From positions 1-64,000 of the forward strand of contig JALFMW010000392.1 in the NCBI GenBank assembly GCA_022782605.1: a DNA stretch of 64,000 nucleotides, read 5' to 3'. The notes under the pieces are model-generated. The model was given only the letters and a program-made list of their open reading frames with translations. It made no database searches and was not told where the DNA came from. Source of the DNA: Clostridium sp. (GTDB lineage Bacteria; Bacillota; Clostridia; Peptostreptococcales; Peptostreptococcaceae). Positions 1 through 64,000 of this stretch are shown piece after piece. The position numbers and the translations under genes were made by a program. Every line of letters begins with the position of its first letter. Position 1 is the stretch's first letter.

Positions 1-936
1 ACATTTTAAATGTATACTTTTCATAGTCTTGGACAAACTTACTAAAGTTTTATCATTAACTTCAAATGTTAGCCCTGTTAAATTTATTGCTACTCCATTA
101 TTATCTACTAAGTAATATTCTCTAGTTTCATTCAAAGGTATTACTTCTTCTCCATCTATATGATAGATTATATCTGGTTTATCCTTATCTAACACGGTAT
201 CTTTTTCATTATAAGCTAGATTCATTTCTATATTATCTTCAGAAATTTTTTCTACTTTCTTAGCTATTAATGTTATAATACCTTGTTCCAAAGATCTAGT
301 AATATCTATTACTTCAAATATATCCGTATCCGAACCCCCAAACATAAATCTCCAATTCTTTTGAATATTTTTAGTGTATTCATTAGCTTGTACTAAAATT
401 TTTAATTTAGTATCTTGATAGGATAAGAAGTCATTAGTTAATAGAGTTTTAGACCCGTAGGAGTCATTACTACTTACACATGGAAATCCCCATTTCTCAT
501 ACCAAGTTCCTTTTAGCCCTTGCCATTTTAAAGAAGTGTTGCATTTTAAAAATACCACTTTATCATTAACTTCTTCTCTTTCTACATCTGAAGTAATTAA
601 ATATATTGACTCATGCCAATTATCCCATTCATTAAAAGAAAATTGAACATAATCTCCCCTCTTTAAAGTATTAGGAAATACTCTTAAATATGTTTCCATG
701 TCTGCACTAGCAGTTTGTCTTTTTGATAAACCAGTTAATCCTTTAATGGGGTTGCTATAATCAAAATTAACATATATATCTTTAGCTTCTTTAGACCCTA
801 CTCTGACATAAAAATCATATATCATGTTATCTAGGGCTTCGTTATAGGTTTTAATTCCTTTATATATTTCTTTATCTATTTTACTTTTTCCATAAACACC
901 TATATTTTTAAATAATTTTAAAGTATTAATATCCAT
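1..936 (-). CDS. Virion structural protein, C-terminus cut by window edge
   Basis: An uninterrupted minus-strand frame opens with ATG at 936 and runs off the left edge, giving at least 312 residues (MDINTLKLFKNIG...). It overlaps the upstream gene by 11 bp, which indicates one operon. The visible C-terminal part (after the DGEEVIPLNETREYYL stretch) looks like a beta-rich, Ig-like segment (GVAINLTGLTFEV). Its position after the capsid and head-completion genes suggests a head-tail connector, tail or fibre-associated protein. I do not recognise the family, so the role comes from gene order only. Confidence 0.6.
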   Translation of the reverse strand, partial: MDINTLKLFKNIGVYGKSKIDKEIYKGIKTYNEALDNMIYDFYVRVGSKEAKDIYVNFDYSNPIKGLTGLSKRQTASADMETYLRVFPNTLKRGDYVQFSFNEWDNWHESIYLITSDVEREEVNDKVVFLKCNTSLKWQGLKGTWYEKWGFPCVSSNDSYGSKTLLTNDFLSYQDTKLKILVQANEYTKNIQKNWRFMFGGSDTDIFEVIDITRSLEQGIITLIAKKVEKISEDNIEMNLAYNEKDTVLDKDKPDIIYHIDGEEVIPLNETREYYLVDNNGVAINLTGLTFEVNDKTLVSLSKTMKSIHLKC

Positions 937-1411
937 ATAGGTATTCACCTGTTTCTCTATTTATCAAATTATAACTATTTACTTTGCCTTCAAAAGAAGC
1001 TCTGTATTCAGCTAAAAAATCATTCATATATGTTTTTCTACCTTCATTAGGAGAATAGGTTTTTATATCACCTTTAACATATAATTTTGTTTCAGCTAAT
1101 TTTACTCCTTCATTTTCTAGCACTTGCAATCTCATACACTCTGCAACTAATTCAATTTCATCATAATGTAATTCAAAATTAAATTCTTCAGAGTCGTAAT
1201 CACAATTTAAAAAATTCACAGGCTGGTTTTTGTTCACCATTCTTTGTAAAACAGGTAAAGCTTGTTTCATTATCATTAAGTTCTTTTTATTTATAATTTT
1301 TATAATCTCTTTATCTGTAAGTTGGTTACCAATCCCAACTTCAAAATAGTCGGGATGGTTTTGCATTTTAGTTTCAAACAGATCATATACTTCACTAAAT
1401 TCAGTATTCAA
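926..1411 (-). CDS. Hypothetical head-completion or connector protein
   Basis: This is a 161-residue acidic, mostly helical protein without recognisable motif. It sits two genes downstream of the major capsid gene, where head-tail adaptor or stopper proteins are usually found, and overlaps the next gene by 11 bp. Role is inferred from synteny alone. The start ATG at 1411 follows closely on the end of the preceding gene at 1424, consistent with a tight operon. Confidence 0.55.
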   Translation of the reverse strand: MNTEFSEVYDLFETKMQNHPDYFEVGIGNQLTDKEIIKIINKKNLMIMKQALPVLQRMVNKNQPVNFLNCDYDSEEFNFELHYDEIELVAECMRLQVLENEGVKLAETKLYVKGDIKTYSPNEGRKTYMNDFLAEYRASFEGKVNSYNLINRETGEYLYGY

Positions 1412-1423
1412 TTAAATCACCCA

Positions 1424-2071
1424 CTATTTTTTAGTAGTTGTTTTTCTTGTTCTTGTTGTAGTTTTTTTTGTAGTTTTCTTTGCTTCAGTTTTTGGTTCTT
1501 CTTTTGTTTCAATTATAGGAGCTACTTCTTCTTCTACATTTTCTTCAACAGGGGCAAAAATATTTAAAACATCTTCCATAGGAGAAGGTCTTAGGTCACT
1601 ATTTACCACTCCTGTTTCTAACTCTTCTATCCTACCTTTAAGATATAATCTGTTCTTTTCTGGTATAGGATAGCTATTTGTATTTGTTAGGTAAACTAAT
1701 TCTCCGTAATATTTTCTTAACTTATTTATATCTCTACAATTTACAACAAAATTTATAAAATCTTCCCCTTTATCTAAAATATGTTCCCATATTTCTTTTC
1801 TAGTTTTTTCTAAATTTGTTATTCTTAATTCCTTTAATATATCTTCTTCAGCCATATCATTTTCTGGTGAAAATCTAATTATTCTTTCTCTAAAAAGTCT
1901 TGCGAGTCTCTTAGCCCAAAACTTAACTTGTTCCCAAGTAACTTCTACTTCTTCAATGTCATTACCTTGTCTAGCAGGTAAAACAACATCAAAATCTCCC
2001 CTTCTGATTTCAGGTAAATATACCTTGTAGCTAAAATCATTATATATCATTAAAGTATCATTATCCTTCAT
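1424..2071 (-). CDS. Hypothetical head protein with basic Thr/Lys-rich tail
   Basis: 215 residues: an ordered acidic and aromatic N-terminal 165 residues followed by a low-complexity tail of about 45 residues rich in E and P and then in K, T and R (KKTTKKTTTRTRKTTTKK). The polycationic tail could bind DNA or the capsid interior. It directly follows the major capsid gene and is preceded by a GGGGAAATG-type ribosome site. The function is not recognised; a head-completion or DNA-contacting structural role is inferred from position. Confidence 0.55.
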   Translation of the reverse strand: MKDNDTLMIYNDFSYKVYLPEIRRGDFDVVLPARQGNDIEEVEVTWEQVKFWAKRLARLFRERIIRFSPENDMAEEDILKELRITNLEKTRKEIWEHILDKGEDFINFVVNCRDINKLRKYYGELVYLTNTNSYPIPEKNRLYLKGRIEELETGVVNSDLRPSPMEDVLNIFAPVEENVEEEVAPIIETKEEPKTEAKKTTKKTTTRTRKTTTKK

Positions 2072-2117
2072 TTTTCATTTCCCCTTTTTCTTTTATAAAT
2101 TTTTAAATATAAAGACC

Positions 2118-2136
2118 AAGGGGATTTTATCCCCTT
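2118..2136 (-). terminator. Hairpin after the major capsid gene
   Basis: A perfect 8-bp stem (AAGGGGAT/ATCCCCTT, loop AAA on the minus strand) lies 10 bp beyond the capsid stop codon and is followed by a T-rich stretch. It is a likely weak terminator or a 3' stabilising hairpin that allows higher capsid expression than the downstream genes. Confidence 0.55.
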
Positions 2137-2145
2137 AGTTTAAAA

Positions 2146-3180
2146 TTATTCTACATTAACAATAACTAATTTATCTTTTACTAATTCTGGGTCTACAATT
2201 ATTCCTAATTCTATACCAGTAATTTTGTAATGAATAGCTTCACTATTTCCATCTTCAAGTGGATATACTCTTACTTGACCAGCTGTAAAGAAAGTACCGA
2301 TCTTTCCACCAATACCAATTAGCTTATTTTTTGGAAGAATAGTTTCTCCATCAGCAGTTTTTAATGCATCTCTACATACTGCAAATCCAATACCGTCCAT
2401 CATAGTTAATACACCATTTCTAATCATGTCTGACTTTGTAGCGTCGTCAAAAGTTGATCCGTAAGCAGTTCTATAAGCCTTAGATAACTTTTGAATATTA
2501 GAAGTTAGACCTGCGATTACAGGAACTCCGTTCTTACAGTTAGCAGTTACAGCTTCTTGGATATCATCTAATAAAGAAGTTGTAATAGCTCCTTGAGCGT
2601 CTGGAGTAGCTTTTAATTTTAATACCATATCAAATACAGCCTTAAACTTAGCTATTGTAATTTGTTCTTGTAACATCATTACAAATTCAGCGAAACCTAC
2701 AGCACCTTGTTTTCTAAGATTTTCCATCTTATATTCGATTTCAGCTTGTAGATGTGTTCTTTGAACATATCCTTCGCTGAAGTCAACGTAGTTAGATTCT
2801 ACGTTACCTGTTCTTGGTGCAGTTTCGTATACTTTTAAAGTATTCTTAATTCTTCCTCTTTGGATTATTGTATCAAATTCTCCAATAGAAGTTGTATCAA
2901 ATAAAGCATTTACAATTTCATATGGATAATCAGCATAATCATTTTCAACAACGATTAAAGCTATTTGAGCTAATTCTTCCTTAGCTACTCTACTTCCAAA
3001 TCTATCAGCTTTTAATATCTTGTTTTCTACTAAAGCTGAAAATTCCTTTTCTTCTTCTGATAATTCTTTTCTTTCTGCAACGTTTCTAGCCCATTGCATA
3101 CCTAATCCGTTTCTTTCGCTACCAACGAATTTTTCAAAAATATTTGATTCTTGTTCTGATAATATTATATTTTCAAACAT
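2146..3180 (-). CDS. Major capsid protein (HK97-fold candidate)
   Basis: 344 residues. Its position immediately after the protease-scaffold and small decoration genes, and before a terminator-like hairpin, is the usual place of the major capsid gene. The sequence has a helical N-terminus (about residues 1-75), a mid region with the long helix-rich EIEYKMENLRKQGAVGFAEF segment and a beta-rich C-terminus (TAGQVRVYPLEDG), compatible with an HK97-like fold. Codon choice is less AT-extreme than in the neighbours (more GTA/GCT/GGA, fewer rare codons), as expected for a highly expressed protein. The family is assigned by context and architecture, not by a diagnostic motif. Confidence 0.75.
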   Translation of the reverse strand: MFENIILSEQESNIFEKFVGSERNGLGMQWARNVAERKELSEEEKEFSALVENKILKADRFGSRVAKEELAQIALIVVENDYADYPYEIVNALFDTTSIGEFDTIIQRGRIKNTLKVYETAPRTGNVESNYVDFSEGYVQRTHLQAEIEYKMENLRKQGAVGFAEFVMMLQEQITIAKFKAVFDMVLKLKATPDAQGAITTSLLDDIQEAVTANCKNGVPVIAGLTSNIQKLSKAYRTAYGSTFDDATKSDMIRNGVLTMMDGIGFAVCRDALKTADGETILPKNKLIGIGGKIGTFFTAGQVRVYPLEDGNSEAIHYKITGIELGIIVDPELVKDKLVIVNVE

Positions 3181-3204
3181 TAGTTATTCTCTCCTTTATC
3201 CCAA

Positions 3205-3789
3205 TTATTTTGTGTAAGGTCTTACCATTGTGTAAGAGATTACAAAGTGTTCTTTCATAGCATATAAATCTGTTATATTATCTCCTTCAGAATTTAATAA
3301 CTTAGATTCATTCATAGGTCTATTATTAAATCCTTCTGAATCTACCATGTGTATAACAGCTAATACTGTATTACCTGTAGTAGCTTCTTTTAACACACCA
3401 TTTACTACAGTTAATTCTTTTCCAATTAATGCAGTTCTCTTTTGAGCTAAAGTTTGGCTAGTGTTATCTAAAACTGTTTTTATAGCAGTATCTACTACAT
3501 CTGTTGCAAATCTTTCAGCTTCTTCAAAAGGAAAAACACCTACTTTAATTCCTTTTGGAAGAGTTGCTTGGTATTCATCAAATATTGATTCTGGAATACC
3601 TAAAGCATTTCTGAAAGAAACCTTAGAACCTCTGATAACAATTCCTTGTACTTCTTTAGCAGTAGTAGCCTTCTTTACTTCTTTTGTAACATGATTGATA
3701 GATACAAACATACCTATCTTTAATTCTTCTCCTGCAATATAATCAGCAGGAATTTTCTTAATTGGATGTGTCATTCTTTTTTCAAACAT
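3205..3789 (-). CDS. Capsid decoration or head-stabilisation protein
   Basis: 194 residues, beta-rich N-terminus with a Gly-Ile-Val rich segment (GEELKIGMFVSINH, EVQGIVIRGSKVS) that resembles decoration-type barrels. It lies between scaffold and major capsid genes, the usual location of head decoration proteins. RBS AAAGGAGAAATG precedes the ATG at 3789. Assignment is inferred from synteny and fold impression. Confidence 0.55.
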   Translation of the reverse strand: MFEKRMTHPIKKIPADYIAGEELKIGMFVSINHVTKEVKKATTAKEVQGIVIRGSKVSFRNALGIPESIFDEYQATLPKGIKVGVFPFEEAERFATDVVDTAIKTVLDNTSQTLAQKRTALIGKELTVVNGVLKEATTGNTVLAVIHMVDSEGFNNRPMNESKLLNSEGDNITDLYAMKEHFVISYTMVRPYTK

Positions 3790-3810
3790 TGTTCATTTCT
3801 CCTTTTTACA

Positions 3811-4539
3811 TTAAAATCTTTTATTTCTCTTAGCTAGTAAACTAGCTATGCTTGTTGTTTTTATACTACCTTCTCCATTATCGGATAGGTTAATATCTAT
3901 ATGAGTTTCTGAAGTTTCTAATTCAGCACACTTCTTTTTAGAACATTCGCAAGGATTCTTTCCACACTTAGGACATTTTTCCTCTGCACATTTCTTTTTT
4001 GCTTCTTCGTCTTCTTCTGCACATTTCTTTTTAGAACATTCGCAAGGATTCTTTCCACACTTAGGACATTTTTCCTCTGCACATTTCTTTTTTGAATTTT
4101 CTGCTTCAGCGATTACTTTCTTAGCAATTAAAGAATTTACTTTAGCTTCGTCTAATTCAGCTATAGCATTTCTCATTTCTTCATTAGCTTCGATTTCTTC
4201 TGAAGTAAAATATTTAGTTGAAATAACATAAGACTTCATAGCTTCTTGTTTTTCAGCTAATTCTCTAGCTTCTTTTTCAGCTTTTAATCTTTCCATTTCA
4301 GCCTTAACTGGTTCTAGTTCAGAAATTAAATTATCTCTTTCTGCAATAGTTTCTTTTTGTGAATTTATAGTTTCACCTAATTTAATTATTTCTGTATCTT
4401 TTGTAGATAGTTCTGCTTTAACTTTTTCTAATTCAGCTTTTAAAGAAGATATTTCTTCTTCTTTAGTAGCTATAGATTTAGCTAAAGATGATACTTCTGT
4501 ATCATGTTGTTCTTTTGAAATGAAATTTTCATTTTCCAT
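3811..4539 (-). CDS. Internal scaffold protein, nested in-frame start
   Basis: An in-frame ATG at 4539 is preceded by AAAGGAGGAGAAGAA, a near-perfect ribosome site inside the longer protease gene. Starting here gives 242 residues that begin MENENFISKEQHD and comprise only the coiled coil, the two Cys repeats and the tail, i.e. a stand-alone scaffold. Nested protease/scaffold genes are established in lambda (C/Nu3) and related phages. That this start is used here is inferred from the strong ribosome site. Confidence 0.65.
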   Translation of the reverse strand: MENENFISKEQHDTEVSSLAKSIATKEEEISSLKAELEKVKAELSTKDTEIIKLGETINSQKETIAERDNLISELEPVKAEMERLKAEKEARELAEKQEAMKSYVISTKYFTSEEIEANEEMRNAIAELDEAKVNSLIAKKVIAEAENSKKKCAEEKCPKCGKNPCECSKKKCAEEDEEAKKKCAEEKCPKCGKNPCECSKKKCAELETSETHIDINLSDNGEGSIKTTSIASLLAKRNKRF

Positions 4540-5148
4540 TTCTTCTCCTCCTTTAATATTATTTATATCTTCTTGAAGTGCTTGGCTAAACTCTATAAAT
4601 TGTTCTTCTAAAGTTTGCTCTGCAACATCTATAACTCTTGAACAATCATATGCAGGTGGGGTTTTTCTTGATAAAAGACAATGCCCTAATAGGATACCAG
4701 AATTTATTATTTTTCTGCCTTGCTCATCCAAAGATGAATCTAAAACAGACACTTCCCAACTTGTATGTAAACCTTGTCCACTTTTAAATCTTTGTGTTAA
4801 TATTGAACAAGCTTTTTCAAATCTCTTCCATACTCTAGCAGTTCCCATAAGATACTCTTTGCCTTCTATATTTTCAATTCTAACGCTTTCAAATACTCCA
4901 AAAGCATCTGTCCCAAATTTACCATTTTTATATTGATGAGTAGTGAAATCAGAGCCTTGTATTTTTCCTACTACTGGATTCATTACTAAAGTATCCATCC
5001 ATGTTTCTATAGTATCTCTATTAAGTTTTACTCCATTCCCATTAAAATCAAAATCACACAATATAAAATCTACTAAATAATAATCTGGATGGTCAGATTC
5101 AGAAATGGATATGTTATAATTACTACTTAAATATATTGTTTCATTCAT
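3811..5148 (-). CDS. Prohead protease fused to scaffold
   Basis: About 445 residues from the ATG at 5148; the reading frame is open further upstream, but GGAAGGGGGTGA sits correctly for this ATG. The N-terminal 200 residues are a probable prohead maturation protease; candidates for catalytic residues are the His in DFTTHQ and the Ser in HTSWEVSV. Residues about 205-340 are a long heptad-like coiled coil typical of scaffold, followed by two Cys-rich repeats and a C-terminal RNKRF tail. Located between portal and capsid genes as expected. The exact peptidase family cannot be settled by eye. Confidence 0.65.
   Translation of the reverse strand: MNETIYLSSNYNISISESDHPDYYLVDFILCDFDFNGNGVKLNRDTIETWMDTLVMNPVVGKIQGSDFTTHQYKNGKFGTDAFGVFESVRIENIEGKEYLMGTARVWKRFEKACSILTQRFKSGQGLHTSWEVSVLDSSLDEQGRKIINSGILLGHCLLSRKTPPAYDCSRVIDVAEQTLEEQFIEFSQALQEDINNIKGGEEMENENFISKEQHDTEVSSLAKSIATKEEEISSLKAELEKVKAELSTKDTEIIKLGETINSQKETIAERDNLISELEPVKAEMERLKAEKEARELAEKQEAMKSYVISTKYFTSEEIEANEEMRNAIAELDEAKVNSLIAKKVIAEAENSKKKCAEEKCPKCGKNPCECSKKKCAEEDEEAKKKCAEEKCPKCGKNPCECSKKKCAELETSETHIDINLSDNGEGSIKTTSIASLLAKRNKRF
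3925..4110. repeat. Two 93-bp tandem repeats coding Cys knuckles
   Basis: Two nearly identical copies start 93 bp (31 codons) apart inside the scaffold gene. Each encodes CPKCGKNPCECSKKKC, a compact four- to six-cysteine pattern that could bind zinc. In-phase period and high identity indicate recent tandem duplication. Confidence 0.9.
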
Positions 5149-6370
5149 CCATTTCACCCCCTTCCACATATCTTATTTTAATTATATCTGTTTCAAAAGG
5201 TCTTTCTAGCATTCTATTTATTAAATTTAAACTTATTTTGACACCGAATTCCTTTTTAGATTCTTCAATCAATTCTCTTTTTGTATTATATATTTTATCA
5301 TTAGTTTCACAATAAATTTTATTCTTCTTTTCCATTTTTTTACGGCTTCTGCTCATGGATTCTTCTGTATTATAGTCACATAAACCTTTTCTAGTTCCTA
5401 TTTTTAAATATTTTCTTATCGTGGTTTTGGATTTTATTTTTAGTTTTTCTCGTATTTCTTTAATACAACATCCCTTATTCCATAAAGAAACTATATCTTC
5501 TAATAAAGTATCTTCAGCTATTTCAACATCTATTTTATCCCAATTTATAACAGATAGGTCAAAAATATTATTTATATTGCTTTTTAACACACTTTCTTTT
5601 ATAAAATTAAAATCAGACACCCTACAATCTATTTCTATATATTTATCTTCTGTAATACCATTTTTAAAAGCTAACCTCTTTTTATATTTATCATTTTCTT
5701 GTTCATCTCTAATATTCTTGCCCCACCCACTTTGCTTATAATGTTGCTCTCCATGCATTTCAATTATAATCTCAAAAAAAGGGATATATCCATCATATCT
5801 TTTATTTCCTATAGTTTTTTCCAATTCATAATCTTTTATTAGATTATTGTTTTTCATTTCTTTTAATAAACAATTTAAAAATCTATTTGGATAAGTAAAA
5901 CCTGTTGAACAACCATTGCAATTAAAACCAAGACAAGCTAAAACCCCTGCTTTATATATTTTTTCATATCCACATTTGGGACAAATGCATTCTAATTCTG
6001 TGTCATATGTTATATCTTCTTTGTCTATATCTTCTTTATTTTTTAAATATATTATATATTTCTCTTTTATAGTTTTTATATAATTCGGAATTTCTCTTTT
6101 CTTTTGCTTTTTTATAGGTTTTTCTTTCTTAGGAAGTGTAACTATAGAACCTAATTTTACAGCTTTTAAATCTGAAGTCCCCATAGCATACTCTTTTTCA
6201 TTATATATAAAATGTATCTTCCTATTTTCATATTGTAAATAGTTTATTTCTCCTATAACTTCTCCATATTGAAATTTAGAAACATATCCCTTACATTCAT
6301 TCCAATTTATGTTATTATTCTTATGAGGTAAATGTTCTAATTCTATAATCTTTGGCTCTATCTTTCCCAT
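5141..6370 (-). CDS. EDxHD/Vsr-like homing endonuclease
   Basis: About 409 residues from the ATG at 6370 (AGGAGG eight bases upstream). The N-terminal domain (INWNECKGY...FQYGEVIGE) is shared with two other nucleases in this window. A zinc pair CPKC...CNGC follows at about 130-160, then RYDGYIPFFEIIIEMHGEQHY, the D...E-x-H...H arrangement of Vsr/EDxHD nucleases such as I-Bth0305I. The C-terminus has a helix-turn-helix-like KGCCIKEIREKLKIKSKTTI. It is inserted between portal and protease genes and overlaps the latter by 8 bp, so it is a free-standing homing gene. Confidence 0.7.
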   Translation of the reverse strand: MGKIEPKIIELEHLPHKNNNINWNECKGYVSKFQYGEVIGEINYLQYENRKIHFIYNEKEYAMGTSDLKAVKLGSIVTLPKKEKPIKKQKKREIPNYIKTIKEKYIIYLKNKEDIDKEDITYDTELECICPKCGYEKIYKAGVLACLGFNCNGCSTGFTYPNRFLNCLLKEMKNNNLIKDYELEKTIGNKRYDGYIPFFEIIIEMHGEQHYKQSGWGKNIRDEQENDKYKKRLAFKNGITEDKYIEIDCRVSDFNFIKESVLKSNINNIFDLSVINWDKIDVEIAEDTLLEDIVSLWNKGCCIKEIREKLKIKSKTTIRKYLKIGTRKGLCDYNTEESMSRSRKKMEKKNKIYCETNDKIYNTKRELIEESKKEFGVKISLNLINRMLERPFETDIIKIRYVEGGEMDE

Positions 6371-6382
6371 TTTTACCACCTC

Positions 6383-8119
6383 CTATTTAGTTTCCTTCTT
6401 TTTCTCTTCTCTTCTCTGACGGTCAATTTCTCGCTTATTAGCATCAGCATTTCTCTTACTATTATTGCTATTCTTACCTTCTATATTCTTTTCTGTTTCA
6501 GTTTTTTCTTCACCTATTTTGTCGCCTGCTGTATTATAACTTGTTTGATAAGGTTCAAATATGTCATTCAGTCCCTTATCATTTTCTTGCTTTCTTCTTT
6601 GAGTTTCTATATCTATATCTATTCCTAATACCTTAAATGTAGTTTCCCTACTTAAACCTAATGTAGTATAATAAGTATTGATTAAAGCGACCTTGCTTTC
6701 CATGCTAATTAATTCAGTAGATTCTATTTCCATAGTAGGGCATTTGTCTAGTTTATATCCTTTTTCAAAACATAATAATTTAAAATATTTATTAAATATA
6801 GGTTCTAATTGTTTACTAATTTTATTTATACTCTTCAATAACTCTGAATAATTTAAATTAGTTACAGTATAGCTACTTCCATCTTCAGCACTAATAAAAG
6901 ATATTCCTAAAGCACTTAATAAACGATTACGGTATTCCATAATTTTCTCTGAAGGAGTTAGTTCTACTTTTGGTTCAAGTATCTCTAAACTTTCTGTATA
7001 AGGAGGTGCAGTATATATAACATCCTCTTGTTGCATAGCAAACATAAGTTTTTGTTGTAGAAAACCAGTTATATTAGGTAAATTACCTATCTTATTATTA
7101 TCTTTGTCAAGACATTCTTTTCTCATTTTTTGAAAATAGATTTTCTTAGCTCTATCAATAAGGTTCTTTCTATCTACAGCATCTATTGTTTCTAGCATTA
7201 TTTCAGCCTTTAAACCCTTTACTATAGGGGATAATCCCATTAGACCGTCACCCTTATTAACTCTAACCACACTACATCTTTCATTATCAAGTAGAGCATA
7301 TTGCTCTTGATTTGTATACGCTTCGTAGACTTCTGGTGGATAGTTTTCTTTTAACATAGAAGATATTTTATTTTCAATCATTCCTTGATATTTTTCACCT
7401 GTAAAATATTTACTCAAACCTCTTTGAATACCAGTAACCAATTTACTTACATTCATAACAACTAAAGGTTCGTGGTCTTGTTCTATAGGAGTTATTTCAC
7501 ATACACCCAAAGGGTAAAAACTTAAATGCCATCCTTTTTGAACATCTCCCATAAGATACATAATAGTTGTTCCTTTGGAAAAAGTATTGGAAGTAACTTC
7601 TCCCACTACATATCCTATATCTATTTGCTCACAAAAATTCTTTATAGAAGTCATCATAGTATCGGTAGTATTAGTTTTTTTCTTTATTGTATAACTTTTA
7701 TTAGTGTTATTCTCTACAGTTTCTATAACTCTACCAATTAAATCATCTGTATTAATATAGTATTCAATAATAGAATTTAATTCTAATATTTTATCTAAAT
7801 TATTTTGAGCATTTTCACTTAAATGAGATAACCTCTCTAAGTCTACTTTAGCAAAGCTCTGTGAATATATTTTTTCTTTTGCAACCATATCATAGTAATG
7901 GGATAAGTCACCTTGTTTATAAGAAGCACTCTCAAAAGCTTCTTCAAGAGCTTTATTATATTCAGATACTAAATCCTTGCTTACATGGGCTTGAGCGTAC
8001 TCACCTAAATAATCTGGATTATCTTCTATTTTGCTTACAGTATATCCATTACCATTTTTAGTTAATATTCTTGATTCACCTTCTTGTAAAGATGAAATCT
8101 CAATTGTATCTTTAGCCAT
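6383..8119 (-). CDS. Portal protein
   Basis: 578 residues, of typical portal length, located directly after the large terminase gene and before the protease. A central region rich in helices (SPSEKIMEYRNRLLSALGI-like segment, then SISKQLEPIFNKYFKLL) is consistent with the portal wing and stem. The C-terminal 70 residues are charged, disordered and N/K-rich. Strong RBS AGGAGGTGA upstream of ATG 8119. The portal forms the dodecameric DNA channel at one capsid vertex. Function from synteny and length. Confidence 0.75.
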   Translation of the reverse strand: MAKDTIEISSLQEGESRILTKNGNGYTVSKIEDNPDYLGEYAQAHVSKDLVSEYNKALEEAFESASYKQGDLSHYYDMVAKEKIYSQSFAKVDLERLSHLSENAQNNLDKILELNSIIEYYINTDDLIGRVIETVENNTNKSYTIKKKTNTTDTMMTSIKNFCEQIDIGYVVGEVTSNTFSKGTTIMYLMGDVQKGWHLSFYPLGVCEITPIEQDHEPLVVMNVSKLVTGIQRGLSKYFTGEKYQGMIENKISSMLKENYPPEVYEAYTNQEQYALLDNERCSVVRVNKGDGLMGLSPIVKGLKAEIMLETIDAVDRKNLIDRAKKIYFQKMRKECLDKDNNKIGNLPNITGFLQQKLMFAMQQEDVIYTAPPYTESLEILEPKVELTPSEKIMEYRNRLLSALGISFISAEDGSSYTVTNLNYSELLKSINKISKQLEPIFNKYFKLLCFEKGYKLDKCPTMEIESTELISMESKVALINTYYTTLGLSRETTFKVLGIDIDIETQRRKQENDKGLNDIFEPYQTSYNTAGDKIGEEKTETEKNIEGKNSNNSKRNADANKREIDRQRREEKKKETK

Positions 8120-8141
8120 TTAAAATCATTCACCTCCTATT

Positions 8142-10025
8142 TTAAATTCTAAATGTTTGTTTATAACCTCCTACTAAACTTACTTTATACCAATCTTCCA
8201 TATCGTAACTCTCTTTTTTAGTTAACTTTGTTTCTAAGAAATTAGTTATAAAATAATTACCCATAGCTCTGGCAATATATTTATCTTTTGTACCAGTATT
8301 AGGTTCTTTTAGTGTTATCATTGCTTTAGTTTCATCTCTACTTAGAGAAATCATTTCGTTTAAAGTCATATCTGAATATATATATGGAGCTTCTAGTCTA
8401 GCTTTTTCCCTACCATCAGCGAAAATATATTCTTTTCTACCTCTTAAATATTCGTCTTTAGCAACTAAATTAGATTTTAAACACTTAAACTTACCACTCA
8501 ATAAAGCATCTTTCATATTAGTATGCATAATATGGTTTCTTTCATTTGAAGCTATAAAAGCATAAATACAAGCTATGGCATTAGGGTCTTTACATCTATC
8601 TCCCAAATCTTTAGCTGAAGGAGTATCTTCATTAAATACTTTCATAGCAGGGTAAGTTATTTCTCTTTCTGGGTCATATGTAGGTCTAGCTAATTGGTCA
8701 ATTAAATCTATACCATATGTACGTCCGTCAAGTACAATCCAATCTGCTTCAAAATCAAAATATAATCTCTTTAGATATAAAGCTTGTTCAATTACTGGAA
8801 CACCTTCATGTCCTTCTGAATAAACTTCTTGTCTAATATAAATATCATCTTTTCTAGTGGCTCTAATTGCCTTTATATCCGTAAAGTCGTTCTTCTTTTT
8901 AGAAGTAGATTTAGCTACTGCTATATCCATAGAAAGAATTCTAACTTCATCTTTTTCTTTAGGAATATAACCAAAACGTTCAGTTTTATTATAGTTTGGT
9001 TGTTTAGAATTATAATACTCTTCAAGCGTTAATGGATAAAAAGCTTTCTTTAAAACTTGTGAATGATTTATTAGGTCGTAAGTATAATATTGCCCTTCTG
9101 CTCCTCCAGACATTAAATTTAGATACTCCATTTCCCATGTCATATCGTCACATTGTTTTTTAGCTTTAATCATTTGTTTTTTGGTTTTTATACCATGATG
9201 AATGGTTAATTCATAATCTGCACAGATGATCATTCCATTCATACTTTCATCATTTCTACTTGAGTACATATTTTGAAATGTTTGCCTTACCAAATTCCAC
9301 ATCCAATGACTTTTGTAATAAGCAGAACTTAAATACACTTCTCTAGGTTCTTCTTGTAATATTTCCAAATACTCTTCCCATTTAGGAAGTTTTAAATAAG
9401 GAACTGGTCTAGCTATTTCTGTTGGCACTAGCACGGAATCTAGTACTTCTTTATCGACCAATCTAAATTCATCAACTAAAAGTACTGTTGACCTAATTCC
9501 TCTTGACTGCTCTCCACATACGCAACAGATGAAGCTACTTCCATTTTCAAAAATAACTTCTATATCATTCTGGCTCGTCTTAATTTCTTTTATATGACTG
9601 GCGAGTCTAGGAGACATTTTCATTAATTCTTTTTGTATCTTTTCTTTTACAAGTAGTGAAGCCTGCTTTTTAGTTAACGCTGTGGCAACGATCTTGCTAT
9701 TTGGATATAAAAGACAAACGCAACAAGCCCATAGTGCTGTTATAAAACTTTTAGAAAACGCTCTCGCACAAAGTAAAACAACAGTTGGAGAGATGTTCAT
9801 TAAATACATTGCCACCATTTGAAATAAATGTAACTTTATTCCCAAATAATTAGTTGCAAGTCTATGAATATTTCTTCTAAAGAAAGTACACCAATGTATT
9901 ACATTCTCTTCTCTTTTACTTTCAAAATATTTACCTTGTGCAATTTCCTTCTTGGTTCTTTCGTATAATTTCTTCCTCATTCTTTCTTGTCTTTTTTCAT
10001 CTTTACTCAAAGGTTTTTTAGTCAT
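8142..10025 (-). CDS. Terminase large subunit
   Basis: About 627 residues from ATG 10025 (AAAAGGTGATAAG upstream). ATPase domain: deviant Walker A ARAFSKSF near residue 90 (Ser where Gly is usual), Walker B VLLVDEF near 185 and a motif III-like LSSAYYKS. Nuclease domain: ILSMDIAVAK near 369, IVLDGRTYG near 436 and a later acidic segment, matching the RNase-H-like TerL nuclease. The enzyme packages DNA into the prohead and cuts it. The gene overlaps the upstream gene by 8 bp. Confidence 0.9.
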   Translation of the reverse strand: MTKKPLSKDEKRQERMRKKLYERTKKEIAQGKYFESKREENVIHWCTFFRRNIHRLATNYLGIKLHLFQMVAMYLMNISPTVVLLCARAFSKSFITALWACCVCLLYPNSKIVATALTKKQASLLVKEKIQKELMKMSPRLASHIKEIKTSQNDIEVIFENGSSFICCVCGEQSRGIRSTVLLVDEFRLVDKEVLDSVLVPTEIARPVPYLKLPKWEEYLEILQEEPREVYLSSAYYKSHWMWNLVRQTFQNMYSSRNDESMNGMIICADYELTIHHGIKTKKQMIKAKKQCDDMTWEMEYLNLMSGGAEGQYYTYDLINHSQVLKKAFYPLTLEEYYNSKQPNYNKTERFGYIPKEKDEVRILSMDIAVAKSTSKKKNDFTDIKAIRATRKDDIYIRQEVYSEGHEGVPVIEQALYLKRLYFDFEADWIVLDGRTYGIDLIDQLARPTYDPEREITYPAMKVFNEDTPSAKDLGDRCKDPNAIACIYAFIASNERNHIMHTNMKDALLSGKFKCLKSNLVAKDEYLRGRKEYIFADGREKARLEAPYIYSDMTLNEMISLSRDETKAMITLKEPNTGTKDKYIARAMGNYFITNFLETKLTKKESYDMEDWYKVSLVGGYKQTFRI

Positions 10026-11145
10026 TCTTATCACCTTTTTCTTCTTCTTGTTTCTTCATCATTTCTTCATATTCTTCAGCGTCTATTAAATTAATACCAT
10101 CATCATATTCCTCAACGTCTAAATAGCTCTCATATTCGTCGTCTATCCTATATTCCTCGTCAAAATCTCTACTACCAGTAATTAGATTTTTAGTTGGTCT
10201 AGCAAAGAACTTTTTAATATATTTACCAAATTGATCTATATCTTTATATAGTTTATTGAAAAATAAATCAGCAGGTTTCTTTTCTTCTATATCAGCTATT
10301 TCAATTACAAAATTATGATTACTTTTCTTCGCCTTAATTTTATCTGGAGATATGGCTAATTTATCCATATATTGCATTACAGCCTTTTCACTGTCTGTAG
10401 TTTTTTCTCCATTCGCTCTTTTTAATTCAACGTCCATTTTAGCTCTACAATACATCTTAGCAGTTTCTTGAGTTCCATATGCTTCAGCATTGTCACATTG
10501 TTCTATAATTTCACTGTACCAATCTTCAAGAACTTCTAAATCATCTTCGTCATAATTTCTTCCCCATTTTTTACGAAGTTTTTTCATATCATGAGTAACT
10601 TCTACTTCTTCTTGCTTAACCTTCATAGTAGGACTTTTAAAAAAGTTACCATCAAACCATTTCAATTCTTTATTTTGAGGTAATGCTAATCTAGTTAAAT
10701 ATGTACCGATTGTATCCATTTTAGAAGTTACAGCAGTGTTATATATCTCTTCTATAAAAGGTAAATTGGCAATCATTAAGAAAGCCTTAAATCTTTCTAA
10801 TATAACTTCCCCTTTATCATTATAACAATACTCCTTTAAACAATCTTTACAAATAGGTATATAAGTTTTATAATTTTCCTTATTATTTATCAAACCTATT
10901 CCCTTAAAGAAGTCTTCATTTCCTTGTCCTTGCTTTAAAGTATAAAATAAAGAATGTTTTCTTTTGCCTTCTTGGTTCTTACATCTTTCACTATACTGCA
11001 TAATACAGAACCCTTCAGATAATTCTTCTTTAGTTTGACCCAATTCTTCTTCTATTTGCTCTATAGTTTTTTTGGGTTCAGCTTTATTTTTTCTAGGTCT
11101 TCCTCTTTTTACTGCCAATTTCTCACTTCCTTTCATATTTCTCAT
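10018..11145 (-). CDS. Putative terminase small subunit / DNA-binding protein
   Basis: About 375 residues from the ATG at 11145; the frame remains open to 11199, but that extension overlaps the end of the TnpB gene and lacks its own ribosome site. The N-terminus has an AT-hook-like KRGRPRK, followed by a Cys cluster (C...C and CKDCLKEYC) that could form a zinc site. The remainder is acidic and helical with a D/E-rich C-terminus. Position immediately upstream of TerL suggests DNA recognition for packaging. It is longer than most small terminases, so this is a guess from context. Confidence 0.5.
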   Translation of the reverse strand: MRNMKGSEKLAVKRGRPRKNKAEPKKTIEQIEEELGQTKEELSEGFCIMQYSERCKNQEGKRKHSLFYTLKQGQGNEDFFKGIGLINNKENYKTYIPICKDCLKEYCYNDKGEVILERFKAFLMIANLPFIEEIYNTAVTSKMDTIGTYLTRLALPQNKELKWFDGNFFKSPTMKVKQEEVEVTHDMKKLRKKWGRNYDEDDLEVLEDWYSEIIEQCDNAEAYGTQETAKMYCRAKMDVELKRANGEKTTDSEKAVMQYMDKLAISPDKIKAKKSNHNFVIEIADIEEKKPADLFFNKLYKDIDQFGKYIKKFFARPTKNLITGSRDFDEEYRIDDEYESYLDVEEYDDGINLIDAEEYEEMMKKQEEEKGDKND

Positions 11146-11178
11146 TATTTGAACTTCTTTTAAAAGATTCTTGTTCGA

Positions 11179-11194
11179 TAACACTAATGTGTTA
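11179..11194 (-). repeat. Right-end hairpin candidate of the TnpB element
   Basis: A 16-nt inverted repeat (TAACAC/GTGTTA stem) overlaps the tnpB stop codon. IS200/IS605 elements end in a subterminal hairpin and the omega RNA scaffold spans the 3' end of tnpB and this end, so omega RNA would lie at roughly 11170-11350 with its guide beyond 11170. Location inferred; the exact element boundary is not visible. Confidence 0.4.
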
Positions 11195-12337
11195 AGCATT
11201 CACAAGCTTACAAGGTTGTTCCATCCTCACTAATCTTAATCCTTCATTTAATATATTTATACTAGCATTTATATCTCTATCATGTTTTATACCACATTCA
11301 GGACAAGTCCACTCTCTTAATGCTAAGTTTTTTACATTTTTATTCCTATATCCACAACAAGAGCATAATTGACTAGAAGGGAATGTTTTACTTATAATTG
11401 AAATGGTTCTACCGTACCATTTAGCTTTGTACTCCAACATTCTTCTAAATTCAAACCATGATACTTCACTTATCCCACTTGCTAATTTATGATTTTTTAA
11501 CATATTACTTACTTGCAAATCTTCTAAACAAATTATTTGGTTTTCTCTAATTAATTTAGTTGATATTTTGTGTAAGTAATCTTTTCTTTGATTAGTTATT
11601 TTTTCATATATTTTAGCAACTTTAATTCTTTGCTTATTCCAATTATTACTACCTACTATCATCTTAGATAGTCTTCTTTGTTCCAATTTTAGTCTATAAT
11701 TAAGTTTTCTCAACCACTTAGGATTATGATATATCTCTCCATTCGAGCATATAGCAAATTCCTTTAATCCAAGGTCTACCCCAATATTAGAGTTTATATT
11801 TTCTAACTGTTCTATTTCTACTTTGCAACATAAACTAACAAAATATTTATCTGTGAGAGTTCTTGAAATAGTGGCATTAAGTATTTTTCCTTCTACAGTC
11901 TGTGTAATTTTAGCTTTAACATATTTTAATTTAGGCAATTTTATTGTATTATCTTTAATTTCAATGTTATTATTTATACATTTGCTTTCATAACTTCTTT
12001 TAGGATTTCTTTTTGATTTAAATTTTGGAAACCCTTGTTTATTTCCTTTACTTACTTCTCTAAAAAAGTTTTTATACGCATTGTCTAAATCTTCTATAGT
12101 AGTTTGTAAACTAGTTGAGTCTATTTCTTTGAGCCATTTATATTCTTTTTTTAAACTAGGTAGTTTTTTCATTAATTCATATTTAGAAAATATTTTTTTA
12201 TTTTCTTCATATGATTTAATTTGAATTGCTAACATTTTATTATATATAAATCTACTACAACCAAAAGTTTTTTTAATTATTTCTTTTTGATGGTTATTAG
12301 GATATATTCTAAATTTATATGCTTTTATCCACTCCAT
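11192..12337 (-). CDS. tnpB: TnpB RNA-guided nuclease of IS200/IS605 family
   Basis: 381 residues, full length for TnpB. RuvC-like residues are present: D188 in [11 protein letters not shown]272 in CLEDL and D355 in HDRDINAS. A four-Cys zinc ribbon (C325-x2-C328...C345-x2-C348) sits between the last two. N-terminal HTH/wedge start is [13 protein letters not shown]. TnpB uses an omega RNA to cut the donor joint and so favours retention of the element. There is no tnpA nearby, so this is a solitary TnpB inserted upstream of the packaging genes. RBS AAGGGGG lies 12 nt before ATG 12337. Confidence 0.9.
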
Positions 12338-12370
12338 TAACTTTTTCGCCCCCTTGTTGAAAAATTATGT

Positions 12371-12397
12371 AAAAAAAACTAGATATTTTAATCTAGT
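12371..12397 (-). terminator. Intrinsic terminator upstream of tnpB
   Basis: On the minus strand a perfect 7-bp stem (ACTAGAT/ATCTAGT) is followed directly by eight T residues, a textbook rho-independent terminator. It lies about 35 bp before the tnpB ribosome site, so it separates tnpB from the upstream genes or attenuates read-through. Confidence 0.85.
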
Positions 12398-12577
12398 CTA
12401 TAGTTTCAATAATATATTTTTGGCTCTGTATTTTCACTGGCTTGTCACAGTCCTTGGCTACATTACTAGGTAGGTATTAACCTACCCATATATTACTTGT
12501 GATACCACAATCATTAAATTGTGGGCTAACGACGTTACGTCTTCCGTAATATTATCTACATGCTCTTCAGCAAAACA
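12398..12577 (-). ncRNA. Structured leader or short RNA before tnpB
   Basis: The 180 nt between a 51-codon gene and the terminator hold no gene but several stems on the minus strand: CACAAT/ATTGTG, GGTAGGT/ACCTACC and smaller helices near GGACTGTGAC...CCAGT. It ends in the strong terminator at 12371-12397. It could be a leader that attenuates tnpB, an element end, or an sRNA processed from the upstream operon. I looked for a group I intron core (as in IStrons) and did not find one. Confidence 0.4.
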
Positions 12578-12733
12578 TTATTTATAATATTTTTGACTTA
12601 AATAATTAATTACGTCATCTATTATTTCTTCAAAATCTTTATCAATTTCTTCACTCATAGACATAACTTCTAATCTTGATATTCCTTCTATAATGTTATC
12701 TACTATAATATTATGTTGTTCTTTACTTAGCAT
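12578..12733 (-). CDS. Small acidic hypothetical protein, 51 aa
   Basis: ATG at 12733 is preceded by AGGTAGGTGG, and the frame runs 51 codons (MLSKEQHNIIVDNIIE...) to TAA at 12578. The protein is helical and acidic with no motif. It lies 12 bp downstream of the preceding gene, in the same operon as the ClpP-like protease. Confidence 0.6.
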   Translation of the reverse strand: MLSKEQHNIIVDNIIEGISRLEVMSMSEEIDKDFEEIIDDVINYLSQKYYK

Positions 12734-12744
12734 TTAGAATCCAC

Positions 12745-13146
12745 CTACCTATTAGCTTTATTCATTTTTGCTATAGCTTCTTTTTCGTTTATTACACAAA
12801 AATAACTATTAGCTATTTGAACTGCATTTGTATAATCTATACCATTATTCACCATTTCTTTAACCATGGCTGTAATTGTTTTTGCTACTACCATTCCATC
12901 TTTATAGAATTTATCTTTTGCTGTTTCTTCAGATACTTCATAGTTATTTTTTAAATTTGATAATCTACTTGTTTCTTCTGCTAAAGCTAATAATTCCATC
13001 TGTTCCTCTATCAATGGATATTTTTCTTTTTCTTCTTCTTCTTCATATTCGTCACTACAACGTGATAAGAAATCTACTTTTTCTTCTTCAGTCATATCCT
13101 CAAAAGCCACATCTGTTCCTAATTCTAATTTATTTGTTTCGCACAT
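12745..13146 (-). CDS. Hypothetical acidic protein, 133 aa
   Basis: The N-terminal half is strongly acidic with an E/K-rich run (EYEEEEEKEKY), and the C-terminal half is helical (VVAKTITAMVKEMV...). There is no recognised domain. It is 20 bp downstream of the ClpP-like gene, in one operon headed by the promoter at 13812-13840. The acidic character might suggest a DNA-mimic or adaptor, but nothing specific supports this. Confidence 0.6.
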   Translation of the reverse strand: MCETNKLELGTDVAFEDMTEEEKVDFLSRCSDEYEEEEEKEKYPLIEEQMELLALAEETSRLSNLKNNYEVSEETAKDKFYKDGMVVAKTITAMVKEMVNNGIDYTNAVQIANSYFCVINEKEAIAKMNKANR

Positions 13147-13165
13147 AATATCTTTCCCCCTTTAG

Positions 13166-13753
13166 TTATATTATTTCATCTATAACACCATATTTAAGTG
13201 CTTCCTCTGAAGTCATGTACCAATCTCCTCCAAGAGTGTTTTTATCTAATATTCTTTTTGTAATTTTTGTTCTATTAAATAATTCTTGTTCTTGAAGTTT
13301 TTTCATACTATTAGACCCTTTTACAGTAGCATCTATTTCAGAAGTAGTTCCTCTAGCTCCATAAGACATCTGGTGAATTAAGATTGTTGAATATTTACCT
13401 GCTGTCCTATGTCCTCTACTTCCATGTGCTAGTAAAAAAGCTCCACAACTCATAGCTTTTCCTTCGCAATGAGTATTAATTTGGTATCCTTTTTTCTCAA
13501 GTCTTTCTATTACATTTAATATAGAATTTAATTCATGAACTGCTCCTCCATATGAATTAATTCTAATTGTTATAGGTTCTGGATTTTCTATTTCGTTTTC
13601 CTTATCTTCTTGTTCAATCTTCTCTAAATAGTATCTAACCTTATAACAAGAAATTTCATTAAATTCTTCATCTAAATCTATTGTTCTAAACTCCCTTGCT
13701 AAAGTTGATTTCATTTGAAGATATTCGTTATCTACCATTGTTACATTTTCCAT
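13166..13753 (-). CDS. ClpP-like serine protease (S14)
   Basis: 195 residues with the full ClpP catalytic triad: Ser102 in EGKAMSCGAF, His127 in ILIHQMS and Asp177 in GGDWYMTSEEA. The INSYGG oxyanion loop motif is at 66-70 and the YGVIDEI end matches ClpP. Phage ClpP-like enzymes either act in prohead maturation or assemble with a Clp ATPase. Here a separate prohead protease candidate exists, so a role in regulated proteolysis of host or phage proteins is equally possible. First gene after a consensus promoter. Confidence 0.88.
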   Translation of the reverse strand: MENVTMVDNEYLQMKSTLAREFRTIDLDEEFNEISCYKVRYYLEKIEQEDKENEIENPEPITIRINSYGGAVHELNSILNVIERLEKKGYQINTHCEGKAMSCGAFLLAHGSRGHRTAGKYSTILIHQMSYGARGTTSEIDATVKGSNSMKKLQEQELFNRTKITKRILDKNTLGGDWYMTSEEALKYGVIDEII

Positions 13754-13811
13754 AATTCATTTCCCCCTTAAATCCTTAAAATTTATTTTACTATCTTTTG
13801 TTTATGACTTT

Positions 13812-13840
13812 ATTATATACTATTTATAATCATTTGTCAA
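13812..13840 (-). promoter_or_regulatory. Sigma-A promoter for clpP-like operon
   Basis: TTGACA, 17-bp spacer, TATAAT, all consensus, reading leftward. The spacer (AATGATTATAAATAGTA) follows the pattern shared by most promoters in the window. Confidence 0.9.
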
Positions 13841-15052
13841 CTACTTTAATTTTATTTTATAGGTGCAAAGTTTTCCGTCTTCATTATAAATCATTAATTT
13901 TTGCATTGGACTTCCACTAAGTCTTTTTTCTTTAGCATAGTTGTCACACCCTTTTAAACTCCCATTAACTACTGTTTCCATATCATAATTATCCACTTCA
14001 AAATGTTTATGATAATGTCCCATATGAACTTCATCTGGGAATATTTTTAACATTGCTGATAATTTACTTACAGCATTTTGTGGACTATCTAAATCTCCAT
14101 GCACACAAAATATAGTTTGCCCTTTTACTTCATATACATCTATTGTATCATCTATACTACTGTTGGTAATCTCTACATTATCTATGGCTGTTAGTCTAGC
14201 TTTTAAATAAAATGGAACTAATCTTTCAAAATTCTCTTTAGTTATAGATTCCTTTTTATTCGGTGTAATTCTAGTATGATTACCTATTATAGAGTGAACT
14301 TTTATATAAGGTATAAAAATAGATAATTCATTAATCATTTCAGACAACACTTCACAATAAATCATTAATTCAGAAATTACATCTTCTTCGCTTTCAATTC
14401 TTGCTGAAGTATGAATTGCCCCATCTAAACTGTCTCCCAATAATTCTATATGAAGTGTAGAAACATTATTAGCCAAACAATATTCAACTGTCTTTTCTGT
14501 TAATTCTTTTACTCTTTTCTTAGCTATATCTATACTATATTCTGCAAAATAGTTTTTAAAATTAGCTCCTATATGCCAGTCAGAAGTCATTAATACTGCT
14601 TCATTATTTTCTAAAATTCTTATTTTTTGTTTATGAGTATTAAATAATGGCTTCTCTTTGTTCAATACTTCTACAGATTTGGTTAGTTCAGATACTAAAT
14701 GGTCAAATCTTCCAGACTCTCTAATATATTTACGATACTCTCTTCTTTGGTCTTGAAATTGTATTTTCATTTTTTCATTTTCCAATATAGCTTCTTTATT
14801 GGCTTTTATAAGTTTTTCTAATTCTTCCTTACTTTCTATTCCTTCAACTATCCTATTCTTTTCTTCTTCAGCTAATATTTCTAATAACGGATTTATTATA
14901 TAATATGCTTTTCTACAATTTTCAGAACTATATTTATTTTCCCCTATTAATAATTCTTGCCATTGTTCGTAACTTAAATTTAATTCTTTTCTATCTCTAG
15001 TTATTCTATTAAAATAGTTTAATAGACTTTCGTTTTCTCCCCTTTTAACCAT
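13841..15052 (-). CDS. SbcD/Mre11-like metallophosphoesterase
   Basis: 403 residues. The first about 150 are helical and coiled; then the calcineurin-like phosphoesterase motifs follow in order: D158-W-H160, G-D207-S-L-D, G-N258-H259, H318-G-D and G-H346-Y-H348. These ligate the two metals of Mre11/SbcD nucleases. It probably acts as a DNA nuclease or phosphoesterase in recombination or end processing. No SbcC-like ATPase is adjacent. GGGGG lies nine bases before the ATG at 15052. The gene reaches the start of the next promoter. Confidence 0.85.
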   Translation of the reverse strand: MVKRGENESLLNYFNRITRDRKELNLSYEQWQELLIGENKYSSENCRKAYYIINPLLEILAEEEKNRIVEGIESKEELEKLIKANKEAILENEKMKIQFQDQRREYRKYIRESGRFDHLVSELTKSVEVLNKEKPLFNTHKQKIRILENNEAVLMTSDWHIGANFKNYFAEYSIDIAKKRVKELTEKTVEYCLANNVSTLHIELLGDSLDGAIHTSARIESEEDVISELMIYCEVLSEMINELSIFIPYIKVHSIIGNHTRITPNKKESITKENFERLVPFYLKARLTAIDNVEITNSSIDDTIDVYEVKGQTIFCVHGDLDSPQNAVSKLSAMLKIFPDEVHMGHYHKHFEVDNYDMETVVNGSLKGCDNYAKEKRLSGSPMQKLMIYNEDGKLCTYKIKLK

Positions 15053-15070
15053 TCCTTAAATCCCCCTATG

Positions 15071-15253
15071 CTACTCTTCTTTAATTTTCATATAAATGTT
15101 ATCTACTCCACATTCTTCACATTGATATACTATGCATTCATAATTACCACGTTTATCGTCGTAAGGAATTTCAATATATTCTTTTCTTTCTATTATTTTA
15201 CTAATATCATTTTTATGTCTACATTTCCAACACTTGATTTTGTGTAAATGCAT
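15071..15253 (-). CDS. Small zinc-ribbon protein
   Basis: 60 residues from the ATG at 15253 (AAAGG 11 bases upstream; an in-frame GTG at 15262 is too close to that site). Two CxxC pairs (CWKC at the N-terminus and CEEC near residue 48) form a probable zinc ribbon. It is the first possible coding gene downstream of the long structured RNA region at 15.3-15.9 kb, and could be read from that promoter. Confidence 0.6.
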   Translation of the reverse strand: MHLHKIKCWKCRHKNDISKIIERKEYIEIPYDDKRGNYECIVYQCEECGVDNIYMKIKEE

Positions 15254-15289
15254 ATATACCACTACCTTTCAATTATTTGTGAATAGTTA

Positions 15290-15910
15290 ATTAAATAAAG
15301 GATTTTCCGTGCAATTAGTTCTCAAGTTTCCTCACTTGAATATGTATTGACTAGAGCGTCCTCTAGTCTATTGTGACGGTCGGTCAACAACCCTCATATG
15401 TCATACAAGTTATATAACTAATAGTCTCCTCTCATAATGAGTAGAAGCTATGTATGTATTTTCATAATCTATATACGCCGACCAGTAGTCAGGGAATATA
15501 TAGATTATAAATAATTTCTCTAGCCTTGCATATGGATTATATTTTACTTCCCTCCACGAGCTTCTGGTAAAGTTTTCCAACCTCCATGGGAAAAGAGTGC
15601 TAGTCCTCTTATTATTTAGTATAATCGTAATTGCAATTACGGGTAATTATTAATCAAATTGTGGTATTATGGGTAGTTACTTAAAACTACTAAGATAGTA
15701 TTATTGAGATTAATAATTACATTGTTTTTATTTATATTTTAGTAGTACTACAAGCTTATTTCTTTTTAAGTGTCAAATACGCCATCAAACTTCACTTCGG
15801 CATTAATATTGTTTCTATAAGCTAGAAATGTAATTAATCCCTCATACCAATTCGCCTTCATGACTGGAGAAGAATTGATTATGTACTATGTAGAGAGGTT
15901 TCTCTCTACA
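15290..15910 (-). ncRNA. Large structured non-coding RNA candidate (about 600 nt)
   Basis: No ORF occupies this 700-bp gap, yet a perfect consensus promoter (15917-15945) fires into it. The RNA would begin with a 9-bp terminal hairpin (TGTAGAGAG/CTCTCTACA). Further perfect pairings include a 13-bp stem (GTAATTATTAATC with GATTAATAATTAC), a 16-nt palindrome (CGTAATTGCAATTACG), a 12-bp stem ATAATCTATATA/TATATAGATTAT whose loop carries GGTCGG pairing with a downstream CCGACC (pseudoknot), a GACTAGAG/CTCTAGTC hairpin and a TCAAGT/ACTTGA hairpin. Size and complexity are those of the ROOL/GOLLD class of phage-associated ornate RNAs; I cannot verify membership. Confidence 0.7.
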
Positions 15911-15916
15911 TTATTT

Positions 15917-15945
15917 ATTATAATATGTTTTTAACTATTTGTCAA
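15917..15945 (-). promoter_or_regulatory. Perfect sigma-A promoter for the 600-nt RNA
   Basis: TTGACA-17-TATAAT on the minus strand with no mismatch. Expected start is at about 15910, exactly at a 9-bp hairpin. Confidence 0.92.
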
Positions 15946-15969
15946 TATATTTTTAAAAATATTTTTTAA

Positions 15970-16179
15970 TTATTCTTCTTCTGGTTCTAATGGTGTTTCT
16001 TCTACTGATTGAACAGTAATTTTTACAGCTAGACCATCAAATTCTGCTAGTAATTTTGTAAAAGATTGATCCCCTTCATTAGCATTTTCTACTATTACAT
16101 TATCGGCTTCTTCCATATTTAATATACCAGCCAAATCTAATTTTTTACTTAAAGTCCTTTTATTTTCTATCTTTGCCAT
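15970..16179 (-). CDS. Small YonK-like protein
   Basis: 69 residues. The pattern of a short beta segment, an acidic middle and LLAEFDGLAVKITVQ near the end resembles my memory of SPbeta YonK, a small protein encoded near the YonO polymerase. The similarity is from pattern only. The gene lies 13 bp downstream of the beta-CASP nuclease gene and has GGGGAAAAATG before its ATG. The acidic end (ETPLEPEEE) is probably disordered. Confidence 0.45.
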   Translation of the reverse strand: MAKIENKRTLSKKLDLAGILNMEEADNVIVENANEGDQSFTKLLAEFDGLAVKITVQSVEETPLEPEEE

Positions 16180-16192
16180 TTTTCATTCCCCT

Positions 16193-17674
16193 TTATAATT
16201 TAAATTCAAAACAACCTTTGTTTACTCCAATGACTCTAGTTGTTTTATTCCTATCTCTTAAATATTCATTTGCCTTATTACAAAACTCTTCCTTATTTTC
16301 ATTGTCACAATGATGAACTATTATTTTAGGAGTATTTACTTCATTAAATAATTTTAATAATTCATCAAATTGCATATGACTTGACCATGTTTTCATTTGA
16401 TATATGTCACAATTCTTTAGTATAGTCCTATTAAACATATTAACAGGTTTCCCTTGCTCAGTGTCTATTAAAACTCCTGCAAGACTATCTTCACTTCCTG
16501 CATATCCTAAAAGTATTATTCTATCCTTAGAACTTTCTACGACGGAAGGTAAGTAATTAGTCACCCTTCCACCACTTAAAAACCCACTAGAACTTATAAT
16601 TATTCTTCTATATCTCTTGCTCAATATAGCTCTAGTTCCTTCTAAAGAAGTGTTAACTTTAATATTATGCCATCTCATTACATCTTCAAACTTCTTTTTG
16701 TCTTCACCTTCAAGTATTCTGCTATATACTTTATTTATTTCATCTACTAAAACTCCATCTAATATAATAGGTATATTATCAAAGAATTTATCATTTTTAA
16801 AATTATCATATAACCATACTAAAAACTCTTGTGTTCTGGAAAATGAGAAGGTTGGTATCAATAATTGACTATCTTCAGATTTCTTAAGACCTTCAACTAT
16901 TAAACTCTTTAATTCTTCTCTTTCTTTTATAGCCTTCTTATGAGTAAATCCTCTTTGAGAATCACTATAAGTAGCTTCAGTAATCATTACATCACACTTT
17001 GTTGGATATTCTAATTTATCTACAAAAGGATGTAACTCTTGAGTGCATTGACAACCTAAGTCGCTAGTATAGTATATATGATGTTTTCTTTTATTTAAAT
17101 CTTTAATAAATATACTAATTGAGTTAGCACCTACTACATGGTTATTTTTATGGAAGATAACTGATACTTGCTCATCTAATTCTATTTCTTTAGATTGTTC
17201 TATATACTCCATATGGTCAAACATTTGATACATTTGTGGTTTAGTATATAAAGGTCTTTTCTTTTTACCTTTTTCTCTAAGTTCTTTTATATTAGCTTCA
17301 TGAATGTTTATACTATTTTTAATTAATGGTTTAGAAATTTCTATACACTTCTCACTAGAAATTATTCTCCCCTTAAAACCATTGTCGTCATTAAAATATG
17401 ATAAATTTCCTACATGATCTACATGAGAATGTCCTATTAAAAGATATTCACAATTCTCAACTACTTCTTTACCTATCCCATTTAACATACGTTCATTAGC
17501 GTTATATTGTTCTAATGTTGTAAAACCATCTTGATTTAATCCACATTCAATAACTATTAATCCAGTCTCTCCATTATATCTAGGGAATTCTATAGTCCAA
17601 CATGAACCTGTTACTTGTTGAATAGAAGACCCTAGACACGTTAATACAATTTCTTTTTTTCTTTTTTTACTCAT
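16193..17674 (-). CDS. Metallo-beta-lactamase/beta-CASP nuclease
   Basis: 493 residues. The HxHxDH signature (H82-S-H84-V-D86-H87) and NNHVVGANS, TSDLGCQ and TEATYSD metal-site motifs are present. They are followed by a beta-CASP region (SFSRTQEFL and SSSGFLSGGRV) and a KTWSSHMQFDEL motif. Such enzymes (RNase J, CPSF73-like) cleave or trim RNA, sometimes DNA. A phage copy could remodel host or phage mRNA. The leader carries a GCACC-GAAA-GGTG tetraloop hairpin just before the ribosome site, which could regulate translation. Start ATG 17674 with GAGGGAAG upstream. Confidence 0.88.
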   Translation of the reverse strand: MSKKRKKEIVLTCLGSSIQQVTGSCWTIEFPRYNGETGLIVIECGLNQDGFTTLEQYNANERMLNGIGKEVVENCEYLLIGHSHVDHVGNLSYFNDDNGFKGRIISSEKCIEISKPLIKNSINIHEANIKELREKGKKKRPLYTKPQMYQMFDHMEYIEQSKEIELDEQVSVIFHKNNHVVGANSISIFIKDLNKRKHHIYYTSDLGCQCTQELHPFVDKLEYPTKCDVMITEATYSDSQRGFTHKKAIKEREELKSLIVEGLKKSEDSQLLIPTFSFSRTQEFLVWLYDNFKNDKFFDNIPIILDGVLVDEINKVYSRILEGEDKKKFEDVMRWHNIKVNTSLEGTRAILSKRYRRIIISSSGFLSGGRVTNYLPSVVESSKDRIILLGYAGSEDSLAGVLIDTEQGKPVNMFNRTILKNCDIYQMKTWSSHMQFDELLKLFNEVNTPKIIVHHCDNENKEEFCNKANEYLRDRNKTTRVIGVNKGCFEFKL

Positions 17675-17719
17675 TCGACTTCCCTCAATCCCTACCTCAC
17701 CTTTCGGTGCAATTTATTT

Positions 17720-17965
17720 TTATAAATCTATACCTTCAATTTCTGCTCTTATCATCAAATACTGTAAATATGATTTCATTGCCTTTAATTGGCTATCTAA
17801 TAACTCATAGTCACAAGAAGGAGTGAAATTTAAAGTTCCAGCTTTGTATTTTTTTAACATATTTTCTAACTTAATAATCCTATCTCCTAATTGATAATAT
17901 TCAGCTTTAAACCTATCTTTATAATCTTCACTTTTCATTAATTCTATTATTCTTTCCAAATCCAT
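17720..17965 (-). CDS. Hypothetical coiled-coil protein, 81 aa
   Basis: The predicted protein is almost wholly helical with leucine heptads (IKLENMLKKYKAGTL and LDSQLKAMKSYLQYL). No family recognised. It is immediately upstream of the beta-CASP nuclease in the operon and could be an accessory to it. RBS AAGGAG precedes the ATG at 17965. Confidence 0.6.
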   Translation of the reverse strand: MDLERIIELMKSEDYKDRFKAEYYQLGDRIIKLENMLKKYKAGTLNFTPSCDYELLDSQLKAMKSYLQYLMIRAEIEGIDL

Positions 17966-18055
17966 TTTAATTCTCCTTATATTTTTATTTTATTCATTGG
18001 TCAGCCTATTCATATTAATAAGTTCACCAACAAATCCCACCTTAAAATAAAAAAT

Positions 18056-18107
18056 AGGGAGAAATGAATGTCTAACCACTTATGCAATTTTCAATTCTTT
18101 TCTCCCT
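18056..18107 (-). terminator. Terminator after the HU-like gene
   Basis: On the minus strand AGGGAGAAA and TTTCTCCCT form a 9-bp stem with a loop of about 34 nt, followed by ATTTTTTATTTT. It lies 15 bp beyond the stop codon of the HU-like gene and probably ends that transcript. Confidence 0.7.
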
Positions 18108-18121
18108 TATTATTTCTTATC

Positions 18122-18436
18122 TTACGCTTCTTTTAAAGCCTTTAGTGCCTTAACAACTACTTTACTACCTTCTTCAGTTTTAAAAGGTATACGTTCACCA
18201 TCAGGACGTTCCATTACACCTTCTCTAGCCTTTACAGGAACTCTTTCAATCTTAATTCCCATTACTTCAGCCTTTTCTTCTACATCTAAATTAGCTCCAA
18301 TAACTTCTAATCCAATACCTGCTATTTCAAAAGCTCTTTCAATAGAAATCTTAGTAACCTTTTCCCCTGTTCTTTCCTCTAATTCTTGTTTTATTAGTTC
18401 TAAGTATTCTGGTTTTGTCATCATTTTCTTTGCCAT
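18122..18436 (-). CDS. HU/IHF-family DNA-binding protein
   Basis: 104 residues. An N-terminal helix pair (TKPEYLELIKQELEER...ISIERAFEIAGIGLEVI) and the C-terminal pattern ERPDGERIPFKTEEGSKVVV followed by KALKALKEA match the DNA-arm and final helix of HU (compare PQTGEEI...KVPAFKAGKALKDAV). It would bend and compact phage DNA; SPO1 TF1 is a precedent. It is a single-gene transcription unit with a strong promoter, a long structured leader and a terminator, suggesting dedicated control. Confidence 0.7.
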   Translation of the reverse strand: MAKKMMTKPEYLELIKQELEERTGEKVTKISIERAFEIAGIGLEVIGANLDVEEKAEVMGIKIERVPVKAREGVMERPDGERIPFKTEEGSKVVVKALKALKEA

Positions 18437-18645
18437 TTTTCATTTCCCCTTTAATTTTCATTTTTATATTTTATGTTTTACTTCTATTTTCTATAGAAGA
18501 CAATGCCTAATTCTAGGCTATGTATTTATAATAAACCAAGTAAGGATGTATATTATAATAAAAAGGAGGTGATGAAATTATTTTTATAGGAGGTTGTTTT
18601 ATGAAAAGCTCCTTACTTGGTTATGTATGCTCCCCTTATCTCTAT
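18437..18645 (-). ncRNA. Structured leader with 16S-tail-like loop
   Basis: The 209-nt leader of the HU-like gene contains a perfect 13-bp stem, AACCAAGTAAGGA with TCCTTACTTGGTT (18533-18545 and 18608-18620). Its large loop carries CAACCTCCTAT and ATCACCTCCTTT. The second is identical over 12 nt to the anti-Shine-Dalgarno tail of Firmicute 16S rRNA. A smaller stem GCCTAATTCTAGGC follows. The same region read on the plus strand has a full SD and a 22-codon hydrophobic frame (18601-18669). Role unknown. Confidence 0.6.
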
Positions 18646-18651
18646 GTCTTT

Positions 18652-18680
18652 ATTATATATTATTTATAAATGTTTGTCAA
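18652..18680 (-). promoter_or_regulatory. Sigma-A promoter for the HU-like gene
   Basis: TTGACA-17-TATAAT, consensus on the minus strand; start expected near 18645. The spacer AACATTTATAAATAATA matches the conserved spacer type. Confidence 0.9.
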
Positions 18681-18697
18681 GTATTAAATTGTTTATT

Positions 18698-18856
18698 TTA
18701 ATTTTTTTCATAAGGTTCAAAATCATCACATTCATTATGTGGAGCTTTATCAGAAGTATTAATTGATATTCCACACATAAGACACTGTTCGCAATCCCCA
18801 TTATTTTCAAAATAATTTTTACAGTTTATACATATACATTTGTCACATCTATACAT
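18698..18856 (-). CDS. Cys-rich mini-protein, 52 aa
   Basis: ATG at 18856 with AAAGGGGATTTAC upstream opens a 52-codon frame. Cysteines at about 4, 7, 9, 12, 22, 25, 28 and 43 in CxxC-like pairs suggest one or two zinc sites (rubredoxin/zinc-knuckle-like). It lies upstream of the HU promoter, downstream of the structured region 18.87-19.14 kb. No known family recognised. Confidence 0.6.
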   Translation of the reverse strand: MYRCDKCICINCKNYFENNGDCEQCLMCGISINTSDKAPHNECDDFEPYEKN

Positions 18857-18869
18857 TGTAAATCCCCTT

Positions 18870-19140
18870 TCTTAAATTATTCAAGGATTTATTATTAAAA
18901 CCGAATTTCCATTTTCATACTTTCTCTTCTCTTCAGAGGGAGCAAGGGGGTAGCTCCCAATGAAGAGAGGTTTTGAGAAAATATGAAAAATGAAAATTAA
19001 GGATTTAAGGAAAGTTCTTCATACCCTAACGGAGGGCATATAGGTTTGGACAATATGTCCTACCATAGTTCCCATTTCATTTAATTTCATAAATGGCTTA
19101 ACCAAGCCATTTATAAAGGTTTATTTTATCCAAGTGGCGT
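18870..19140 (-). ncRNA. Structured non-coding stretch after the polymerase gene
   Basis: 270 nt without a gene. On either strand it can form an extended imperfect hairpin (arms about 18913-18941 and 18961-18990) with inner stems CTCTTCA/TGAAGAG and GGGAGC/GCTCCC, then smaller hairpins ATGCCCT/AGGGTAT, GGACAATATGTCC and a 9-bp AAATGGCTT/AAGCCATTT. It lies between the polymerase stop and the Cys-rich gene, so it may be a 3' processing region, a leader RNA or a separate small RNA. No clear promoter is seen. Confidence 0.5.
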
Positions 19141-19148
19141 GTCCAAAA

Positions 19149-21923
19149 TTAAATTTTAAAATATTTTTCACCATATAAATTTATATTTCCTTGATTATTT
19201 TTAATTATTATTTTATTATTTTTCTTTATCTTTATATTTTTTAAAAATAAATTTTTATTGGAATTATAAATAAAATCTAACATTGTTTTCCCTATCTTTG
19301 TATATTCAGCAAAATCTTTTTCGTTATTTATTCTACACAATATTTTATATATTACGCTTTCTGTAATATCATATGAATTTAATGTTTTATATAGATCATT
19401 TTTTCTCTCTTTATATAAATCCCATTTATTGTCATAATCAGAATCAAATAAACAATTAATATCATAATTATATTGATCTATGGTTTTATATATCCTTCTA
19501 ATAATGTCTTTATCCCTTCTTTGAGATTTTACTGGATTAACTATATCTATTAAAGATATTTCTTTTTCTCTACCTTCTTTATATTTATTTTCACAATCCA
19601 TTATCTTTTGTAAATAATCCATACCAGTATTAAACCATTCAAATTTATAATCTTTTCCCCCATCAAGATATTTAAAGAATTTAGGTCTTACTTTAACAAT
19701 CTTCTTCTTTTTATCTCTAGTTATTTCTCCAGTTCCTAAAGAATACTTTTCTCTTATTTTATCGAGTTCTTTCTTAGCTCCTACGGGACTTATTTTCTTT
19801 GCCCTATCTATTTCTATACAACTTAATATATTTAAATTACTAATATCTTTATAAAGCTCCATAAGTTCTTTTTCAGATTTCCCTTTATACTTCCAATCCC
19901 AATATAAGCTATTTAACATTTGTGCTAAATTTATTATCTCCCCTATTTTATTACTGCTACATTTTATATCAGTATCTGCTAAATCTTCTGCACAGTATCT
20001 TCTTTTAATAGAACTTTTAGGAGTAAAGTCTGTAGATGTTAGAAATCTTTTAATTGTTTGTCCGTCTATAGTTATAGTTTCTTGTAATCTTTTAGCACAT
20101 TTAACTAATATATCATTATCAGTAAGAAGTAATTGGTCTCCATCCATATCTGCTGAACTCAATAATTCTAATATATTCCATCCTATTGCACTAAAGAAGA
20201 ATATTTGTTCGCTTTTAGTATAAAAATACTTATCTAATATTTCATTCGTGGTGTTCTTTACTACAACTATATTACTCATTGTAGGCTCTGGGCTTCTTAC
20301 GCCTAATAATTCCTTACCTTCTTCAAAGTGACTACAACAACATTCATAAGGTTTTAATAAACTACTACCATCATATTTGCCTATACTAGCTAAAAGATAC
20401 TCATAAGGGCAAGATACTAACACACTATAATTACCTTTTACCAACACATGACCTTTTCTTACATTTTTAATATAACTTTTTATATTGTCATTCCTAAATT
20501 GTTTACCCATTTTAGTATTTATAAAATCATCATTTATCTCAAGGACACCCATTATAAAGCTATCTCTATTATCTATATTAGTTTTTAATTCTTCTCTTTC
20601 TTCTATATCATCTTCAGTATCAAAATGATTCATACCTAAATGATACTTAAATACAGCTATATCTTCTTTTAAATATTTAATATATTGTAATGTAGGTTTT
20701 AAAAATTCATGCATTTCTGCATAAGACATCCCTAATGTATTCAATAATTGATAATGTGTTTGAACCATTCCATTGAAGTGATGTTGAGGTTTTTCATATT
20801 TACATACTGCCCAAGTTTCACTTATATTATCTAACCAATCTTCAAATGTTCCAAATTTTAAATATTTAACACTAGAAGGAGTAGTTATTAGTTTTATATC
20901 TTCTATCTTCTTTGCTACAGTTTTTCCATTTAATTGAGACACATCTGTTATATTATTATCCTTAAAGAATTGTTGTATTCTACTTCTTATCCCTATCCCC
21001 TTAAACATTTTATTTCTAAGTTGTAAAATAGCTTTATCTTCATATCCATTCTCTAAAAATACACTCTCTTCAAGAAGACTTTCTCCATCAAATATTTTAT
21101 TAGCTATTTTCTTCTTTGCAACTCCCGTACTTAAATCTCCGTCTATTATATTTCCTTCTTCATCCCTAACTTCATTTATAAATGAAGTAGCCATTACTGT
21201 ATCTTCAAATTCACTTTCTACATCATCTATTAATAATATATTTTTTGGCTTGAGTTTTATCCTTCCTATAGAACTAGAGGTTGGAAGAGATATATAAGCT
21301 TCCATACCTGCACAGTCCATAGATTGACCTTCTTTATGAGGTATCCCTGCAAATGACCAATCAATCATTTTCTTTTTATATTTCTTCTCTATGAATAAGC
21401 ACTTACCTACTCTAGCACTACCACTTGTTCTCTTATATCTTGAAAATTCTTTCTCTTTCCCATTTATGGTTATTTTAAAGCCATCTTCATATAGTTTATG
21501 CCTTAAATCCTTAACACTTCTAGCATCTAAATAGCCTACTAGCAAATTCCCTTTATCATCTCTTTCTTCTCTATCGTATCTATATTTATCAGTTCTAACC
21601 CCTTTATTAATTCTAAACTTTGGTATAGATACATTCCCTTCTTTAGTTTTAATTATTTCTGAAACATCACCAGTATATACATGCTTCTCTTTAGGAACTT
21701 TATACTTAAATGTTACATTTATTATTCCATAAGTATAATAGCGTTCCTTCTTTTTATCTTCCTTTATTAAGTTTTTGCTTAGGTTTCTAAGCTCATCTGT
21801 TTCCATAGAATAATCTAAGCTACCTTTTCTTAAACTCTTATCATCTACACAATAGTTTTTGGTTAATAAATCTTTTGCTTCTATGGATAATATTTGAACA
21901 TTTTTATTTTTAAATTCCCTCAT
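19149..21923 (-). CDS. YonO/QDE-1-type single-subunit RNA polymerase
   Basis: 924 residues. The segment LLSSADMDGDQLLL at about residues 590-602 carries the DxDGD metal-binding motif of the double-psi-barrel polymerases (SPbeta YonO, eukaryotic RdRP QDE-1, and cellular beta' NADFDGD). Supporting features are the long N-terminal basic region and an upstream KCLFIEKKYKKK and PEPTMSN region that fits the other barrel. YonO is an established DNA-dependent RNA polymerase for late genes. It probably transcribes the virion module, which lacks sigma-A promoters. It has its own consensus promoter about 30 bp upstream of the start codon. Confidence 0.8.
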   Translation of the reverse strand: MREFKNKNVQILSIEAKDLLTKNYCVDDKSLRKGSLDYSMETDELRNLSKNLIKEDKKKERYYTYGIINVTFKYKVPKEKHVYTGDVSEIIKTKEGNVSIPKFRINKGVRTDKYRYDREERDDKGNLLVGYLDARSVKDLRHKLYEDGFKITINGKEKEFSRYKRTSGSARVGKCLFIEKKYKKKMIDWSFAGIPHKEGQSMDCAGMEAYISLPTSSSIGRIKLKPKNILLIDDVESEFEDTVMATSFINEVRDEEGNIIDGDLSTGVAKKKIANKIFDGESLLEESVFLENGYEDKAILQLRNKMFKGIGIRSRIQQFFKDNNITDVSQLNGKTVAKKIEDIKLITTPSSVKYLKFGTFEDWLDNISETWAVCKYEKPQHHFNGMVQTHYQLLNTLGMSYAEMHEFLKPTLQYIKYLKEDIAVFKYHLGMNHFDTEDDIEEREELKTNIDNRDSFIMGVLEINDDFINTKMGKQFRNDNIKSYIKNVRKGHVLVKGNYSVLVSCPYEYLLASIGKYDGSSLLKPYECCCSHFEEGKELLGVRSPEPTMSNIVVVKNTTNEILDKYFYTKSEQIFFFSAIGWNILELLSSADMDGDQLLLTDNDILVKCAKRLQETITIDGQTIKRFLTSTDFTPKSSIKRRYCAEDLADTDIKCSSNKIGEIINLAQMLNSLYWDWKYKGKSEKELMELYKDISNLNILSCIEIDRAKKISPVGAKKELDKIREKYSLGTGEITRDKKKKIVKVRPKFFKYLDGGKDYKFEWFNTGMDYLQKIMDCENKYKEGREKEISLIDIVNPVKSQRRDKDIIRRIYKTIDQYNYDINCLFDSDYDNKWDLYKERKNDLYKTLNSYDITESVIYKILCRINNEKDFAEYTKIGKTMLDFIYNSNKNLFLKNIKIKKNNKIIIKNNQGNINLYGEKYFKI

Positions 21924-21952
21924 TTATTTTCCCCCTCTTATTTTATAATGTT

Positions 21953-21981
21953 ATTATATAACATTTATAATTATTTGTCAA
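21953..21981 (-). promoter_or_regulatory. Sigma-A promoter for the RNA polymerase gene
   Basis: TTGACA-17-TATAAT on the minus strand, start expected near 21946, about 22 nt before the coding start. Placed between the polymerase and an upstream homing nuclease gene, so the polymerase is transcribed early and independently. Confidence 0.9.
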
Positions 21982-21984
21982 TAA

Positions 21985-23055
21985 TTAATCTGTTATTTTT
22001 ACTTCGTAATTTATCATTGCATTATATAGTTTTAAGGGGATTTCATTTTTGAATTCTTCTGCTTTTCTTTTTAAATATTTTTCTTTATATTCTTTATAAG
22101 CATAAAAGGCTTCTTCTTTAGTTTTAAATTGACCTATCCTCTTTTGTTTCCCTAAGTCTATATCTGCACATTGAGCAGTATAGGGAAGTTCTTTAGATCC
22201 ATATTTATATACTCCTATTGGACAGTCCCCTCTTTTAGATTTATTCTTTATAAACATTGCATTTATACAACTAGGTACTATCATGCAATTATCTGGAGAA
22301 TATTCTTTATTTCCATGTTTTAGAATATCTTTATCTACTTGCATTATTTCATCTCTAAATTGATAATAGTTATCTTTATACCATTTAGCAAAATTTTGAA
22401 AATTGTGCCACTCTTTACATACTATAACTTCTTTGTAACTAGAACAATTTTCTAAGTCTGCATAACATCTTCTTATCATACTTCTCCAAGCATCATATTC
22501 TTTAGTTGGATGAATATTGCCATTTATATCTGTATATGTGGGAGAGTATTCTCCTATCCCAACATAACCAATACCACATATAGATTTATCTAATACACTA
22601 CATAGTCTGTTACCACTTTTAAATTCTCTATAACTTGTATATCTATCTGTCAATTTATTATCATTAAATCTTACTTTTATTTTATCTTCTGAAATATATT
22701 CTATAATTTCTATTTTTGTATCAAATTTATTATAAGTTATTTCCCCAACTCTTTCTATCTTTTGTTTCTCTATAATTTCTTTGGTGTTTCCACCAATTCC
22801 TAATATAACTCCTATTTTACCTCTTTTAAAATTCCCACTACTAACTGAATATTCATTACCGTTATACTTGAAGAAAACTCTTTTACCATCATATTTTGTT
22901 ATTATAACTGTTCCTTCAATATCTCCATATTTAAAATCTATATTATTCCCTATGTTACCATTCCAATCTATACAACCAATATTTTTACCTTGAGTATATT
23001 TAGAAAGCTGATCTACATTAATCCACTTATCTATCTTTATCCTATTATCTGCCAA
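21985..23055 (-). CDS. HNH-AP2 homing endonuclease
   Basis: 356 residues in three parts. The N-terminal module IDWNGNIGN...FKYGDIEG is shared with other nucleases here. A second module (RVGEITYNKFDTKIEIIEY...GIGYVGIGEY) is shared with the 27.0-kb nuclease. An HNH-like core (EYDAWRSMIRRCY, VCKEWHNFQNFAKWY, DKDILKHGNKEYSPDNC) is followed by a C-terminal AP2-type DNA-binding domain (GVYKY...YTAQC...RIGQFKTKEEAFYAYKEYKEKYL). It is free-standing and probably mobile by homing; the target is unknown. Confidence 0.8.
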   Translation of the reverse strand: MADNRIKIDKWINVDQLSKYTQGKNIGCIDWNGNIGNNIDFKYGDIEGTVIITKYDGKRVFFKYNGNEYSVSSGNFKRGKIGVILGIGGNTKEIIEKQKIERVGEITYNKFDTKIEIIEYISEDKIKVRFNDNKLTDRYTSYREFKSGNRLCSVLDKSICGIGYVGIGEYSPTYTDINGNIHPTKEYDAWRSMIRRCYADLENCSSYKEVIVCKEWHNFQNFAKWYKDNYYQFRDEIMQVDKDILKHGNKEYSPDNCMIVPSCINAMFIKNKSKRGDCPIGVYKYGSKELPYTAQCADIDLGKQKRIGQFKTKEEAFYAYKEYKEKYLKRKAEEFKNEIPLKLYNAMINYEVKITD

Positions 23056-23085
23056 TTCACTCCACCCCTTTTTACTATTATAAAC

Positions 23086-23259
23086 CTACAGTTTTAATCC
23101 TCCACTTGCATTAATTATAGCCTTGCCTAATTCTTGAGCCTTATAATTATTTAATACTGCAAACATATGATTACCTTTACCTGTTATATTTATTTCTACC
23201 CCATCTTTACATTTTGTAACTTCAATTTTGTGTCCATACATATCAACAAAATTATTCAT
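23086..23259 (-). CDS. Hypothetical small protein, 57 aa
   Basis: From the ATG at 23259 (GAGGGGGTCAAAA upstream; an earlier in-frame TTG at 23274 would overlap this site). A short beta-rich N-terminus (MYGHKIEVTKCKDGVEINITG) precedes a helix. Not recognised. Same direction as, and 30 bp from, the HNH-AP2 gene. Confidence 0.5.
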   Translation of the reverse strand: MNNFVDMYGHKIEVTKCKDGVEINITGKGNHMFAVLNNYKAQELGKAIINASGGLKL

Positions 23260-23288
23260 TTTTGACCCCCTCAATACTATCCCATATT

Positions 23289-23786
23289 TTAATCATTTTC
23301 TAATCTGGTTCTCTTCCAATAATTCTTCATCTTATAACTATTATCATAAGTTACTTCTTCTCCAAACCAGTCTAATGGCTCAAAAGCTAATGCTTCTTCC
23401 TCACTAGCAAACTCTATTTCTCCATAACAAAATTCATTTTCTGTACCTTTATCTACTATATTTAATTCTAACTTATATTTGCCTATATAAATTTCCCAAT
23501 GGATTTTTCTTATTACTTTATCTTCTGTTATATTACCAATTCTTTTAAGAGCTTCATATTCTTCTTTTGTTATCTCCTTATTTATTTCTTCCCTACTTAG
23601 GTCTCCGTTTCCCTTTATTGTTATCCAATAAGTTGGGTCGGATTCAAATATTGATCTTAAAGTTTCCTTACGCAATCTTACTTCAGGTTCTAAATTCAAA
23701 TAGCTTTGCTCCATATCTTTATAACCAAAACGAAACTGTTCAGGCACTTTATTAATATCAAATAGCCATTGTCTTTCTATTTCCAT
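23289..23786 (-). CDS. CYTH-domain triphosphate enzyme
   Basis: 165 residues. MEIERQWL at the very N-terminus (the ExExK-type motif with Arg/Gln for Lys), EVRLRK, ITIKGNG, KLELNIVDKG and GEIEFASEEEALAF are the successive barrel strands of CYTH/triphosphate tunnel enzymes. These hydrolyse nucleoside triphosphates, thiamine triphosphate or inorganic triphosphate, or make cAMP. The substrate here is unknown; clearing a nucleotide signal or NTP pool is possible. In one operon with several small proteins. Confidence 0.75.
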   Translation of the reverse strand: MEIERQWLFDINKVPEQFRFGYKDMEQSYLNLEPEVRLRKETLRSIFESDPTYWITIKGNGDLSREEINKEITKEEYEALKRIGNITEDKVIRKIHWEIYIGKYKLELNIVDKGTENEFCYGEIEFASEEEALAFEPLDWFGEEVTYDNSYKMKNYWKRTRLEND

Positions 23787-23789
23787 TAC

Positions 23790-23939
23790 CTACTCCTCCT
23801 CAATCTCATCTATTTTAACATAAGCTATATTATCATCTTTATAAAAATAGTCTCTAAAGTATTCAGCAGTTTCTTTATCCTTAAATAATACCTCTTCTTC
23901 TGGTTCTTCATGTTTATAAACTATTACCATTCTATACAT
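23790..23939 (-). CDS. Small acidic hypothetical protein, 49 aa
   Basis: ATG 23939 after AGGAGGTATAATT; stop TAG four bases before the CYTH start codon, suggesting translational coupling. The sequence is acidic (DEIEEE end), with no motif. Confidence 0.6.
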   Translation of the reverse strand: MYRMVIVYKHEEPEEEVLFKDKETAEYFRDYFYKDDNIAYVKIDEIEEE

Positions 23940-23954
23940 AATTATACCTCCTAA

Positions 23955-24212
23955 TTACTCCTCTATTTCTAATACTTGCATAGAACTACGGTCAGTAACT
24001 TTTGATTCATGAATTACTACCATATATCTTTTACCTGTATCGGTATCTTCTATCACCCCAACATTTGTGTCTTTTAAAACATCATAATCCATTTCTACTT
24101 TTTTAAATCTTGCTTCCTTCTTAGCTTCTGTAGTATTAGCACTTGTACAGCTTACTATACCAATACCTATTAATACGCTTACAATTATTTTTTTAATTTT
24201 ATTATTTTTCAT
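23955..24212 (-). CDS. Small lipoprotein, DUF6440-like
   Basis: 85 residues from ATG 24212 (ATAGGAGTGATAA upstream). A basic start, a hydrophobic stretch and GIVSC form a lipobox, so it is probably exported and lipid-anchored. The remaining FKKVEMDYDVLKD...VIEDTDTGKRYMVVIHESK resembles the small DUF6440 beta-fold (D-x-x-T-G-x-x-Y) seen in phages. A surface location is compatible with superinfection exclusion. Function not known. Confidence 0.6.
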   Translation of the reverse strand: MKNNKIKKIIVSVLIGIGIVSCTSANTTEAKKEARFKKVEMDYDVLKDTNVGVIEDTDTGKRYMVVIHESKVTDRSSMQVLEIEE

Positions 24213-24223
24213 ATTTATCACTC

Positions 24224-24553
24224 CTATAAATTATCAATATATAAATTAGCTCTATTTATAATAACATCAATTTCTTCTCCAAAAAAATCTTTTAATTGTT
24301 TATATAAATACACACCAGTGTTTTGTGCTTTTGCCTTTTTAAACCATGTTTTAGTCATATGATCTTTAGGTATCTTTGATACATTAACCCTTAAACGTTT
24401 TTGTGTTTGTAATATTGGAACTTCTACCGTAGCAAACATATATTTTTGTAATTTCTTTTCATAATCTTTTTCTAATAAGACTATAGTTTCTAAATAGTTA
24501 ATTTTGCTAAGATTTTGTTCTATATCATATACACCCAACATTACTAATTCCAT
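24224..24553 (-). CDS. Hypothetical protein, 109 aa
   Basis: A mixed alpha/beta basic protein with no recognised domain. RBS GGGGTGATTAATC precedes ATG 24553. It is in an operon of small unknown genes reaching from 25.2 to 23.1 kb. Confidence 0.5.
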   Translation of the reverse strand: MELVMLGVYDIEQNLSKINYLETIVLLEKDYEKKLQKYMFATVEVPILQTQKRLRVNVSKIPKDHMTKTWFKKAKAQNTGVYLYKQLKDFFGEEIDVIINRANLYIDNL

Positions 24554-24565
24554 GATTAATCACCC

Positions 24566-24694
24566 CTATTTAAATATATTTTTTAATTTATTAAATAGAC
24601 TTTCTTTACCTTTATCATTATTCTCAATACTCCACTCTTTGGTGCAATATCCATTTTTATTATGTTTGCATTTTACTGTATTACATTTTATCAT
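24566..24694 (-). CDS. Small Cys-rich protein, 42 aa (DUF1540-like N-terminus)
   Basis: ATG 24694 after AAGGAGGGC; frame MIKCNTVKCKHNKNGYC... The C-x4-C-x7-C spacing with N/K residues resembles DUF1540-type zinc patches. Too short for a firm assignment. Confidence 0.55.
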   Translation of the reverse strand: MIKCNTVKCKHNKNGYCTKEWSIENNDKGKESLFNKLKNIFK

Positions 24695-24704
24695 ATTGCC
24701 CTCC

Positions 24705-24896
24705 TTAGAATTTTATATTACATAATTCTTTAATTTGTTGTAATATTTCATTTGCTCTTATCATATTATTTAATACTACATTAGCGTCATCGTTAGAATT
24801 AATTGTAGACCCTATTTCAATATCTAACTTCATTAATAATATTTCTAACTTATCTACTCTATCTTGAATCTTATCTAAATATTCAAAATAATTCAT
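24705..24896 (-). CDS. Hypothetical helical protein, 63 aa
   Basis: Leucine-rich helices throughout (LDKIQDRVDKLEILLMKLDIEI), consistent with a short coiled coil. RBS AGGGGTGAGT before ATG 24896. Not recognised. Confidence 0.55.
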   Translation of the reverse strand: MNYFEYLDKIQDRVDKLEILLMKLDIEIGSTINSNDDANVVLNNMIRANEILQQIKELCNIKF

Positions 24897-24906
24897 ATAC
24901 TCACCC

Positions 24907-25194
24907 CTAAATAAAACTTATTTCTATATCATATTCATTTCCAATTTCTGGAACTATCTCTCTAATCTTTAACTTTTCAGCCCAACAATTATCTCCATAA
25001 TTTAAATAATCGCTAATTCTATTAATTAAAATATCTACCCTAGCTGGACTATGTTTCCCATAAAGTCTAGTTCCAATTGTTCTACCTCTAAAATTTTCTT
25101 CAATTTCAAACGTTAGCCCAAATTTTATATTTAAGTCCTCTATCATATCTTCGATAGTTAATTCATTTTTTAATCCTAATTCCATAATACACAT
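24907..25194 (-). CDS. Hypothetical protein, 95 aa
   Basis: Start taken at ATG 25194, which fits GAGAGGAATGATAAAA upstream; the frame extends 18 bp further. Mixed fold with ENFRGRTIGTRLYGKHSPA in the middle. Not recognised. First gene downstream of the promoter at 25251. Confidence 0.5.
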   Translation of the reverse strand: MCIMELGLKNELTIEDMIEDLNIKFGLTFEIEENFRGRTIGTRLYGKHSPARVDILINRISDYLNYGDNCWAEKLKIREIVPEIGNEYDIEISFI

Positions 25195-25221
25195 TTTTAT
25201 CATTCCTCTCATTTTTTATCC

Positions 25222-25250
25222 AAATAGTGTAGTTCTTCACTACACTATTT
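25222..25250 (-). other. 5'-terminal mRNA hairpin
   Basis: Immediately downstream of the promoter at 25251-25279 the transcript begins with GTGTAGT...ACTACAC, a 7-bp or longer stem at the very 5' end. Similar +1 hairpins occur at other promoters of the window. Confidence 0.6.
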
Positions 25251-25279
25251 ATTATACACTATTTATATTTATTTGTCAA
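25251..25279 (-). promoter_or_regulatory. Sigma-A promoter for the 23-25.2 kb operon
   Basis: TTGACA-17-TATAAT, consensus, minus strand, start near 25244. Confidence 0.9.
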
Positions 25280-25281
25280 GA

Positions 25282-25476
25282 TTATTTTTTACGATAGCAA
25301 TATTCATATTGATCACATTGTTTACATCCTTCTTCATCTTGATAAGAACACATTTCAGACCATCCACATTCACAATGAAGGGGAGGATATACATAACCTA
25401 TTCCGTTATCAATCCCCTCTGAATAAATATTATTGCCACATTTAGGGCATATATATTCTAATATTGGTTCAAACAT
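25282..25476 (-). CDS. Zinc-ribbon protein, 64 aa
   Basis: From ATG 25476 (GGGGGGAATAAAA upstream). Cys pattern CPKC...CECGW...C...C-x2-C...C suggests a treble-clef or two zinc sites. Overlaps the HAD gene upstream by 8 bp, so it is in the same operon. Function unknown. Confidence 0.6.
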   Translation of the reverse strand: MFEPILEYICPKCGNNIYSEGIDNGIGYVYPPLHCECGWSEMCSYQDEEGCKQCDQYEYCYRKK

Positions 25477-26050
25477 TTTTATTCCCCCCATTTTCTATCT
25501 TTTCAATTTGTACTAATACTTCTTTCCAATTCTTAGCACAAATATACTCTCCACTTTCTCTAGCTTCTTTATTCCAATGATATTCTCCAAATATTATCCC
25601 ATGTTTTCTTCCAACCATGGTCTCTGGCTTATCATCAATTAATATACTTTCGTCATCATTAGCCACTAAAGTCTTATCTTCAAAATCATAAGAAGCTAAG
25701 AATATTACTCCATCCATGAATGGAAAGTATTCCCGTAATTTACTCATTTTCATATCTAACCCCATATTACTTCTAGTAAGAACGAATAGTCTATACCCTC
25801 TATCTTTTAATATTTTTAAAGTAGTAATAGCATCTTCTATAATATATTCCTTTTTATAAGCTTTAACATTAGCAAAATGCTTCCAATAATCTTTAGGTAA
25901 ATTATAATTGCTAAACTTCCAATCTAATTCTACAGTCCCATATTCTGGTATGTTCTTCTTAGGATTTTCTTTTCTACAACACTCTACTATACCTCTGCTA
26001 GTATCTATTAAAGTATTATCTAAATCTATAAAAATATTTTTAATTTTCAA
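25469..26050 (-). CDS. HAD-family 5'(3')-nucleotidase-like phosphatase
   Basis: 193 residues with the HAD motifs: IFIDLDNTLID (nucleophile D9 and D11), FVLTRSN (motif II, Thr/Ser) and ILIDDKPETM (acidic motif IV). Size and the IDDKPET motif resemble 5'-deoxyribonucleotidases (NT5C/phage nucleotide-salvage enzymes). Likely role is dephosphorylating nucleotides released during host DNA breakdown. Substrate inferred. Confidence 0.75.
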   Translation of the reverse strand: MKIKNIFIDLDNTLIDTSRGIVECCRKENPKKNIPEYGTVELDWKFSNYNLPKDYWKHFANVKAYKKEYIIEDAITTLKILKDRGYRLFVLTRSNMGLDMKMSKLREYFPFMDGVIFLASYDFEDKTLVANDDESILIDDKPETMVGRKHGIIFGEYHWNKEARESGEYICAKNWKEVLVQIEKIENGGNKNV

Positions 26051-26052
26051 TA

Positions 26053-26427
26053 CTATTCCCCCTTATTGTCTTTCTTTTTCATCTTTACTTTTTCTTTCAT
26101 TTTTTCTTTATTACCGTTTATAGTATCAACAGTTTCCTTAATTAGTTTATCCATTGAGAACTCATTTACAAGCCCTATAATCTCTTCTCTGGCTATATCT
26201 ATGTCTTCTTTAATACTCTCTATAGAGCCTTTTTCACGTCCACTTAACTTATCCTTTACAGTTTTAGTAAGCATATAAGTAAACATACTACCAAAGCTAG
26301 TAAAATATTTAGGGTTGCATAAGTAATTTTCGTTTTTAGCTTTATTAAAAGCAATCTCACTTAGTGTTATACAAATATTTGAGTCTACTTTAATGTCATA
26401 CTTATTGTTTTCTAATTCTAATATCAT
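26053..26427 (-). CDS. Hypothetical protein, 124 aa
   Basis: Helical, with a K/M-rich basic end (KEKMKEKVKMKKKDNKGE). It begins ELENNKYDIKVDSNI, like small tail-assembly or scaffold-type proteins, but nothing specific is visible. Upstream of and overlapping the translation signals of the HAD gene. Confidence 0.5.
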   Translation of the reverse strand: MILELENNKYDIKVDSNICITLSEIAFNKAKNENYLCNPKYFTSFGSMFTYMLTKTVKDKLSGREKGSIESIKEDIDIAREEIIGLVNEFSMDKLIKETVDTINGNKEKMKEKVKMKKKDNKGE

Positions 26428-26437
26428 AACCTATCAC

Positions 26438-26689
26438 CTACATTTTAAATATTTTTTCACCATTGCCACAAGCATTTACTATCTTTGTCATTTCATTTTT
26501 TGCTTCTTCGTAACTTTCATAAGTTCCCATTCTCAATATTCTTCCTTCGCAAGGATGAGCTATTACCCATCCTTTTATTTCTTCCTCATCTACTCCTGTT
26601 TCCTCTATTTCTTGTTCTGTATAATACTCTGGAAGTATTTCTAAAGTGCCATCTGTTAAGATTTGCCCATCTTGACTTAAAACATACAT
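26438..26689 (-). CDS. Hypothetical acidic protein, 83 aa
   Basis: Acidic beta/alpha protein. Its start codon overlaps the stop codon of the 28-residue membrane protein gene (TAATG), so the two are translationally coupled. Confidence 0.55.
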   Translation of the reverse strand: MYVLSQDGQILTDGTLEILPEYYTEQEIEETGVDEEEIKGWVIAHPCEGRILRMGTYESYEEAKNEMTKIVNACGNGEKIFKM

Positions 26690-26775
26690 TATTCATCTTC
26701 TCCTTTACTATATAATATCAATAAGAATAAGACTAAATAGGTATAAACTATTAAAGCTGTAAATATATTTTCCAT
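26689..26775 (-). CDS. Single-pass membrane mini-protein, 28 aa
   Basis: ATG 26775 after GGAGATATAAT; the frame codes one hydrophobic helix (about residues 5-21) with a charged end KGEDE. Coupled by TAATG to the next gene. Too short to assign; size and shape fit small phage membrane effectors. Confidence 0.55.
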   Translation of the reverse strand: MENIFTALIVYTYLVLFLLILYSKGEDE

Positions 26776-26776
26776 A

Positions 26777-26968
26777 TTATATCTCCTTATAATATTCACG
26801 CATTGATAATATTAATTCTCCCACTATGTCACAAAGAAAACGATAACCAGATTTTTTAGAATTTAAAGAACATAATTTACATTTCATACAATCATAATCA
26901 CATGATTCACAAATAGATTTATAATATGAAAAGATTTTTTCTAAATCATCAATTAATCTTTTTTTCAT
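26777..26968 (-). CDS. Cys-rich hypothetical protein, 63 aa
   Basis: The cluster CESCDYDCMKCKLC near residue 19 holds five or more cysteines, a probable zinc-binding knot. First gene after the promoter at 26991. Not recognised. Confidence 0.55.
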   Translation of the reverse strand: MKKRLIDDLEKIFSYYKSICESCDYDCMKCKLCSLNSKKSGYRFLCDIVGELILSMREYYKEI

Positions 26969-26990
26969 ATTTATCTCCTCCTTATATATT

Positions 26991-27019
26991 ATTATATTCT
27001 ATTTTTATCTATTTGTCAA
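26991..27019 (-). promoter_or_regulatory. Sigma-A promoter for the 25.3-27 kb operon
   Basis: TTGACA-17-TATAAT, consensus, minus strand; spacer AATAGATAAAAATAGAA fits the shared spacer pattern. Confidence 0.9.
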
Positions 27020-27022
27020 TGT

Positions 27023-27811
27023 TTAATCTGTAATTTCTACTTCATATCTATACATAGCTTCATAGAGCTTTTGAGGAATTCTATCCTTGTACTCATCTGC
27101 TACTTCTTTTATATAGTTTTCTTTGAATTGTTTATAAGCATAAAATGCTTCTTCTGGAGTATTGAATGTCCCTATAGTTATTTGATTTTTACTATATTTT
27201 TCGTTTGGAACCACATCACATCTAGCTATATAAGTATTATATTTAGATTTAGTTACTCCTATTGGACACTTACCTCTTCTACTATTGCTTTTGGTAAACA
27301 AGGTATTAATTCTTTTTGGAGAAGGTATGCAATTTTGAGGACAATATAGTTTATTATGTTTTATTAGGATATCCTTATCTAAATCAAATTCTTCTTCTTT
27401 AATATCCTTATATAAATTCAACTGTTCAGTCCACCATTTGGCAAAGTTTTGAAAGTTGTGCCATTCTTCACATACAAATACATTTTTATATGTTGTATGT
27501 TTACCTTTTTCCCAAAGTTTTTCATTATAACATCTTGTTAACATATTACACCATACATTATATATTTTACTATTTTTAGCACCACATTTATATTCTCCTT
27601 CACCTAAATATCCTATTCCATAAACTGTTTTGTCATAAGGATTAGACACTATCCCCTTAATAAAATTATCATATTGAACATGTTTTATAATTTTGTATTC
27701 ATCTTGAAATTGAACAATAACATCTCTATTATTAATATATTTTATAATTTTCATCTCTGTTCCAAAAGTGTTTTTATTTATTTCTCCAGTCCTATCTATA
27801 ATTTTTCCCAT
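27023..27811 (-). CDS. HNH-AP2 homing endonuclease
   Basis: 262 residues, paralogue of the 22-kb nuclease without the first N-terminal module. RTGEINKNTFGTEMKIIKY...GIGYLGEGEY is the shared module. The core has YNVWCNMLTRCY, VCEEWHNFQNFAKWW and DKDILIKHNKLYCPQNC, and the AP2-like end has IGTFNTPEEAFYAYKQFKENYI. Immediately downstream of the helicase gene with one base between them, so it is co-transcribed. Confidence 0.8.
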   Translation of the reverse strand: MGKIIDRTGEINKNTFGTEMKIIKYINNRDVIVQFQDEYKIIKHVQYDNFIKGIVSNPYDKTVYGIGYLGEGEYKCGAKNSKIYNVWCNMLTRCYNEKLWEKGKHTTYKNVFVCEEWHNFQNFAKWWTEQLNLYKDIKEEEFDLDKDILIKHNKLYCPQNCIPSPKRINTLFTKSNSRRGKCPIGVTKSKYNTYIARCDVVPNEKYSKNQITIGTFNTPEEAFYAYKQFKENYIKEVADEYKDRIPQKLYEAMYRYEVEITD

Positions 27812-27812
27812 T

Positions 27813-29615
27813 TTAAATAATATCTCCTTTACTTATTTCTATTAATTCACTCTCTCCTGTTGAACATATATACAATTCTTCTTCAGCTCTACTAATTGCT
27901 ACATAATATAAATTTACCCCGTCATCATCCAACTTCCCAATTTTATCAGCTTGTATAACATAAGTTATTTCATACTCTAGTCCCTTACTTGAGTGGATAG
28001 TTGTTAATGTTATAGCTTCTTTTTTCTTTTTACCTAACCCTCTAGTTTTCTTTTTACTATCTCCACCTTCACTTAAAAATGTAATTGCTTCTTCTAATCT
28101 CATATTCCCACACTTATCTAATACTAACTCTAAAGCTAATTTTTTACCTTCTCTATTTTCTGCGTCTTCATTATTTATTATTTTTTCAATTTCAAATCTA
28201 CTTATAATAGCTTTTAGTATTCTTTCTATTTTACTATCATTACCAAATCTATCTACAATATCTATGATGTTATCTAAAGCAGTTATTACTTGTCCTCTAG
28301 TGGAAGGCTTTCTATATTTATCAGCATAAAAACTTTGAAATAAACTTTTACCACTGGTTTTAGAATAATAATTAATATTATCTATATCAGCGTTTGGTAG
28401 GAATTTAAAGGCTTGTATAACCCTTGCTTTTACTAGGTCATTCATTGCTAAATCATCTTTAAAATCACTTTCTATAAGCCGTAAAATAGCACATATGGTT
28501 TGTATTTCTTTATAAGCAAATATAGAACCTCCTCCAGTAATAGTGTAATCTATATTAGACTTTTTCAATAATGCTTCTATATGTTGCGACATCTTATTAT
28601 TCCTATATATAACAGCCATATCATTTAAACAAGTTCCTTCTTCAATTTTCTTTTTTATTTGTTTAAATACCCACAAGCTTTCTTCTTCTGGTGAATCAAA
28701 ATTTTTATACGCTACCAACCCTTTATTATCTCTACCTACTTTAGTTTCGGTATAGTATTTATAATCTCCATACCAATACTTAGTTAATCTATTACAGTTT
28801 TTAATTATTTCTGAACCACTTCTATAGTTAGTATTCATATTTATAACTTTTACATTATCAAAGTTTTTATAGTAATCCATTATTATTTTTTGATCTCCAG
28901 AGTTGAATGAATATATTGCCTGTTGAAAATCCCCCACTAAAGCAATATTACCCTTAGGACATACTTTTTGAACTAGATTCCATTGTAAAGCTGATATATC
29001 TTGACTCTCATCAATAATTACATAATCCCATCCCCGATATCTTTTTCTCTTATCTATTATATCTATAGCTTCAAATATCATATCATTGAAGTCTATTAAA
29101 TCATTTTGTTTCTTATAATCTTCATACCCTTGATAGAAATATCTGATTAATTCTTCCTCTAGTTCAAACTCTTCTCTTTCTATAAGTTCATCATATGGTC
29201 TTAACATATGACCTTGCTGTATGTTTATAGATTGAATTATATTTTGTTCTTTAAAGTCTTTTTCTTTCAATCCCAAACTTTTATATAAATCAAATAAACA
29301 ACTTCTAGTTTTCCAACTAGGTATTAATTTTTTAGCTTTACTTGGGTCTTGTGAAGTAACTATCCCATAAGCTAAACTATGAATAGTACAACTTTTAACT
29401 CCTCTTATTCCTTGTTTAGACAACTTTTTATCTAACGCTTCTGCTCCTGCTTTAGTAAAACTGGTTGCTAGTATCTTCTCTGGCTGAACTCCATGCTTTA
29501 CAATGTTCTTTATTCTTTCTATTGTACTTGATGTTTTGCCACTTCCTGCTACACTTATTAAAGCTACTTTGCCCTCTATTGTATTAATAAATTCTAATTG
29601 TTTTTCATTAAACAT
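27813..29615 (-). CDS. UvrD/PcrA-type superfamily 1 helicase
   Basis: 600 residues. Motifs in order: VAGSGKTSS (Walker A, I), DFNDM region (Ia-like), VIIDESQDIS (II), GDFQQAIYSF (III), NYRSGSEII (IV), TIHSSKGLEYE (V) and YYVAISRAEEELY (VI). These are diagnostic of Rep/UvrD helicases, which translocate 3'-5' on single-stranded DNA. It probably serves phage DNA replication, repair or recombination. No nuclease domain is visible. Confidence 0.92.
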   Translation of the reverse strand: MFNEKQLEFINTIEGKVALISVAGSGKTSSTIERIKNIVKHGVQPEKILATSFTKAGAEALDKKLSKQGIRGVKSCTIHSLAYGIVTSQDPSKAKKLIPSWKTRSCLFDLYKSLGLKEKDFKEQNIIQSINIQQGHMLRPYDELIEREEFELEEELIRYFYQGYEDYKKQNDLIDFNDMIFEAIDIIDKRKRYRGWDYVIIDESQDISALQWNLVQKVCPKGNIALVGDFQQAIYSFNSGDQKIIMDYYKNFDNVKVINMNTNYRSGSEIIKNCNRLTKYWYGDYKYYTETKVGRDNKGLVAYKNFDSPEEESLWVFKQIKKKIEEGTCLNDMAVIYRNNKMSQHIEALLKKSNIDYTITGGGSIFAYKEIQTICAILRLIESDFKDDLAMNDLVKARVIQAFKFLPNADIDNINYYSKTSGKSLFQSFYADKYRKPSTRGQVITALDNIIDIVDRFGNDSKIERILKAIISRFEIEKIINNEDAENREGKKLALELVLDKCGNMRLEEAITFLSEGGDSKKKTRGLGKKKKEAITLTTIHSSKGLEYEITYVIQADKIGKLDDDGVNLYYVAISRAEEELYICSTGESELIEISKGDII

Positions 29616-29633
29616 ATTTTACCCCTCCTATTC

Positions 29634-29717
29634 CTATATCAAAGCTGACATTATTAATAATAGAAAACACATAATAAACCATATAACAATAATAATATCA
29701 TTTTCATCTTTCTTCAT
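29634..29717 (-). CDS. Single-pass membrane mini-protein, 27 aa
   Basis: ATG 29717 after GGAGGAGAAAAT; one hydrophobic helix covers residues 8-27, preceded by acidic KKDEND. Just upstream of the helicase gene. Predicted only from frame, ribosome site and hydrophobicity. Confidence 0.5.
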   Translation of the reverse strand: MKKDENDIIIVIWFIMCFLLLIMSALI

Positions 29718-29755
29718 ATTTTCTCCTCCTATATAACTTTTTCTATTTTAACATT

Positions 29756-30082
29756 TTACTTTTCTCTTCTAAATTTATCATGCACGTCTATTCCTACTTG
29801 AGTTTCTTCCCCTACATATACTTGAGAGTTGGAGTTATATTTAATTACTACTTCTCCTTCTTCAGTAAATACAATTTTTTTAACAACTCCATACGGATGT
29901 GTATTTATCCAAACTTGATGCTCTCTATCTTCTTCTAGCAATTCTTTAAAAGTTAGCTCTTGATCCATTTCCTCTATTTGCTTACGCAATCCAGAAATAA
30001 TATCTTCGAATTCTTTATTTTTCCTTATTAATGTTTCAATTTCCTCAAGTAATTTCTTATATTCACTTTTTTCAATAAACAT
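29756..30082 (-). CDS. Coiled-coil hypothetical protein, 108 aa
   Basis: From ATG 30082 (AGGAGTGTGTATT upstream; the frame extends three codons more). The N-terminal 60 residues are a heptad-rich coiled coil (EEIETLIRKNKEFEDIISGLRKQIEE); a C-terminal beta segment follows. Not recognised. Confidence 0.55.
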   Translation of the reverse strand: MFIEKSEYKKLLEEIETLIRKNKEFEDIISGLRKQIEEMDQELTFKELLEEDREHQVWINTHPYGVVKKIVFTEEGEVVIKYNSNSQVYVGEETQVGIDVHDKFRREK

Positions 30083-30106
30083 AATACACACTCCTTTTAT
30101 ACTTTA

Positions 30107-30271
30107 TTAAAAAGTTTTCTTTATTCTAAAATCAATACTATCTTCTCCATAAATATCACACGTTACAATATAGTCATGTAGTAATTCCATTATATAAAAA
30201 TAATCACCTTGCCCATAAAATCTAGGCTTCCCTTCCTCCAAAAAATATAAACTATAATATTCTTTCTTCAT
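30107..30271 (-). CDS. Hypothetical protein, 54 aa
   Basis: ATG 30271 after AAGGAGGTAAATT; frame MKKEYYSLYFLEEGKPRFYGQ... Aromatic-rich, small alpha/beta. First gene after the promoter at 30302. Confidence 0.6.
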   Translation of the reverse strand: MKKEYYSLYFLEEGKPRFYGQGDYFYIMELLHDYIVTCDIYGEDSIDFRIKKTF

Positions 30272-30301
30272 ATTAATTTACCTCCTTACTTTTATAACTC
30301 T

Positions 30302-30330
30302 ATTATAAACTATTTTAATTCATTTATCAA
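30302..30330 (-). promoter_or_regulatory. Sigma-A promoter, helicase operon
   Basis: TTGATA-17-TATAAT, one mismatch in the -35 box, minus strand, start near 30295. Confidence 0.8.
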
Positions 30331-30333
30331 TGT

Positions 30334-30861
30334 TTACCTATGAAATAAATATAATATCTTTTGCCACAATGGAGTATACTCCATAACTTTATTATATGCT
30401 TCTTTATTTTGTTTAGCCTTTTTCTTACTTCCTATATAGAATAATAACCTACTTAAATCTACTGAATCTGGAGAGTGTAATTGGCAACCACAAGGAGTAT
30501 AATTAATTTCACTATAACAATTATTGCATAAGATATTTTGACTCGATCCACCACAAGCACCCTTATAAAACATATCATTTCCACATACAGGGCAAACAAA
30601 ATAATCTTTGGTTTTTACTGTATTTTCTAACTGTTTTTTTACCTTGGTATCTGTTTTTATATCTATATCAGTTTGATTCTTATTATATAAACTTAAAGCA
30701 CTATCTTTTTTATCTTCAATTTTAATATTCTTTTCTTTCTTTTGTAAATCTTTTATTTTTTGCTTAGCTATCATCACTTCATTTTTTGTATTTCCATTCT
30801 CCACTTTTATATTTTTTAACTTTTGTATTAAGAAATCATTATCTTTTCTTTCCTTAATCAT
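30334..30861 (-). CDS. Zinc-ribbon protein with coiled coil, 175 aa
   Basis: The N-terminal about 85 residues are charged and helical. A zinc ribbon (CPVCGND...CGG...CNNC...CGC) follows at about 95-130. Ribbon-type domains bind nucleic acid or protein. The combination suggests a transcription or assembly accessory protein, but no family is recognised. Own promoter just upstream. Confidence 0.6.
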   Translation of the reverse strand: MIKERKDNDFLIQKLKNIKVENGNTKNEVMIAKQKIKDLQKKEKNIKIEDKKDSALSLYNKNQTDIDIKTDTKVKKQLENTVKTKDYFVCPVCGNDMFYKGACGGSSQNILCNNCYSEINYTPCGCQLHSPDSVDLSRLLFYIGSKKKAKQNKEAYNKVMEYTPLWQKILYLFHR

Positions 30862-30886
30862 ATTATTACCACTCCTTATAGCTATT

Positions 30887-30915
30887 ATTATAAATCAATT
30901 TAAACTATTTGTCAA
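30887..30915 (-). promoter_or_regulatory. Sigma-A promoter for the zinc-ribbon gene
   Basis: TTGACA-17-TATAAT on the minus strand (spacer AATAGTTTAAATTGATT); start near 30880, about 20 nt before the coding start. Confidence 0.88.
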
Positions 30916-30918
30916 TAC

Positions 30919-31743
30919 CTATCCGAATAAATATTCTTTATCTTTTTCCAATTTATTACAAACCATATCTATCTTATTTGCCCTTGGTTTACTATCCCCT
31001 CTCATCCATTTTTCTATAGTGATCTTGTTTATCCCAATAACTTCTTCACAAAAGTCTTTAACTTTCATTCCTTTCTCTTTAGCTTGTAGTTTTATTTCCT
31101 TATCTAAATTTGGAAATACCTTATTCTTGCAATTTCCTTTTCTTAATTTTATCTCTTTAGATTTTACTTCTTTTCCTTCTAACATTCCTTTTAATTCTTC
31201 TAAAGCAGATTTTCTTATAGATTCATACTGATTATATCTTATGCCTAATATACTCACTATATCAGCCTTTTTATAGCCTTGCATAATTAAATATATAATC
31301 TTTCTCTTTTGTTCTGTAAGCTTGTTTATATAACCATATAACTCTGTATAATCTTCTTTATCTTCCATATAAATAGTAGTTTTCTCTTTGAATAATTTTC
31401 CTTCTATATAATCTTTACCTTCAATATGTTCTCTCCCTTTATTATATTCATAGTAAGAAAATGGTTTTATTTCAGAATATTTCATATTCATCTTATCTTC
31501 TCTACTTGCTATATTGTTACCATATTCCCTCAAAGCTGTTTTCATAGCGTTATAAACGTTGGTATATAAATGACTAGATAATTTTCCCTTACAACTATCA
31601 AAACTTCTATAGGCTTTTATAAGCCCTATATAACCATATTGAATCAAATCTTCTTTTTCTATAGCAGTGCAATCATTGAAATATTTATTCCATACTGATA
31701 TTACTATACCTTTATATCGTTTTATCATTTCTTCCTCTCTCAT
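30919..31743 (-). CDS. Sigma-70-like factor fused to an XRE-type HTH
   Basis: 274 residues. Region 2: EDLIQYGYIGLIKAYRSFDSCKGKL...HLYTNVYNAMKTALREY (the -10 recognition and core-binding part). Region 4-like: LTEQKRKIIYLIMQGYKKADIVSILGIRYNQYESIR. A C-terminal Cro/C1-like HTH (KVKDFCEEVIGINKITIEKWMRGDSKPRANK) is appended. Sigma factors direct RNA polymerase to specific promoters; the extra HTH could bind operator DNA. Candidate phage middle/late regulator. Own promoter at 31796. Confidence 0.78.
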   Translation of the reverse strand: MREEEMIKRYKGIVISVWNKYFNDCTAIEKEDLIQYGYIGLIKAYRSFDSCKGKLSSHLYTNVYNAMKTALREYGNNIASREDKMNMKYSEIKPFSYYEYNKGREHIEGKDYIEGKLFKEKTTIYMEDKEDYTELYGYINKLTEQKRKIIYLIMQGYKKADIVSILGIRYNQYESIRKSALEELKGMLEGKEVKSKEIKLRKGNCKNKVFPNLDKEIKLQAKEKGMKVKDFCEEVIGINKITIEKWMRGDSKPRANKIDMVCNKLEKDKEYLFG

Positions 31744-31767
31744 AAAAATCCCCCTAATAAATAAATA

Positions 31768-31795
31768 AAGTATGTAGTTCCCATCTACATACTTT
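31768..31795 (-). other. 5'-terminal mRNA hairpin
   Basis: AAGTATGTAG...CTACATACTT immediately after the -10 box at 31796 puts a stem-loop at the 5' end of the sigma-like transcript. Confidence 0.6.
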
Positions 31796-31824
31796 ATTAT
31801 ATACTAATTTTATTTATTTGTCAA
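31796..31824 (-). promoter_or_regulatory. Sigma-A promoter for the sigma-like gene
   Basis: TTGACA-17-TATAAT, consensus, minus strand, start near 31789. It overlaps the last codons of the NADAR gene. Confidence 0.9.
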
Positions 31825-32236
31825 GCTTTAATTCTTCCCTTACTTGCATTAATATTTTACCCAACTTGTTTTTACCCCTACCATTGCATACTCCCCAGTA
31901 TGTGTCATGCCATGTATTTCCCTCTATTAAATATTCATCTCCAGTAGCTATCAATTTCTTCCTTAGTTCTTCATTTTGACTAAATTTGTTTAGCACTATT
32001 TCATACACAATTTGATCTTTAACTTCTTCCCAGTCGTCTCTTAGCTTAACTCTTCTACCTTTTCTTTTAGCAGAGCTAGGGTCTAATCCTAGAAAGTTCT
32101 TTCTTTGCTCTAATTTTATACATTTCGCACTTTGAAAAGCAGCTTCGTTGTTCTCATAAATTAGTCCTTCCCACTCTACCTTACAAGAATAGAAATTGCT
32201 TAAAAAGTAATATTTACCTCTAAATTCATTAATCAT
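31814..32236 (-). CDS. NADAR-domain protein (YbiA-like)
   Basis: 140 residues covering the whole NADAR domain: FRGKYYFLSNFYSCKV, EWEGLIYENNEAAFQSAKC, GRRVKLRDDWEEVKDQIVYEIVLNKFSQNEELR and NTWHDTYWGVCNGRGKNKLGKILM. The family cleaves N-glycosidic bonds in NAD-derived or riboflavin intermediates, and members remove ADP-ribose from guanosine, i.e. they reverse DarT-like DNA modification. In a phage this is a plausible counter to ADP-ribosyl or NAD-depleting defences (inference). Confidence 0.85.
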   Translation of the reverse strand: MINEFRGKYYFLSNFYSCKVEWEGLIYENNEAAFQSAKCIKLEQRKNFLGLDPSSAKRKGRRVKLRDDWEEVKDQIVYEIVLNKFSQNEELRKKLIATGDEYLIEGNTWHDTYWGVCNGRGKNKLGKILMQVREELKLDK

Positions 32237-32260
32237 TCTTTATTCCCCCTTATATTATTT

Positions 32261-32289
32261 ATTATATACTCTTTTAAACCATTTGTCAA
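32261..32289 (-). promoter_or_regulatory. Sigma-A promoter for the NADAR gene
   Basis: TTGACA-17-TATAAT on the minus strand, with its -35 only 29 bp from that of the rightward promoter at 32319, making a divergent pair. Confidence 0.9.
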
Positions 32290-32318
32290 TATTTATTTTA
32301 ATATTATTAATATTTTAT

Positions 32319-32347
32319 TTGACAAATTGGAATATACATAGTAGAAT
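32319..32347 (+). promoter_or_regulatory. Strong rightward promoter for a structured RNA
   Basis: TTGACA-17-TAGAAT (one mismatch) on the plus strand, the only strong plus-strand promoter in the leftward half of the window. Start near 32354. Confidence 0.88.
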
Positions 32348-32353
32348 AGTTAC

Positions 32354-32800
32354 AAGAAGGAAGCCCCTCGCCAAAAGTTCTTCCTTCTATACCATAGAAT
32401 TGAATATCGTTAATTAACTTAGGAGTGATTTTTCGTTTGCCGTTATCTTTAGTATACCACTAAATTTTTTGAAAGTCAACACTTAAGTTTAATTCCTATA
32501 CATTTTTTTATATATAGGTTGTTCTTGAGCGAAGTCTGAACTAAAATGACTTCTGGTGAAATGTAGCCGTTGCATAAAAAATACATTAGGTGAACAATCT
32601 TTAGTTGGGAATGCTCAAACCCAAGAAGCTTACTTTAGCATATGAAAATAATTAGAGTGGAGAGATACATACTGTGCTTCTAGGAGACCTTGCTATGGGT
32701 ATGTAAATAGCGATATAAAGGCTTCTAACTGTTGACGATAAATAACTCATTTATACCATGTAAACAGAAATAAGAGCCATTAAACGTGGCTCTTACTATT
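32354..32800 (+). ncRNA. Ornate structured non-coding RNA, about 445 nt
   Basis: A gene-less stretch transcribed rightward, opposite to all flanking genes, from a strong promoter to a terminator-like hairpin. It folds into several regular helices: a 9-bp hairpin AGAAGGAAG/CTTCCTTCT, a domain closed by GTCAACA with TGTTGAC about 240 nt apart, a three-way junction closed by GGTTGTTC/GAACAATC holding GAAGTC/GACTTC and ATGTA/TACAT, and a TTGGG/CCCAA hairpin. The loop segments TTGAGC and GCTCAA, and TACATAC and GTATGTA, pair as pseudoknots. No tmRNA, RNase P or 6S signature was seen. Family unknown; large-RNA class (ROOL-type) is possible. Confidence 0.75.
32772..32794. terminator. Bidirectional terminator-like hairpin
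   Basis: AAGAGCCA/TGGCTCTT with loop TTAAACG is located where the rightward RNA should end, and also downstream of the leftward genes. The T-tract is weak on both sides (ACTATTTC and ATTTCTGTTT). Confidence 0.6.
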
Positions 32801-32827
32801 TCAAATTCTAATCTATTTACCCATGTA

Positions 32828-33319
32828 TTAGATATTCATTCCATTAGCAATCATCTTTTGTTGAACGGATGTTAATATCCCACAATCATATAATTTATAA
32901 TCTCTAATCATTTCACATGAGTTTTCTACATAAGCAGATTTCTTATTATACTTTGCTGTCTCAAAATCTCCTTTTCCTTTGCTAATTATGAATCTGTTTT
33001 CGGAATGTGTACTTCCACAAACTAGAGTAGTATCAAATATATAGTAATCACAATCTATATTTTCTAAAGGATAAGTTTCAAACATATATTTAGCCACTTT
33101 ACCTAAACTGGAAAATATAGAGGTTAATATTACATGAACATACTTGCAATCATTATCATCTAAATACCAATCAAATTCAAATTGATTTAGAAAGCTGTTT
33201 TCTGATTGTTCATATCCATCACAATCCATTCCTTCTCCTGTATCGTATAGTGTTATTTCTTCTTTAGAACAAATACCTTCTTCACAATATTTGCAATCAC
33301 AATTACATTTAACTATCAT
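32828..33319 (-). CDS. Hypothetical Cys-rich protein, 163 aa
   Basis: An N-terminal zinc-like patch (CNCDCKYCEEGIC...CDGYEQ) resembles DUF1540. The remainder is a mixed fold with a long beta-rich centre. Stop lies just before the terminator-like hairpin. Function not recognised. Its start codon overlaps the stop of the membrane protein upstream, so the pair is coupled. Confidence 0.55.
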   Translation of the reverse strand: MIVKCNCDCKYCEEGICSKEEITLYDTGEGMDCDGYEQSENSFLNQFEFDWYLDDNDCKYVHVILTSIFSSLGKVAKYMFETYPLENIDCDYYIFDTTLVCGSTHSENRFIISKGKGDFETAKYNKKSAYVENSCEMIRDYKLYDCGILTSVQQKMIANGMNI

Positions 33320-33684
33320 TATTCAATAACCTCTCCTTCTTTATTATATTTATTATTATCTTCAAGATATATTATTTCCCCTTCAACTTTTACAACTTTA
33401 TATTTATTAGCATCTATAAAATATTTATCTTCTATGGGAATTACTTTTATATATTTTTTGTAATAAGTATTTCCAACACTTCCTATAGTAGAAAGTATAA
33501 ATATTATAGCCCCCAAAAAACTTATATAAATACCTTCTTCTTTAATTCCTTCTGTCCCATAATGTATAATAAGACAGATACTAGGTAATAAAAGAGATAG
33601 TCCTATAAGTAAGCAAATGGGATATAAGGTATCACCTCCGAAATTCCTAATCATTTCTTCACTTAGTATTTTTACACCTTCCAT
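33319..33684 (-). CDS. Two-pass membrane protein, 121 aa
   Basis: Two hydrophobic segments (LYPICLLIGLSLLLPSICLII at about 20-42 and ISFLGAIIFILSTIGSV at about 53-70) are followed by a soluble beta-rich tail. Located after the promoter-like sequence at 33705-33733, coupled to the downstream gene. Probably at the host membrane; role unknown. Confidence 0.6.
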   Translation of the reverse strand: MEGVKILSEEMIRNFGGDTLYPICLLIGLSLLLPSICLIIHYGTEGIKEEGIYISFLGAIIFILSTIGSVGNTYYKKYIKVIPIEDKYFIDANKYKVVKVEGEIIYLEDNNKYNKEGEVIE

Positions 33685-33722
33685 TTTTATAACCTCCTAT
33701 TTTTCCATAATAAAAATTTTAA

Positions 33723-35303
33723 TTATTCGTCAATAGTTTTTAAAAAGTTTTTAATGTTTTCTAAACTATCTAGTCCTTTCCAAACTATATAAGCACTATC
33801 AATATCTAAATCATGTTCATCTGCAAAGTTTATCACTTCATCCAACACTTTCATATTAGCTTCTACAGAGCCTTGCCAACCTATTCTAAATCTATATTTA
33901 TTAACTATTTCTTTTCTACGTTTTACTTCTACAATGGCTTCTTTTTCTATATCAAATGCTGGTTGTTTTAGCCCTCCTATATATAAATCAAAATATCTCC
34001 ATTTAGAAAACATACCAACCTTATATTTGATTCTATTTTTCTGCTTCTCTTCATAGTAACCTTTACCTTTTTTATTCATCATATTACTTTGAATAGTTAC
34101 TATTTCTAAATTATCTCTGTAATTTTCATTTGGTCTATTATTTATATGGTCTACATGAAAATTATATCCTTTATAATTTTGCAGACCATTTTCTTCCATT
34201 AATACATAGTTATTAATTCTATAAATGTTATTGATATTTATAACAAAATATCCATCCTTTCTATATACAATTGTCCCATTAATTACATATTCATCTTTTT
34301 TAATTTTACCAAAATCTCTATCAACCCAACATATAGGATTTTCAGTCCCATCTTTTTTAAATGTTCTTATGCCAATTAAATTATCTTTCTCTATATAATC
34401 ATAAGAATATTCTTTTTCTTTTTTAATCTTATTTTTGTTGTTTTCTATTTTCTTATCTAATAAATCAGTTACCTCTTTTATTCTTTCTTCTGATAGTCCT
34501 TTTATTTTATAGAACTGGTCTTCATTGTGTCTAAATCCCAAATATTTTTGAGCTATTAAATTATCCAACTCTGCTTCCAACTTTTCTTTTTTTCTTTTAG
34601 TACAAATAATCCATTTTTGATACATAAAATGAGAATACCAACTTTTATTTTTAGTTTGTGTTAATCCAACTAAACCATATTTATTATTAGTATTTTTATT
34701 TTTATTATTTTCTTTTGGGGAAGTTGATCTTAGGTTATCAATTCTATTATCTTCTTTACAATTATTTATGTGGTCTATATAATTATTATTAGTAGCTTCA
34801 TTTTTATCTCCATTATAATATAAAAATCTATGAATTCTCCATTTGGAACTACTTACATAGCCATTATTATCGAAACACCAAGTCATATGCAAAATCTTAT
34901 ACTCAGTTTCTTTATTATTTGTATTAAATTTAAATTCTTTTCCATTACTACTTATTCCTATCCAATAATCTTCCTCTTTTTTCCATTGGTTTAATGAGGG
35001 GATAATGTCTCCTATTCTAACTCCATGAATCATACTTTCACATTGTTTTATTCTAATTATCTCTTCCTCATAATCTGTCCCCTCTAAAAAAGTATATGAT
35101 AGTTTAAACTTACCTACTATTTTATGTCCATCTTTATTCTCTTTTATACAATCTAATATTTTAATATCATATATTAGACCTAATGGTTTATATTCATATT
35201 TTAAAATAAAACCTACACAATTTTGATAACTTATATATCCTCTTTTGTCTTTTGGTAGTTTATTTACATTAGTTAATTTCCATATTTTATTTTCGTACTT
35301 CAT
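33723..35303 (-). CDS. Homing endonuclease with two HNH units
   Basis: 526 residues. The N-terminus (IWKLTNVNKLPK...ISYQNCVGFIL) is the same type of module seen at 6.3 and 23 kb. Two HNH units follow: YIDHINNCKEDNRIDNLR at about 160-180 and VDHINNRPNENYRDNLE at about 380-400, each with the D-H...N...N pattern. The long spacer (E/K-rich) may be a linker. The duplicated HNH could make a pseudo-dimeric nicking or cutting enzyme. Free-standing in an operon of small genes. Confidence 0.8.
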   Translation of the reverse strand: MKYENKIWKLTNVNKLPKDKRGYISYQNCVGFILKYEYKPLGLIYDIKILDCIKENKDGHKIVGKFKLSYTFLEGTDYEEEIIRIKQCESMIHGVRIGDIIPSLNQWKKEEDYWIGISSNGKEFKFNTNNKETEYKILHMTWCFDNNGYVSSSKWRIHRFLYYNGDKNEATNNNYIDHINNCKEDNRIDNLRSTSPKENNKNKNTNNKYGLVGLTQTKNKSWYSHFMYQKWIICTKRKKEKLEAELDNLIAQKYLGFRHNEDQFYKIKGLSEERIKEVTDLLDKKIENNKNKIKKEKEYSYDYIEKDNLIGIRTFKKDGTENPICWVDRDFGKIKKDEYVINGTIVYRKDGYFVININNIYRINNYVLMEENGLQNYKGYNFHVDHINNRPNENYRDNLEIVTIQSNMMNKKGKGYYEEKQKNRIKYKVGMFSKWRYFDLYIGGLKQPAFDIEKEAIVEVKRRKEIVNKYRFRIGWQGSVEANMKVLDEVINFADEHDLDIDSAYIVWKGLDSLENIKNFLKTIDE

Positions 35304-35305
35304 TA

Positions 35306-35527
35306 CTATTTTAACCTTTCTTTATAATTTATATTTTTATCATTTCTACAAGCCAGACAAGGTTTATAACCACCACAGATCTTACCATAAAGGATGCATA
35401 AAGGAACTCTATCTAAAGTCCCATATTGTTTTTCTGCTAGGCGTTCAACAACAAAGCCTTTTGAATCTGCAATAGCATAATCTTCTTCAGTGAAATTAAT
35501 ATGGATACACTTCTCACAGTCTTTCAT
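35306..35527 (-). CDS. Hypothetical Cys-rich protein, 73 aa
   Basis: Cysteines at the N-terminus (CEKC), in the middle (CILYGKICGG) and near the end (CLAC) suggest a zinc site or Fe-S-like fold. Upstream neighbour of the double-HNH gene with 2 bp spacing. Unknown. Confidence 0.55.
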   Translation of the reverse strand: MKDCEKCIHINFTEEDYAIADSKGFVVERLAEKQYGTLDRVPLCILYGKICGGYKPCLACRNDKNINYKERLK

Positions 35528-35540
35528 AGTCTTATCACTC

Positions 35541-35861
35541 CTATTCTCCTATTCTCTCTTCTAATTCTTCTATTCTTTCTCTTAAATATCTTACTTCCCC
35601 TTCTAATTCATTTTTTTCTTCTTCTAAGCTACTATAATCTTGTTGAACATCATTTAAGTACCAATTAGCGTCATTTAATTCATCAACCATTTGCTGTACA
35701 ATATTTTCTATATCGTCTATATAATCTATTACCTTATCTTCAACTATTAAACCTTCGACAGCCTTTAGTAGTTCATCTTTTATCATATCAAAATTATAAT
35801 CATAAAATTTTCTATCTCCCTCATATTTTCTAAAAACTGTAAAATCATTCTTTTCTACCAT
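35541..35861 (-). CDS. Acidic coiled-coil protein, paralogue pair member 1
   Basis: About 106 residues from the ATG at 35861. KNDFTVFRKYEGD...YDYNFDMI precedes a long acidic heptad region ending in EERIGE. It is clearly homologous to the next gene upstream (35875-36174) with the same order NDFTxxRKYE and a coiled coil, i.e. a tandem duplication. Function unknown. Confidence 0.55.
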   Translation of the reverse strand: MVEKNDFTVFRKYEGDRKFYDYNFDMIKDELLKAVEGLIVEDKVIDYIDDIENIVQQMVDELNDANWYLNDVQQDYSSLEEEKNELEGEVRYLRERIEELEERIGE

Positions 35862-35874
35862 TTTCACTATTCTC

Positions 35875-36174
35875 CTATTCTTCTAATATATCTTTTAAAT
35901 ATCTTATTTCTTTTTCTAAGTCTTCTTTTTCTTCTTCTAAATCGTTATAATCTTGTTGTAAATCATCTAAGTTTGAATCAACTTCATTAAATTGTTCAAT
36001 CATTTGTTCTACAACTTCTTCTAAATCATTTATATATTCTTCTATTTTGTCTTTAATTTCTAAACCTTCAATAACTTCTGATATTCTATCTATTATCATG
36101 TCATAATTGTAATTGAAATATCTTCCATCGTCCTCATATTTTCTATAAATTGTAAAATCATTCTTATTTATCAT
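35875..36174 (-). CDS. Acidic coiled-coil protein, paralogue pair member 2
   Basis: About 99 residues from the ATG at 36174, after GAGGAGTATAAGT. NKNDFTIYRKYEDDGRYFNYN...then a coiled coil EVDSNLDDLQQDYNDLEEEKEDLEKE. Duplicate of the neighbouring gene. Overlaps the DUF488 gene by 11 bp. Confidence 0.55.
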   Translation of the reverse strand: MINKNDFTIYRKYEDDGRYFNYNYDMIIDRISEVIEGLEIKDKIEEYINDLEEVVEQMIEQFNEVDSNLDDLQQDYNDLEEEKEDLEKEIRYLKDILEE

Positions 36175-36532
36175 ACTTATACTCCTCACATTCTATTTTA
36201 TTTTCTTTTAGCCAATTAGCTACTAAATGCCTATGACAAAAATCATTAGGCTTCTCATAGCATAGCAAACATATGTCTTTTCCTTCACTTAGTTCATATA
36301 GCCTGTTTACAACAGTTTCAACTTCTAAGGTATCTAACACTTCTTTCTGAAAATGTTCTATATAGTAATCATTATCTTTGTTCTTTTTCCACTCCATAAA
36401 GAACTTATACTTAGGAGCTAATACTTTATATTGTATTCCTTTGTACCATTCTGGACATTTTCCACAAATAGAAATAGGTACAATATCCTTTGGTAGATAT
36501 TTTAATTTAGCAAAATAACTTGTATATATCAT
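36164..36532 (-). CDS. DUF488-family protein
   Basis: About 122 residues from ATG 36532 (AAAAAGGAGATGTG upstream). The end YELSEGKDICLLCYEKPNDFCHRHLVANWLKEN contains the hallmark C-Y-E-K-P...C-H-R of DUF488, a family of small cytosolic proteins thought to act in nucleic-acid or stress functions. First gene after a promoter. Role in phage not known. Confidence 0.75.
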   Translation of the reverse strand: MIYTSYFAKLKYLPKDIVPISICGKCPEWYKGIQYKVLAPKYKFFMEWKKNKDNDYYIEHFQKEVLDTLEVETVVNRLYELSEGKDICLLCYEKPNDFCHRHLVANWLKENKIECEEYKYDK

Positions 36533-36586
36533 AATACACATCTCCTTTTTATAACCATTATTTATAAAGCCTTTGCTTTTTACACT

Positions 36587-36615
36587 ATTATATATTATTT
36601 TTATTTATTTATCAA
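36587..36615 (-). promoter_or_regulatory. Sigma-A promoter for the 33.3-36.5 kb operon
   Basis: TTGATA-17-TATAAT, minus strand, spacer AATAAATAAAAATAATA; a start near 36580 and a short AAAGC/GCTTT hairpin near the 5' end. Confidence 0.82.
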
Positions 36616-36871
36616 TAGTTTTTTTAAAAAACAATCCTCTTTTTCTTTTCTTTAATACTTTCTTCATGTAGTTATAAGTATCACTATCTGTTCTACCTTT
36701 TCTTTCTAACATTCTTATGCAATTTTCTATGTGAGAAGTTTTCATGTCATATATGAATAAAACTTCCCCTTCTCTAGTAGTCCAAAATTTATATGACTCC
36801 TCAAATTCAATTTCGGTTTCATACTCCTCTTGCCCAATTTTATATTCTTCAAAATCTTCAAAATAACTCAT
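36605..36871 (-). CDS. Hypothetical protein, 88 aa
   Basis: Acidic N-terminus and basic C-terminus (KKRKRGLFFKKT). Contains FWTTREGEVLFIYDMKTSH near the middle, like the small TRE-x-G-E-V motif proteins of clostridial phages, but no defined family. Own promoter at 36895. Confidence 0.55.
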   Translation of the reverse strand: MSYFEDFEEYKIGQEEYETEIEFEESYKFWTTREGEVLFIYDMKTSHIENCIRMLERKGRTDSDTYNYMKKVLKKRKRGLFFKKTIDK

Positions 36872-36894
36872 ATTTGTCTCCTCCTTATGATTTT

Positions 36895-36923
36895 ATTATA
36901 TATTATTTTTATTTGTTTGTCAA
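36895..36923 (-). promoter_or_regulatory. Sigma-A promoter for the 88-aa gene
   Basis: TTGACA-17-TATAAT, consensus, minus strand. Confidence 0.9.
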
Positions 36924-36964
36924 TAGTTTTTTTAGTTAAGATTTAATAATATATTTTATAGACC

Positions 36965-37615
36965 TTACAACTTAAAATCAATTCCATTATCTTTGAGTAA
37001 TTCCATAGCTCTATTCAAATCATTTTTATTTATCCTTACCTTTGTATATTTAGGCTTATTATTTTTACATTGTCTTTTATCTTTGGTAAATCCTTCACCT
37101 TTTATGCCTACATTTTTACGTTCATTTACTACTATCCAATTAGGGTTATTTCTATATTCCTCTATATAATTATTTTCAATATGTCTTATTTCATTTTCAC
37201 TCATTTCATTACATATTTGTAGTATTTCAAATGTTGCTCCATTGTCTAGCATTTCTTTTGTAGGCAGTGTATTAAATTTACTCACATGTGCTATAAAACG
37301 TTCTCTAAATCCTACTTTTGTAGAACCTATATATATTTGATTATCTAAAACTATTTTATAAACACCTATTGATTTATCATATTTATCTTCTATTGCATAT
37401 TGAGGATAATCTTTTTTAGTTTTTCCTCTATTGTCTTTTATTTCTTTTGGAGTATCATATTTTTCAACTAATATATATTTTCTCCCATTTTGTTCAACTT
37501 TATATAAACTTTCAATTTGTCTCATTTGTTTAGTTTTAGACCCACCTTTTTTTGGTTCTTCATTTAATATTTCTTTAGTTAATTCTCCATAGGTATATTC
37601 TTTATTCAATTTCAT
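36965..37615 (-). CDS. GIY-YIG homing endonuclease
   Basis: 216 residues. GVYKIVLDNQIYIGSTKVGFRERFIAHV shows the GIY and YIG strands with the catalytic Arg, and NYIEEYRNN supplies the conserved Glu. The N-terminal 80 residues may recognise DNA (KGGSKTKQMRQIESLYKVEQ, a short helix-turn motif). C-terminal basic region (KNKPKYTKVRINKND). Free-standing and probably mobile. Immediately after the replication-initiator-like gene. Confidence 0.82.
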   Translation of the reverse strand: MKLNKEYTYGELTKEILNEEPKKGGSKTKQMRQIESLYKVEQNGRKYILVEKYDTPKEIKDNRGKTKKDYPQYAIEDKYDKSIGVYKIVLDNQIYIGSTKVGFRERFIAHVSKFNTLPTKEMLDNGATFEILQICNEMSENEIRHIENNYIEEYRNNPNWIVVNERKNVGIKGEGFTKDKRQCKNNKPKYTKVRINKNDLNRAMELLKDNGIDFKL

Positions 37616-37651
37616 TTCACATCATTCTCCTTTAATAGTCTAATTTATTTT

Positions 37652-38452
37652 TTAAAACACCGATCTTCTTAAAGGTTTTTTTATTGGAGTATTTTTTATA
37701 TCTACTTCATTCTCTTCTATAGCCACTTCTTCTTCTTGTTTTTCATATTTTAATCCTTGTTTTATTTCTTCTACATCAAATCCATATATGGTATTTCTCT
37801 TCGTCCCCTTATAATAACTTTGATTTACCATTATTTTTTCTTCATCTAATATTTTAGAATATTTTTCCCAACAATTTCTTGATATATTTATCATTTTTCC
37901 TAACTTTTCAGCACTACCATAAAATGTTTCAGCTTTATGGTTTTTATCATATATATATTTTGTGCCTATAGAATTTTTCCATACCATTATCTCTCCTAAA
38001 GTATACATACATAACATTGTAATCCTATCATATGGCAATGTTAATATTTTTCTAACCTTATCTGCTGAAAGAATACAATAATCTATTTTATTATTTTCTT
38101 CATCAAAAACAAAATTTATATCATCATTAGTTTCTACTCTAATAATGCTATCTATATTGAGTTGCTCTGGTTTCTCAACCCAAGTTATAAACTTTCTCTC
38201 TATTAAAGTCTCAACTATATTGATCCATTTTTCTTTATTGGTTTTCTTCCTGGTATCTATACCTAGTTTTTCCATGAGAATTCTGATAGTAAATCCTACT
38301 TCATTATAGGGAGTTTTATTATAGTATATCCAAATAGCTGTAGCCACTAATTCGTTCCCTATTTTGTCTTCTTTTATCATTTCATTTATCTCACCTTTCT
38401 TATCGTAAATTAACCAATTAGGTATAATTACGAATTTATCATATATTTTCAT
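37652..38452 (-). CDS. Putative replication initiator, winged-helix type
   Basis: 266 residues. The start FVIIPNWLIYDKK...FTIRILMEKLGIDTRKKTNKEKWINIVETLIERKF and the later GSAEKLGKMINISRNCWEKYSKILDEEKIMVNQ form two winged-helix-like units as in RepA/DnaD-type initiators of phages and plasmids. The leader contains direct repeats, which fits an autoregulated initiator. A transcription regulator is the alternative. Assigned from fold pattern only. Confidence 0.5.
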   Translation of the reverse strand: MKIYDKFVIIPNWLIYDKKGEINEMIKEDKIGNELVATAIWIYYNKTPYNEVGFTIRILMEKLGIDTRKKTNKEKWINIVETLIERKFITWVEKPEQLNIDSIIRVETNDDINFVFDEENNKIDYCILSADKVRKILTLPYDRITMLCMYTLGEIMVWKNSIGTKYIYDKNHKAETFYGSAEKLGKMINISRNCWEKYSKILDEEKIMVNQSYYKGTKRNTIYGFDVEEIKQGLKYEKQEEEVAIEENEVDIKNTPIKKPLRRSVF

Positions 38453-38459
38453 TCAAATA

Positions 38460-38720
38460 ACTCCTCTCAATTTAGTTGTAAAAATAGACCTCCCGACAGA
38501 TAGTAAGCGTAGCGTCTATTCTGGCGATAGTAGTGTATTACTTATTAAAGTCTAGTATTAATCATTAAATCTAGTATTATTTATTACTACACACGAAAAG
38601 TGCATTTTTTAACTTTTTATCACCTTTGCGTTGCACAAAAAAAGTTCATATTATTGATTTTTTTGAACTTACCTTTGCCTATAAAAAATTGAAAAATTAA
38701 CTTTTTTTGTGCAAAGGGAT
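38460..38720 (-). promoter_or_regulatory. Repeat-rich leader of the initiator-like gene
   Basis: The 260 bp upstream of the gene contain no frame but a 16-bp perfect inverted repeat (TTGCACAAAAAAAGTT, arms about 38633-38648 and 38698-38713), a nested AAGTTC...GAACTT hairpin, two GCAAAGGT repeats and three direct AATACTAGA/AATAC-type repeats with 19-20 bp period (about 38535-38580). This looks like an autoregulated replication-control region or operator array. Confidence 0.55.
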
Positions 38721-38724
38721 TTTA

Positions 38725-38901
38725 TCATATATTTTGTTGTTTAATTTCTTTCCATTTTGTGTATATGTTTTTAGTTTCCTCTCTTGTATATTTATAAGAA
38801 ATCCAACCATTTTTACTTAATGTTAATTCTAAAGGTTGTATTCCATTTTTAATATAAAATTTAACTTGCTCTATATCTGTGATATAAACATATTTTTCCA
38901 T
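38725..38901 (-). CDS. Small hypothetical protein, 58 aa
   Basis: ATG 38901 after AAGGGAGGAG; frame MEKYVYITDIEQVKFYIKN... It is aromatic and basic with W33 and W50. First gene after the promoter at 39011. Unknown. Confidence 0.6.
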   Translation of the reverse strand: MEKYVYITDIEQVKFYIKNGIQPLELTLSKNGWISYKYTREETKNIYTKWKEIKQQNI

Positions 38902-39010
38902 TAGTAATAACTCCTCCCTTAAATCATTTACATATTATAACTATTTCTCACTTCATATTTTACTCCTCCTTACAATAAAATAAGATATAGATATTTCTAC
39001 CCATACCTTT

Positions 39011-39038
39011 ATTATACTCATTTTTATTTATTTGTCAA
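39011..39038 (-). promoter_or_regulatory. Sigma-A promoter for the 37-38.9 kb operon
   Basis: TTGACA-16-TATAAT, minus strand; start near 39004. Confidence 0.85.
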
Positions 39039-39041
39039 TAG

Positions 39042-39653
39042 TTATTTATAAACAATATTTATTTTTATTATATCACTATTTATCTTACTCACCAATCCAT
39101 CAATAGCCCTAACTGCATAATCTTTACTACTATCTATCTCTTCTTCACATTCTTTAGTTATAGAAGCACATAGACTATCCTCTATTTGTAACTGTTCCTC
39201 TGGAGTTAATTTCAATTCTTCAAAAGTTAAACATCCATTATTTGTAGACACTTTAGTTAAATCATACAAAATATTGGTTTCTATAGTTGGTTTGTCACAT
39301 TGTATAGTTAAGATATTATTTTCTACTTTTATATCAGCTTTAGAGAAGTCTAAATAATAATGAGCTAATATCTTGTAATCTATGGAGGTTTCTTTTTTGA
39401 ACCATTTCAATTTAGAATTGTTACTTATAGTTATTTTCTTCCCAACTTGGCATTGCATTATCTCCATTCTTCCAACACCTTTTATTTTGTTTATCACTGT
39501 TTGTTCTAGTTCTATTGATTTATCTTTGTATTCATGGACTATAGTAGTTTTCTCTGGGGCTTTAACATGGTTAGTATAAAATATTCCTCCTAAAGTAAAT
39601 AATGAAATAATACCCACTAGAGATAGTAATTTAATTATTTTATTCTTCAACAT
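39042..39653 (-). CDS. Membrane-anchored DUF4230-like protein
   Basis: 203 residues. One N-terminal membrane segment (LLSLVGIISLFTLGGIFYT) and an extracellular alpha/beta domain. QTVINKIKGVGRMEIMQC...FKKETSIDYKILAHYYLDFSKADIKVENN resembles the DUF4230 pattern of clostridial proteins. It is downstream of the amidase in a two-gene operon, so it may help the lysis or cell-wall function. Role inferred. Confidence 0.55.
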   Translation of the reverse strand: MLKNKIIKLLSLVGIISLFTLGGIFYTNHVKAPEKTTIVHEYKDKSIELEQTVINKIKGVGRMEIMQCQVGKKITISNNSKLKWFKKETSIDYKILAHYYLDFSKADIKVENNILTIQCDKPTIETNILYDLTKVSTNNGCLTFEELKLTPEEQLQIEDSLCASITKECEEEIDSSKDYAVRAIDGLVSKINSDIIKINIVYK

Positions 39654-39665
39654 ATAAAAATCCTC

Positions 39666-40367
39666 CTATTTATAATTAATTAATATATTAAATGAACCAT
39701 TATTTGTGTCTATAGTTTTAGTTTCAGCTTTAGGCTTATATTGTTTTAAAATATTATTAGCAATTATTTGAGCAACTTCGTCTTGTTTATTTACAAGTAT
39801 TTCTCTGTCTACATCATTGTTAATAAATCCAAGTTCTATAAGAGTGCTGTTTTGAATTAATCTATTGTAATATGGAGTAGCTTGTATTCCTCTATTTGGT
39901 AGTCCAAATGTCTCTGAAAGGTCATCTATAATTTCTTTAGATAAAGTATATTGATTATTGCTATAAGCTTCATATCCACTTCCTGTGTTAGGTGTTACAC
40001 AACTATTAGCATGAAGAGAGATGTAAGCATCATAACCAAACTTAGTAGCTTTCTCTACTCTTTCTTCTAGGGTAATTGATCCATCAAAATTTCTGGTTAA
40101 ATCTACATTAATACCATTTTCTTCTAATATAGTTTTAACCTTTAATGTAATTTGATTAGTTAATTCTCTTTCTGTATAGTTTCTATATATAGCTCCATTA
40201 TCTCTGACTAATTGCCCATTTGAATAGTACATAGTATCTGAATGACTTAGGTCTAATAATATTCTAGTATTGCTTGAGAAACCCTTTATAGGGGCTGTAA
40301 GAGTGAATAATAAAATTCCTATTGCAAAAGCTCTCAATAGTATTCGTTTAATTTTTTTAATTAACAA
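39666..40367 (-). CDS. Exported N-acetylmuramoyl-L-alanine amidase
   Basis: 233 residues with an N-terminal signal peptide (KKIKRILLRAFAIGILLFTLT) and an Amidase_3 domain. The zinc ligands fit H42 in LDLSHSD, Glu at about 66-68 in YTEREL and H119 in ISLHANS, with catalytic Glu in TLIELGFINN. It cleaves the amide between MurNAc and L-Ala in peptidoglycan. An exported enzyme suggests a signal-arrest or constitutively secreted lysis/cell-wall role, or use by the host lysogen. Confidence 0.85.
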   Translation of the reverse strand: MLIKKIKRILLRAFAIGILLFTLTAPIKGFSSNTRILLDLSHSDTMYYSNGQLVRDNGAIYRNYTERELTNQITLKVKTILEENGINVDLTRNFDGSITLEERVEKATKFGYDAYISLHANSCVTPNTGSGYEAYSNNQYTLSKEIIDDLSETFGLPNRGIQATPYYNRLIQNSTLIELGFINNDVDREILVNKQDEVAQIIANNILKQYKPKAETKTIDTNNGSFNILINYK

Positions 40368-40387
40368 AATTTACCATCTCCTAATAA

Positions 40388-40420
40388 AAAAATAAAAGTA
40401 TAAGTTAATCCTTATACCTT
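40388..40420 (-). other. 5' hairpin with U-tract (attenuator-like)
   Basis: GTATAAG...CTTATAC directly follows the -10 box of the 40422 promoter, then TTTTATTTTTTTATTA. It can be a protective 5' hairpin or a promoter-proximal attenuator for the amidase gene. Confidence 0.5.
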
Positions 40421-40421
40421 T

Positions 40422-40449
40422 ATTATACTCATTTTTATTTATTTGTCAA
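40422..40449 (-). promoter_or_regulatory. Sigma-A promoter for amidase operon
   Basis: TTGACA-16-TATAAT, minus strand. Confidence 0.85.
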
Positions 40450-40535
40450 GTATTATTTATTATTTTTTTCTTCTTTTTTTATTTTTCTTCCACATAATGT
40501 TCATTATTTTTCATATTAATCCTCTCCTTTTTAAA

Positions 40536-40799
40536 TTATTCCTCTCCATCCCTTATAACCACAATGTCCATTACTTTTAGTTCTTCATAAGTATATATTC
40601 CAGATATTCCCATTCCTCCCTCTTTTATCATAATTGTTTTATTGTCCAAATAATCAGTTCCCACACTAGCACAATCAAATCTTATCCCTTCATATACTAT
40701 CTTAACAAAACCTAAACGATTTTTCTCTCCTACAATACATATAAGACTACCATCTTTTACTTCTCTACCAAAGTTATCAAAAATTTTTATTTCTGCCAT
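40536..40799 (-). CDS. Hypothetical beta-rich protein, 87 aa
   Basis: Short beta strands with glycine turns (FGREVKDGSLICIVG, KEGGMGISGIYTYEEL). Not recognised; SH3- or PPC-like impression only. In an operon of small proteins headed by the promoter at 41520. Confidence 0.5.
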   Translation of the reverse strand: MAEIKIFDNFGREVKDGSLICIVGEKNRLGFVKIVYEGIRFDCASVGTDYLDNKTIMIKEGGMGISGIYTYEELKVMDIVVIRDGEE

Positions 40800-40801
40800 A
40801 A

Positions 40802-41002
40802 CTAATCCTCCTTAACATCTATAGGTTGTAATATTATTTTATATCCATCTACTTCTTTAACTTCCTCTACATTCATATATACAATACAACTCCATTGTTC
40901 TAAATTCTTTACTATATTTACAGCTTCTTGCTTGTCTCTAGCTACTACTAATTCTAAATACTCTTCAGTATCATCAATAACATACACTTTAAATAATTTC
41001 AT
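40802..41002 (-). CDS. Hypothetical protein, 66 aa
   Basis: Small alpha/beta protein, begins FKVYVIDDTEEYLELVVARDKQEAVNIV, a ferredoxin-like impression. Unknown. In the same operon. Confidence 0.5.
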   Translation of the reverse strand: MKLFKVYVIDDTEEYLELVVARDKQEAVNIVKNLEQWSCIVYMNVEEVKEVDGYKIILQPIDVKED

Positions 41003-41022
41003 ATTAATCCTCCTTAATAATT

Positions 41023-41106
41023 TTATTGAACTCCAAAGTATAGTAGCAATAAAGCAACTGCAATAGGAAATAAAGATATTATTAAAATAATAAACAAATC
41101 TCTCAT
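41023..41106 (-). CDS. Single-pass membrane mini-protein, 27 aa
   Basis: ATG 41106 overlaps the stop codon of the preceding gene (GTATGA), so translation is coupled. Residues 4-24 are a hydrophobic helix. No known relative. Confidence 0.55.
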   Translation of the reverse strand: MRDLFIILIISLFPIAVALLLLYFGVQ

Positions 41107-41279
41107 ACTAACTTTTCTCTTTCCATTTTTATTAATTCTTCATATATATCTTCTTTTTCTTTTTCTAAGGTATGGAACATACATTCAGGTATATACCAAT
41201 CACTATTAAGTCTTTCTTCTATTTTTTCTAATCTTTTTTTAAGCTCATAATATCTATAAAGGTCGTAGATATTTTTCAT
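41103..41279 (-). CDS. Small coiled-coil protein, 58 aa
   Basis: ATG 41279 after AGGAGAGGATTAAT; frame MKNIYDLYRYYELKKRLEKIEE... Strongly helical. Unknown. Confidence 0.6.
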   Translation of the reverse strand: MKNIYDLYRYYELKKRLEKIEERLNSDWYIPECMFHTLEKEKEDIYEELIKMEREKLV

Positions 41280-41280
41280 A

Positions 41281-41484
41281 TTAATCCTCTCCTTTTAATT
41301 TACTTAATTCTTTTAATAATTCTTCCACTTTTATCTCTTCTTCATAATAAGCTATAGAAGCTCTAGCATTACCAAAATTAGCAGAATTTCTAGCTCTACT
41401 GTTTAATTCTAATTGAGCGATAGATAAAGAATGTTTAATAATATCCAACTCTTCTTTTGTTAGGTTTAAAATATACTTTTTCAT
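41281..41484 (-). CDS. Hypothetical helical protein, 67 aa
   Basis: Two amphipathic helices (LTKEELDIIKHSLSIAQLELNSR and YYEEEIKVEELLKELSKL). First gene after the promoter at 41520. Confidence 0.55.
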   Translation of the reverse strand: MKKYILNLTKEELDIIKHSLSIAQLELNSRARNSANFGNARASIAYYEEEIKVEELLKELSKLKGED

Positions 41485-41519
41485 ATTATCTCCTCCTCGA
41501 TTCCCTTCTTTATGATATT

Positions 41520-41548
41520 ATTATAATATAGATTTTATCTAATGTCAA
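41520..41548 (-). promoter_or_regulatory. Sigma-A promoter for the 40.5-41.5 kb operon
   Basis: TTGACA-17-TATAAT, minus strand; spacer TTAGATAAAATCTATAT departs slightly from the shared pattern. Confidence 0.85.
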
Positions 41549-41940
41549 TACCTTTTAAAAAATATTTTAAATTATTTATCACTCATTTGTTAATCGTTCT
41601 TATACGCTCTTTAGTGGTTGTATAAGAGGAGATAATACTTTAGTTGATTCATTCTTTGCCTAAAAAGACAAAGCGTTTATATTAACGTATAAGGTGTGAC
41701 ATATGTCATAGAAGAATTTAAAAAAGATTTTTACTTTATGTATTAGTGCATTGTTAAAATAACACACATTAATTTCATAAATTATGTAAACCAATTCCGA
41801 GTTTTTAAAATTTTTTATTATTTTTAATTATTTGTTATTATTTACAAATTTTAGTGGTTTTCTAAGCATAATTTTTAACTTTTTTAAATTCGTATTTAGT
41901 TAAAATTTTAAGCTTTTATACAACCATATAAGGCTATATA
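41549..41940. other. Gene-free stretch with operator-like palindrome
   Basis: About 390 bp without a plausible gene. It contains a perfect 12-bp palindrome TGACATATGTCA (41697-41708) and an 11-bp inverted repeat TGGTTGTATAA (about 41613) / TTATACAACCA (about 41915). No strong promoter is visible on the plus strand. Probably a regulatory or structural spacer between two leftward operons. Confidence 0.5.
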
Positions 41941-41942
41941 AA

Positions 41943-41967
41943 AAGGATAGGTATAAAACCTATCCTT
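41943..41967 (-). terminator. Terminator overlapping the amidoligase stop
   Basis: AAGGATAGG-TTTTATA-CCTATCCTT followed by TTTATA on the minus strand; perfect 9-bp stem, ends the amidoligase transcript. Confidence 0.8.
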
Positions 41968-43612
41968 CTATTGATCGTAAAAATGGCATAAAGTCTTCCA
42001 GTCTAACTTTTGTAATATCTGTTATAGAAGTACATTTAACTATAGTACATAAATTCTCTATAAAGTTTAATATGTCCATGAATCTTATTTTATCTGTGAC
42101 TCCATCAAAAATTCTTATTTCAAACGTATCTTTATGCTGACAATTTATTGCTGAATATTTACCACAACTATCACAATACCAACGGAATGTTCCAAACAAG
42201 TCATTTTCCTTAACCCTTTTTAAAGCTTTAGCACTATAGGTAGCATATTCAGAATCTTTCCTCCCTGCTAAAGGTTCTATTTCTTCTTTAAATTTGTACA
42301 TTAAGAAAACCATTTTAGCTAAGGCTTCATTTTGCTCTGTAGTATTCCCAAAGTAAGAGCGTGATATATGGACATGAAAACCAGCTTTCTTATCATCATT
42401 TGTATATCCTAACCTCTTTATTGTAGAGAATATTTCCTTCCAATCATATTTATTATATGCTTTAACTGTATGAGGATGAAACACTATCTCAAATCCATTG
42501 ATAGAACCATCATGTTTAAAGTATACAGAGTCTTCATTATTTTTTTGAATTATTTCAAATATTTCTCTAGCGTCTTCTTCATCATCACTATCTTGACTAG
42601 AGCCTGATATTTCTAATTCAATGCCTAGATATAGATTATCTTCATTATCTTTTTCATCTTCACTACAGAAAAACTGTGTTTCACTTGGCTTATAATTATA
42701 GGTATGAATTAACTTAGTATGTGTTGGTTTGTTTGATAATATTCTATTTAATTCCATAGGGGTTACTTGTGTTGTAGGAGGATATAGAATTTGTCCAACC
42801 CTTGGTTCATTTGATACTCTTCTACCTCTTGGCATAAGATCTAGTTGTTCGGAACTATTTGTAAGTCGTGTAACCCTATCTTCCTCTGTAGAATTTATTT
42901 GTTCAGTAAAGATTTCAGATTGATGTTGTTTTAAATATTCAACAAATGGTAATGAGTAAGAGAACTCTCTAGGAAGTAATCTTTTTGAATCTATTAATGT
43001 CCAATAACTATGAGTAGTGTTGTTATTCTCTTGCCATCCTACTGAAGGGTCATCCATTTCAATTACAATACGGGATTCATTTATATTATCTACTCTTGCT
43101 GGAATTGATTGATTATACCCTTCTCCAAATAAAAGTTCAAAATTAGAACTTTTTTGTACAACTATTTCATCTCCAACTTCAAAATGTTTTCTATTTAATA
43201 GAAATAGTACTTGTGATTTGGTCAGAAGGAGACTATTTCTATATTCATCTATTATTTCATATTCTCCAGTATTTAACTCTCGTGCCACCCTTCCTACAAA
43301 AGGATGGTCATTGTCTATATCACAATAACATAATACTTTGTCTCCCACCCTATATTCCACTTCTGTGTGAGTTTCTAATTTAATAAAGATATCTTGGTTT
43401 CTAAACAGAGGATTACCATAACCAGTTTGTATATTTAAAGTTGGATAGCACCTACCCCTATCATTATATAAATCAAATCTAACTACTATTCCGTCACCAT
43501 TTATTCTTGCTACAGTACCAATTTGGTTTTTTCTATGCATATTAGTTTCCCTTGGTTCAATACATAAAACTCTATCCCCTACTTGTATTTCATTATTAAA
43601 ACTATCTTTCAT
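41960..43612 (-). CDS. Amidoligase with N-terminal beta-barrel repeats
   Basis: 550 residues. The C-terminal half has the amidoligase_2 pattern: YLGIELEIS at about 325, GFEIVFHPHT, AGFHVHIS at about 410, and TFEIRIFDG, i.e. a glutamate-cysteine-ligase-like (COOH-NH2) enzyme using ATP. The N-terminal half repeats short KOW/SH3-like units (EYRVGDKVLCYC..., FNNEIQVGDRVLCIEP) that may bind peptides or nucleic acid. The preceding gene encodes the N-terminal part alone. Such enzymes make isopeptide bonds, e.g. in surface modification or peptide tags; the target here is unknown. Confidence 0.75.
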   Translation of the reverse strand: MKDSFNNEIQVGDRVLCIEPRETNMHRKNQIGTVARINGDGIVVRFDLYNDRGRCYPTLNIQTGYGNPLFRNQDIFIKLETHTEVEYRVGDKVLCYCDIDNDHPFVGRVARELNTGEYEIIDEYRNSLLLTKSQVLFLLNRKHFEVGDEIVVQKSSNFELLFGEGYNQSIPARVDNINESRIVIEMDDPSVGWQENNNTTHSYWTLIDSKRLLPREFSYSLPFVEYLKQHQSEIFTEQINSTEEDRVTRLTNSSEQLDLMPRGRRVSNEPRVGQILYPPTTQVTPMELNRILSNKPTHTKLIHTYNYKPSETQFFCSEDEKDNEDNLYLGIELEISGSSQDSDDEEDAREIFEIIQKNNEDSVYFKHDGSINGFEIVFHPHTVKAYNKYDWKEIFSTIKRLGYTNDDKKAGFHVHISRSYFGNTTEQNEALAKMVFLMYKFKEEIEPLAGRKDSEYATYSAKALKRVKENDLFGTFRWYCDSCGKYSAINCQHKDTFEIRIFDGVTDKIRFMDILNFIENLCTIVKCTSITDITKVRLEDFMPFLRSIEG

Positions 43613-44085
43613 TATTTTAAACCCCCCTTAATCTTTATAATTTTAATTACCTCATTTTCTATCTCACAATCATCTCTTTCCAATAGGAATAGTATCTCTG
43701 AACTTGCTACTGGATGAATATACTCAAATTCATTTTGTATTGTATATAAACTATTAGAATGTTTTTCTACTATAGTTCCAGAACAAGCTTTATTGATGAA
43801 TGAGTGGAAGTAGTAAAATACTTTATCTCCCACCCTATATTCTACTTCTTTATGTGTATCTATTTTTATAAAAATATCCTCTGTAGGATTTATGCAAGTA
43901 AGTAAATGATCTAATATTTCTTCTATAGAAGAATAATCACTATTTAAGAAGTCAATTACTATATCTTGTTTTGTAATTCCACATACAATACCTACTTGAA
44001 GTTCTCTGTGACTGTATTCTTCTCTTGGTTCAATACATAAGATTCTATCCCCTACTTGTATTTCATTATTAAAACTATCTTTCAT
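43612..44085 (-). CDS. KOW/SH3-like protein, paralogue of the amidoligase N-terminus
   Basis: 157 residues. It begins MKDSFNNEIQVGDRILCIEPREE exactly like the amidoligase gene that follows (start codon overlaps the stop by one base), then CINPTEDIFIKIDTHKEVEYRVGDKVFYYF. It is a partial duplication of the N-terminal barrel region. Possibly a partner or competitor substrate-binding subunit of the amidoligase (inference). Confidence 0.65.
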   Translation of the reverse strand: MKDSFNNEIQVGDRILCIEPREEYSHRELQVGIVCGITKQDIVIDFLNSDYSSIEEILDHLLTCINPTEDIFIKIDTHKEVEYRVGDKVFYYFHSFINKACSGTIVEKHSNSLYTIQNEFEYIHPVASSEILFLLERDDCEIENEVIKIIKIKGGLK

Positions 44086-44116
44086 TTTTTAATTCCCCCT
44101 TGATCTTTATAATATT

Positions 44117-44145
44117 ATTATAAACTATTTTTATCTATTTGTCAA
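44117..44145 (-). promoter_or_regulatory. Sigma-A promoter for the amidoligase operon
   Basis: TTGACA-17-TATAAT, consensus, minus strand. Confidence 0.9.
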
Positions 44146-44149
44146 CTGT

Positions 44150-44386
44150 TTATTTACCACTTTTCCAATTTGCCCATAGAGTTCTTTCTCTATAAGTATC
44201 TGTGTCATAATCTTCATTTAGATATTCTTTTAATGTAATTTTGGATATGTGCTTAAAGTAATAAGTTTTATGGTTAACTGTTATTTTATTTTGATAAAGT
44301 TTGAAGTTATTTTTAGAAGTGTCTATAGATAGAGTTAAGTGGTTCTTAAAATAGATTAGTAGTTCTTCCTTATAAATATATATCAT
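44150..44386 (-). CDS. Hypothetical protein, 78 aa
   Basis: Basic, lysine- and aromatic-rich (HKTYYFKHISKITLKEYLN). Stop lies just before the next promoter. Last leftward gene before the origin-like region. Unknown. Confidence 0.5.
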   Translation of the reverse strand: MIYIYKEELLIYFKNHLTLSIDTSKNNFKLYQNKITVNHKTYYFKHISKITLKEYLNEDYDTDTYRERTLWANWKSGK

Positions 44387-44411
44387 TTTACCATCCCCCT
44401 TTGATAAGCTT

Positions 44412-44440
44412 ATTATATGATAGTTTTAAGTATTTGTCAA
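44412..44440 (-). promoter_or_regulatory. Sigma-A promoter for the 78-aa gene
   Basis: TTGACA-17-TATAAT, consensus, minus strand; the leftmost promoter in the divergent control region. Confidence 0.9.
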
Positions 44441-44559
44441 TAGGTAATTGTGAGCATTTTATGATAAAAAACTCGCTTTAGGGTTAGATATAATTTGAAT
44501 GTGGTGTGTTTTTTTGGGGTATTTGGGTATATATAGGGGTATATATTGGAGGAAATAAT

Positions 44560-44695
44560 ACTATGAGAAATAAGGGGAGGGTAGGATGGTGAGCGAACGA
44601 TTGGTGGATGATAGGACGGTTGATAGGAGGACGGTATGGAGTAGGGGTTATAAGGATGGGGTAGGGTTTGGATTGGGAGGGGGATTTATGGTGCG
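44560..44695 (+). other. G-rich tract, quadruplex-prone
   Basis: The plus strand is strongly G-rich over about 130 nt (GGGGAGGG, GGACGG repeats, then GGGG..GGGG..GGG..GGG..GGGGG near 44643-44688), in a genome that is otherwise extremely AT-rich. At least four G-runs of three or more lie within 45 nt, so a quadruplex is possible. It separates the leftward genes from the iteron/repeat region. Confidence 0.7.
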
Positions 44696-44708
44696 TGTAT
44701 TTAACTGA
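44586..44708 (+). CDS. Possible 40-aa ORF in the G-rich tract
   Basis: ATG 44586 has GGGGAGGG at a good distance; the frame codes MVSERLVDDRTVDRRTV... with codons GTG, AGG, ACG and GGG unlike any neighbour. It could be foreign or chance; no homologue recognised. Confidence 0.25.
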   Translation: MVSERLVDDRTVDRRTVWSRGYKDGVGFGLGGGFMVRVFN

Positions 44709-44715
44709 TGGGGCA

Positions 44716-44917
44716 TGATAATGAAAATTAATTGCAATTGAGAATGAATATCAACGCCCCTTATACCGAACATATGTACTATTATACCCCTTAGTCGAAC
44801 ATTATTTATATATAATGTTTGATTATCTTAGATCAAAACATTTGTTTGATAATCATTATCAAACACACGTTCAAATGAGAATGCATATCAATATTAATTG
44901 AAAGTGATTATCAATGC
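44716..44917. promoter_or_regulatory. Cluster of Fur-box-like palindromes
   Basis: GTTTGATAATCATTATCAAAC (44844-44864) contains the exact 7-1-7 Fur consensus TGATAATCATTATCA (44847-44861). Degenerate copies follow or precede it: near 44718 (GATAATGAAAATTAATTGC), 44737 (TTGAGAATGAATATCAA), 44874 (TGAGAATGCATATCAA) and 44898 (GAAAGTGATTATCAA). No gene starts here on either strand. Binding by host Fur, or use as a replication/structural palindrome array, is inferred. Confidence 0.55.
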
Positions 44918-45026
44918 ATAAAAAATGGTATTCGATACTCGATAAAGAGTTATTATATCAAGTCTTATCTCTTACAATATCCCACCTCATCCCTTCCCAC
45001 TTAATCCACTTATAAATACCACTTAA

Positions 45027-45100
45027 CACGTTTCGACTAACTTATTACACGTTTCAACAAACGTTTTCCACGTTTCGTCAACTATATTACACGTTATGAC
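45027..45100. repeat. Four iterons at exact 21-bp spacing
   Basis: CACGTTTCGAC (45027), CACGTTTCAAC (45048), CACGTTTCGTC (45069) and CACGTTATGAC (45090) recur every 21 bp, i.e. two helical turns, placing them on one DNA face. This is the typical layout of initiator or partition-protein sites at a phage/plasmid origin. An AT-rich stretch (45105-45360) follows, as expected for a duplex-unwinding element. Confidence 0.8.
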
Positions 45101-45104
45101 AAAC

Positions 45105-45365
45105 TCATAATATAATATTATATATTATAGTATATAATACCACTTATCACCTTATATAGTATCATATACCATATTAACCAATACTATATAAGACCTTATA
45201 TAATACTATATAATAACATTATGTACATTATATTATGTATACTATTATATATTACATATTAATATTATGTATCTTACTACATTCTACATAGTTATATTAT
45301 GTAACTATATAACATTACATATTAATACTATGTATACTATAATATTTTACATAATTATACTATTT
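45105..45365. other. AT-rich stretch, candidate unwinding region
   Basis: Almost only A and T, with irregular TATATAATACTATA-like repeats (for example ATTATGTA, TATATAAC). It lies between the iterons and the large repeat array. Compatible with an origin unwinding element; no gene. Confidence 0.5.
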
Positions 45366-45379
45366 TGTTGTTTATAGAT

Positions 45380-45915
45380 CTGTAAATAATGTTTATATAA
45401 CAGAAAACAAGTGTATATATAGCAGTAAATAGATCCATATAAAAGTAAACAAGTGTATATATAAAAGTAAATAATGTCTATGTAGCAGTAAACAGGTGTA
45501 TATATATCAGTAAATAAGATCCATATATAAGTAAATAAGTGTATATATAACAGTATATAGATTTATATATAACTAAGCAATGTTTATATAGCAGTAAATG
45601 AGTGTATATAGATCTGTATAGAGTTTATATATAAAAGTAAACAAGTGTAAATATAACAGTAAATAGATCTCATATACAACTAAGCAGTGCTTATATAGTA
45701 GTAAACAAGTGTATATATAAAAGTAAATGTATTTATATATCTGCAAACAATGTTTATATATCTGTAAATAAGATCCATATAACAGTAAACAAGTGTATAT
45801 AGATCTGTATAGAGCGTATATATAAAAGTAAACAAGTGTATATAGATCCATAAATAGTATCCATATAACAGTAAATAAGTGTATATATAAAAGTAAATAG
45901 TATCTATATAAGTTA
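45380..45915. repeat. About 25 degenerate 20-22-bp tandem repeats
   Basis: The consensus is AAACAAGTGTATATATAACAGT, with alternating variants such as AAATAGATCCATATAAAAGT. Units of 20-22 bp follow one another without spacer. The divergence between units and the helical-turn period suggest binding sites of a partition (centromere-like, cf. TubC/parC iterons) or replication protein. A 115-codon frame on the minus strand across it is an artefact of the repeat. Confidence 0.8.
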
Positions 45916-45949
45916 TACATGTCTTATATATGACTTGTAGCAGTCACTA

Positions 45950-46200
45950 TATAATTAGATCCTGATAAATAAACATTTGCATGTATTTTATAGTAGCGTA
46001 TAAGGCCTATATAGGACTATAATAATGTATAGCAGTATATAAAGCCTTTAAGATCCTTAAACTTGTATACGCCTTATAGTGTTAATATAATAGTATATAG
46101 GTATTATTTAAAGTTTATTAAAAAGTTTTTTTAAAATAAGTGTTATTTAGATCCTATATATCATATAATATATTATAAAGGATTTATAAAACAACTTTAA
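45950..46200 (+). other. Gene-free spacer before the first array promoter
   Basis: About 250 bp without a gene. It contains GTATAAGGCCTATATAGG and GTATACGCCTTATAG imperfect inverted repeats and TTTAAGATCC blocks. Nothing firmer is visible. Confidence 0.4.
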
Positions 46201-46230
46201 AAATATTTAAAAATATTTTTAAAAAAAGTA

Positions 46231-46259
46231 TTTACAAATACTTAAAAATCCTTTATAAT
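46231..46259 (+). promoter_or_regulatory. Rightward promoter 1 of the cassette array
   Basis: TTTACA-17-TATAAT. The 60 bp around it are duplicated at 46617-46645. Confidence 0.8.
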
Positions 46260-46616
46260 ATAAGTATAGAAGATAAATAAATAAGTTTTAAAGCTTGTTT
46301 GATCTTCTTAGTTACAATATTACTTAATACAATTACTCATAAATCCTTATAGCTCCAATATCATAAAATGCATGTGCAGGATATGAACGGCATAAAGGCT
46401 ATAACGATACACTAATTACAGATACTCATGAATAACTTAATATATAGGCGTTACAGTAGTTAGGTAAACACTCTAACATTTATATATTTAAGTGGTTCAA
46501 AACTCATTTTAAAAAATTAAAAATTTTCCACTAAAGAGGAATATTTAAATAATATACTTCATATATTATAATGTAAAGGATCTTAAAAATATTAAAAAAT
46601 ATTTTTAAAAAAAGTA

Positions 46617-46645
46617 TTGACAAATATTTAAAAATCCTTTATAAT
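46617..46645 (+). promoter_or_regulatory. Rightward promoter 2 of the cassette array
   Basis: TTGACA-17-TATAAT, consensus; duplicate of promoter 1 (identical spacer end AAAAATCCTT and downstream ATAAGTATAGAA). Start near 46652, about 500 nt before the first coding start. Confidence 0.9.
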
Positions 46646-46651
46646 ATAAGT

Positions 46652-47157
46652 ATAGAAAGGATAAATAAATAATATTTAAAAAATATTATTTAAGGATCAA
46701 AAAATTAAAAATTTTCTACTAAAGAGGAATATTTAACAGTAATGTTGAATATTATATAGTAAGAAGACTTAAGAGGCTGACAAAATGATCTTTTAAAAGT
46801 CCATATGATTTATTTAATAGGTAAGGTTATGGCGATATTATCGTACTGTTAGTTACTACATTATAACTATAAAGGAACTGCTTTAAGTTGTAGCGTAACA
46901 AATGCGTTAGTAAAGTAAGATTTATCTGAAGCGATACTATAACTCCAGGGATTAAATAAATTGGTATGGCGACGTTGTGAAGACGTGTGCGATCTTTGAT
47001 AATTGAATATAGATTTAAAAACTCCTATAGTAGATCCACTTTAGTCTCAACCAAATAGGAATTGACAATATATCACATAGGATCTACTTTAACGGCTTAG
47101 CACTTATTTATTAAGTGTTAAGAGTTACATATTTTAAAATAAAGGAGTGTATTTTAT
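46652..47157 (+). ncRNA. Long structured leader of the cassette array
   Basis: A 500-nt gene-free transcript start with helices: a perfect 11-bp stem AAATAATATTT/AAATATTATTT, ACGT..ACGT near 46978, AGTAGATCC/GGATCTACT around 47030-47085 and AGCACTT/AAGTGTT near the first gene. It also contains the AAGAGGAATATTTAA element (46722). A leader this long before 24 hairpin-bearing units could act in antitermination or translation control; this is inference. Confidence 0.5.
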
Positions 47158-47397
47158 ATGGAAAAGTATTATAAAATTATTAATGAAATTGAAAGTATAA
47201 GAGGTTTAAAAAATGCTTTTACAGTGGACTATATGAAATATACTGATAGTATATTTTTAAACTTCTACAATATGAAAGCTTTCAAAACATTAGATAATGA
47301 AGATAGTAAAATGTTTGAAAAATTTAAATTAGTCATTGATTATAATGACGTTAATTATGAATTTAAAACTTATGGAGCTATAGAAATATATTTCTAA
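47158..47397 (+). CDS. Cassette array protein A1, 79 aa
   Basis: First gene of the array. A helix-beta protein ending in NYEFKTYGAIEIYF. Clearly homologous over its whole length to the 48113 gene (shared FYNMKAFK and YGAIEIYF). RBS AAAGGAGTG before ATG 47158. Function unknown; anti-defence or host-takeover role inferred from context. Confidence 0.6.
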   Translation: MEKYYKIINEIESIRGLKNAFTVDYMKYTDSIFLNFYNMKAFKTLDNEDSKMFEKFKLVIDYNDVNYEFKTYGAIEIYF

Positions 47398-47471
47398 AGG
47401 GACTTATTAAAAGTCCCAATACATAGCTAGTTATAAACTAGCAAATATTTAAATTAAGGAGTGTTTTTATT

Positions 47472-47780
47472 ATGGAAGAAAAGAACATTAAAATGGTAGA
47501 AAAAAGATATTATAAGGCTGGTACACAATGGAAATTATCAGAAGTTGTAGAAGAAAATATTACAAAGGAATACTATTTAAATATTATTAACTCTTGCAAG
47601 TTCTTCAGGAACTTAGGAGGGTATGAGAGGTTAACAAGTGGATACACTTATTCAGGCTATATACCTACACAATTAAACAGTATAAGCCCTGATAAAAAAG
47701 AGAAAATCGTAAGATCTTTTGAATTTAATAAAAATACAGGATCTATATATTATGATCAAAAGAAAAAAGAATATAAATAA
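47472..47780 (+). CDS. Cassette array protein, 102 aa
   Basis: Basic protein with an acidic start; YYKAGTQWKLSEVVEENITKEYYLNI and a Tyr-rich centre (YTYSGYIPTQL). No motif recognised. RBS TTAAGGAGTG. Confidence 0.55.
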   Translation: MEEKNIKMVEKRYYKAGTQWKLSEVVEENITKEYYLNIINSCKFFRNLGGYERLTSGYTYSGYIPTQLNSISPDKKEKIVRSFEFNKNTGSIYYDQKKKEYK

Positions 47781-47862
47781 TTAAAAAGGGACTTATTAAA
47801 AGTCCCTAAATACATAACTAGAAAAAATCTAGCAAATATTTAAAAATTAAGGAGTGTATAAC

Positions 47863-48048
47863 ATGTTAAAGCCTAGTACTCAAAAGTATATAGAAATAAG
47901 CAATATTAACATAGAAGACATTAATAAAATGTCTTATGATGAGATATACAATTTTGCTACTTCTGAAAGAATGCTTTATGATTTAATTGTTAACTGTAGC
48001 AATATAGAGCTTATGAGAAAATATTTGTTAAATCATAGGACTTATTAA
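47863..48048 (+). CDS. Cassette array protein, 61 aa
   Basis: Start ATG 47863 chosen because the in-frame GTG at 47854 lies inside the ribosome site. Small helical protein (NIEDINKMSYDEIYNFATSERMLYDL). The next hairpin overlaps its last codons. Unknown. Confidence 0.55.
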   Translation: MLKPSTQKYIEISNINIEDINKMSYDEIYNFATSERMLYDLIVNCSNIELMRKYLLNHRTY

Positions 48049-48112
48049 ACAAGTCCTAAATACATAGCTAGTTATTAATTAACTAGCAAATAAAAAAATT
48101 AAGGAGTGTCTT

Positions 48113-48352
48113 ATGGAAAAATATAATATGATCTTAAATGAATTAAAAGGAATGAAAGAATTTAAAAAAGGGATTGACGTTGATTATGAAAGTCTTATAG
48201 ATTCTATTTTAATAACTTTTTACAACATGAGAGCTTTTAAAAAGTTAAATAATTCAAATAGTAAAGTATGGAAAAACTTTAAAGACATATGTAACAAATA
48301 CAACGTAAATTATAAATTCCAGAGCTATGGAGCTATAGAAATATATTTCTAA
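48113..48352 (+). CDS. Cassette array protein A2, paralogue of A1
   Basis: 79 residues, same length and order as the 47158 gene: NELKGMKEFKKGIDVDYESLIDSIL, FYNMRAFKKL and YGAIEIYF. The two copies show that array genes duplicate as whole cassettes. Function unknown. Confidence 0.65.
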   Translation: MEKYNMILNELKGMKEFKKGIDVDYESLIDSILITFYNMRAFKKLNNSNSKVWKNFKDICNKYNVNYKFQSYGAIEIYF

Positions 48353-48426
48353 AGGGACTTTTAATAAGTCCCTAAATACATAGCTAGTTATTAACTAGCA
48401 AATATTTAAATTAAGGAGTGTTTTAT

Positions 48427-48705
48427 ATGATAAAAGTAAATAAATTAACTATGAATGAATTTTTCAACTTTATAGAGGAGCTAAGAACATATAAAGGATT
48501 TAAGACCACTATAAAAGAAGATATATTCAGAGTATGTCGTGAGGATCGCAGATATGATCACGGAAAAATTATTATGACTGAGGCTTGTTATAATAAAATA
48601 GCTAATAAAGCTAGTAACTCTATAGCATTTGATTATGTTGTTAATAAATATAATCTAACATACTCATTGGAAGATGATAACACAATATTATTTTTTAAAC
48701 TTTAA
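48427..48705 (+). CDS. Cassette array protein B1, 92 aa
   Basis: Start ATG 48427. FNFIEELRTYKGFKTTIKEDIFRVC and NLTYSLEDDNTILFFK. It is homologous to the 52666 gene. The C-terminal layout (short helix, TY-x-L/F-x-D-x-x-T-I-L-F-F) recalls A1/A2, so A and B may be distant relatives. Unknown function. Confidence 0.6.
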   Translation: MIKVNKLTMNEFFNFIEELRTYKGFKTTIKEDIFRVCREDRRYDHGKIIMTEACYNKIANKASNSIAFDYVVNKYNLTYSLEDDNTILFFKL

Positions 48706-48776
48706 AAGGGCTTCAAGCCCTTAATACATAGCTAGTTATAAACTAGCAAATAATTTAAAATTAAGGAGTGTTTTAT

Positions 48777-49151
48777 ATGAAAAATACAAAGATGTTACAA
48801 GAAAAAAAGGAATTAACAAAGGTATGCAAAGAGTTTGTAAACTCTAATGACAAGAGTAATTCTTATTTATGCAGGTTCCATAGATTATATTTAGATGGAA
48901 GTTATACAGGTTATGATATTTATAAATATCATATAAACAGAGTAAAAAGTTTAAAAACTAATAATTCACTAGAAAAATTTGCTTTTCAAACTTTTTGCAA
49001 GTTCATAAGAATAGAATTCTTTGAGAATTCCTCAAGAGTAACAAATGAAATAATAAAGACTTATTTAATGGAAGGTCTTGCAGATGAGTATAACAATTTA
49101 ATGGAAGAAATAATTAAAAATGTAGCTGAATTTAAAGCAGATCATGAATAA
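48777..49151 (+). CDS. Cassette array protein, 124 aa
   Basis: Start ATG 48777. Basic N-terminus with Cys and a helical acidic C-terminus (LADEYNNLMEEIIKNVAEF). Not recognised. Confidence 0.55.
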   Translation: MKNTKMLQEKKELTKVCKEFVNSNDKSNSYLCRFHRLYLDGSYTGYDIYKYHINRVKSLKTNNSLEKFAFQTFCKFIRIEFFENSSRVTNEIIKTYLMEGLADEYNNLMEEIIKNVAEFKADHE

Positions 49152-49239
49152 TAATTAAAAAGGGACTTATTAAAAGTCCCTAAATACATAGCTAGAAAAA
49201 ATCTAGCAAATATTTAAATATTAAGGAGTGTTTTTATTT

Positions 49240-49485
49240 ATGGAAAAAAATATATATGTTTATAATTTTACTGCAAACAGTGGACTAATGGTAAAGGATA
49301 TCGAATATGGTATAGATCCTGGAATAGAAGATAAAATAGTCGTTAGTTTCTTTTATTACTCTGAAGTAAAGGAAAAAACAATAGAAGAAGAAAGCAAAAA
49401 ATATAAATTATATGCTACAAATAAAGGCTCTTACTTTAATTATAAGGGGGTTAGAATGTATTTAAATGACTTTATAAGATGCTAA
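49240..49485 (+). CDS. Cassette array protein D1, 81 aa
   Basis: Start ATG 49240. Beta-rich, ends KLYATNKGSYFNYKGVRMYLNDFIRC. The G-x-Y-F-x-Y...YLxDF ending is similar to the 53006 gene (possible shorter paralogue). Unknown. Confidence 0.55.
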   Translation: MEKNIYVYNFTANSGLMVKDIEYGIDPGIEDKIVVSFFYYSEVKEKTIEEESKKYKLYATNKGSYFNYKGVRMYLNDFIRC

Positions 49486-49568
49486 GAAAATAGGGACTTA
49501 TTAAAAGTCCCTAAATACATAGCTAGTTATAAACTAGCAAATATAAAATATTAAGGAGTGTTTTATAT

Positions 49569-49910
49569 ATGAATAAAAGAGAATTTATAAAATTAGTCGA
49601 TAAATATTATTTTGACTATGATTTAAGAGAAATAAGAGTTACGATCTGGACTGGTTATTCATCAAGCTGTAATTATCTTGATTCATGGTTAAGTATTGAC
49701 TGTTACAATAAAAATGGCGATTTTATTCAAGAAATTGACGATTATTTAATTGATCTATATACTAACATTGAAGGAATTGAAAATATAGACAATTCTACAC
49801 TAGAGGAAAGACAAAGATTAATGAAAGATCAACAAAAAATAGTAACTAAAATTAAAAAGTGGTTAGAAAGCTATGACATATTAGTAAAAAAATGTCATGC
49901 TAATGTATAA
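49569..49910 (+). CDS. Cassette array protein, 113 aa
   Basis: Alpha/beta protein, beta hairpins around EIRVTIWTGYSSSCNYLDSWLSI and a helical end. Unknown family. Its own 3' hairpin is AAGGGAATTAAATTCCCTT. Confidence 0.55.
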   Translation: MNKREFIKLVDKYYFDYDLREIRVTIWTGYSSSCNYLDSWLSIDCYNKNGDFIQEIDDYLIDLYTNIEGIENIDNSTLEERQRLMKDQQKIVTKIKKWLESYDILVKKCHANV

Positions 49911-49985
49911 GGGAATTAAATTCCCTTAAATACATAGCTAGTTATCAACTAGCAAAATATTTATAATTAAGGAGTGTTTTTAAGT

Positions 49986-50495
49986 ATGTCAATGTCATTA
50001 TCATTTATAGGAAAATTTTATAATGGAAAAACTAGAGGTATAGGAAGTTATGTTTCTACAAACGGATTAAATAACTCAAAATTATACATGGATCAAGATG
50101 ACATAGAGTTTATTTTAAAAGTCGCTGGTATGGAGAAAAAAAGCTTTAATTGGTGCTTAGAAAATAATAAGTTTAAAGAAGTTATAGTATACGCTTATTA
50201 TGAAGGTAGTAAAATAATGGAAGAAAAAATAAATCTACCTTTAAGAAGAATAGACAAACAAATAGTCGCACAATATATAGAAAAAGCTAATAAAGAAGCT
50301 AAAAAACAAGTTCAAAAAGAATTTAATAGACCTTTTAACTACCTAACAGAAGATGCAAAGGAAAAAGTATATCTTCACTGGTATATAATGCAACCAATAA
50401 ATAAAACTGAAGAGGAAAAAATAAAAGAGTTTTCCTCTTTAATAAGAGAAAATAGCAGGATTGACGATCATTATAATATAATATTTAACGTTTAA
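49986..50495 (+). CDS. Cassette array protein, 169 aa
   Basis: Start ATG 49986, the longest protein of the central array. Begins MSMSLSFIGKFYNGKTRGIGSYVSTNGL and contains KVAGMEKKSFNWCLENNKF. Acidic/basic mixed. Not recognised. RBS AAGGAGTG. Confidence 0.55.
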   Translation: MSMSLSFIGKFYNGKTRGIGSYVSTNGLNNSKLYMDQDDIEFILKVAGMEKKSFNWCLENNKFKEVIVYAYYEGSKIMEEKINLPLRRIDKQIVAQYIEKANKEAKKQVQKEFNRPFNYLTEDAKEKVYLHWYIMQPINKTEEEKIKEFSSLIRENSRIDDHYNIIFNV

Positions 50496-50568
50496 AAGGG
50501 ACTTTTAATAAGTCCCTTGTACATAGCTAGAAAAATTCTAGTAAATAAAATTTTAAGGAGTTGTTATT

Positions 50569-50943
50569 ATGAAATATAGCAAAAAAATAAATAATAAGGA
50601 CTTTATGGAATTATATAACCTTTATAATTTTTATAAAGTCAATGAAGGCGAAAACAGTGATATTGTATATGGGATAGTAAAAACTTTAAAAGCTTTGAAA
50701 ATTTATGACGATATACTATTTTATCATTTTTTACAGTCACAGCCATATACAGTAGATAAAGAATTTTTAACAGAAATAAAAGAATCAATAGAAAAAATAT
50801 ATAAAAAATATGATCACGACATGCTATTAAGTGGGGAATATATACAGGAGTTAAAATATAATGATACTATAGAAGAAAATATTAAAAAGCAACTTATAGA
50901 TAAAATAATATATGTATTAGAAGATAATAACATATATATATAA
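50569..50943 (+). CDS. Cassette array protein, 124 aa
   Basis: Helical, lysine and tyrosine rich (FYHFLQSQPYTVDKEFLTEIKESIEKIYKKYDHDM). RBS AAGGAG, seven bases before ATG 50569. Unknown. Confidence 0.55.
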   Translation: MKYSKKINNKDFMELYNLYNFYKVNEGENSDIVYGIVKTLKALKIYDDILFYHFLQSQPYTVDKEFLTEIKESIEKIYKKYDHDMLLSGEYIQELKYNDTIEENIKKQLIDKIIYVLEDNNIYI

Positions 50944-51021
50944 AAGGGACTTTTAAAAGTCCCTAAATACATAGCTAGAAAAAATCTAGCAAATAATTTA
51001 AAATTTAAGGAGTATATATAT

Positions 51022-51246
51022 ATGTATAATAAGTATTATGAAAGGTTAAATAGCGTTGACAAAAAGGATTATAATATGATAGAAAAGGAATGCGAAAAGA
51101 TACTGCAACATTATGGATCTTATGATGTATTGACATTCATAAATGATTATATTTATGATCTAAGCGATACCGTAAATAGTAATTATTTCTTAGCAATATG
51201 TGAATTGGAAGACCATTACTTTAATATTTATAAAGAGGGACTTTAA
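51022..51246 (+). CDS. Cassette array protein, 74 aa
   Basis: Small helical acidic protein (YERLNSVDKKDYNMIEKECEKILQHYG). The stop codon lies in the first hairpin of the next cassette. Unknown. Confidence 0.55.
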   Translation: MYNKYYERLNSVDKKDYNMIEKECEKILQHYGSYDVLTFINDYIYDLSDTVNSNYFLAICELEDHYFNIYKEGL

Positions 51247-51314
51247 ATAGTCCCTAAATACATAGCTAGAAAAAATCTAGCAAGAAAATTTTATATAATT
51301 AAGGAGTGTTTTAT

Positions 51315-51692
51315 ATGAAAAAATTTAGTAAAAAAGCTTTAAATGAATTAAAGAAAACTGAAGAGTTCAACGATCGACTTTCAAAAAGAGTTATAAATGA
51401 TTTACTAGCAACTGGATTATCTACATTAGAATTAAAAGACCATATAAACTATATAATAAAATATGGCTGTTATATGAAAAATATTAATGCTCTAAATTAC
51501 TATATGGATACAATAAGATTTTTCAATTGCTATAAAGAAGAAATACTGAGCTTAGTTAAAGAACTTGACTTTAATATTGGTAATAATAATCAAAAAAGAT
51601 TTACTAAAGAAGAAAAAAAAGATCTATCATGGTTCGCTTATAAAGAAATAACAAATAGAATAGCTATAAAATATTCTGAATTATTACAATAG
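51315..51692 (+). CDS. Cassette array protein C1, 125 aa
   Basis: Start ATG 51315. FSKKALNELKK...DRLSKRVINDLLATGLSTLELKDHI, IKYGC...TIRFFNCYKEEI and FTKEEKKDLSWFAYKEI are all repeated in the 52138 gene. The pattern recalls small phage proteins with GC-x-S-G...YY-x-D/E-T-x-x-F motifs (recalled, not checked). Helical. Unknown function. Confidence 0.6.
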   Translation: MKKFSKKALNELKKTEEFNDRLSKRVINDLLATGLSTLELKDHINYIIKYGCYMKNINALNYYMDTIRFFNCYKEEILSLVKELDFNIGNNNQKRFTKEEKKDLSWFAYKEITNRIAIKYSELLQ

Positions 51693-51762
51693 GAACTTTT
51701 ACAAGTTCCTAAATACATAGCTAGTTAATAACTAGCAAGAAAATTTTTAAGGAGTGTTTTAT

Positions 51763-52005
51763 ATGGAAAAAAATTACTTAGTGGAAAAAAGAGATCAAAT
51801 AATGATCATTGCAAGTGATCATATTTCAGGAGGTTATGAAACTTCAGCAGTGTATTATAAAAATCACTGCTTATATTCAGATGAACCTGAAACAGAATAT
51901 ATACAGAACGCTTTAAATAATGGATATGAATTATTAGGAATAATTCAAGGAAGGGACTACAGAGAAATAAAAAAACAATTAGAGCATATGACTCAAGCAT
52001 TATAA
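51763..52005 (+). CDS. Cassette array protein, 80 aa
   Basis: Start ATG 51763. VEKRDQIMIIASDHISGGYETSAVYYKNHCLYSD, alpha/beta with an acidic helical end (REIKKQLEHM). Unknown. Followed by the longer variant cassette at 52008-52133. Confidence 0.55.
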   Translation: MEKNYLVEKRDQIMIIASDHISGGYETSAVYYKNHCLYSDEPETEYIQNALNNGYELLGIIQGRDYREIKKQLEHMTQAL

Positions 52006-52070
52006 AAGGGACTTTTAATAAGTCCCAGTACATACTTATATTAATATATAGAAAAAAATTTTAGATATCG

Positions 52071-52084
52071 AGAGGAATATTTAA
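52071..52084 (+). promoter_or_regulatory. AGAGGAATATTTAA element in variant cassette
   Basis: One of five copies (46534, 46722, 52071, 55505 and a near copy at 56231). It is placed between the first hairpin and a TATATTAATATAAG stretch. Possible phage-specific promoter or antitermination element. Confidence 0.45.
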
Positions 52085-52137
52085 AAGTTTGTAGAATATA
52101 TATTAATATAAGAAAAATTTAATTAAGGAGTGTTTTT

Positions 52138-52584
52138 ATGAAATATGTAAAATTTACAAAAAAAGCGTTAAATTCTTTAAAAAAGGAAAAGGAGTTTAGC
52201 GATAGACTTTCAAAAAGAGTTATAAACGACTTACTAAGCAATGCTTATAGTACTTCAGATTTAAAATATCATATGGAAGATATAACAGAGTTCGGATGTT
52301 CTGGTGGTAACGTCATGAGTTTAGTTTATTACTCTGAGACAGAAAGATTTTTCAATTGTTATAGGAAAGAAATTATTAACTTATTTAGAGAATTTATATA
52401 TTATAATACTGGAAATATACATGAAGATGTATATGAAGATAATAAAGGAATATATGCTATAATTTACGATTCTGTTATATATGAAGATCAAAAAAAATTT
52501 ACAACACAAGAAAAAAATGATCTTACATGGTTCGCTTATGAGGAAATAGTAAGAAGAATTACACAAGATTATTTTAAACTTTAA
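52138..52584 (+). CDS. Cassette array protein C2, 148 aa
   Basis: Paralogue of the 51315 gene with an insert (INLFREFIYYNTGNIHEDVYEDNKG) in the middle: FTKKALNSLKK, DRLSKRVINDLLSNAY, GCSGGNVMSLVYYSETERFFNCYRKEI and FTTQEKNDLTWFAYEEI. Unknown function. Confidence 0.6.
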   Translation: MKYVKFTKKALNSLKKEKEFSDRLSKRVINDLLSNAYSTSDLKYHMEDITEFGCSGGNVMSLVYYSETERFFNCYRKEIINLFREFIYYNTGNIHEDVYEDNKGIYAIIYDSVIYEDQKKFTTQEKNDLTWFAYEEIVRRITQDYFKL

Positions 52585-52665
52585 ATAATAGGGACTTTTA
52601 ATAAGTCCCAGTACATAGCTAGAAAAAAATTCTAGTAAATAAAATATTAAGGAGTGTTTTTTAGT

Positions 52666-52947
52666 ATGAAAAAAATATTTTTAGGCTTTATTGATGAATT
52701 TTTTGACTTTGTAGAAGAATTAAAACAGTACAATGGATTCAAAACAACTATTAAAGAAAACATATACAGAGTCTGTAAGCGAGATCGTAATGAAGATTAT
52801 GGGAAAATAATTGTTTCTAAGGGCTGTTATAATAAAATAGCTAATAAGGAATACAATTGCATGATACTTGACTATATTACAAATAAACATGATCTAACAT
52901 ATACATTACAGGATGATAATACAATATTATTTTTTAAAAGGGCTTAA
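52666..52947 (+). CDS. Cassette array protein B2, 93 aa
   Basis: Start ATG 52666. FDFVEELKQYNGFKTTIKENIYRVC, CYNKIANKEYN and DLTYTLQDDNTILFF, close paralogue of the 48427 gene about 4.2 kb away, with a similar 3' hairpin (AAGGGCTT). Unknown function. Confidence 0.62.
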   Translation: MKKIFLGFIDEFFDFVEELKQYNGFKTTIKENIYRVCKRDRNEDYGKIIVSKGCYNKIANKEYNCMILDYITNKHDLTYTLQDDNTILFFKRA

Positions 52948-53005
52948 AGCCCTTATACATAGCTAGAAAAAAATTTTAATAAGAAAATTTTAAGGAGTTG
53001 TTTAT

Positions 53006-53197
53006 ATGAAAATAAGTAATTATAATTATATTGAAGTGGTTAACTGTAACAACGATACTATTACATTAAAAGAGTATGTAAAATATATAGATAATGTGGA
53101 ACGTGATATTAGTTATAGAAAAGTAAATATTCATCATGATAAAAAAGGACAATATTTTATATACTATAGAAAAAAATATTATTTAAAAGATTTTTAA
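53006..53197 (+). CDS. Cassette array protein D2, 63 aa
   Basis: Small beta-rich protein; HHDKKGQYFIYYRKKYYLKDF ends like the 49240 gene. Unknown. Confidence 0.55.
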   Translation: MKISNYNYIEVVNCNNDTITLKEYVKYIDNVERDISYRKVNIHHDKKGQYFIYYRKKYYLKDF

Positions 53198-53267
53198 AAG
53201 GGACTTTTACAAGTCCCTTAATACATAGCTAGTATAACTAGCGAAAAAAATAAAAGGAGTTATTGAC

Positions 53268-53450
53268 ATGAATAAAAGATTATCAGAACTTTTAAAAGAA
53301 GAATTTTTAACAGAAGATGAGTTGAATGAAATATATTCAATGGAAAATGTAACAGTTAAGTATAATGGAAGTAGTAACACACTTATTAAATATTACTGTT
53401 TTACTGTTTATACAAGTAATAGGAAAGAATATGACATATATGTAATTTAA
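53268..53450 (+). CDS. Cassette array protein, 60 aa
   Basis: Helix-beta protein (RLSELLKEEFLTEDELNEIY...KYYCFTVYTSNRKEYDIYVI), similar in plan to small hydrophilic phage regulators. Unknown. Confidence 0.55.
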   Translation: MNKRLSELLKEEFLTEDELNEIYSMENVTVKYNGSSNTLIKYYCFTVYTSNRKEYDIYVI

Positions 53451-53520
53451 ATAGGGATTAAATAGATCCCTAATACATAGCTAGTATAACTAGCAAAAAA
53501 ATTTTTTATGAGGTGTTATT

Positions 53521-53874
53521 ATGTTATTAAATAAAAATGAATTATCTGCTATAATGAAAAAAGCTCACGTTATGACTAAAAAATTTGTTAAATTATATCA
53601 CGTCAATTATCATTTTCAATTTAGTTTATGCTTAAAATTTATGTATAGTCAATTTAAGGAATACGCTAAGGAAACAATGGAAGAACATTTAAGAAATATA
53701 TTACTAACATTAAATAAATTATTAATAACTAAAGATAACAGATATAATAAATATTTAAAATTATACAATAAGTATAATACAGAAGAGAATATTATAAGAA
53801 AAGCTAAAAATATAATATCACTTGATGGATACTTTAAAAATAGCTTAGGAAAAAAATATATTAAATTAGAATAA
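53521..53874 (+). CDS. Cassette array protein, 117 aa
   Basis: Basic helical protein, lysine and leucine rich (FVKLYHVNYHFQFSLCLKFMYSQFKEYAKE). RBS GAGGTG. Unknown. Confidence 0.55.
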   Translation: MLLNKNELSAIMKKAHVMTKKFVKLYHVNYHFQFSLCLKFMYSQFKEYAKETMEEHLRNILLTLNKLLITKDNRYNKYLKLYNKYNTEENIIRKAKNIISLDGYFKNSLGKKYIKLE

Positions 53875-53954
53875 ATAGGAACTTGTAAAAGTTCCTAAGT
53901 ACATAGCTAGTTATTAACTAGCAAATATTTATATATTTTAAAGGAGTGTTATAT

Positions 53955-54272
53955 ATGAGAAAATCAACCAATAAAGAATTTTTAGAGGGAAAAGCTTTTA
54001 GATATGCTGTTGATCGTTACTTTAATACAACAGACTGTTTTATATCTACTTATAAAAATTATGGTTACTGTATAACTAATTTTTATAATAGATTCGGTAT
54101 TATGAATATAGCAATTTTTAAATTAACCAAAGACGGAAATATTAAACTAATATATGAAAATAAATACTTAGAAGATATAATAAAATTGTTTGGAGAAAAT
54201 TTTAGAAAAAATAATGTTGATACTGTTAGAAGAAAAGTTGCAGATTTTATAAAAGTAAATTTAGAGGGATAG
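53955..54272 (+). CDS. Cassette array protein, 105 aa
   Basis: Start ATG 53955. Alpha/beta protein with YKNYGYCITNFYNRFGIMNIAIFKLTKDG; the stop codon overlaps the next hairpin (AGAGGG/CCCTCT). Unknown. Confidence 0.55.
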   Translation: MRKSTNKEFLEGKAFRYAVDRYFNTTDCFISTYKNYGYCITNFYNRFGIMNIAIFKLTKDGNIKLIYENKYLEDIIKLFGENFRKNNVDTVRRKVADFIKVNLEG

Positions 54273-54344
54273 CCCTCTAATATACATACTTATACTAATA
54301 TTAGTATAAGAAAAATATTTTAAATAAAAAGGGGAATGTATATT

Positions 54345-54764
54345 ATGGAAAAATATTATGAATTAAAAAATTATCAGATTCAACTTTTAAATCTAAGGGA
54401 TCAAGTCCTTGAAGATAATCCAGAACTAGAAAAAGATTTACAAGAGGTTACAAATAGTTTAAAACAATTTAAACAAGTGAAAAAATATGAAAGACTATAC
54501 ACTAAGGAAGAATTAAGAGAGCAGATAAGTTCTATTAGAAATATAGAGTATTTAATAGAGCAACAACAGAATAAACTTTTTGCTATAACTGATAGCAATA
54601 AGGTACAAGATAGCTTTTATAAGGCAAACATAACTATAATAGGACTAAATATAAAAAGGCTTAAAGAATATAAAAGAGAGTTAAAAAATAAAATTAAAAA
54701 TAATCAAATATTTTTTACAGATCAAAAGAAAATATCTAATAATTGGAGATTTAAACAATGTTAA
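54345..54764 (+). CDS. Cassette array coiled-coil protein, 139 aa
   Basis: Start ATG 54345 (an earlier ATG is too close to GGGG). Almost entirely helical coiled coil with basic end (KNKIKNNQIFFTDQKK). Upstream unit uses the variant hairpin CTTATACTAATATTAGTATAAG. Unknown. Confidence 0.55.
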   Translation: MEKYYELKNYQIQLLNLRDQVLEDNPELEKDLQEVTNSLKQFKQVKKYERLYTKEELREQISSIRNIEYLIEQQQNKLFAITDSNKVQDSFYKANITIIGLNIKRLKEYKRELKNKIKNNQIFFTDQKKISNNWRFKQC

Positions 54765-54836
54765 ACATAAATATAATATGGGGATATATCCCCATAGTAC
54801 ATAAAATATAAATTAATAAAAAGGAGATATATAATT

Positions 54837-55412
54837 ATGAAGAAAAAAATAATATCTTTATTATTAACTAACATTATAGGAGCAACAATTATTTTTAACT
54901 CAAATATAAGTTGTAAAACTAATGATACTTCACTTAAAGAAATAAATAAGTTTCCAGATAATTATATAACAGATATAACAGATACTTTTACTGCTAATGA
55001 TAAACTAGAAACTACGACAGACATGGAAGAATATGCTGAAGTTTGGTTGCGTAAGGTCTATGGTATTAATTTAGGAGATTATAAAGTTACATTTAAAATA
55101 ACAGATTTAAGAGATAAAAAATCTGCAGGACTTTATGAAAAAGATTATTTTGATAATTATACAATATCATTAAGTAAGTTTTTATTTAACTTAAACGATA
55201 GAGAAAAAGCTGAGAGAACATTAATACATGAACTAACTCATTTTGCAATGAGTGTATTGGATAAGGGGTATAGGGATGAAGATAAAGACTTTCAAAAAGA
55301 GTGTGTGAAAAATGGTGGATCTTTAAATGGGATCGGAAAAGCTAGACCAATGTATAGTCATTTAGAGGGGAATAAATACTATACAGCTAAAGAATACGAC
55401 AGCCAAAAATAA
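54837..55412 (+). CDS. Exported zincin-like metalloprotease
   Basis: 191 residues with a signal-peptide-like N-terminus (KKKIISLLLTNIIGATIIF) ending near SC-K; LIHELTHFAMS is an HExxH zinc site at about residues 134-144. After it comes a Tyr/Gly-rich segment. Probably secreted or anchored at the cell surface. Possible superinfection exclusion or lysis helper; unverified. Cassette hairpin ATGGGGATATATCCCCAT upstream. Confidence 0.65.
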   Translation: MKKKIISLLLTNIIGATIIFNSNISCKTNDTSLKEINKFPDNYITDITDTFTANDKLETTTDMEEYAEVWLRKVYGINLGDYKVTFKITDLRDKKSAGLYEKDYFDNYTISLSKFLFNLNDREKAERTLIHELTHFAMSVLDKGYRDEDKDFQKECVKNGGSLNGIGKARPMYSHLEGNKYYTAKEYDSQK

Positions 55413-55504
55413 AAAAAATTTTTTGAATTATATTTTTAAAAAGGACTTTTACAAGTCCCTTGTACATACTTATATTAATATATAAGAAAAAAATTTTTAA
55501 GATT

Positions 55505-55519
55505 AAGAGGAATATTTAA
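55505..55519 (+). promoter_or_regulatory. AAGAGGAATATTTAA element
   Basis: Further copy of the element, here followed by TATATTAATATAAG as in the 52-kb copy, and 53 bp before the DUF4258 gene. Confidence 0.45.
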
Positions 55520-55577
55520 AAGTTTAGAGAATATATTAATATAAGAATAATTTAAAATTAATTGAGGGGGAATGAAG

Positions 55578-55940
55578 ATGGAGGGAAAAAGAGTAAGATA
55601 TGAAGAACTAAAAGAAGAGGAAAAAATTAATATTGAAAAACAATTAGAAGAACATTTAAGAAATAACGATAAAATAAAAATATCTGTTCACGCTATCCAA
55701 AGGATGTCACAAAGGGGCATAGGTTTTAAACATGTAAAAAATTTAATAAGGTCTAAAGATTACTTTATAGATAGTATTACAAAGGCTGATAATAATATTT
55801 GTGTATCAATTATTAGCCATTATCCTGTACGGAATAAGTTACATTTAAAACTTGTTTTGTGTTTAACTAATTATATGATAGTTACGGCTATGGCTAAAAA
55901 AGTAAAAGGAGATGATATAATTGAGTATGAAAGAATTTAA
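55578..55940 (+). CDS. DUF4258-like protein (RelE-like candidate)
   Basis: About 120 residues from ATG 55578; HAIQRMSQRGIGFKHVKNLIRS is the H-x3-R-M-x2-R-G-I signature of DUF4258, related in fold to RelE/ParE toxins. Its last 20 bp overlap the next gene, so the two form a coupled pair. Toxin-antitoxin or counter-toxin function is inferred. Confidence 0.65.
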   Translation: MEGKRVRYEELKEEEKINIEKQLEEHLRNNDKIKISVHAIQRMSQRGIGFKHVKNLIRSKDYFIDSITKADNNICVSIISHYPVRNKLHLKLVLCLTNYMIVTAMAKKVKGDDIIEYERI

Positions 55941-56232
55941 AAAAAGAATTAAGGAAACAAAAGAACAACAAAGAAAAAAAGACGTTGCAAGAGGTTATAT
56001 AAATAAAAGTAATAAATCTATATTTAGAATAAATAATAGTAACATAGAGATTCTATGGAGCGATAACATAAGTATAAGAGAAAAAGATTATTCTATACAA
56101 GCTTTAAAAGAAATAAATTTACAAGATAGAATTAAAGGAGATAAAATATTTCTTAGTAGATACTGCGACACAACAAATGACTTTATAGTAAAAGACAATT
56201 TAAATAATAAAATAGTTTTAGAAACAATTTAA
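55921..56232 (+). CDS. Partner of the DUF4258 protein, 103 aa
   Basis: Starts at a TTG at 55921 or ATG at 55927, overlapping the DUF4258 gene; AAAGGAG lies nine bases before the TTG. Basic helical N-terminus (KRIKETKEQQRKKDV), then a beta-rich part. It could be a cognate antitoxin or assembly partner. Unknown. Confidence 0.5.
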   Translation: MSMKEFKKRIKETKEQQRKKDVARGYINKSNKSIFRINNSNIEILWSDNISIREKDYSIQALKEINLQDRIKGDKIFLSRYCDTTNDFIVKDNLNNKIVLETI

Positions 56233-56429
56233 AAGGAATATTTATAAATATATAGAATATAATATATTAGAAAGATATTTAAAAGCCCTTTACAAAGGGC
56301 AATACATAGCAACTGTGGGAATGACAAATAATAAAAAAAACTTTTAGAAAAAAAGAAGGAATTAATATACAAATGTAGAATATATATAGTATAAAGATAA
56401 ATAAATTAAAATAAAAAGGAGCGATCTTT

Positions 56430-57305
56430 ATGAAAGAAAGACAAGTTATATTTCAAGCATGGATGTGGAAGCTTAATAACATACCAGTAGAAGAGGTAAA
56501 AAGACAAGGCTTTACAGCTATTCAAACAAGCCCATTACAGCTTACAAAGGAAAAAATCCATGAGAACTTAGACAACGCATGGGCAATATATCAACCAATA
56601 AATTATGATATCGGGAATGACTTAGGAACTGAAGAAGACTTAAAAAACTTAGCTGATAGATGTCATGCTAATGGATTAAAGCTAATAGTGGATGTGGTTT
56701 TTCACCATGTAGCTAATGAAAGAGGGAATGATATATATTATTTAGTGCCAGATGAATATAGACATTTTTACAATGACAGTTTTATAAATATAAGTAATTA
56801 TAATAGTGAATATGAGCTAACTCATATGAGCTTAGACGGACTACCAGCTTTAAATTTAGAAAATGAAACTATTGTAAACGCTCAATTTAACTATTTAAAA
56901 CAATTAAGGAATGCAGGTGTAGACGGCGTTCGTGTGGACGCTTACAAACATTTAATAAAGAGTTATAGAGTAAGATTAGCTGAAAAACTTAGAGAGCTAA
57001 ATATGATAGAAAATAGCTATGGTGAGGTAATATTTGCAGACAAACAACTTCAAAGCAGTTATAATGAAATAGCCTTATATGTTAATCAGAGTTTAAATAA
57101 TGGTAGTCAATACGGTGCGATCATTAGCCATGATGACTTCAAAAATTCTGAAAATCCATACTTAAGACGTGATCCTAACTATTTTCTAGCAGAGTATGGC
57201 TATTTTATGGACAACAGTTTAAGACAGAATGTGGTTTACTTCTGTAGACCAGATGATCATATTTGGAAAATGGATAATATACGTTATATAAATGCTAGAA
57301 GATAA
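56430..57305 (+). CDS. GH13 alpha-amylase-like protein, short form
   Basis: 291 residues. GH13 regions: DVVFHH (residues 88-93, usually DVVFNH), LPALN near 138 (region V), GVRVDAYKH (166-174, with R168 and nucleophile D170), YGEV (catalytic E199) and a degenerate region IV that may be CRPDDHIW. There is no signal peptide and no C-terminal domain, so the protein is intracellular and shorter than usual alpha-amylases. It might hydrolyse host glycogen/granulose, or be a binding protein. The altered N in region I and H in region IV cast doubt on normal activity. Confidence 0.8.
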   Translation: MKERQVIFQAWMWKLNNIPVEEVKRQGFTAIQTSPLQLTKEKIHENLDNAWAIYQPINYDIGNDLGTEEDLKNLADRCHANGLKLIVDVVFHHVANERGNDIYYLVPDEYRHFYNDSFINISNYNSEYELTHMSLDGLPALNLENETIVNAQFNYLKQLRNAGVDGVRVDAYKHLIKSYRVRLAEKLRELNMIENSYGEVIFADKQLQSSYNEIALYVNQSLNNGSQYGAIISHDDFKNSENPYLRRDPNYFLAEYGYFMDNSLRQNVVYFCRPDDHIWKMDNIRYINARR

Positions 57306-57391
57306 TATAAAAAAATTTAAAGTATGTAGTAATATTACTGCATACTAATACATATATATAATATATAGATAAATTAAGGAGTGATTTATAT

Positions 57392-57736
57392 ATGAAAAAA
57401 TCAGAGGTTAAACAACTATTTTTAAGCCGTGGGAAGGTCGCTGAAGATATCAGAGAAACATATTTTTTGACATCAGATGGAACTCCTATAAATCTTGGAT
57501 CCAGAATTAACTGTTGTGGAGAAATAGAGAGAAGCGTTGAACATAACAGCTGTTTCGATTTGTTTAAATGCAGGTCAAATGACTGGATAAAGTTCTTTAA
57601 GAAAACTGGAGTTGTGCAGATAATTCCTGAATATAAATGCTGTGCTTATTTAGAGGGACAAAAGTTAACTAAAAAGCAGAGGGAATTTATTGAAAGAAAT
57701 AAATTAGAAATATTAGAGCAGAGTTGTTTTATATAG
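57392..57736 (+). CDS. Hypothetical Cys-rich protein, 114 aa
   Basis: MKKSEVKQLFLSRGKVAEDI...CCGEIE...CFDLFKC...CCAYLEG. Several paired cysteines but no recognised fold. Preceded by a cassette-like unit at 57317. May share the operon with the GH13 gene. Confidence 0.55.
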   Translation: MKKSEVKQLFLSRGKVAEDIRETYFLTSDGTPINLGSRINCCGEIERSVEHNSCFDLFKCRSNDWIKFFKKTGVVQIIPEYKCCAYLEGQKLTKKQREFIERNKLEILEQSCFI

Positions 57737-57849
57737 TAGTTTGTTTAGTAATAATATTAAAGAAAAATAATTAAAAATAAATGTATAAATCCTTAATCAT
57801 TTGGGAATACTTATAATATAATAATAAGATAGAAGGAAGTGTTTCAAAA

Positions 57850-58191
57850 ATGGTTAAGGATTTATTTTTAAACAAGGGTAATGTATATTATGCTACATTA
57901 CATAACAATCATAAGGGAATACAGAGAGGTAATAGACCGGTAATACTAATAGGAGTATATGGTTCTGTAGTATCCGTAATACCATTGACAACTAAACTAA
58001 AAAGGATGGATTTAAAACAACATATCCATATAAAAACAATAGATAAAAGAGGAAATAAGCATGATTCAAACTGCTTACTTGAACAGCTTACAACTATTCC
58101 AAGAGAATATATAACAGATTACTATGGATATATACCTCAAGAAGATAAGGAAAAGATAAACAGCAGAATAAAAGAGGTTATCACTGTATAA
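57850..58191 (+). CDS. MazF/PemK-family toxin-like protein
   Basis: 113 residues. GNVYYATLHNNHKGIQRGNRPVILIGV...VIPLTT and a C-terminal ITDYYGYIPQEDKEKI match MazF endoribonucleases, including the R-G-N-R-P loop. No MazE-type antitoxin lies upstream or downstream; the neighbours are a Cys-rich and a helical protein. Could act on host RNA under phage control, or be silenced by an unrecognised antitoxin. Confidence 0.8.
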   Translation: MVKDLFLNKGNVYYATLHNNHKGIQRGNRPVILIGVYGSVVSVIPLTTKLKRMDLKQHIHIKTIDKRGNKHDSNCLLEQLTTIPREYITDYYGYIPQEDKEKINSRIKEVITV

Positions 58192-58197
58192 AAACTA

Positions 58198-58226
58198 TTG
58201 ACAAATGAATTAAAATAGTTTATTAT
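58198..58226 (+). promoter_or_regulatory. Rightward promoter
   Basis: TTGACA-17-TATTAT between the MazF-like gene and the 58248 gene; spacer AATGAATTAAAATAGTT is identical in type to the leftward promoters. Confidence 0.75.
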
Positions 58227-58247
58227 AAATAATAAGGAGGGGATAAT

Positions 58248-58547
58248 ATGAATTTTTTTAAGAAAAAAGAAAAGACAAAGATCACATTAAAAGAAAAGAA
58301 TGTCTTATTGTATTTATTACTTAATGATATTCAAAATGATACTTCACCATTTACAATAAGAAGTAGAGTACAGAAGATAATTGAACTACTTCATGATCTG
58401 GGAATAGATAAAGAAAGGATTGACTTAAATAAACAAAAGCCCAGCGATGAACTGGTGGAAGAAATATTTTATAACTTAAATTGTCCTTCTAAGGATATGA
58501 GCAGGCACGATTATAAAGTATATGCTAGATTATTTGATAAGCTGTAA
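58248..58547 (+). CDS. Hypothetical protein, 99 aa
   Basis: Basic helical protein (KKKEKTKITLKEKNVLLYLLLNDI...). Own promoter; RBS AGGAGGGGATAAT. Downstream it ends with a hairpin AGAGCC/GGCTCT. Unknown, perhaps a regulator. Confidence 0.55.
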   Translation: MNFFKKKEKTKITLKEKNVLLYLLLNDIQNDTSPFTIRSRVQKIIELLHDLGIDKERIDLNKQKPSDELVEEIFYNLNCPSKDMSRHDYKVYARLFDKL

Positions 58548-58601
58548 GAGCCACACAAGGCTCTATATACATATATAAATTAATAGGAGGTATATATTTA
58601 T

Positions 58602-58712
58602 ATGCTAAAAAAATTTAATGAAAGAATAGAAATGGTAGAATGTTTAAGTGGCTTTAGATTAAGCAGATTAGAAAAATTCAATTTGTTTATAATGTTTATA
58701 TTAAACTTATAA
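58602..58712 (+). CDS. Short ORF before the recombinase, 36 aa
   Basis: ATG 58602 after TAGGAGG; MLKKFNERIEMVECLSGFRLSRL.... It ends 12 bp before the recombinase start, so it may be a leader peptide or small regulator. Low certainty. Confidence 0.45.
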   Translation: MLKKFNERIEMVECLSGFRLSRLEKFNLFIMFILNL

Positions 58713-58724
58713 GGAGGTCTTTAT

Positions 58725-59657
58725 ATGAGTTATTTAGATTTATACAAAGAGGAATTAAACTTAAAAGGAAAAAGAGTAAATACCATAGAAAGTATCAATA
58801 ATTCAATTGATACTTTTCAAAAATATTTACAAATAAAAGATATTGAACTAAATGACGCAACTATTAACAATATAACTGTTCAAGACGCTTTTAGTTATAG
58901 AAAATATTTATTGGATAGAGGATATAAAAGAAGTACAGTGAATACTAAAATAGCTAATATAAAAAGTTATTTTGGATTCTTAGTTAAACATGAGATAATT
59001 ATTAAAAATCCTTTTGCAGGCTTTGAAGCGATGGAAGAGAACGATAAGACTATTAAAGACATATTAACCAAAGAAGAAGTTATAAAACTAATAGAGAGTT
59101 TTGGGATTAAGTTACAAGGCGAACGGAATTTTGAGTATATTTCAAAAAGGAATAAGGCTATTATAGCAGTATTAGCTAGTACTGGAGTGAGAATAGAAAA
59201 CTTATTGAATGTAACTATGGATAAACTAATCAAGATAGAAGAAGGATATAAAATAGAATACGCAAAAGCAGAAACAAAAGGTAAAGTTGATACTACTATT
59301 TATATAGTGGGAAAGAATAAAGAACTATTGGAGGACTATTTAAAGGTAAGAAAAGATAAGTCAGGATTAAATTTATTATTTAATTCTGCTGGAGCTAATA
59401 AAAAAATCTCAAGAAGTGATATGATCACTATAATAAATAAAAGAGTAGAATATTTAGGGATTCAAAAGCATATAGTGTCACATAGTTTTAGAGCTTATAC
59501 AGCAAATGCTTTACTATCTAATGGAGCAGAGCCAATAATAATTCGCAAGATGTTAGGCTGGAGTAATAATAAGCAAGATATGTTATCAAGTGTATATTAT
59601 CGTAATGAAGCACAAGAGAAGCAAATAATAGAATACTCACAGATCTTATGGAAATAA
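58725..59657 (+). CDS. Tyrosine recombinase (XerC/D-like integrase)
   Basis: 310 residues. The N-terminal SAM-like core-binding domain is at 1-100 and the catalytic residues are R156 (STGVRIENL), a probable K near 185, H253-x2-R256 (HSFRAYT), W279 and Y291/292 (VYYRNEAQ). It catalyses site-specific recombination: integration of the phage, or resolution of dimers and cassette exchange if the genome is a plasmid. An inverted-repeat/sRNA candidate lies directly downstream. Confidence 0.9.
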   Translation: MSYLDLYKEELNLKGKRVNTIESINNSIDTFQKYLQIKDIELNDATINNITVQDAFSYRKYLLDRGYKRSTVNTKIANIKSYFGFLVKHEIIIKNPFAGFEAMEENDKTIKDILTKEEVIKLIESFGIKLQGERNFEYISKRNKAIIAVLASTGVRIENLLNVTMDKLIKIEEGYKIEYAKAETKGKVDTTIYIVGKNKELLEDYLKVRKDKSGLNLLFNSAGANKKISRSDMITIINKRVEYLGIQKHIVSHSFRAYTANALLSNGAEPIIIRKMLGWSNNKQDMLSSVYYRNEAQEKQIIEYSQILWK

Positions 59658-59681
59658 TTTAAAAAATAATTTAAAAAACTA

Positions 59682-59710
59682 TTGACAAGTAAATACTGAA
59701 GGTGTATACT
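59682..59710 (+). promoter_or_regulatory. Promoter downstream of the recombinase gene
   Basis: TTGACA-17-TATACT, plus strand, start near 59717. Confidence 0.85.
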
Positions 59711-59716
59711 AAAGGT

Positions 59717-59890
59717 AATGAAGGGATACTACGCCCTAAAACATGAGATAAAAAGGGAAGTTGAAATATGAAAGATCTATTTACTTCCAGATGGATAGTC
59801 AAATATTAATATCGTATTAATACGCCTAAGGCATATTTATATTCAGCGATAGCACATTAATTTTAAGGTGAAGCCTTAGGCGTATTTTAT
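59717..59890 (+). ncRNA. Candidate small RNA or attachment site by the recombinase
   Basis: Transcript from the strong promoter would run about 170 nt to AATACGCCTAAGGC/GCCTTAGGCGTATT, a perfect 14-bp inverted repeat (arms 59819-59832 and 59873-59886) ending in TTTTATT. The 13-codon frame MKDLFTSRWIVKY (59768-59809) precedes the stem. It may be an sRNA, or arms of a recombination site for the neighbouring recombinase. Confidence 0.6.
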
Positions 59891-60047
59891 TATATATAAA
59901 TACATAAAATCTATTATACAGCGTTATATGGTTCTCTAAGAAGTTTTATGAAAATAAGGGAATAAGTAGTAAGCTAAAAAATAAAGCCTTTATACAGGCG
60001 TTTAAATAGATTAAAATAAAATTAAATAATCTGGGGGTATAAAGTTT

Positions 60048-60281
60048 ATGAGTAAGTTATGTTTTAAAGCATGGATTAAAAAGGAGATCCTCAATAATGG
60101 AGGAGTAGATAATTTTATAAAGTGTTTAAGTGATGGAACTATAGAATATATAGGATCTGATGAGATAATGAAATATATAGGTAATAACATAGTAGAGATA
60201 AGGGAATATAAAAGTAATGATTATGATTGGATAATAACCAATATAAGCACTGGTGAAAAGGTATTAATAGGAATTCTATAA
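60048..60281 (+). CDS. Hypothetical protein, 77 aa
   Basis: Small alpha/beta protein (KAWIKKEILNNGGVDNFIKCLSDG). A GCAGG...CCTGC hairpin after the stop resembles a terminator. Unknown. Confidence 0.5.
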   Translation: MSKLCFKAWIKKEILNNGGVDNFIKCLSDGTIEYIGSDEIMKYIGNNIVEIREYKSNDYDWIITNISTGEKVLIGIL

Positions 60282-60347
60282 GTTAAGAACTGTTTGCAGG
60301 ACTAAAAACCTGCCACGATCTAAATATAAAGAAAAGGGGTAATAAAA

Positions 60348-61523
60348 ATGAATGAAATAATGGTAAAGGAATTTGGATCTAAAGAGGTAAGGTGGAGCAA
60401 TGAAGATAAGGTAAATCTGGTGGACGTTGCAAAGTGTTGTGGATTAACAACTAAAAATAGACAAGGAAAAGAATACGCAAGATGGATATCAAAAGATAGT
60501 AATTCTATAAAGGGAAAACTTGAATTAATTAAGAACATGGGAAATCCCATGCAAGAAATAAAAGAAGAAATAGAAGATATATTATTTGAAATAGAAAACG
60601 GAGATAATAGAAATAATATTTATATAAGTAGCTGGTTAGCTAAAAGAATAGCTACAGAATGCAATAATAAAATGGCACATGAATTTAAAAATTGGTTAGT
60701 ATCTTTAGATTGTACTAGAGAAGAAATAGAAAAACAAACTGGAGTAACATTACAGGATCTATTAAATGTACAACAGCAAGTTAATACAATGTCGCAACTA
60801 ATGAGTAAAACAGTTGATGCGGTTGTATCTATAGTAGGGCAACAAACAGAAGTTATTAATAAACAAGGCGATATAATTAATCAACAAGCTGAAGAATATG
60901 CAAAAGATAGAGAAGAATTAAAAGAGTTTATCGGTTTAAAGTCTTCACATACTAAAGCAATATCAACTATAATAATGACTAGATGTGAAAAAGCTTATGG
61001 AGTTAAATTAAAATCAAGAGATGAGAGATTTAAAGTTAATAGAGATTATTTATTAGGACAATTTAATGTAACAAAGTATGAAGATATAAGCATAACAAAA
61101 TATAATGAAGCAATTGAGTTCGCAAAAACTTTTGAAATAATAATTATTGATGCTGAAGAAAAGGAAGAAAAAGAAAAAGAAAATAAAATAATTATGATAA
61201 ATAATAATGGACGGTCTACTATTTATACAAAAAATATAGGGTCTAAAGTTATAGAAAAAGATGGTAAGTTATACAAACAGTGTTCTTGTTGTGGGAAGTT
61301 TAAAGAACTTAATGAAAAAAATTTTTATGTTAAAAAAAAGAATAACGATGGATATGAAGGTAAATGTAAAGAGTGTAAAAGGAATTATTATGTAAGTAAT
61401 AGAAAAGAAAGATTATCATATCAAAATAAATATACTCATGATAATGGAATAGCTAAAGAACATCAAGGAACTTTTAGAAATAATTCAAAGTATAGTTTTT
61501 TAAATGGTAAAGATGATGAATAA
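60348..61523 (+). CDS. Antirepressor-like protein with C-terminal zinc ribbon
   Basis: 391 residues. N-terminal BRO/KilA-type DNA-binding unit (NLVDVAKCCGLTTKNRQGKEYARWI and NNIYISSWLAKRIATECNNKMAHEFKNWLV), a coiled coil (QQQVNTMSQLMSKTVDAVVS) and an ORF6C/P22AR-like middle. The last 100 residues are an unusual zinc ribbon CSCCGKFKELNEKNFYVKKKNNDGYEGKCKEC followed by a basic tail. Antirepressors relieve prophage repression; the added ribbon probably binds DNA or a partner. Confidence 0.7.
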   Translation: MNEIMVKEFGSKEVRWSNEDKVNLVDVAKCCGLTTKNRQGKEYARWISKDSNSIKGKLELIKNMGNPMQEIKEEIEDILFEIENGDNRNNIYISSWLAKRIATECNNKMAHEFKNWLVSLDCTREEIEKQTGVTLQDLLNVQQQVNTMSQLMSKTVDAVVSIVGQQTEVINKQGDIINQQAEEYAKDREELKEFIGLKSSHTKAISTIIMTRCEKAYGVKLKSRDERFKVNRDYLLGQFNVTKYEDISITKYNEAIEFAKTFEIIIIDAEEKEEKEKENKIIMINNNGRSTIYTKNIGSKVIEKDGKLYKQCSCCGKFKELNEKNFYVKKKNNDGYEGKCKECKRNYYVSNRKERLSYQNKYTHDNGIAKEHQGTFRNNSKYSFLNGKDDE

Positions 61524-61552
61524 TTAAAAATGTATATGAAAAAATCTTATTT

Positions 61553-61580
61553 GGAGGATGTAAAAACCCTCTTTTCTTTT
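61553..61580 (+). terminator. Terminator after the antirepressor gene
   Basis: GAGG..CCTC stem followed by TTTTCTTTTT. Confidence 0.7.
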
Positions 61581-61599
61581 TACTGCATTTACAGTAAAA
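61578..61599 (+). promoter_or_regulatory. Operator-like palindrome before the DGQHR gene
   Basis: TTTTACTG-CATTTA-CAGTAAAA, an 8-bp perfect inverted repeat directly upstream of the promoter at 61608. Plausible repressor site. Confidence 0.5.
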
Positions 61600-61607
61600 T
61601 TTTTACA

Positions 61608-61636
61608 TTGACATATAAAAAATTTTTATTTATATT
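61608..61636 (+). promoter_or_regulatory. Promoter of the DGQHR gene
   Basis: TTGACA-17-TATATT, plus strand; start near 61643, 51 nt before the coding start. Confidence 0.8.
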
Positions 61637-61693
61637 ATTACATATGTATATTTATAATCATTTTGGTTATAATATTAATAGAGAGGTGATATT

Positions 61694-63046
61694 ATGAAAA
61701 GTAAAAATGAATTAATCAAAGCAATTGATATTAAACTAAAAAGCAATTTAACTAATGCTTTATTAAGCAAAGAACTTAATCAAGAACTACTTAAGAAAAA
61801 TTTAAATGCTAATTTAACTGGAGCTTTATTTAATGGATTAAAAGAAGTAATTGATTTGACTGATGAAGAATTAATAATGGTAGCAAAAGTTTTTTACAAC
61901 TATTTTAAAAATGAAGAATTAAATCCAAAAGAATATTTTAATGAACGACAAATATTAAACTATGAGCTTATACAAAGACCCAAAGAAGAAAAAATATCAT
62001 TGATGGAATTTGAAAATGTAATTAAAATAAATGACACATCTTATGTCACATATGCAGGAGCTGAAAAGCTTTATGACTATTTCACTAATGGATTATTTAT
62101 ATATGACCGTAGAGTTCAAAGAGAGCCACGCATACGACTATTAGGAAAGAATTATTTAGTAAAAGAAATTAGTTTAAATAAAAATGCAGTAAAAGAAATT
62201 GAGCAAGAGATGTTGAATAGAACTTACGAACCAGATGCAATAATTTTAAATGTTTTAATGATGGAAGGAAAAAGTCCAAATGTAAAATATGAAAATGGAA
62301 CTTTATTTATTACTCCAAATTTAGATATAAATGCAGACGACACAACGATCGTACAGCTTACAGATGGGATGCATAGAACTTCGGCACTGGTAAATGCAGT
62401 AACTAAACTTAAAAAGAATAAGGAAGATATTCCTAGTGATATGGGATTAATAGTTAAAATTACTATAAAAACACTTGAGGAAGCAAAACGCATTACAGTT
62501 CAAAGTTTTAAAAGATCGACTACTTCAACAGACTATCTTAAATCACTTGAAACAGATGATTATACAAAACTAACTGACGCTTTAATCAAGGAATTACCTA
62601 CTTCTATAAAAGAAAAAATCTTTCCGACATATGTTGAATGTATATATAGTCATGGTATCTTTTATAAGACATTAATAACAGATACACTAAGGTTATTACT
62701 TCCTAAAGAGAAAAATTTCTTTTTTAATTTACAAATTGCGACATATATGGGAAAAAATTTAGGAAAAATTTTAGGTTTTATTGTAGATGAATATTATACA
62801 GACTTGAGTGGTTGTATAAACAATTCTAGCTTATTAAAGATAAATTCTATTATCTATTGGTTAACGTTCCTATATGAACTACATAAGGCTAATATTAAAG
62901 AAGAAAAATTTATTCAGTTAGCTAATAATATAGTATTGTCATCAGCTACTTGGGATGAAAAATCACTTATAAAAAGGAAAGTAAAAATAAATGAACTAAT
63001 AGAAGAAGCAGAAGAGATTTTTGAGGAGGAGATTTTAAATGACTAA
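61694..63046 (+). CDS. DGQHR-like (ParB/DndB-fold) protein
   Basis: 450 residues. The motif TDGMHRTSALV at about 228-238 matches the DGQHR core (Q replaced by M), preceded by EISLNKNAVKEIEQ and VLMMEGKSPN in the expected strand order. Related domains occur in DndB and ParB-like proteins. The C-terminal 200 residues are helical. It could regulate DNA modification, partition or act as a nuclease-related regulator. It overlaps the following recombinase-like gene by 8 bp, suggesting a two-gene system. Confidence 0.7.
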   Translation: MKSKNELIKAIDIKLKSNLTNALLSKELNQELLKKNLNANLTGALFNGLKEVIDLTDEELIMVAKVFYNYFKNEELNPKEYFNERQILNYELIQRPKEEKISLMEFENVIKINDTSYVTYAGAEKLYDYFTNGLFIYDRRVQREPRIRLLGKNYLVKEISLNKNAVKEIEQEMLNRTYEPDAIILNVLMMEGKSPNVKYENGTLFITPNLDINADDTTIVQLTDGMHRTSALVNAVTKLKKNKEDIPSDMGLIVKITIKTLEEAKRITVQSFKRSTTSTDYLKSLETDDYTKLTDALIKELPTSIKEKIFPTYVECIYSHGIFYKTLITDTLRLLLPKEKNFFFNLQIATYMGKNLGKILGFIVDEYYTDLSGCINNSSLLKINSIIYWLTFLYELHKANIKEEKFIQLANNIVLSSATWDEKSLIKRKVKINELIEEAEEIFEEEILND

Positions 63047-64000
63047 TTACATAGAAAATAAAAGAATATTTTTAGATGAGGTTTATCCATTAGAAACTAC
63101 TAAAGAAACACAAATATCAAATTATTTAAACAACTTATTACCTATAGAAAAGATATTAAATAAAGACTTAATGTATTTTAATACTGAAGAAATAGAAAAT
63201 TTATTAATTAATATGGTTGGAGTTAGTGGAGGTTATAAACAGAGTCTTTTCTCCTTTATGAATTCTTATTGTGAATACTGTGTTGACAAAGGGTATATCA
63301 ATATAAATCCTTGTGCAGTAATAAAACCAAGTGAGATAATTTATAGCAGTATCCAGCAATTGATGAAGGGAATGTTGGGAGTAGAGCAGTTTAATAATAC
63401 CTTGAGGATATTAGAGAGTAGAACGACTATATTAAGTAGTACCATGTTAGCATTGCTACTTGCTAGAGGTGGAGTATTAGGTAACAAGAGTAAGGATCTA
63501 ATAAATATAGAAGAACAGGACATAAACCTAAAAGATGAGTACATAAATATATATGAAAAAACTAACAACCATGAAGACTATGGAATTTTATTAAGTTCTA
63601 TTCCTTTTTATCCTCATTTTAAAACTTGGTATGAAAAATTAATTGAAATTAAATCTTATGAAGCTATGGGGACAAGAAGAAATTCTACTATAGAATATAT
63701 ACCTTCTTCATATATATTAAAAAGAACAAACTACACCAACACTTCTTCAGACGTTAGAGTTAGCTCAAATACAATACTAAATCAAATAAATATGTCCTGT
63801 ATAAGTGCAGGGATAGCTCGTATCTCTTTATCGAAACTACAACAATCAAGAAGACTAGACTTCCTTTTAGATATAAGAAGTAAAAGGAAATTAAATGAAC
63901 AAGATTTTAAAGATATAATTAAATTAATTAATTACAACTGTAAGAGCTATCAAGTATTAGTTAATTTTAAGAATTTTTGGTATGGAATAGGAGGAGATGA
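63039..64000 (+). CDS. Integrase-like protein lacking the first catalytic Arg, partial
   Basis: Over 320 codons from ATG 63039 to the window edge without a stop. A SAM-like core-binding region (YKQSLFSFMNSYCEYCVDKGYININ) leads to LALLLARGGVLGNKSKDLINIEEQD, which aligns with the T-G-L-R-x-x-E-L segment of tyrosine recombinases but lacks the R. It may be a non-catalytic relative, used for DNA binding with the DGQHR protein. The C-terminus is out of the window. Confidence 0.55.
   Translation, partial: MTNYIENKRIFLDEVYPLETTKETQISNYLNNLLPIEKILNKDLMYFNTEEIENLLINMVGVSGGYKQSLFSFMNSYCEYCVDKGYININPCAVIKPSEIIYSSIQQLMKGMLGVEQFNNTLRILESRTTILSSTMLALLLARGGVLGNKSKDLINIEEQDINLKDEYINIYEKTNNHEDYGILLSSIPFYPHFKTWYEKLIEIKSYEAMGTRRNSTIEYIPSSYILKRTNYTNTSSDVRVSSNTILNQINMSCISAGIARISLSKLQQSRRLDFLLDIRSKRKLNEQDFKDIIKLINYNCKSYQVLVNFKNFWYGIGGD

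Follow-up and report, generated by a model that had tools for sequence, protein, structure and literature searches.

In Gram-positive bacteria, stem-loops at the 5´ and 3´ ends stabilise mRNA after endonucleolytic processing, in which the cut is typically made by RNase Y or RNase III. MazF-type toxins are usually viewed as agents of arrest or defence. The control of lysis and lysogeny by arbitrium and MazEF in the phages phi3T and SPbeta is reportedly the subject of a companion study by Guler et al. from 2024. The toxin RNase MazF/EndoA of B. subtilis cuts in vivo only at U/ACAUA (PMC11780869), and host MazF acts in the lysogeny of phi3T, which its activity promotes (PMC10769878). In T4, early phage mRNAs are cut between genes by the sequence-specific endoribonuclease RegB, which generates 5´-OH ends and also cleaves its own message at the Shine-Dalgarno sequence (PMC3014915). 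Intergenic repeats have been described in other phages: the PeSLs of T4-type phages (cited in PMC4503421), which combine an early promoter and a stem-loop in one element, and the ESAS repeats of cluster K mycobacteriophages, which are 17 bp long and of conserved sequence (PMC3203893).

The window analysed here, a stretch of 64,000 nt, is part of a circular ~165-kb phage genome. Its terminase shares 31–35% identity with SPbeta-like records and it carries a YonO-type polymerase and an integrase-yopQ-yopR module, features by which the phage is classed as a distant SPbeta-like member. The polymerase assignment concerns a large protein with a DMDGD motif (19149..21923, reverse strand; PHROG 8308), which has relatives in SPbeta-like phages, one of them annotated as an RNA-dependent RNA polymerase, and which is read from its sequence as a putative YonO-type single-chain RNA polymerase. 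The lysogeny module comprises a tyrosine integrase (58725..59657, forward strand), a YopQ homologue (61694..63046, forward; E 9e-9) with one in-gene UACAUA, and a YopR-like protein of the SPbeta master-repressor family (63039..64000, continuing to about 64085, forward; weak match, E 0.0018) with two. A divergent MazF/PemK-family gene (57850..58191, forward; PF02452, E 1.5e-13) adjoins this module. No homologue of AimR, AimP, AimX or YosL was found in the phage. A phage-encoded beta-CASP ribonuclease homologue of the CPSF-73/YSH1/TTHA0252/FttA family (16193..17674, reverse) is a possible partner in RNA end processing.

Between 47126 and 58568, an array of 25 units was observed, each composed of hairpin 1, TACATA, usually hairpin 2, and then a ribosome-binding site. 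The gap between hairpin 1 and the invariant TACATA is 1–4 nt in every unit. All units lie on the forward strand; the position of TACATA is given after each span. Unit 1 (47096..47131; 47126) is a leader hairpin with TACATA, followed by the ribosome-binding site of the first gene, and unit 2 (47396..47464; 47420) has hairpin 1, TACATA, hairpin 2 and AAGGAGTG. Units 3 to 5 are located at 47785..47857 (47811), 48035..48110 (48061) and 48351..48422 (48377), and unit 6 (48703..48771; 48725) has the stem AAGGGCT/AGCCCTT. Units 7 and 8 (49159..49232; 49185, and 49491..49563; 49516) precede unit 9 (49908..49978; 49931), whose stem is TAAGGGAAT/ATTCCCTTA. Units 10 to 12 (50494..50562; 50520, 50942..51013; 50968, and 51234..51309; 51259) are followed by unit 13 (51687..51757; 51714) with the stem TAGGAACTT/AAGTTCCTA, and by unit 14 (52008..52137; 52029), which has a CTTATAT-type second hairpin and a long AT-rich insert ahead of the ribosome-binding site. 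Unit 15 lies at 52587..52657 (52612), and in unit 16 (52938..53000; 52956) hairpin 2 is decayed. Beyond units 17 to 19 (53195..53260; 53222, 53453..53516; 53474, and 53874..53950; 53900), the sequence is replaced in both stems of unit 20 (54255..54325; 54283), which pair as TTAGAGGG/CCCTCTAA and CTTATACTA/TAGTATAAG. The last five are unit 21 (54777..54803; 54798), unit 22 (55443..55486; 55463), unit 23 (56285..56308; 56303), unit 24 (57321..57354; 57349) and unit 25 (58547..58573; 58568), the last of which stands ahead of the integrase genes; units 21, 23 and 25 are without hairpin 2. Two forward-strand sigma-70 promoters at 46231..46645, one starting at 46231 with 11/12 matches and one at 46617 with 12/12 (TTGACA-17-TATAAT), appear to drive the whole array, and no comparably strong promoter was found in any junction from 47100 to 58190. 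Almost all of the small proteins of the array, which the earlier note on this DNA had called unrecognised and had put forward as candidates for counter-defence, are without recognisable relatives.

That note had also described 24 units of invariant order. The conserved module is borne out, as is its view that the stems change while pairing is kept: 17 distinct first stems and 11 distinct second stems all pair. Since the stems were picked by complementarity, neither this count nor arm-shuffling statistics were relied on; the fair tests are dinucleotide shuffles under fixed rules and the enrichment of hexamers after hairpins. Hairpin 1, defined by a stem of 6 bp or more, including 3 or more G-C pairs, that ends no more than 5 nt from TACATA, was found in 25/25 units (shuffles: mean 0.17, maximum 2). 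Hairpin 2, with a stem of at least 5 bp that starts no more than 1 nt after TACATA, was found in 21/25 (shuffles: mean 2.8, maximum 8), a clear hairpin 2 being missing from four. The number of units is corrected to 25. In the non-coding DNA of the phage, TACATA is the top-enriched hexamer directly after hairpins, with 34 of its 72 occurrences there versus 1.6 expected. The median unpaired probability of TACATA is 0.87 in the units versus 0.49 for other copies, with several units predicted to be less open. A search of 44000–64000 against Rfam 15 gave no family match up to E 1. Selection at the RNA level, as proposed in the note, is supported. The note missed both that TACATA is the cleavage hexamer of MazF/EndoA, the key to the module, and the nearby mazF-like gene.

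The core of all 25 units is exactly this hexamer, U^ACAUA, and in its distribution over the genome the motif resembles a target in RNA. In the early/middle genes (123 genes, 70 kb), sense UACAUA occurs 0 times versus 24.8 expected from synonymous-codon shuffling, in which the lowest of 400 shuffles was 14. The avoidance extends to all three frames. Its reverse complement shows no such deficit (109 versus 111 expected), and nearly all one-base variants are near expectation in genes; the exceptions are the palindrome TACGTA (0 versus 5.4 expected) and milder deficits for TACATC and TACATT. Host genes exhibit almost no avoidance (48 versus 57 expected). Late phage genes retain 15 copies versus 27.5 expected, and the lysogeny module, where counts are few, has 4 versus 4.0. 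Gene calls outside annotated records are simple ORF calls, so counts may shift by a few.

The phage genome contains 39 hairpin-TACATA sites, so that 14 lie outside the array, among them two on the reverse strand of the window at 15341..15368, with hairpin 2, and at 15880..15911. All 39 are in the sense orientation: 38 lie between co-directional genes, and the remaining one is in the array's divergent leader. Hairpin 2 is found at 0/7 sites with a perfect downstream sigma-70 promoter versus 25/32 of the others (Fisher p 2e-4), and all seven promoter-followed sites lie outside the array.

We infer that each unit serves as a junction between cistrons at which mRNA is processed by a MazF-family endoribonuclease, a reading to which we assign a probability of roughly 70%. 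The single-stranded UACAUA between the hairpins would be the target, most likely of host EndoA and possibly of the phage MazF. Cutting at U^ACAUA would turn a polycistron without terminators into mRNAs of one gene each. Of the two products of a cut, the upstream one would have hairpin 1 at its 3´ end, which should stop 3´-to-5´ exonucleases; the downstream one would begin with ACAUA and hairpin 2, which should stop 5´-to-3´ exonucleases (candidates are RNase J1 and the beta-CASP enzyme of the phage), with the ribosome-binding site left intact. Because the hairpins flank a MazF site of which the early/middle genes are purged, the toxin probably does not kill the phage but is put to use in trimming its messages. 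UACAUA is purged from early/middle genes, not from host genes or the integrase/yopQ/yopR region, so MazF activity should spare and mature lytic phage messages and damage host and repressor messages. A broader version, which we hold only tentatively, would make MazF a transcriptome maturation enzyme, perhaps helped by the CPSF-73-like beta-CASP protein, that provides mRNA ends without terminators; the same activity would shut off the host and drive the lytic cycle, since unprotected sites remain in host and repressor messages, and the logic of phi3T would be reversed.

Compared with the described systems, the locus exhibits partial likenesses. As in phi3T and SPbeta, an SPbeta-like phage, a UACAU(A)-specific MazF and transcripts that are, here by prediction, shaped by MazF sites come together, and integrase-yopQ-yopR lysogeny genes stand beside MazF-related genes. 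In contrast, the phage here carries a mazF-like gene, and none was found in phi3T; the sites accumulate within phi3T genes, whereas the genes of the phage here are purged of them and the sites stand between genes in hairpin modules. The sequence-specific intergenic cutting of early phage mRNA predicted here resembles that by RegB. However, RegB cuts within the ribosome-binding site and inactivates messages, whereas the site here is upstream of the ribosome-binding site and fenced by hairpins, and RegB resembles RelE/YoeB rather than MazF. The PeSLs and SAS/ESAS, offered as analogues in the note, are poor matches. PeSLs are likewise intergenic stem-loops among many small genes, and the seven extra-array sites followed by a promoter have a PeSL-like layout; the array units lack a promoter, and their hallmark is the invariant RNase hexamer with a second hairpin. 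SAS/ESAS are also repeated start-associated sequences with inverted repeats ahead of small genes, but they are repeats of conserved sequence for which a MazF-type site is not described, and the SAS consensus GGGATAGGAGCCC has 0 matches in the window with up to 2 mismatches allowed. Gram-positive stem-loop stabilisation shares the protective stem-loops on processed ends and differs in having neither a strict-hexamer toxin RNase nor repetition through a whole operon.

The units might instead lower expression, with MazF cutting the operon, silencing early lytic genes and favouring lysogeny, as proposed for phi3T, where MazF activity promotes lysogeny (PMC10769878) and no in-gene hexamer is more over-represented than TACATA (107 versus 47 expected). 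This is unlikely: the purging of the site from genes here (0 versus 24.8) is the opposite of phi3T, in-gene sites are retained by the yopQ- and yopR-like genes, and each cut would leave a gene intact with its ribosome-binding site, usually with flanking hairpins. Avoidance might also be simply a shield against host MazF, since MazEF is termed a phage-defence mechanism (PMC10769878), with the intergenic copies left over or tolerated and the hairpins stabilising mRNA independently. Lysinibacillus phage LC76P1 avoids TACATA in its genes (first 50 kb) without units or mazF, so avoidance alone may mean only defence against host MazF. Tolerance leaves unexplained why 25/25 units with freely changing stems share an invariant TACATA, why it ranks first among post-hairpin hexamers genome-wide (34 versus 1.6) and why hairpin 2 is lost exactly where a promoter follows, which makes this account rather improbable.

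Few sense hairpins with U-tracts were found, and the module stands at gene ends in their place. In the sense strand, TACATA rather than a T-tract follows the hairpins, so that they are not intrinsic terminators with a U-tract directly after the hairpin, which the note had rightly observed; many first hairpins are terminator-like in the antisense direction because A-tracts precede them. The phage encodes a YonO-like polymerase, for which the hairpin and UACAUA could form an unusual terminator or a pause/antitermination signal. We give this little credence: a hairpin-dependent terminator gives no reason for avoiding bare UACAUA in genes or for the exact match to the EndoA hexamer, and efficient termination would silence the downstream array genes, since these have no promoters of their own. 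Equally doubtful is that the units mark cassette boundaries at the DNA level along which genes are shuffled, a role proposed for PeSLs and, for this array, in the earlier note. The repeated flanks speak for it, and duplication within the array is visible in three paralogue pairs (47158/48113, 48427/52666 and 51315/52138); cassette exchange is unproven, because neither traces of recombination at the repeats nor a similar array in relatives was found. The stem sequences differ with pairing kept, no more than 6 nt are invariant and these are avoided in genes on a single strand, and no shuffled relatives were found in the searches; gene shuffling may be a by-product. A decoy that titrates MazF, like type III RNA antitoxin repeats, is very improbable, as 39 hairpin-flanked copies would be an abundant competitor substrate but a sponge needs neither junction placement, nor a ribosome-binding site, nor the hairpin-2/promoter rule, nor purged genes, and the units are separated by genes, unlike tandem pseudoknot repeats beside a toxin gene.

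Relatives of the processing junctions were sought by several routes. Megablast among phages gave no close relative of the array, distant blastn among plasmids gave only a short low-complexity Borrelia match, and the exact unit pattern gave single chance-like matches only in viral and genome contigs. A covariance-model search matched, among 71 genomes of the host family, only the studied phage; this negative is limited because the model (R1) caught hairpin 2 and lacks hairpin 1. SPbeta-like contigs of the same host family are without the module; the hexamers that stand out after their hairpins, in those contigs where any do, are T-tracts. As a candidate second module, the downstream extension TACATATTACAAAAG was rejected, as 119/120 viral matches have no hairpin. 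Enterocloster phage CB473P1, which encodes MazF, has TACATA purged from its genes (6 versus 26 expected) and hairpin-UACAUA-RBS at 5/7 intergenic sites of its late operon (shuffle mean 0.97), one directly ahead of mazF. A counter-example is phage MT835469, which encodes MazF together with a beta-CASP enzyme but lacks such units, and in whose genes TACATA is mildly over-represented. A phage mazF alone does not predict an array, because the rate of hairpin-TACATA is only slightly raised in viral contigs with mazF relatives (13 per 644 kb, other viral contigs having 12 per 1.22 Mb).

If the junction reading is true, a phage uses a toxin RNase constructively by purging its site from genes and installing it in protected junctions, and gene avoidance with hairpin-flanked junction sites becomes a sequence-readable signature of any phage's relation to MazF. 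The influence of MazF activity on the choice between lysis and lysogeny in SPbeta-like phages becomes testable, since two relatives show opposite site layouts. Should the junctions work as proposed, they would offer ready-made parts with which to divide operons into stable and equal messages.

As for the nuclease, the host genome encodes a canonical EndoA, in an EndoAI-EndoA locus that matches solved EndoA chains (E about 1e-48). The phage MazF scores 51.3 bits against PF02452 (curated cut-off 23.1) and keeps the equivalents of Arg25, Pro26 and Thr48; Gly18 and Glu20 are replaced, and the QNxxGN loop is missing. In a related MazF, Gly18 and Glu20 are required for activity (PMC8634880), and their loss makes the specificity or activity of the phage protein doubtful. 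A single-sequence structure prediction reached a pLDDT of only 36. The phage protein is possibly a MazE-binding decoy. Its gene contains a UACAUA of its own at 57899. Among viral mazF genes, TACATA occurs in 9/34 of the 100-nt leaders versus 46/949 for other genes (p 5e-5), suggesting a possible link to autoregulation.

The small genes of the array (47126-58568) are joined by units in which a G-C-capped hairpin (hairpin 1) is followed, after 1–4 bases, by TACATA. The hairpin-TACATA-RBS order described in the earlier note was borne out at 25 junctions; in 21 of them a second hairpin (hairpin 2) starts directly after TACATA and leads through AT-rich sequence to a ribosome-binding site (RBS) that reads AAGGAGTG or nearly so. 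Chance expectation is 0.17 for hairpin 1 and 2.8 for hairpin 2. TACATA is the top enriched hexamer 3´ of hairpins in the non-coding DNA of the phage (34 of 72 occurrences versus 1.6 expected), and 14 more hairpin-TACATA sites are located outside the array. The advance over the first reading is the recognition of the MazF/EndoA hexamer at the core of the module: the MazF-family toxin EndoA of B. subtilis cuts U/ACAUA and requires A as the sixth base, as shown by end-mapping (PMC11780869). The module is real, is under RNA-level selection and is built around this hexamer. No Rfam family was matched by the array units, and the array was absent from every other genome searched. Strong promoters for the array were found only at 46231 and 46617, ahead of its first gene, and the array is therefore best read as a single operon spanning some 11 kb. 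Copies of another AT-rich repeat (AAGAGGAATATTTAAA...) are found at about 46535, 46720, 52070 and 55505, both in the leader and within two junctions that are enlarged. One small array protein (47472-47780) shares 44% identity over 78 residues with ORF18 of Vibrio phage ICP1.

TACATA is avoided inside the phage's genes, which is evidence that the hexamer is a genuine target at the RNA level; expected counts were obtained by synonymous-codon shuffling that preserves each protein and its codon usage. The 123 early and middle genes (70.3 kb; classes assigned from gene content and position) contain no sense TACATA versus 24.8 expected, an expectation drawn from all three reading frames; the lowest of 400 shuffles gave 14. 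The reverse complement is not avoided in phage genes (109 versus 111 expected), and host genes contain 48 TACATA versus 57 expected. Avoidance is complete in the array, at 16-46 kb and at 64-105 kb, and partial in the late genes (15 versus 27.5). The lysogeny segment (57.8-64.1 kb) exhibits none, with small counts of 4 versus 4.0, located in mazF (1), the yopQ-like gene (1) and the yopR-like gene (2). Nearly all one-base variants of TACATA are near expectation in genes, with the exceptions of TACATC and TACATT, whose deficits are milder, and the palindrome TACGTA (0 versus 5.4), whose deficit looks like restriction avoidance. In the phage genes of the whole contig (C388), TCTAGA is absent versus about 49 expected and ACTAGT occurs 7 times versus 47, with TACGTA also avoided; the deficit of these three palindromes reads as restriction avoidance. 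CTAG is frequent in the second hairpins despite the avoidance of the CTAG-bearing TCTAGA and ACTAGT in phage genes.

The best-supported reading of the sequence patterns is that the phage may use the toxin as an mRNA-maturation enzyme at the array junctions. The predicted cut would leave hairpin 1 as the 3´ end of the upstream gene's message and would give the downstream message a 5´ end in which ACAUA precedes hairpin 2 and the RBS stays intact, with hairpin 2 protecting the newly made end. All 39 hairpin-TACATA sites lie in the sense direction, 38 between co-directional genes and one in the divergent leader of the array, and the TACATA is predicted to be mostly unpaired. Of the 32 sites at which the next gene relies on readthrough, 25 have hairpin 2, and the seven sites that precede a perfect TTGACA-17-TATAAT promoter all lack it (Fisher p 2e-4, for a rule spotted post hoc on seven promoter cases and partly non-independent sites). 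This pattern is expected if hairpin 2 guards a new 5´ end; none of the readings of the sites as decoys, terminators or recombination sites predicts it.

Two candidate enzymes were considered. Host EndoA, encoded in a canonical EndoAI-EndoA locus, matches solved chains of B. subtilis-type EndoA (E about 1e-48). The phage encodes its own MazF/PemK protein (57850-58191; E 1.5e-13), which does not have residues that matter in its relatives, so host EndoA is the safer candidate nuclease; the phage MazF may act otherwise, for example by binding MazE. A phage beta-CASP nuclease (16193-17674, minus strand), homologous to CPSF-73/YSH1, TTHA0252 and FttA, has relatives in a few human-gut phages, MT835469 among them, and is a suggestive partner in RNA end formation, although that role is a guess. 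A second host mazF-like operon (L078, host C269, ~position 1264) has a hairpin-TACATA-RBS leader that resembles the phage junctions.

Enterocloster phage CB473P1 lends independent support: it too encodes a MazF, which looks canonical, avoids TACATA in genes (6 versus 26 expected) and has intergenic hairpin-TACATA-RBS sites. Its late operon has seven intergenic sense TACATA ahead of RBSs, five of them after a hairpin (shuffle mean 0.97), and one of these five lies immediately upstream of its mazF. Within CB473P1 genes (L218/L221), every GATC-containing pentamer listed among the most depleted has a count of zero, which points strongly to restriction avoidance. Phage MT835469 encodes a MazF and lacks the junction module; LC76P1 avoids the hexamer in genes, yet the module is absent. 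Of 34 non-redundant mazF genes, nearly all of them on viral contigs, 9 have TACATA in the leader, 23-62 nt upstream of the mazF start, compared with 46 among 949 other genes (p 5e-5); the reverse complement of the hexamer was not enriched. Viral examples include L232, L233, L243, L245, L246, L251, L260, L219 and L220, and the hexamer is also seen in contigs of high G+C content (0.64-0.67), in which few chance occurrences are expected. These leaders suggest that TACATA is a likely mazF self-regulation site, in parallel to T4 RegB, which acts on its own Shine-Dalgarno sequence (PMC3014915).

By the same scoring, TACATA ranks first in over-representation among 2,970 in-gene hexamers of phi3T (107 versus 47 expected); the right-arm and late genes account for the excess, to which the aimR-yopR region does not contribute. 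A companion paper reportedly describes MazF sites on lytic transcripts. The excess fits the published finding that host MazF promotes phi3T lysogeny, with phage AimX and YosL inhibiting MazF (PMC10769878). One MazF site thus seems to be laid out in opposite ways in two SPbeta-like phages, with in-gene excess in phi3T and in-gene avoidance here.

The genome studied here is that of a distant SPbeta-like phage or prophage. Its terminase has 31-35% identity to SPbeta-like terminases, it encodes a YonO-like large protein with a DMDGD motif, and its integrase, YopQ homologue (E 9e-9) and weak YopR match (E 0.0018) are arranged in phi3T order. The contig measures 165,327 bases, of which the window covers the first 64 kb; an exact 141-base repeat is common to both contig ends, indicating that the genome is circular and about 165.2 kb in size. 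A TnpB/OrfB-IS605 gene (11192-12337, minus strand) lies within the packaging genes, and genes for a phage sigma-70 region 2 protein (30919-31743) and a NADAR-domain protein (31814-32236) adjoin on the minus strand. Iteron-like repeats with a period of ~43 bases (45369-45943), located where the two directions of transcription diverge, are a candidate replication origin or set of repressor sites.
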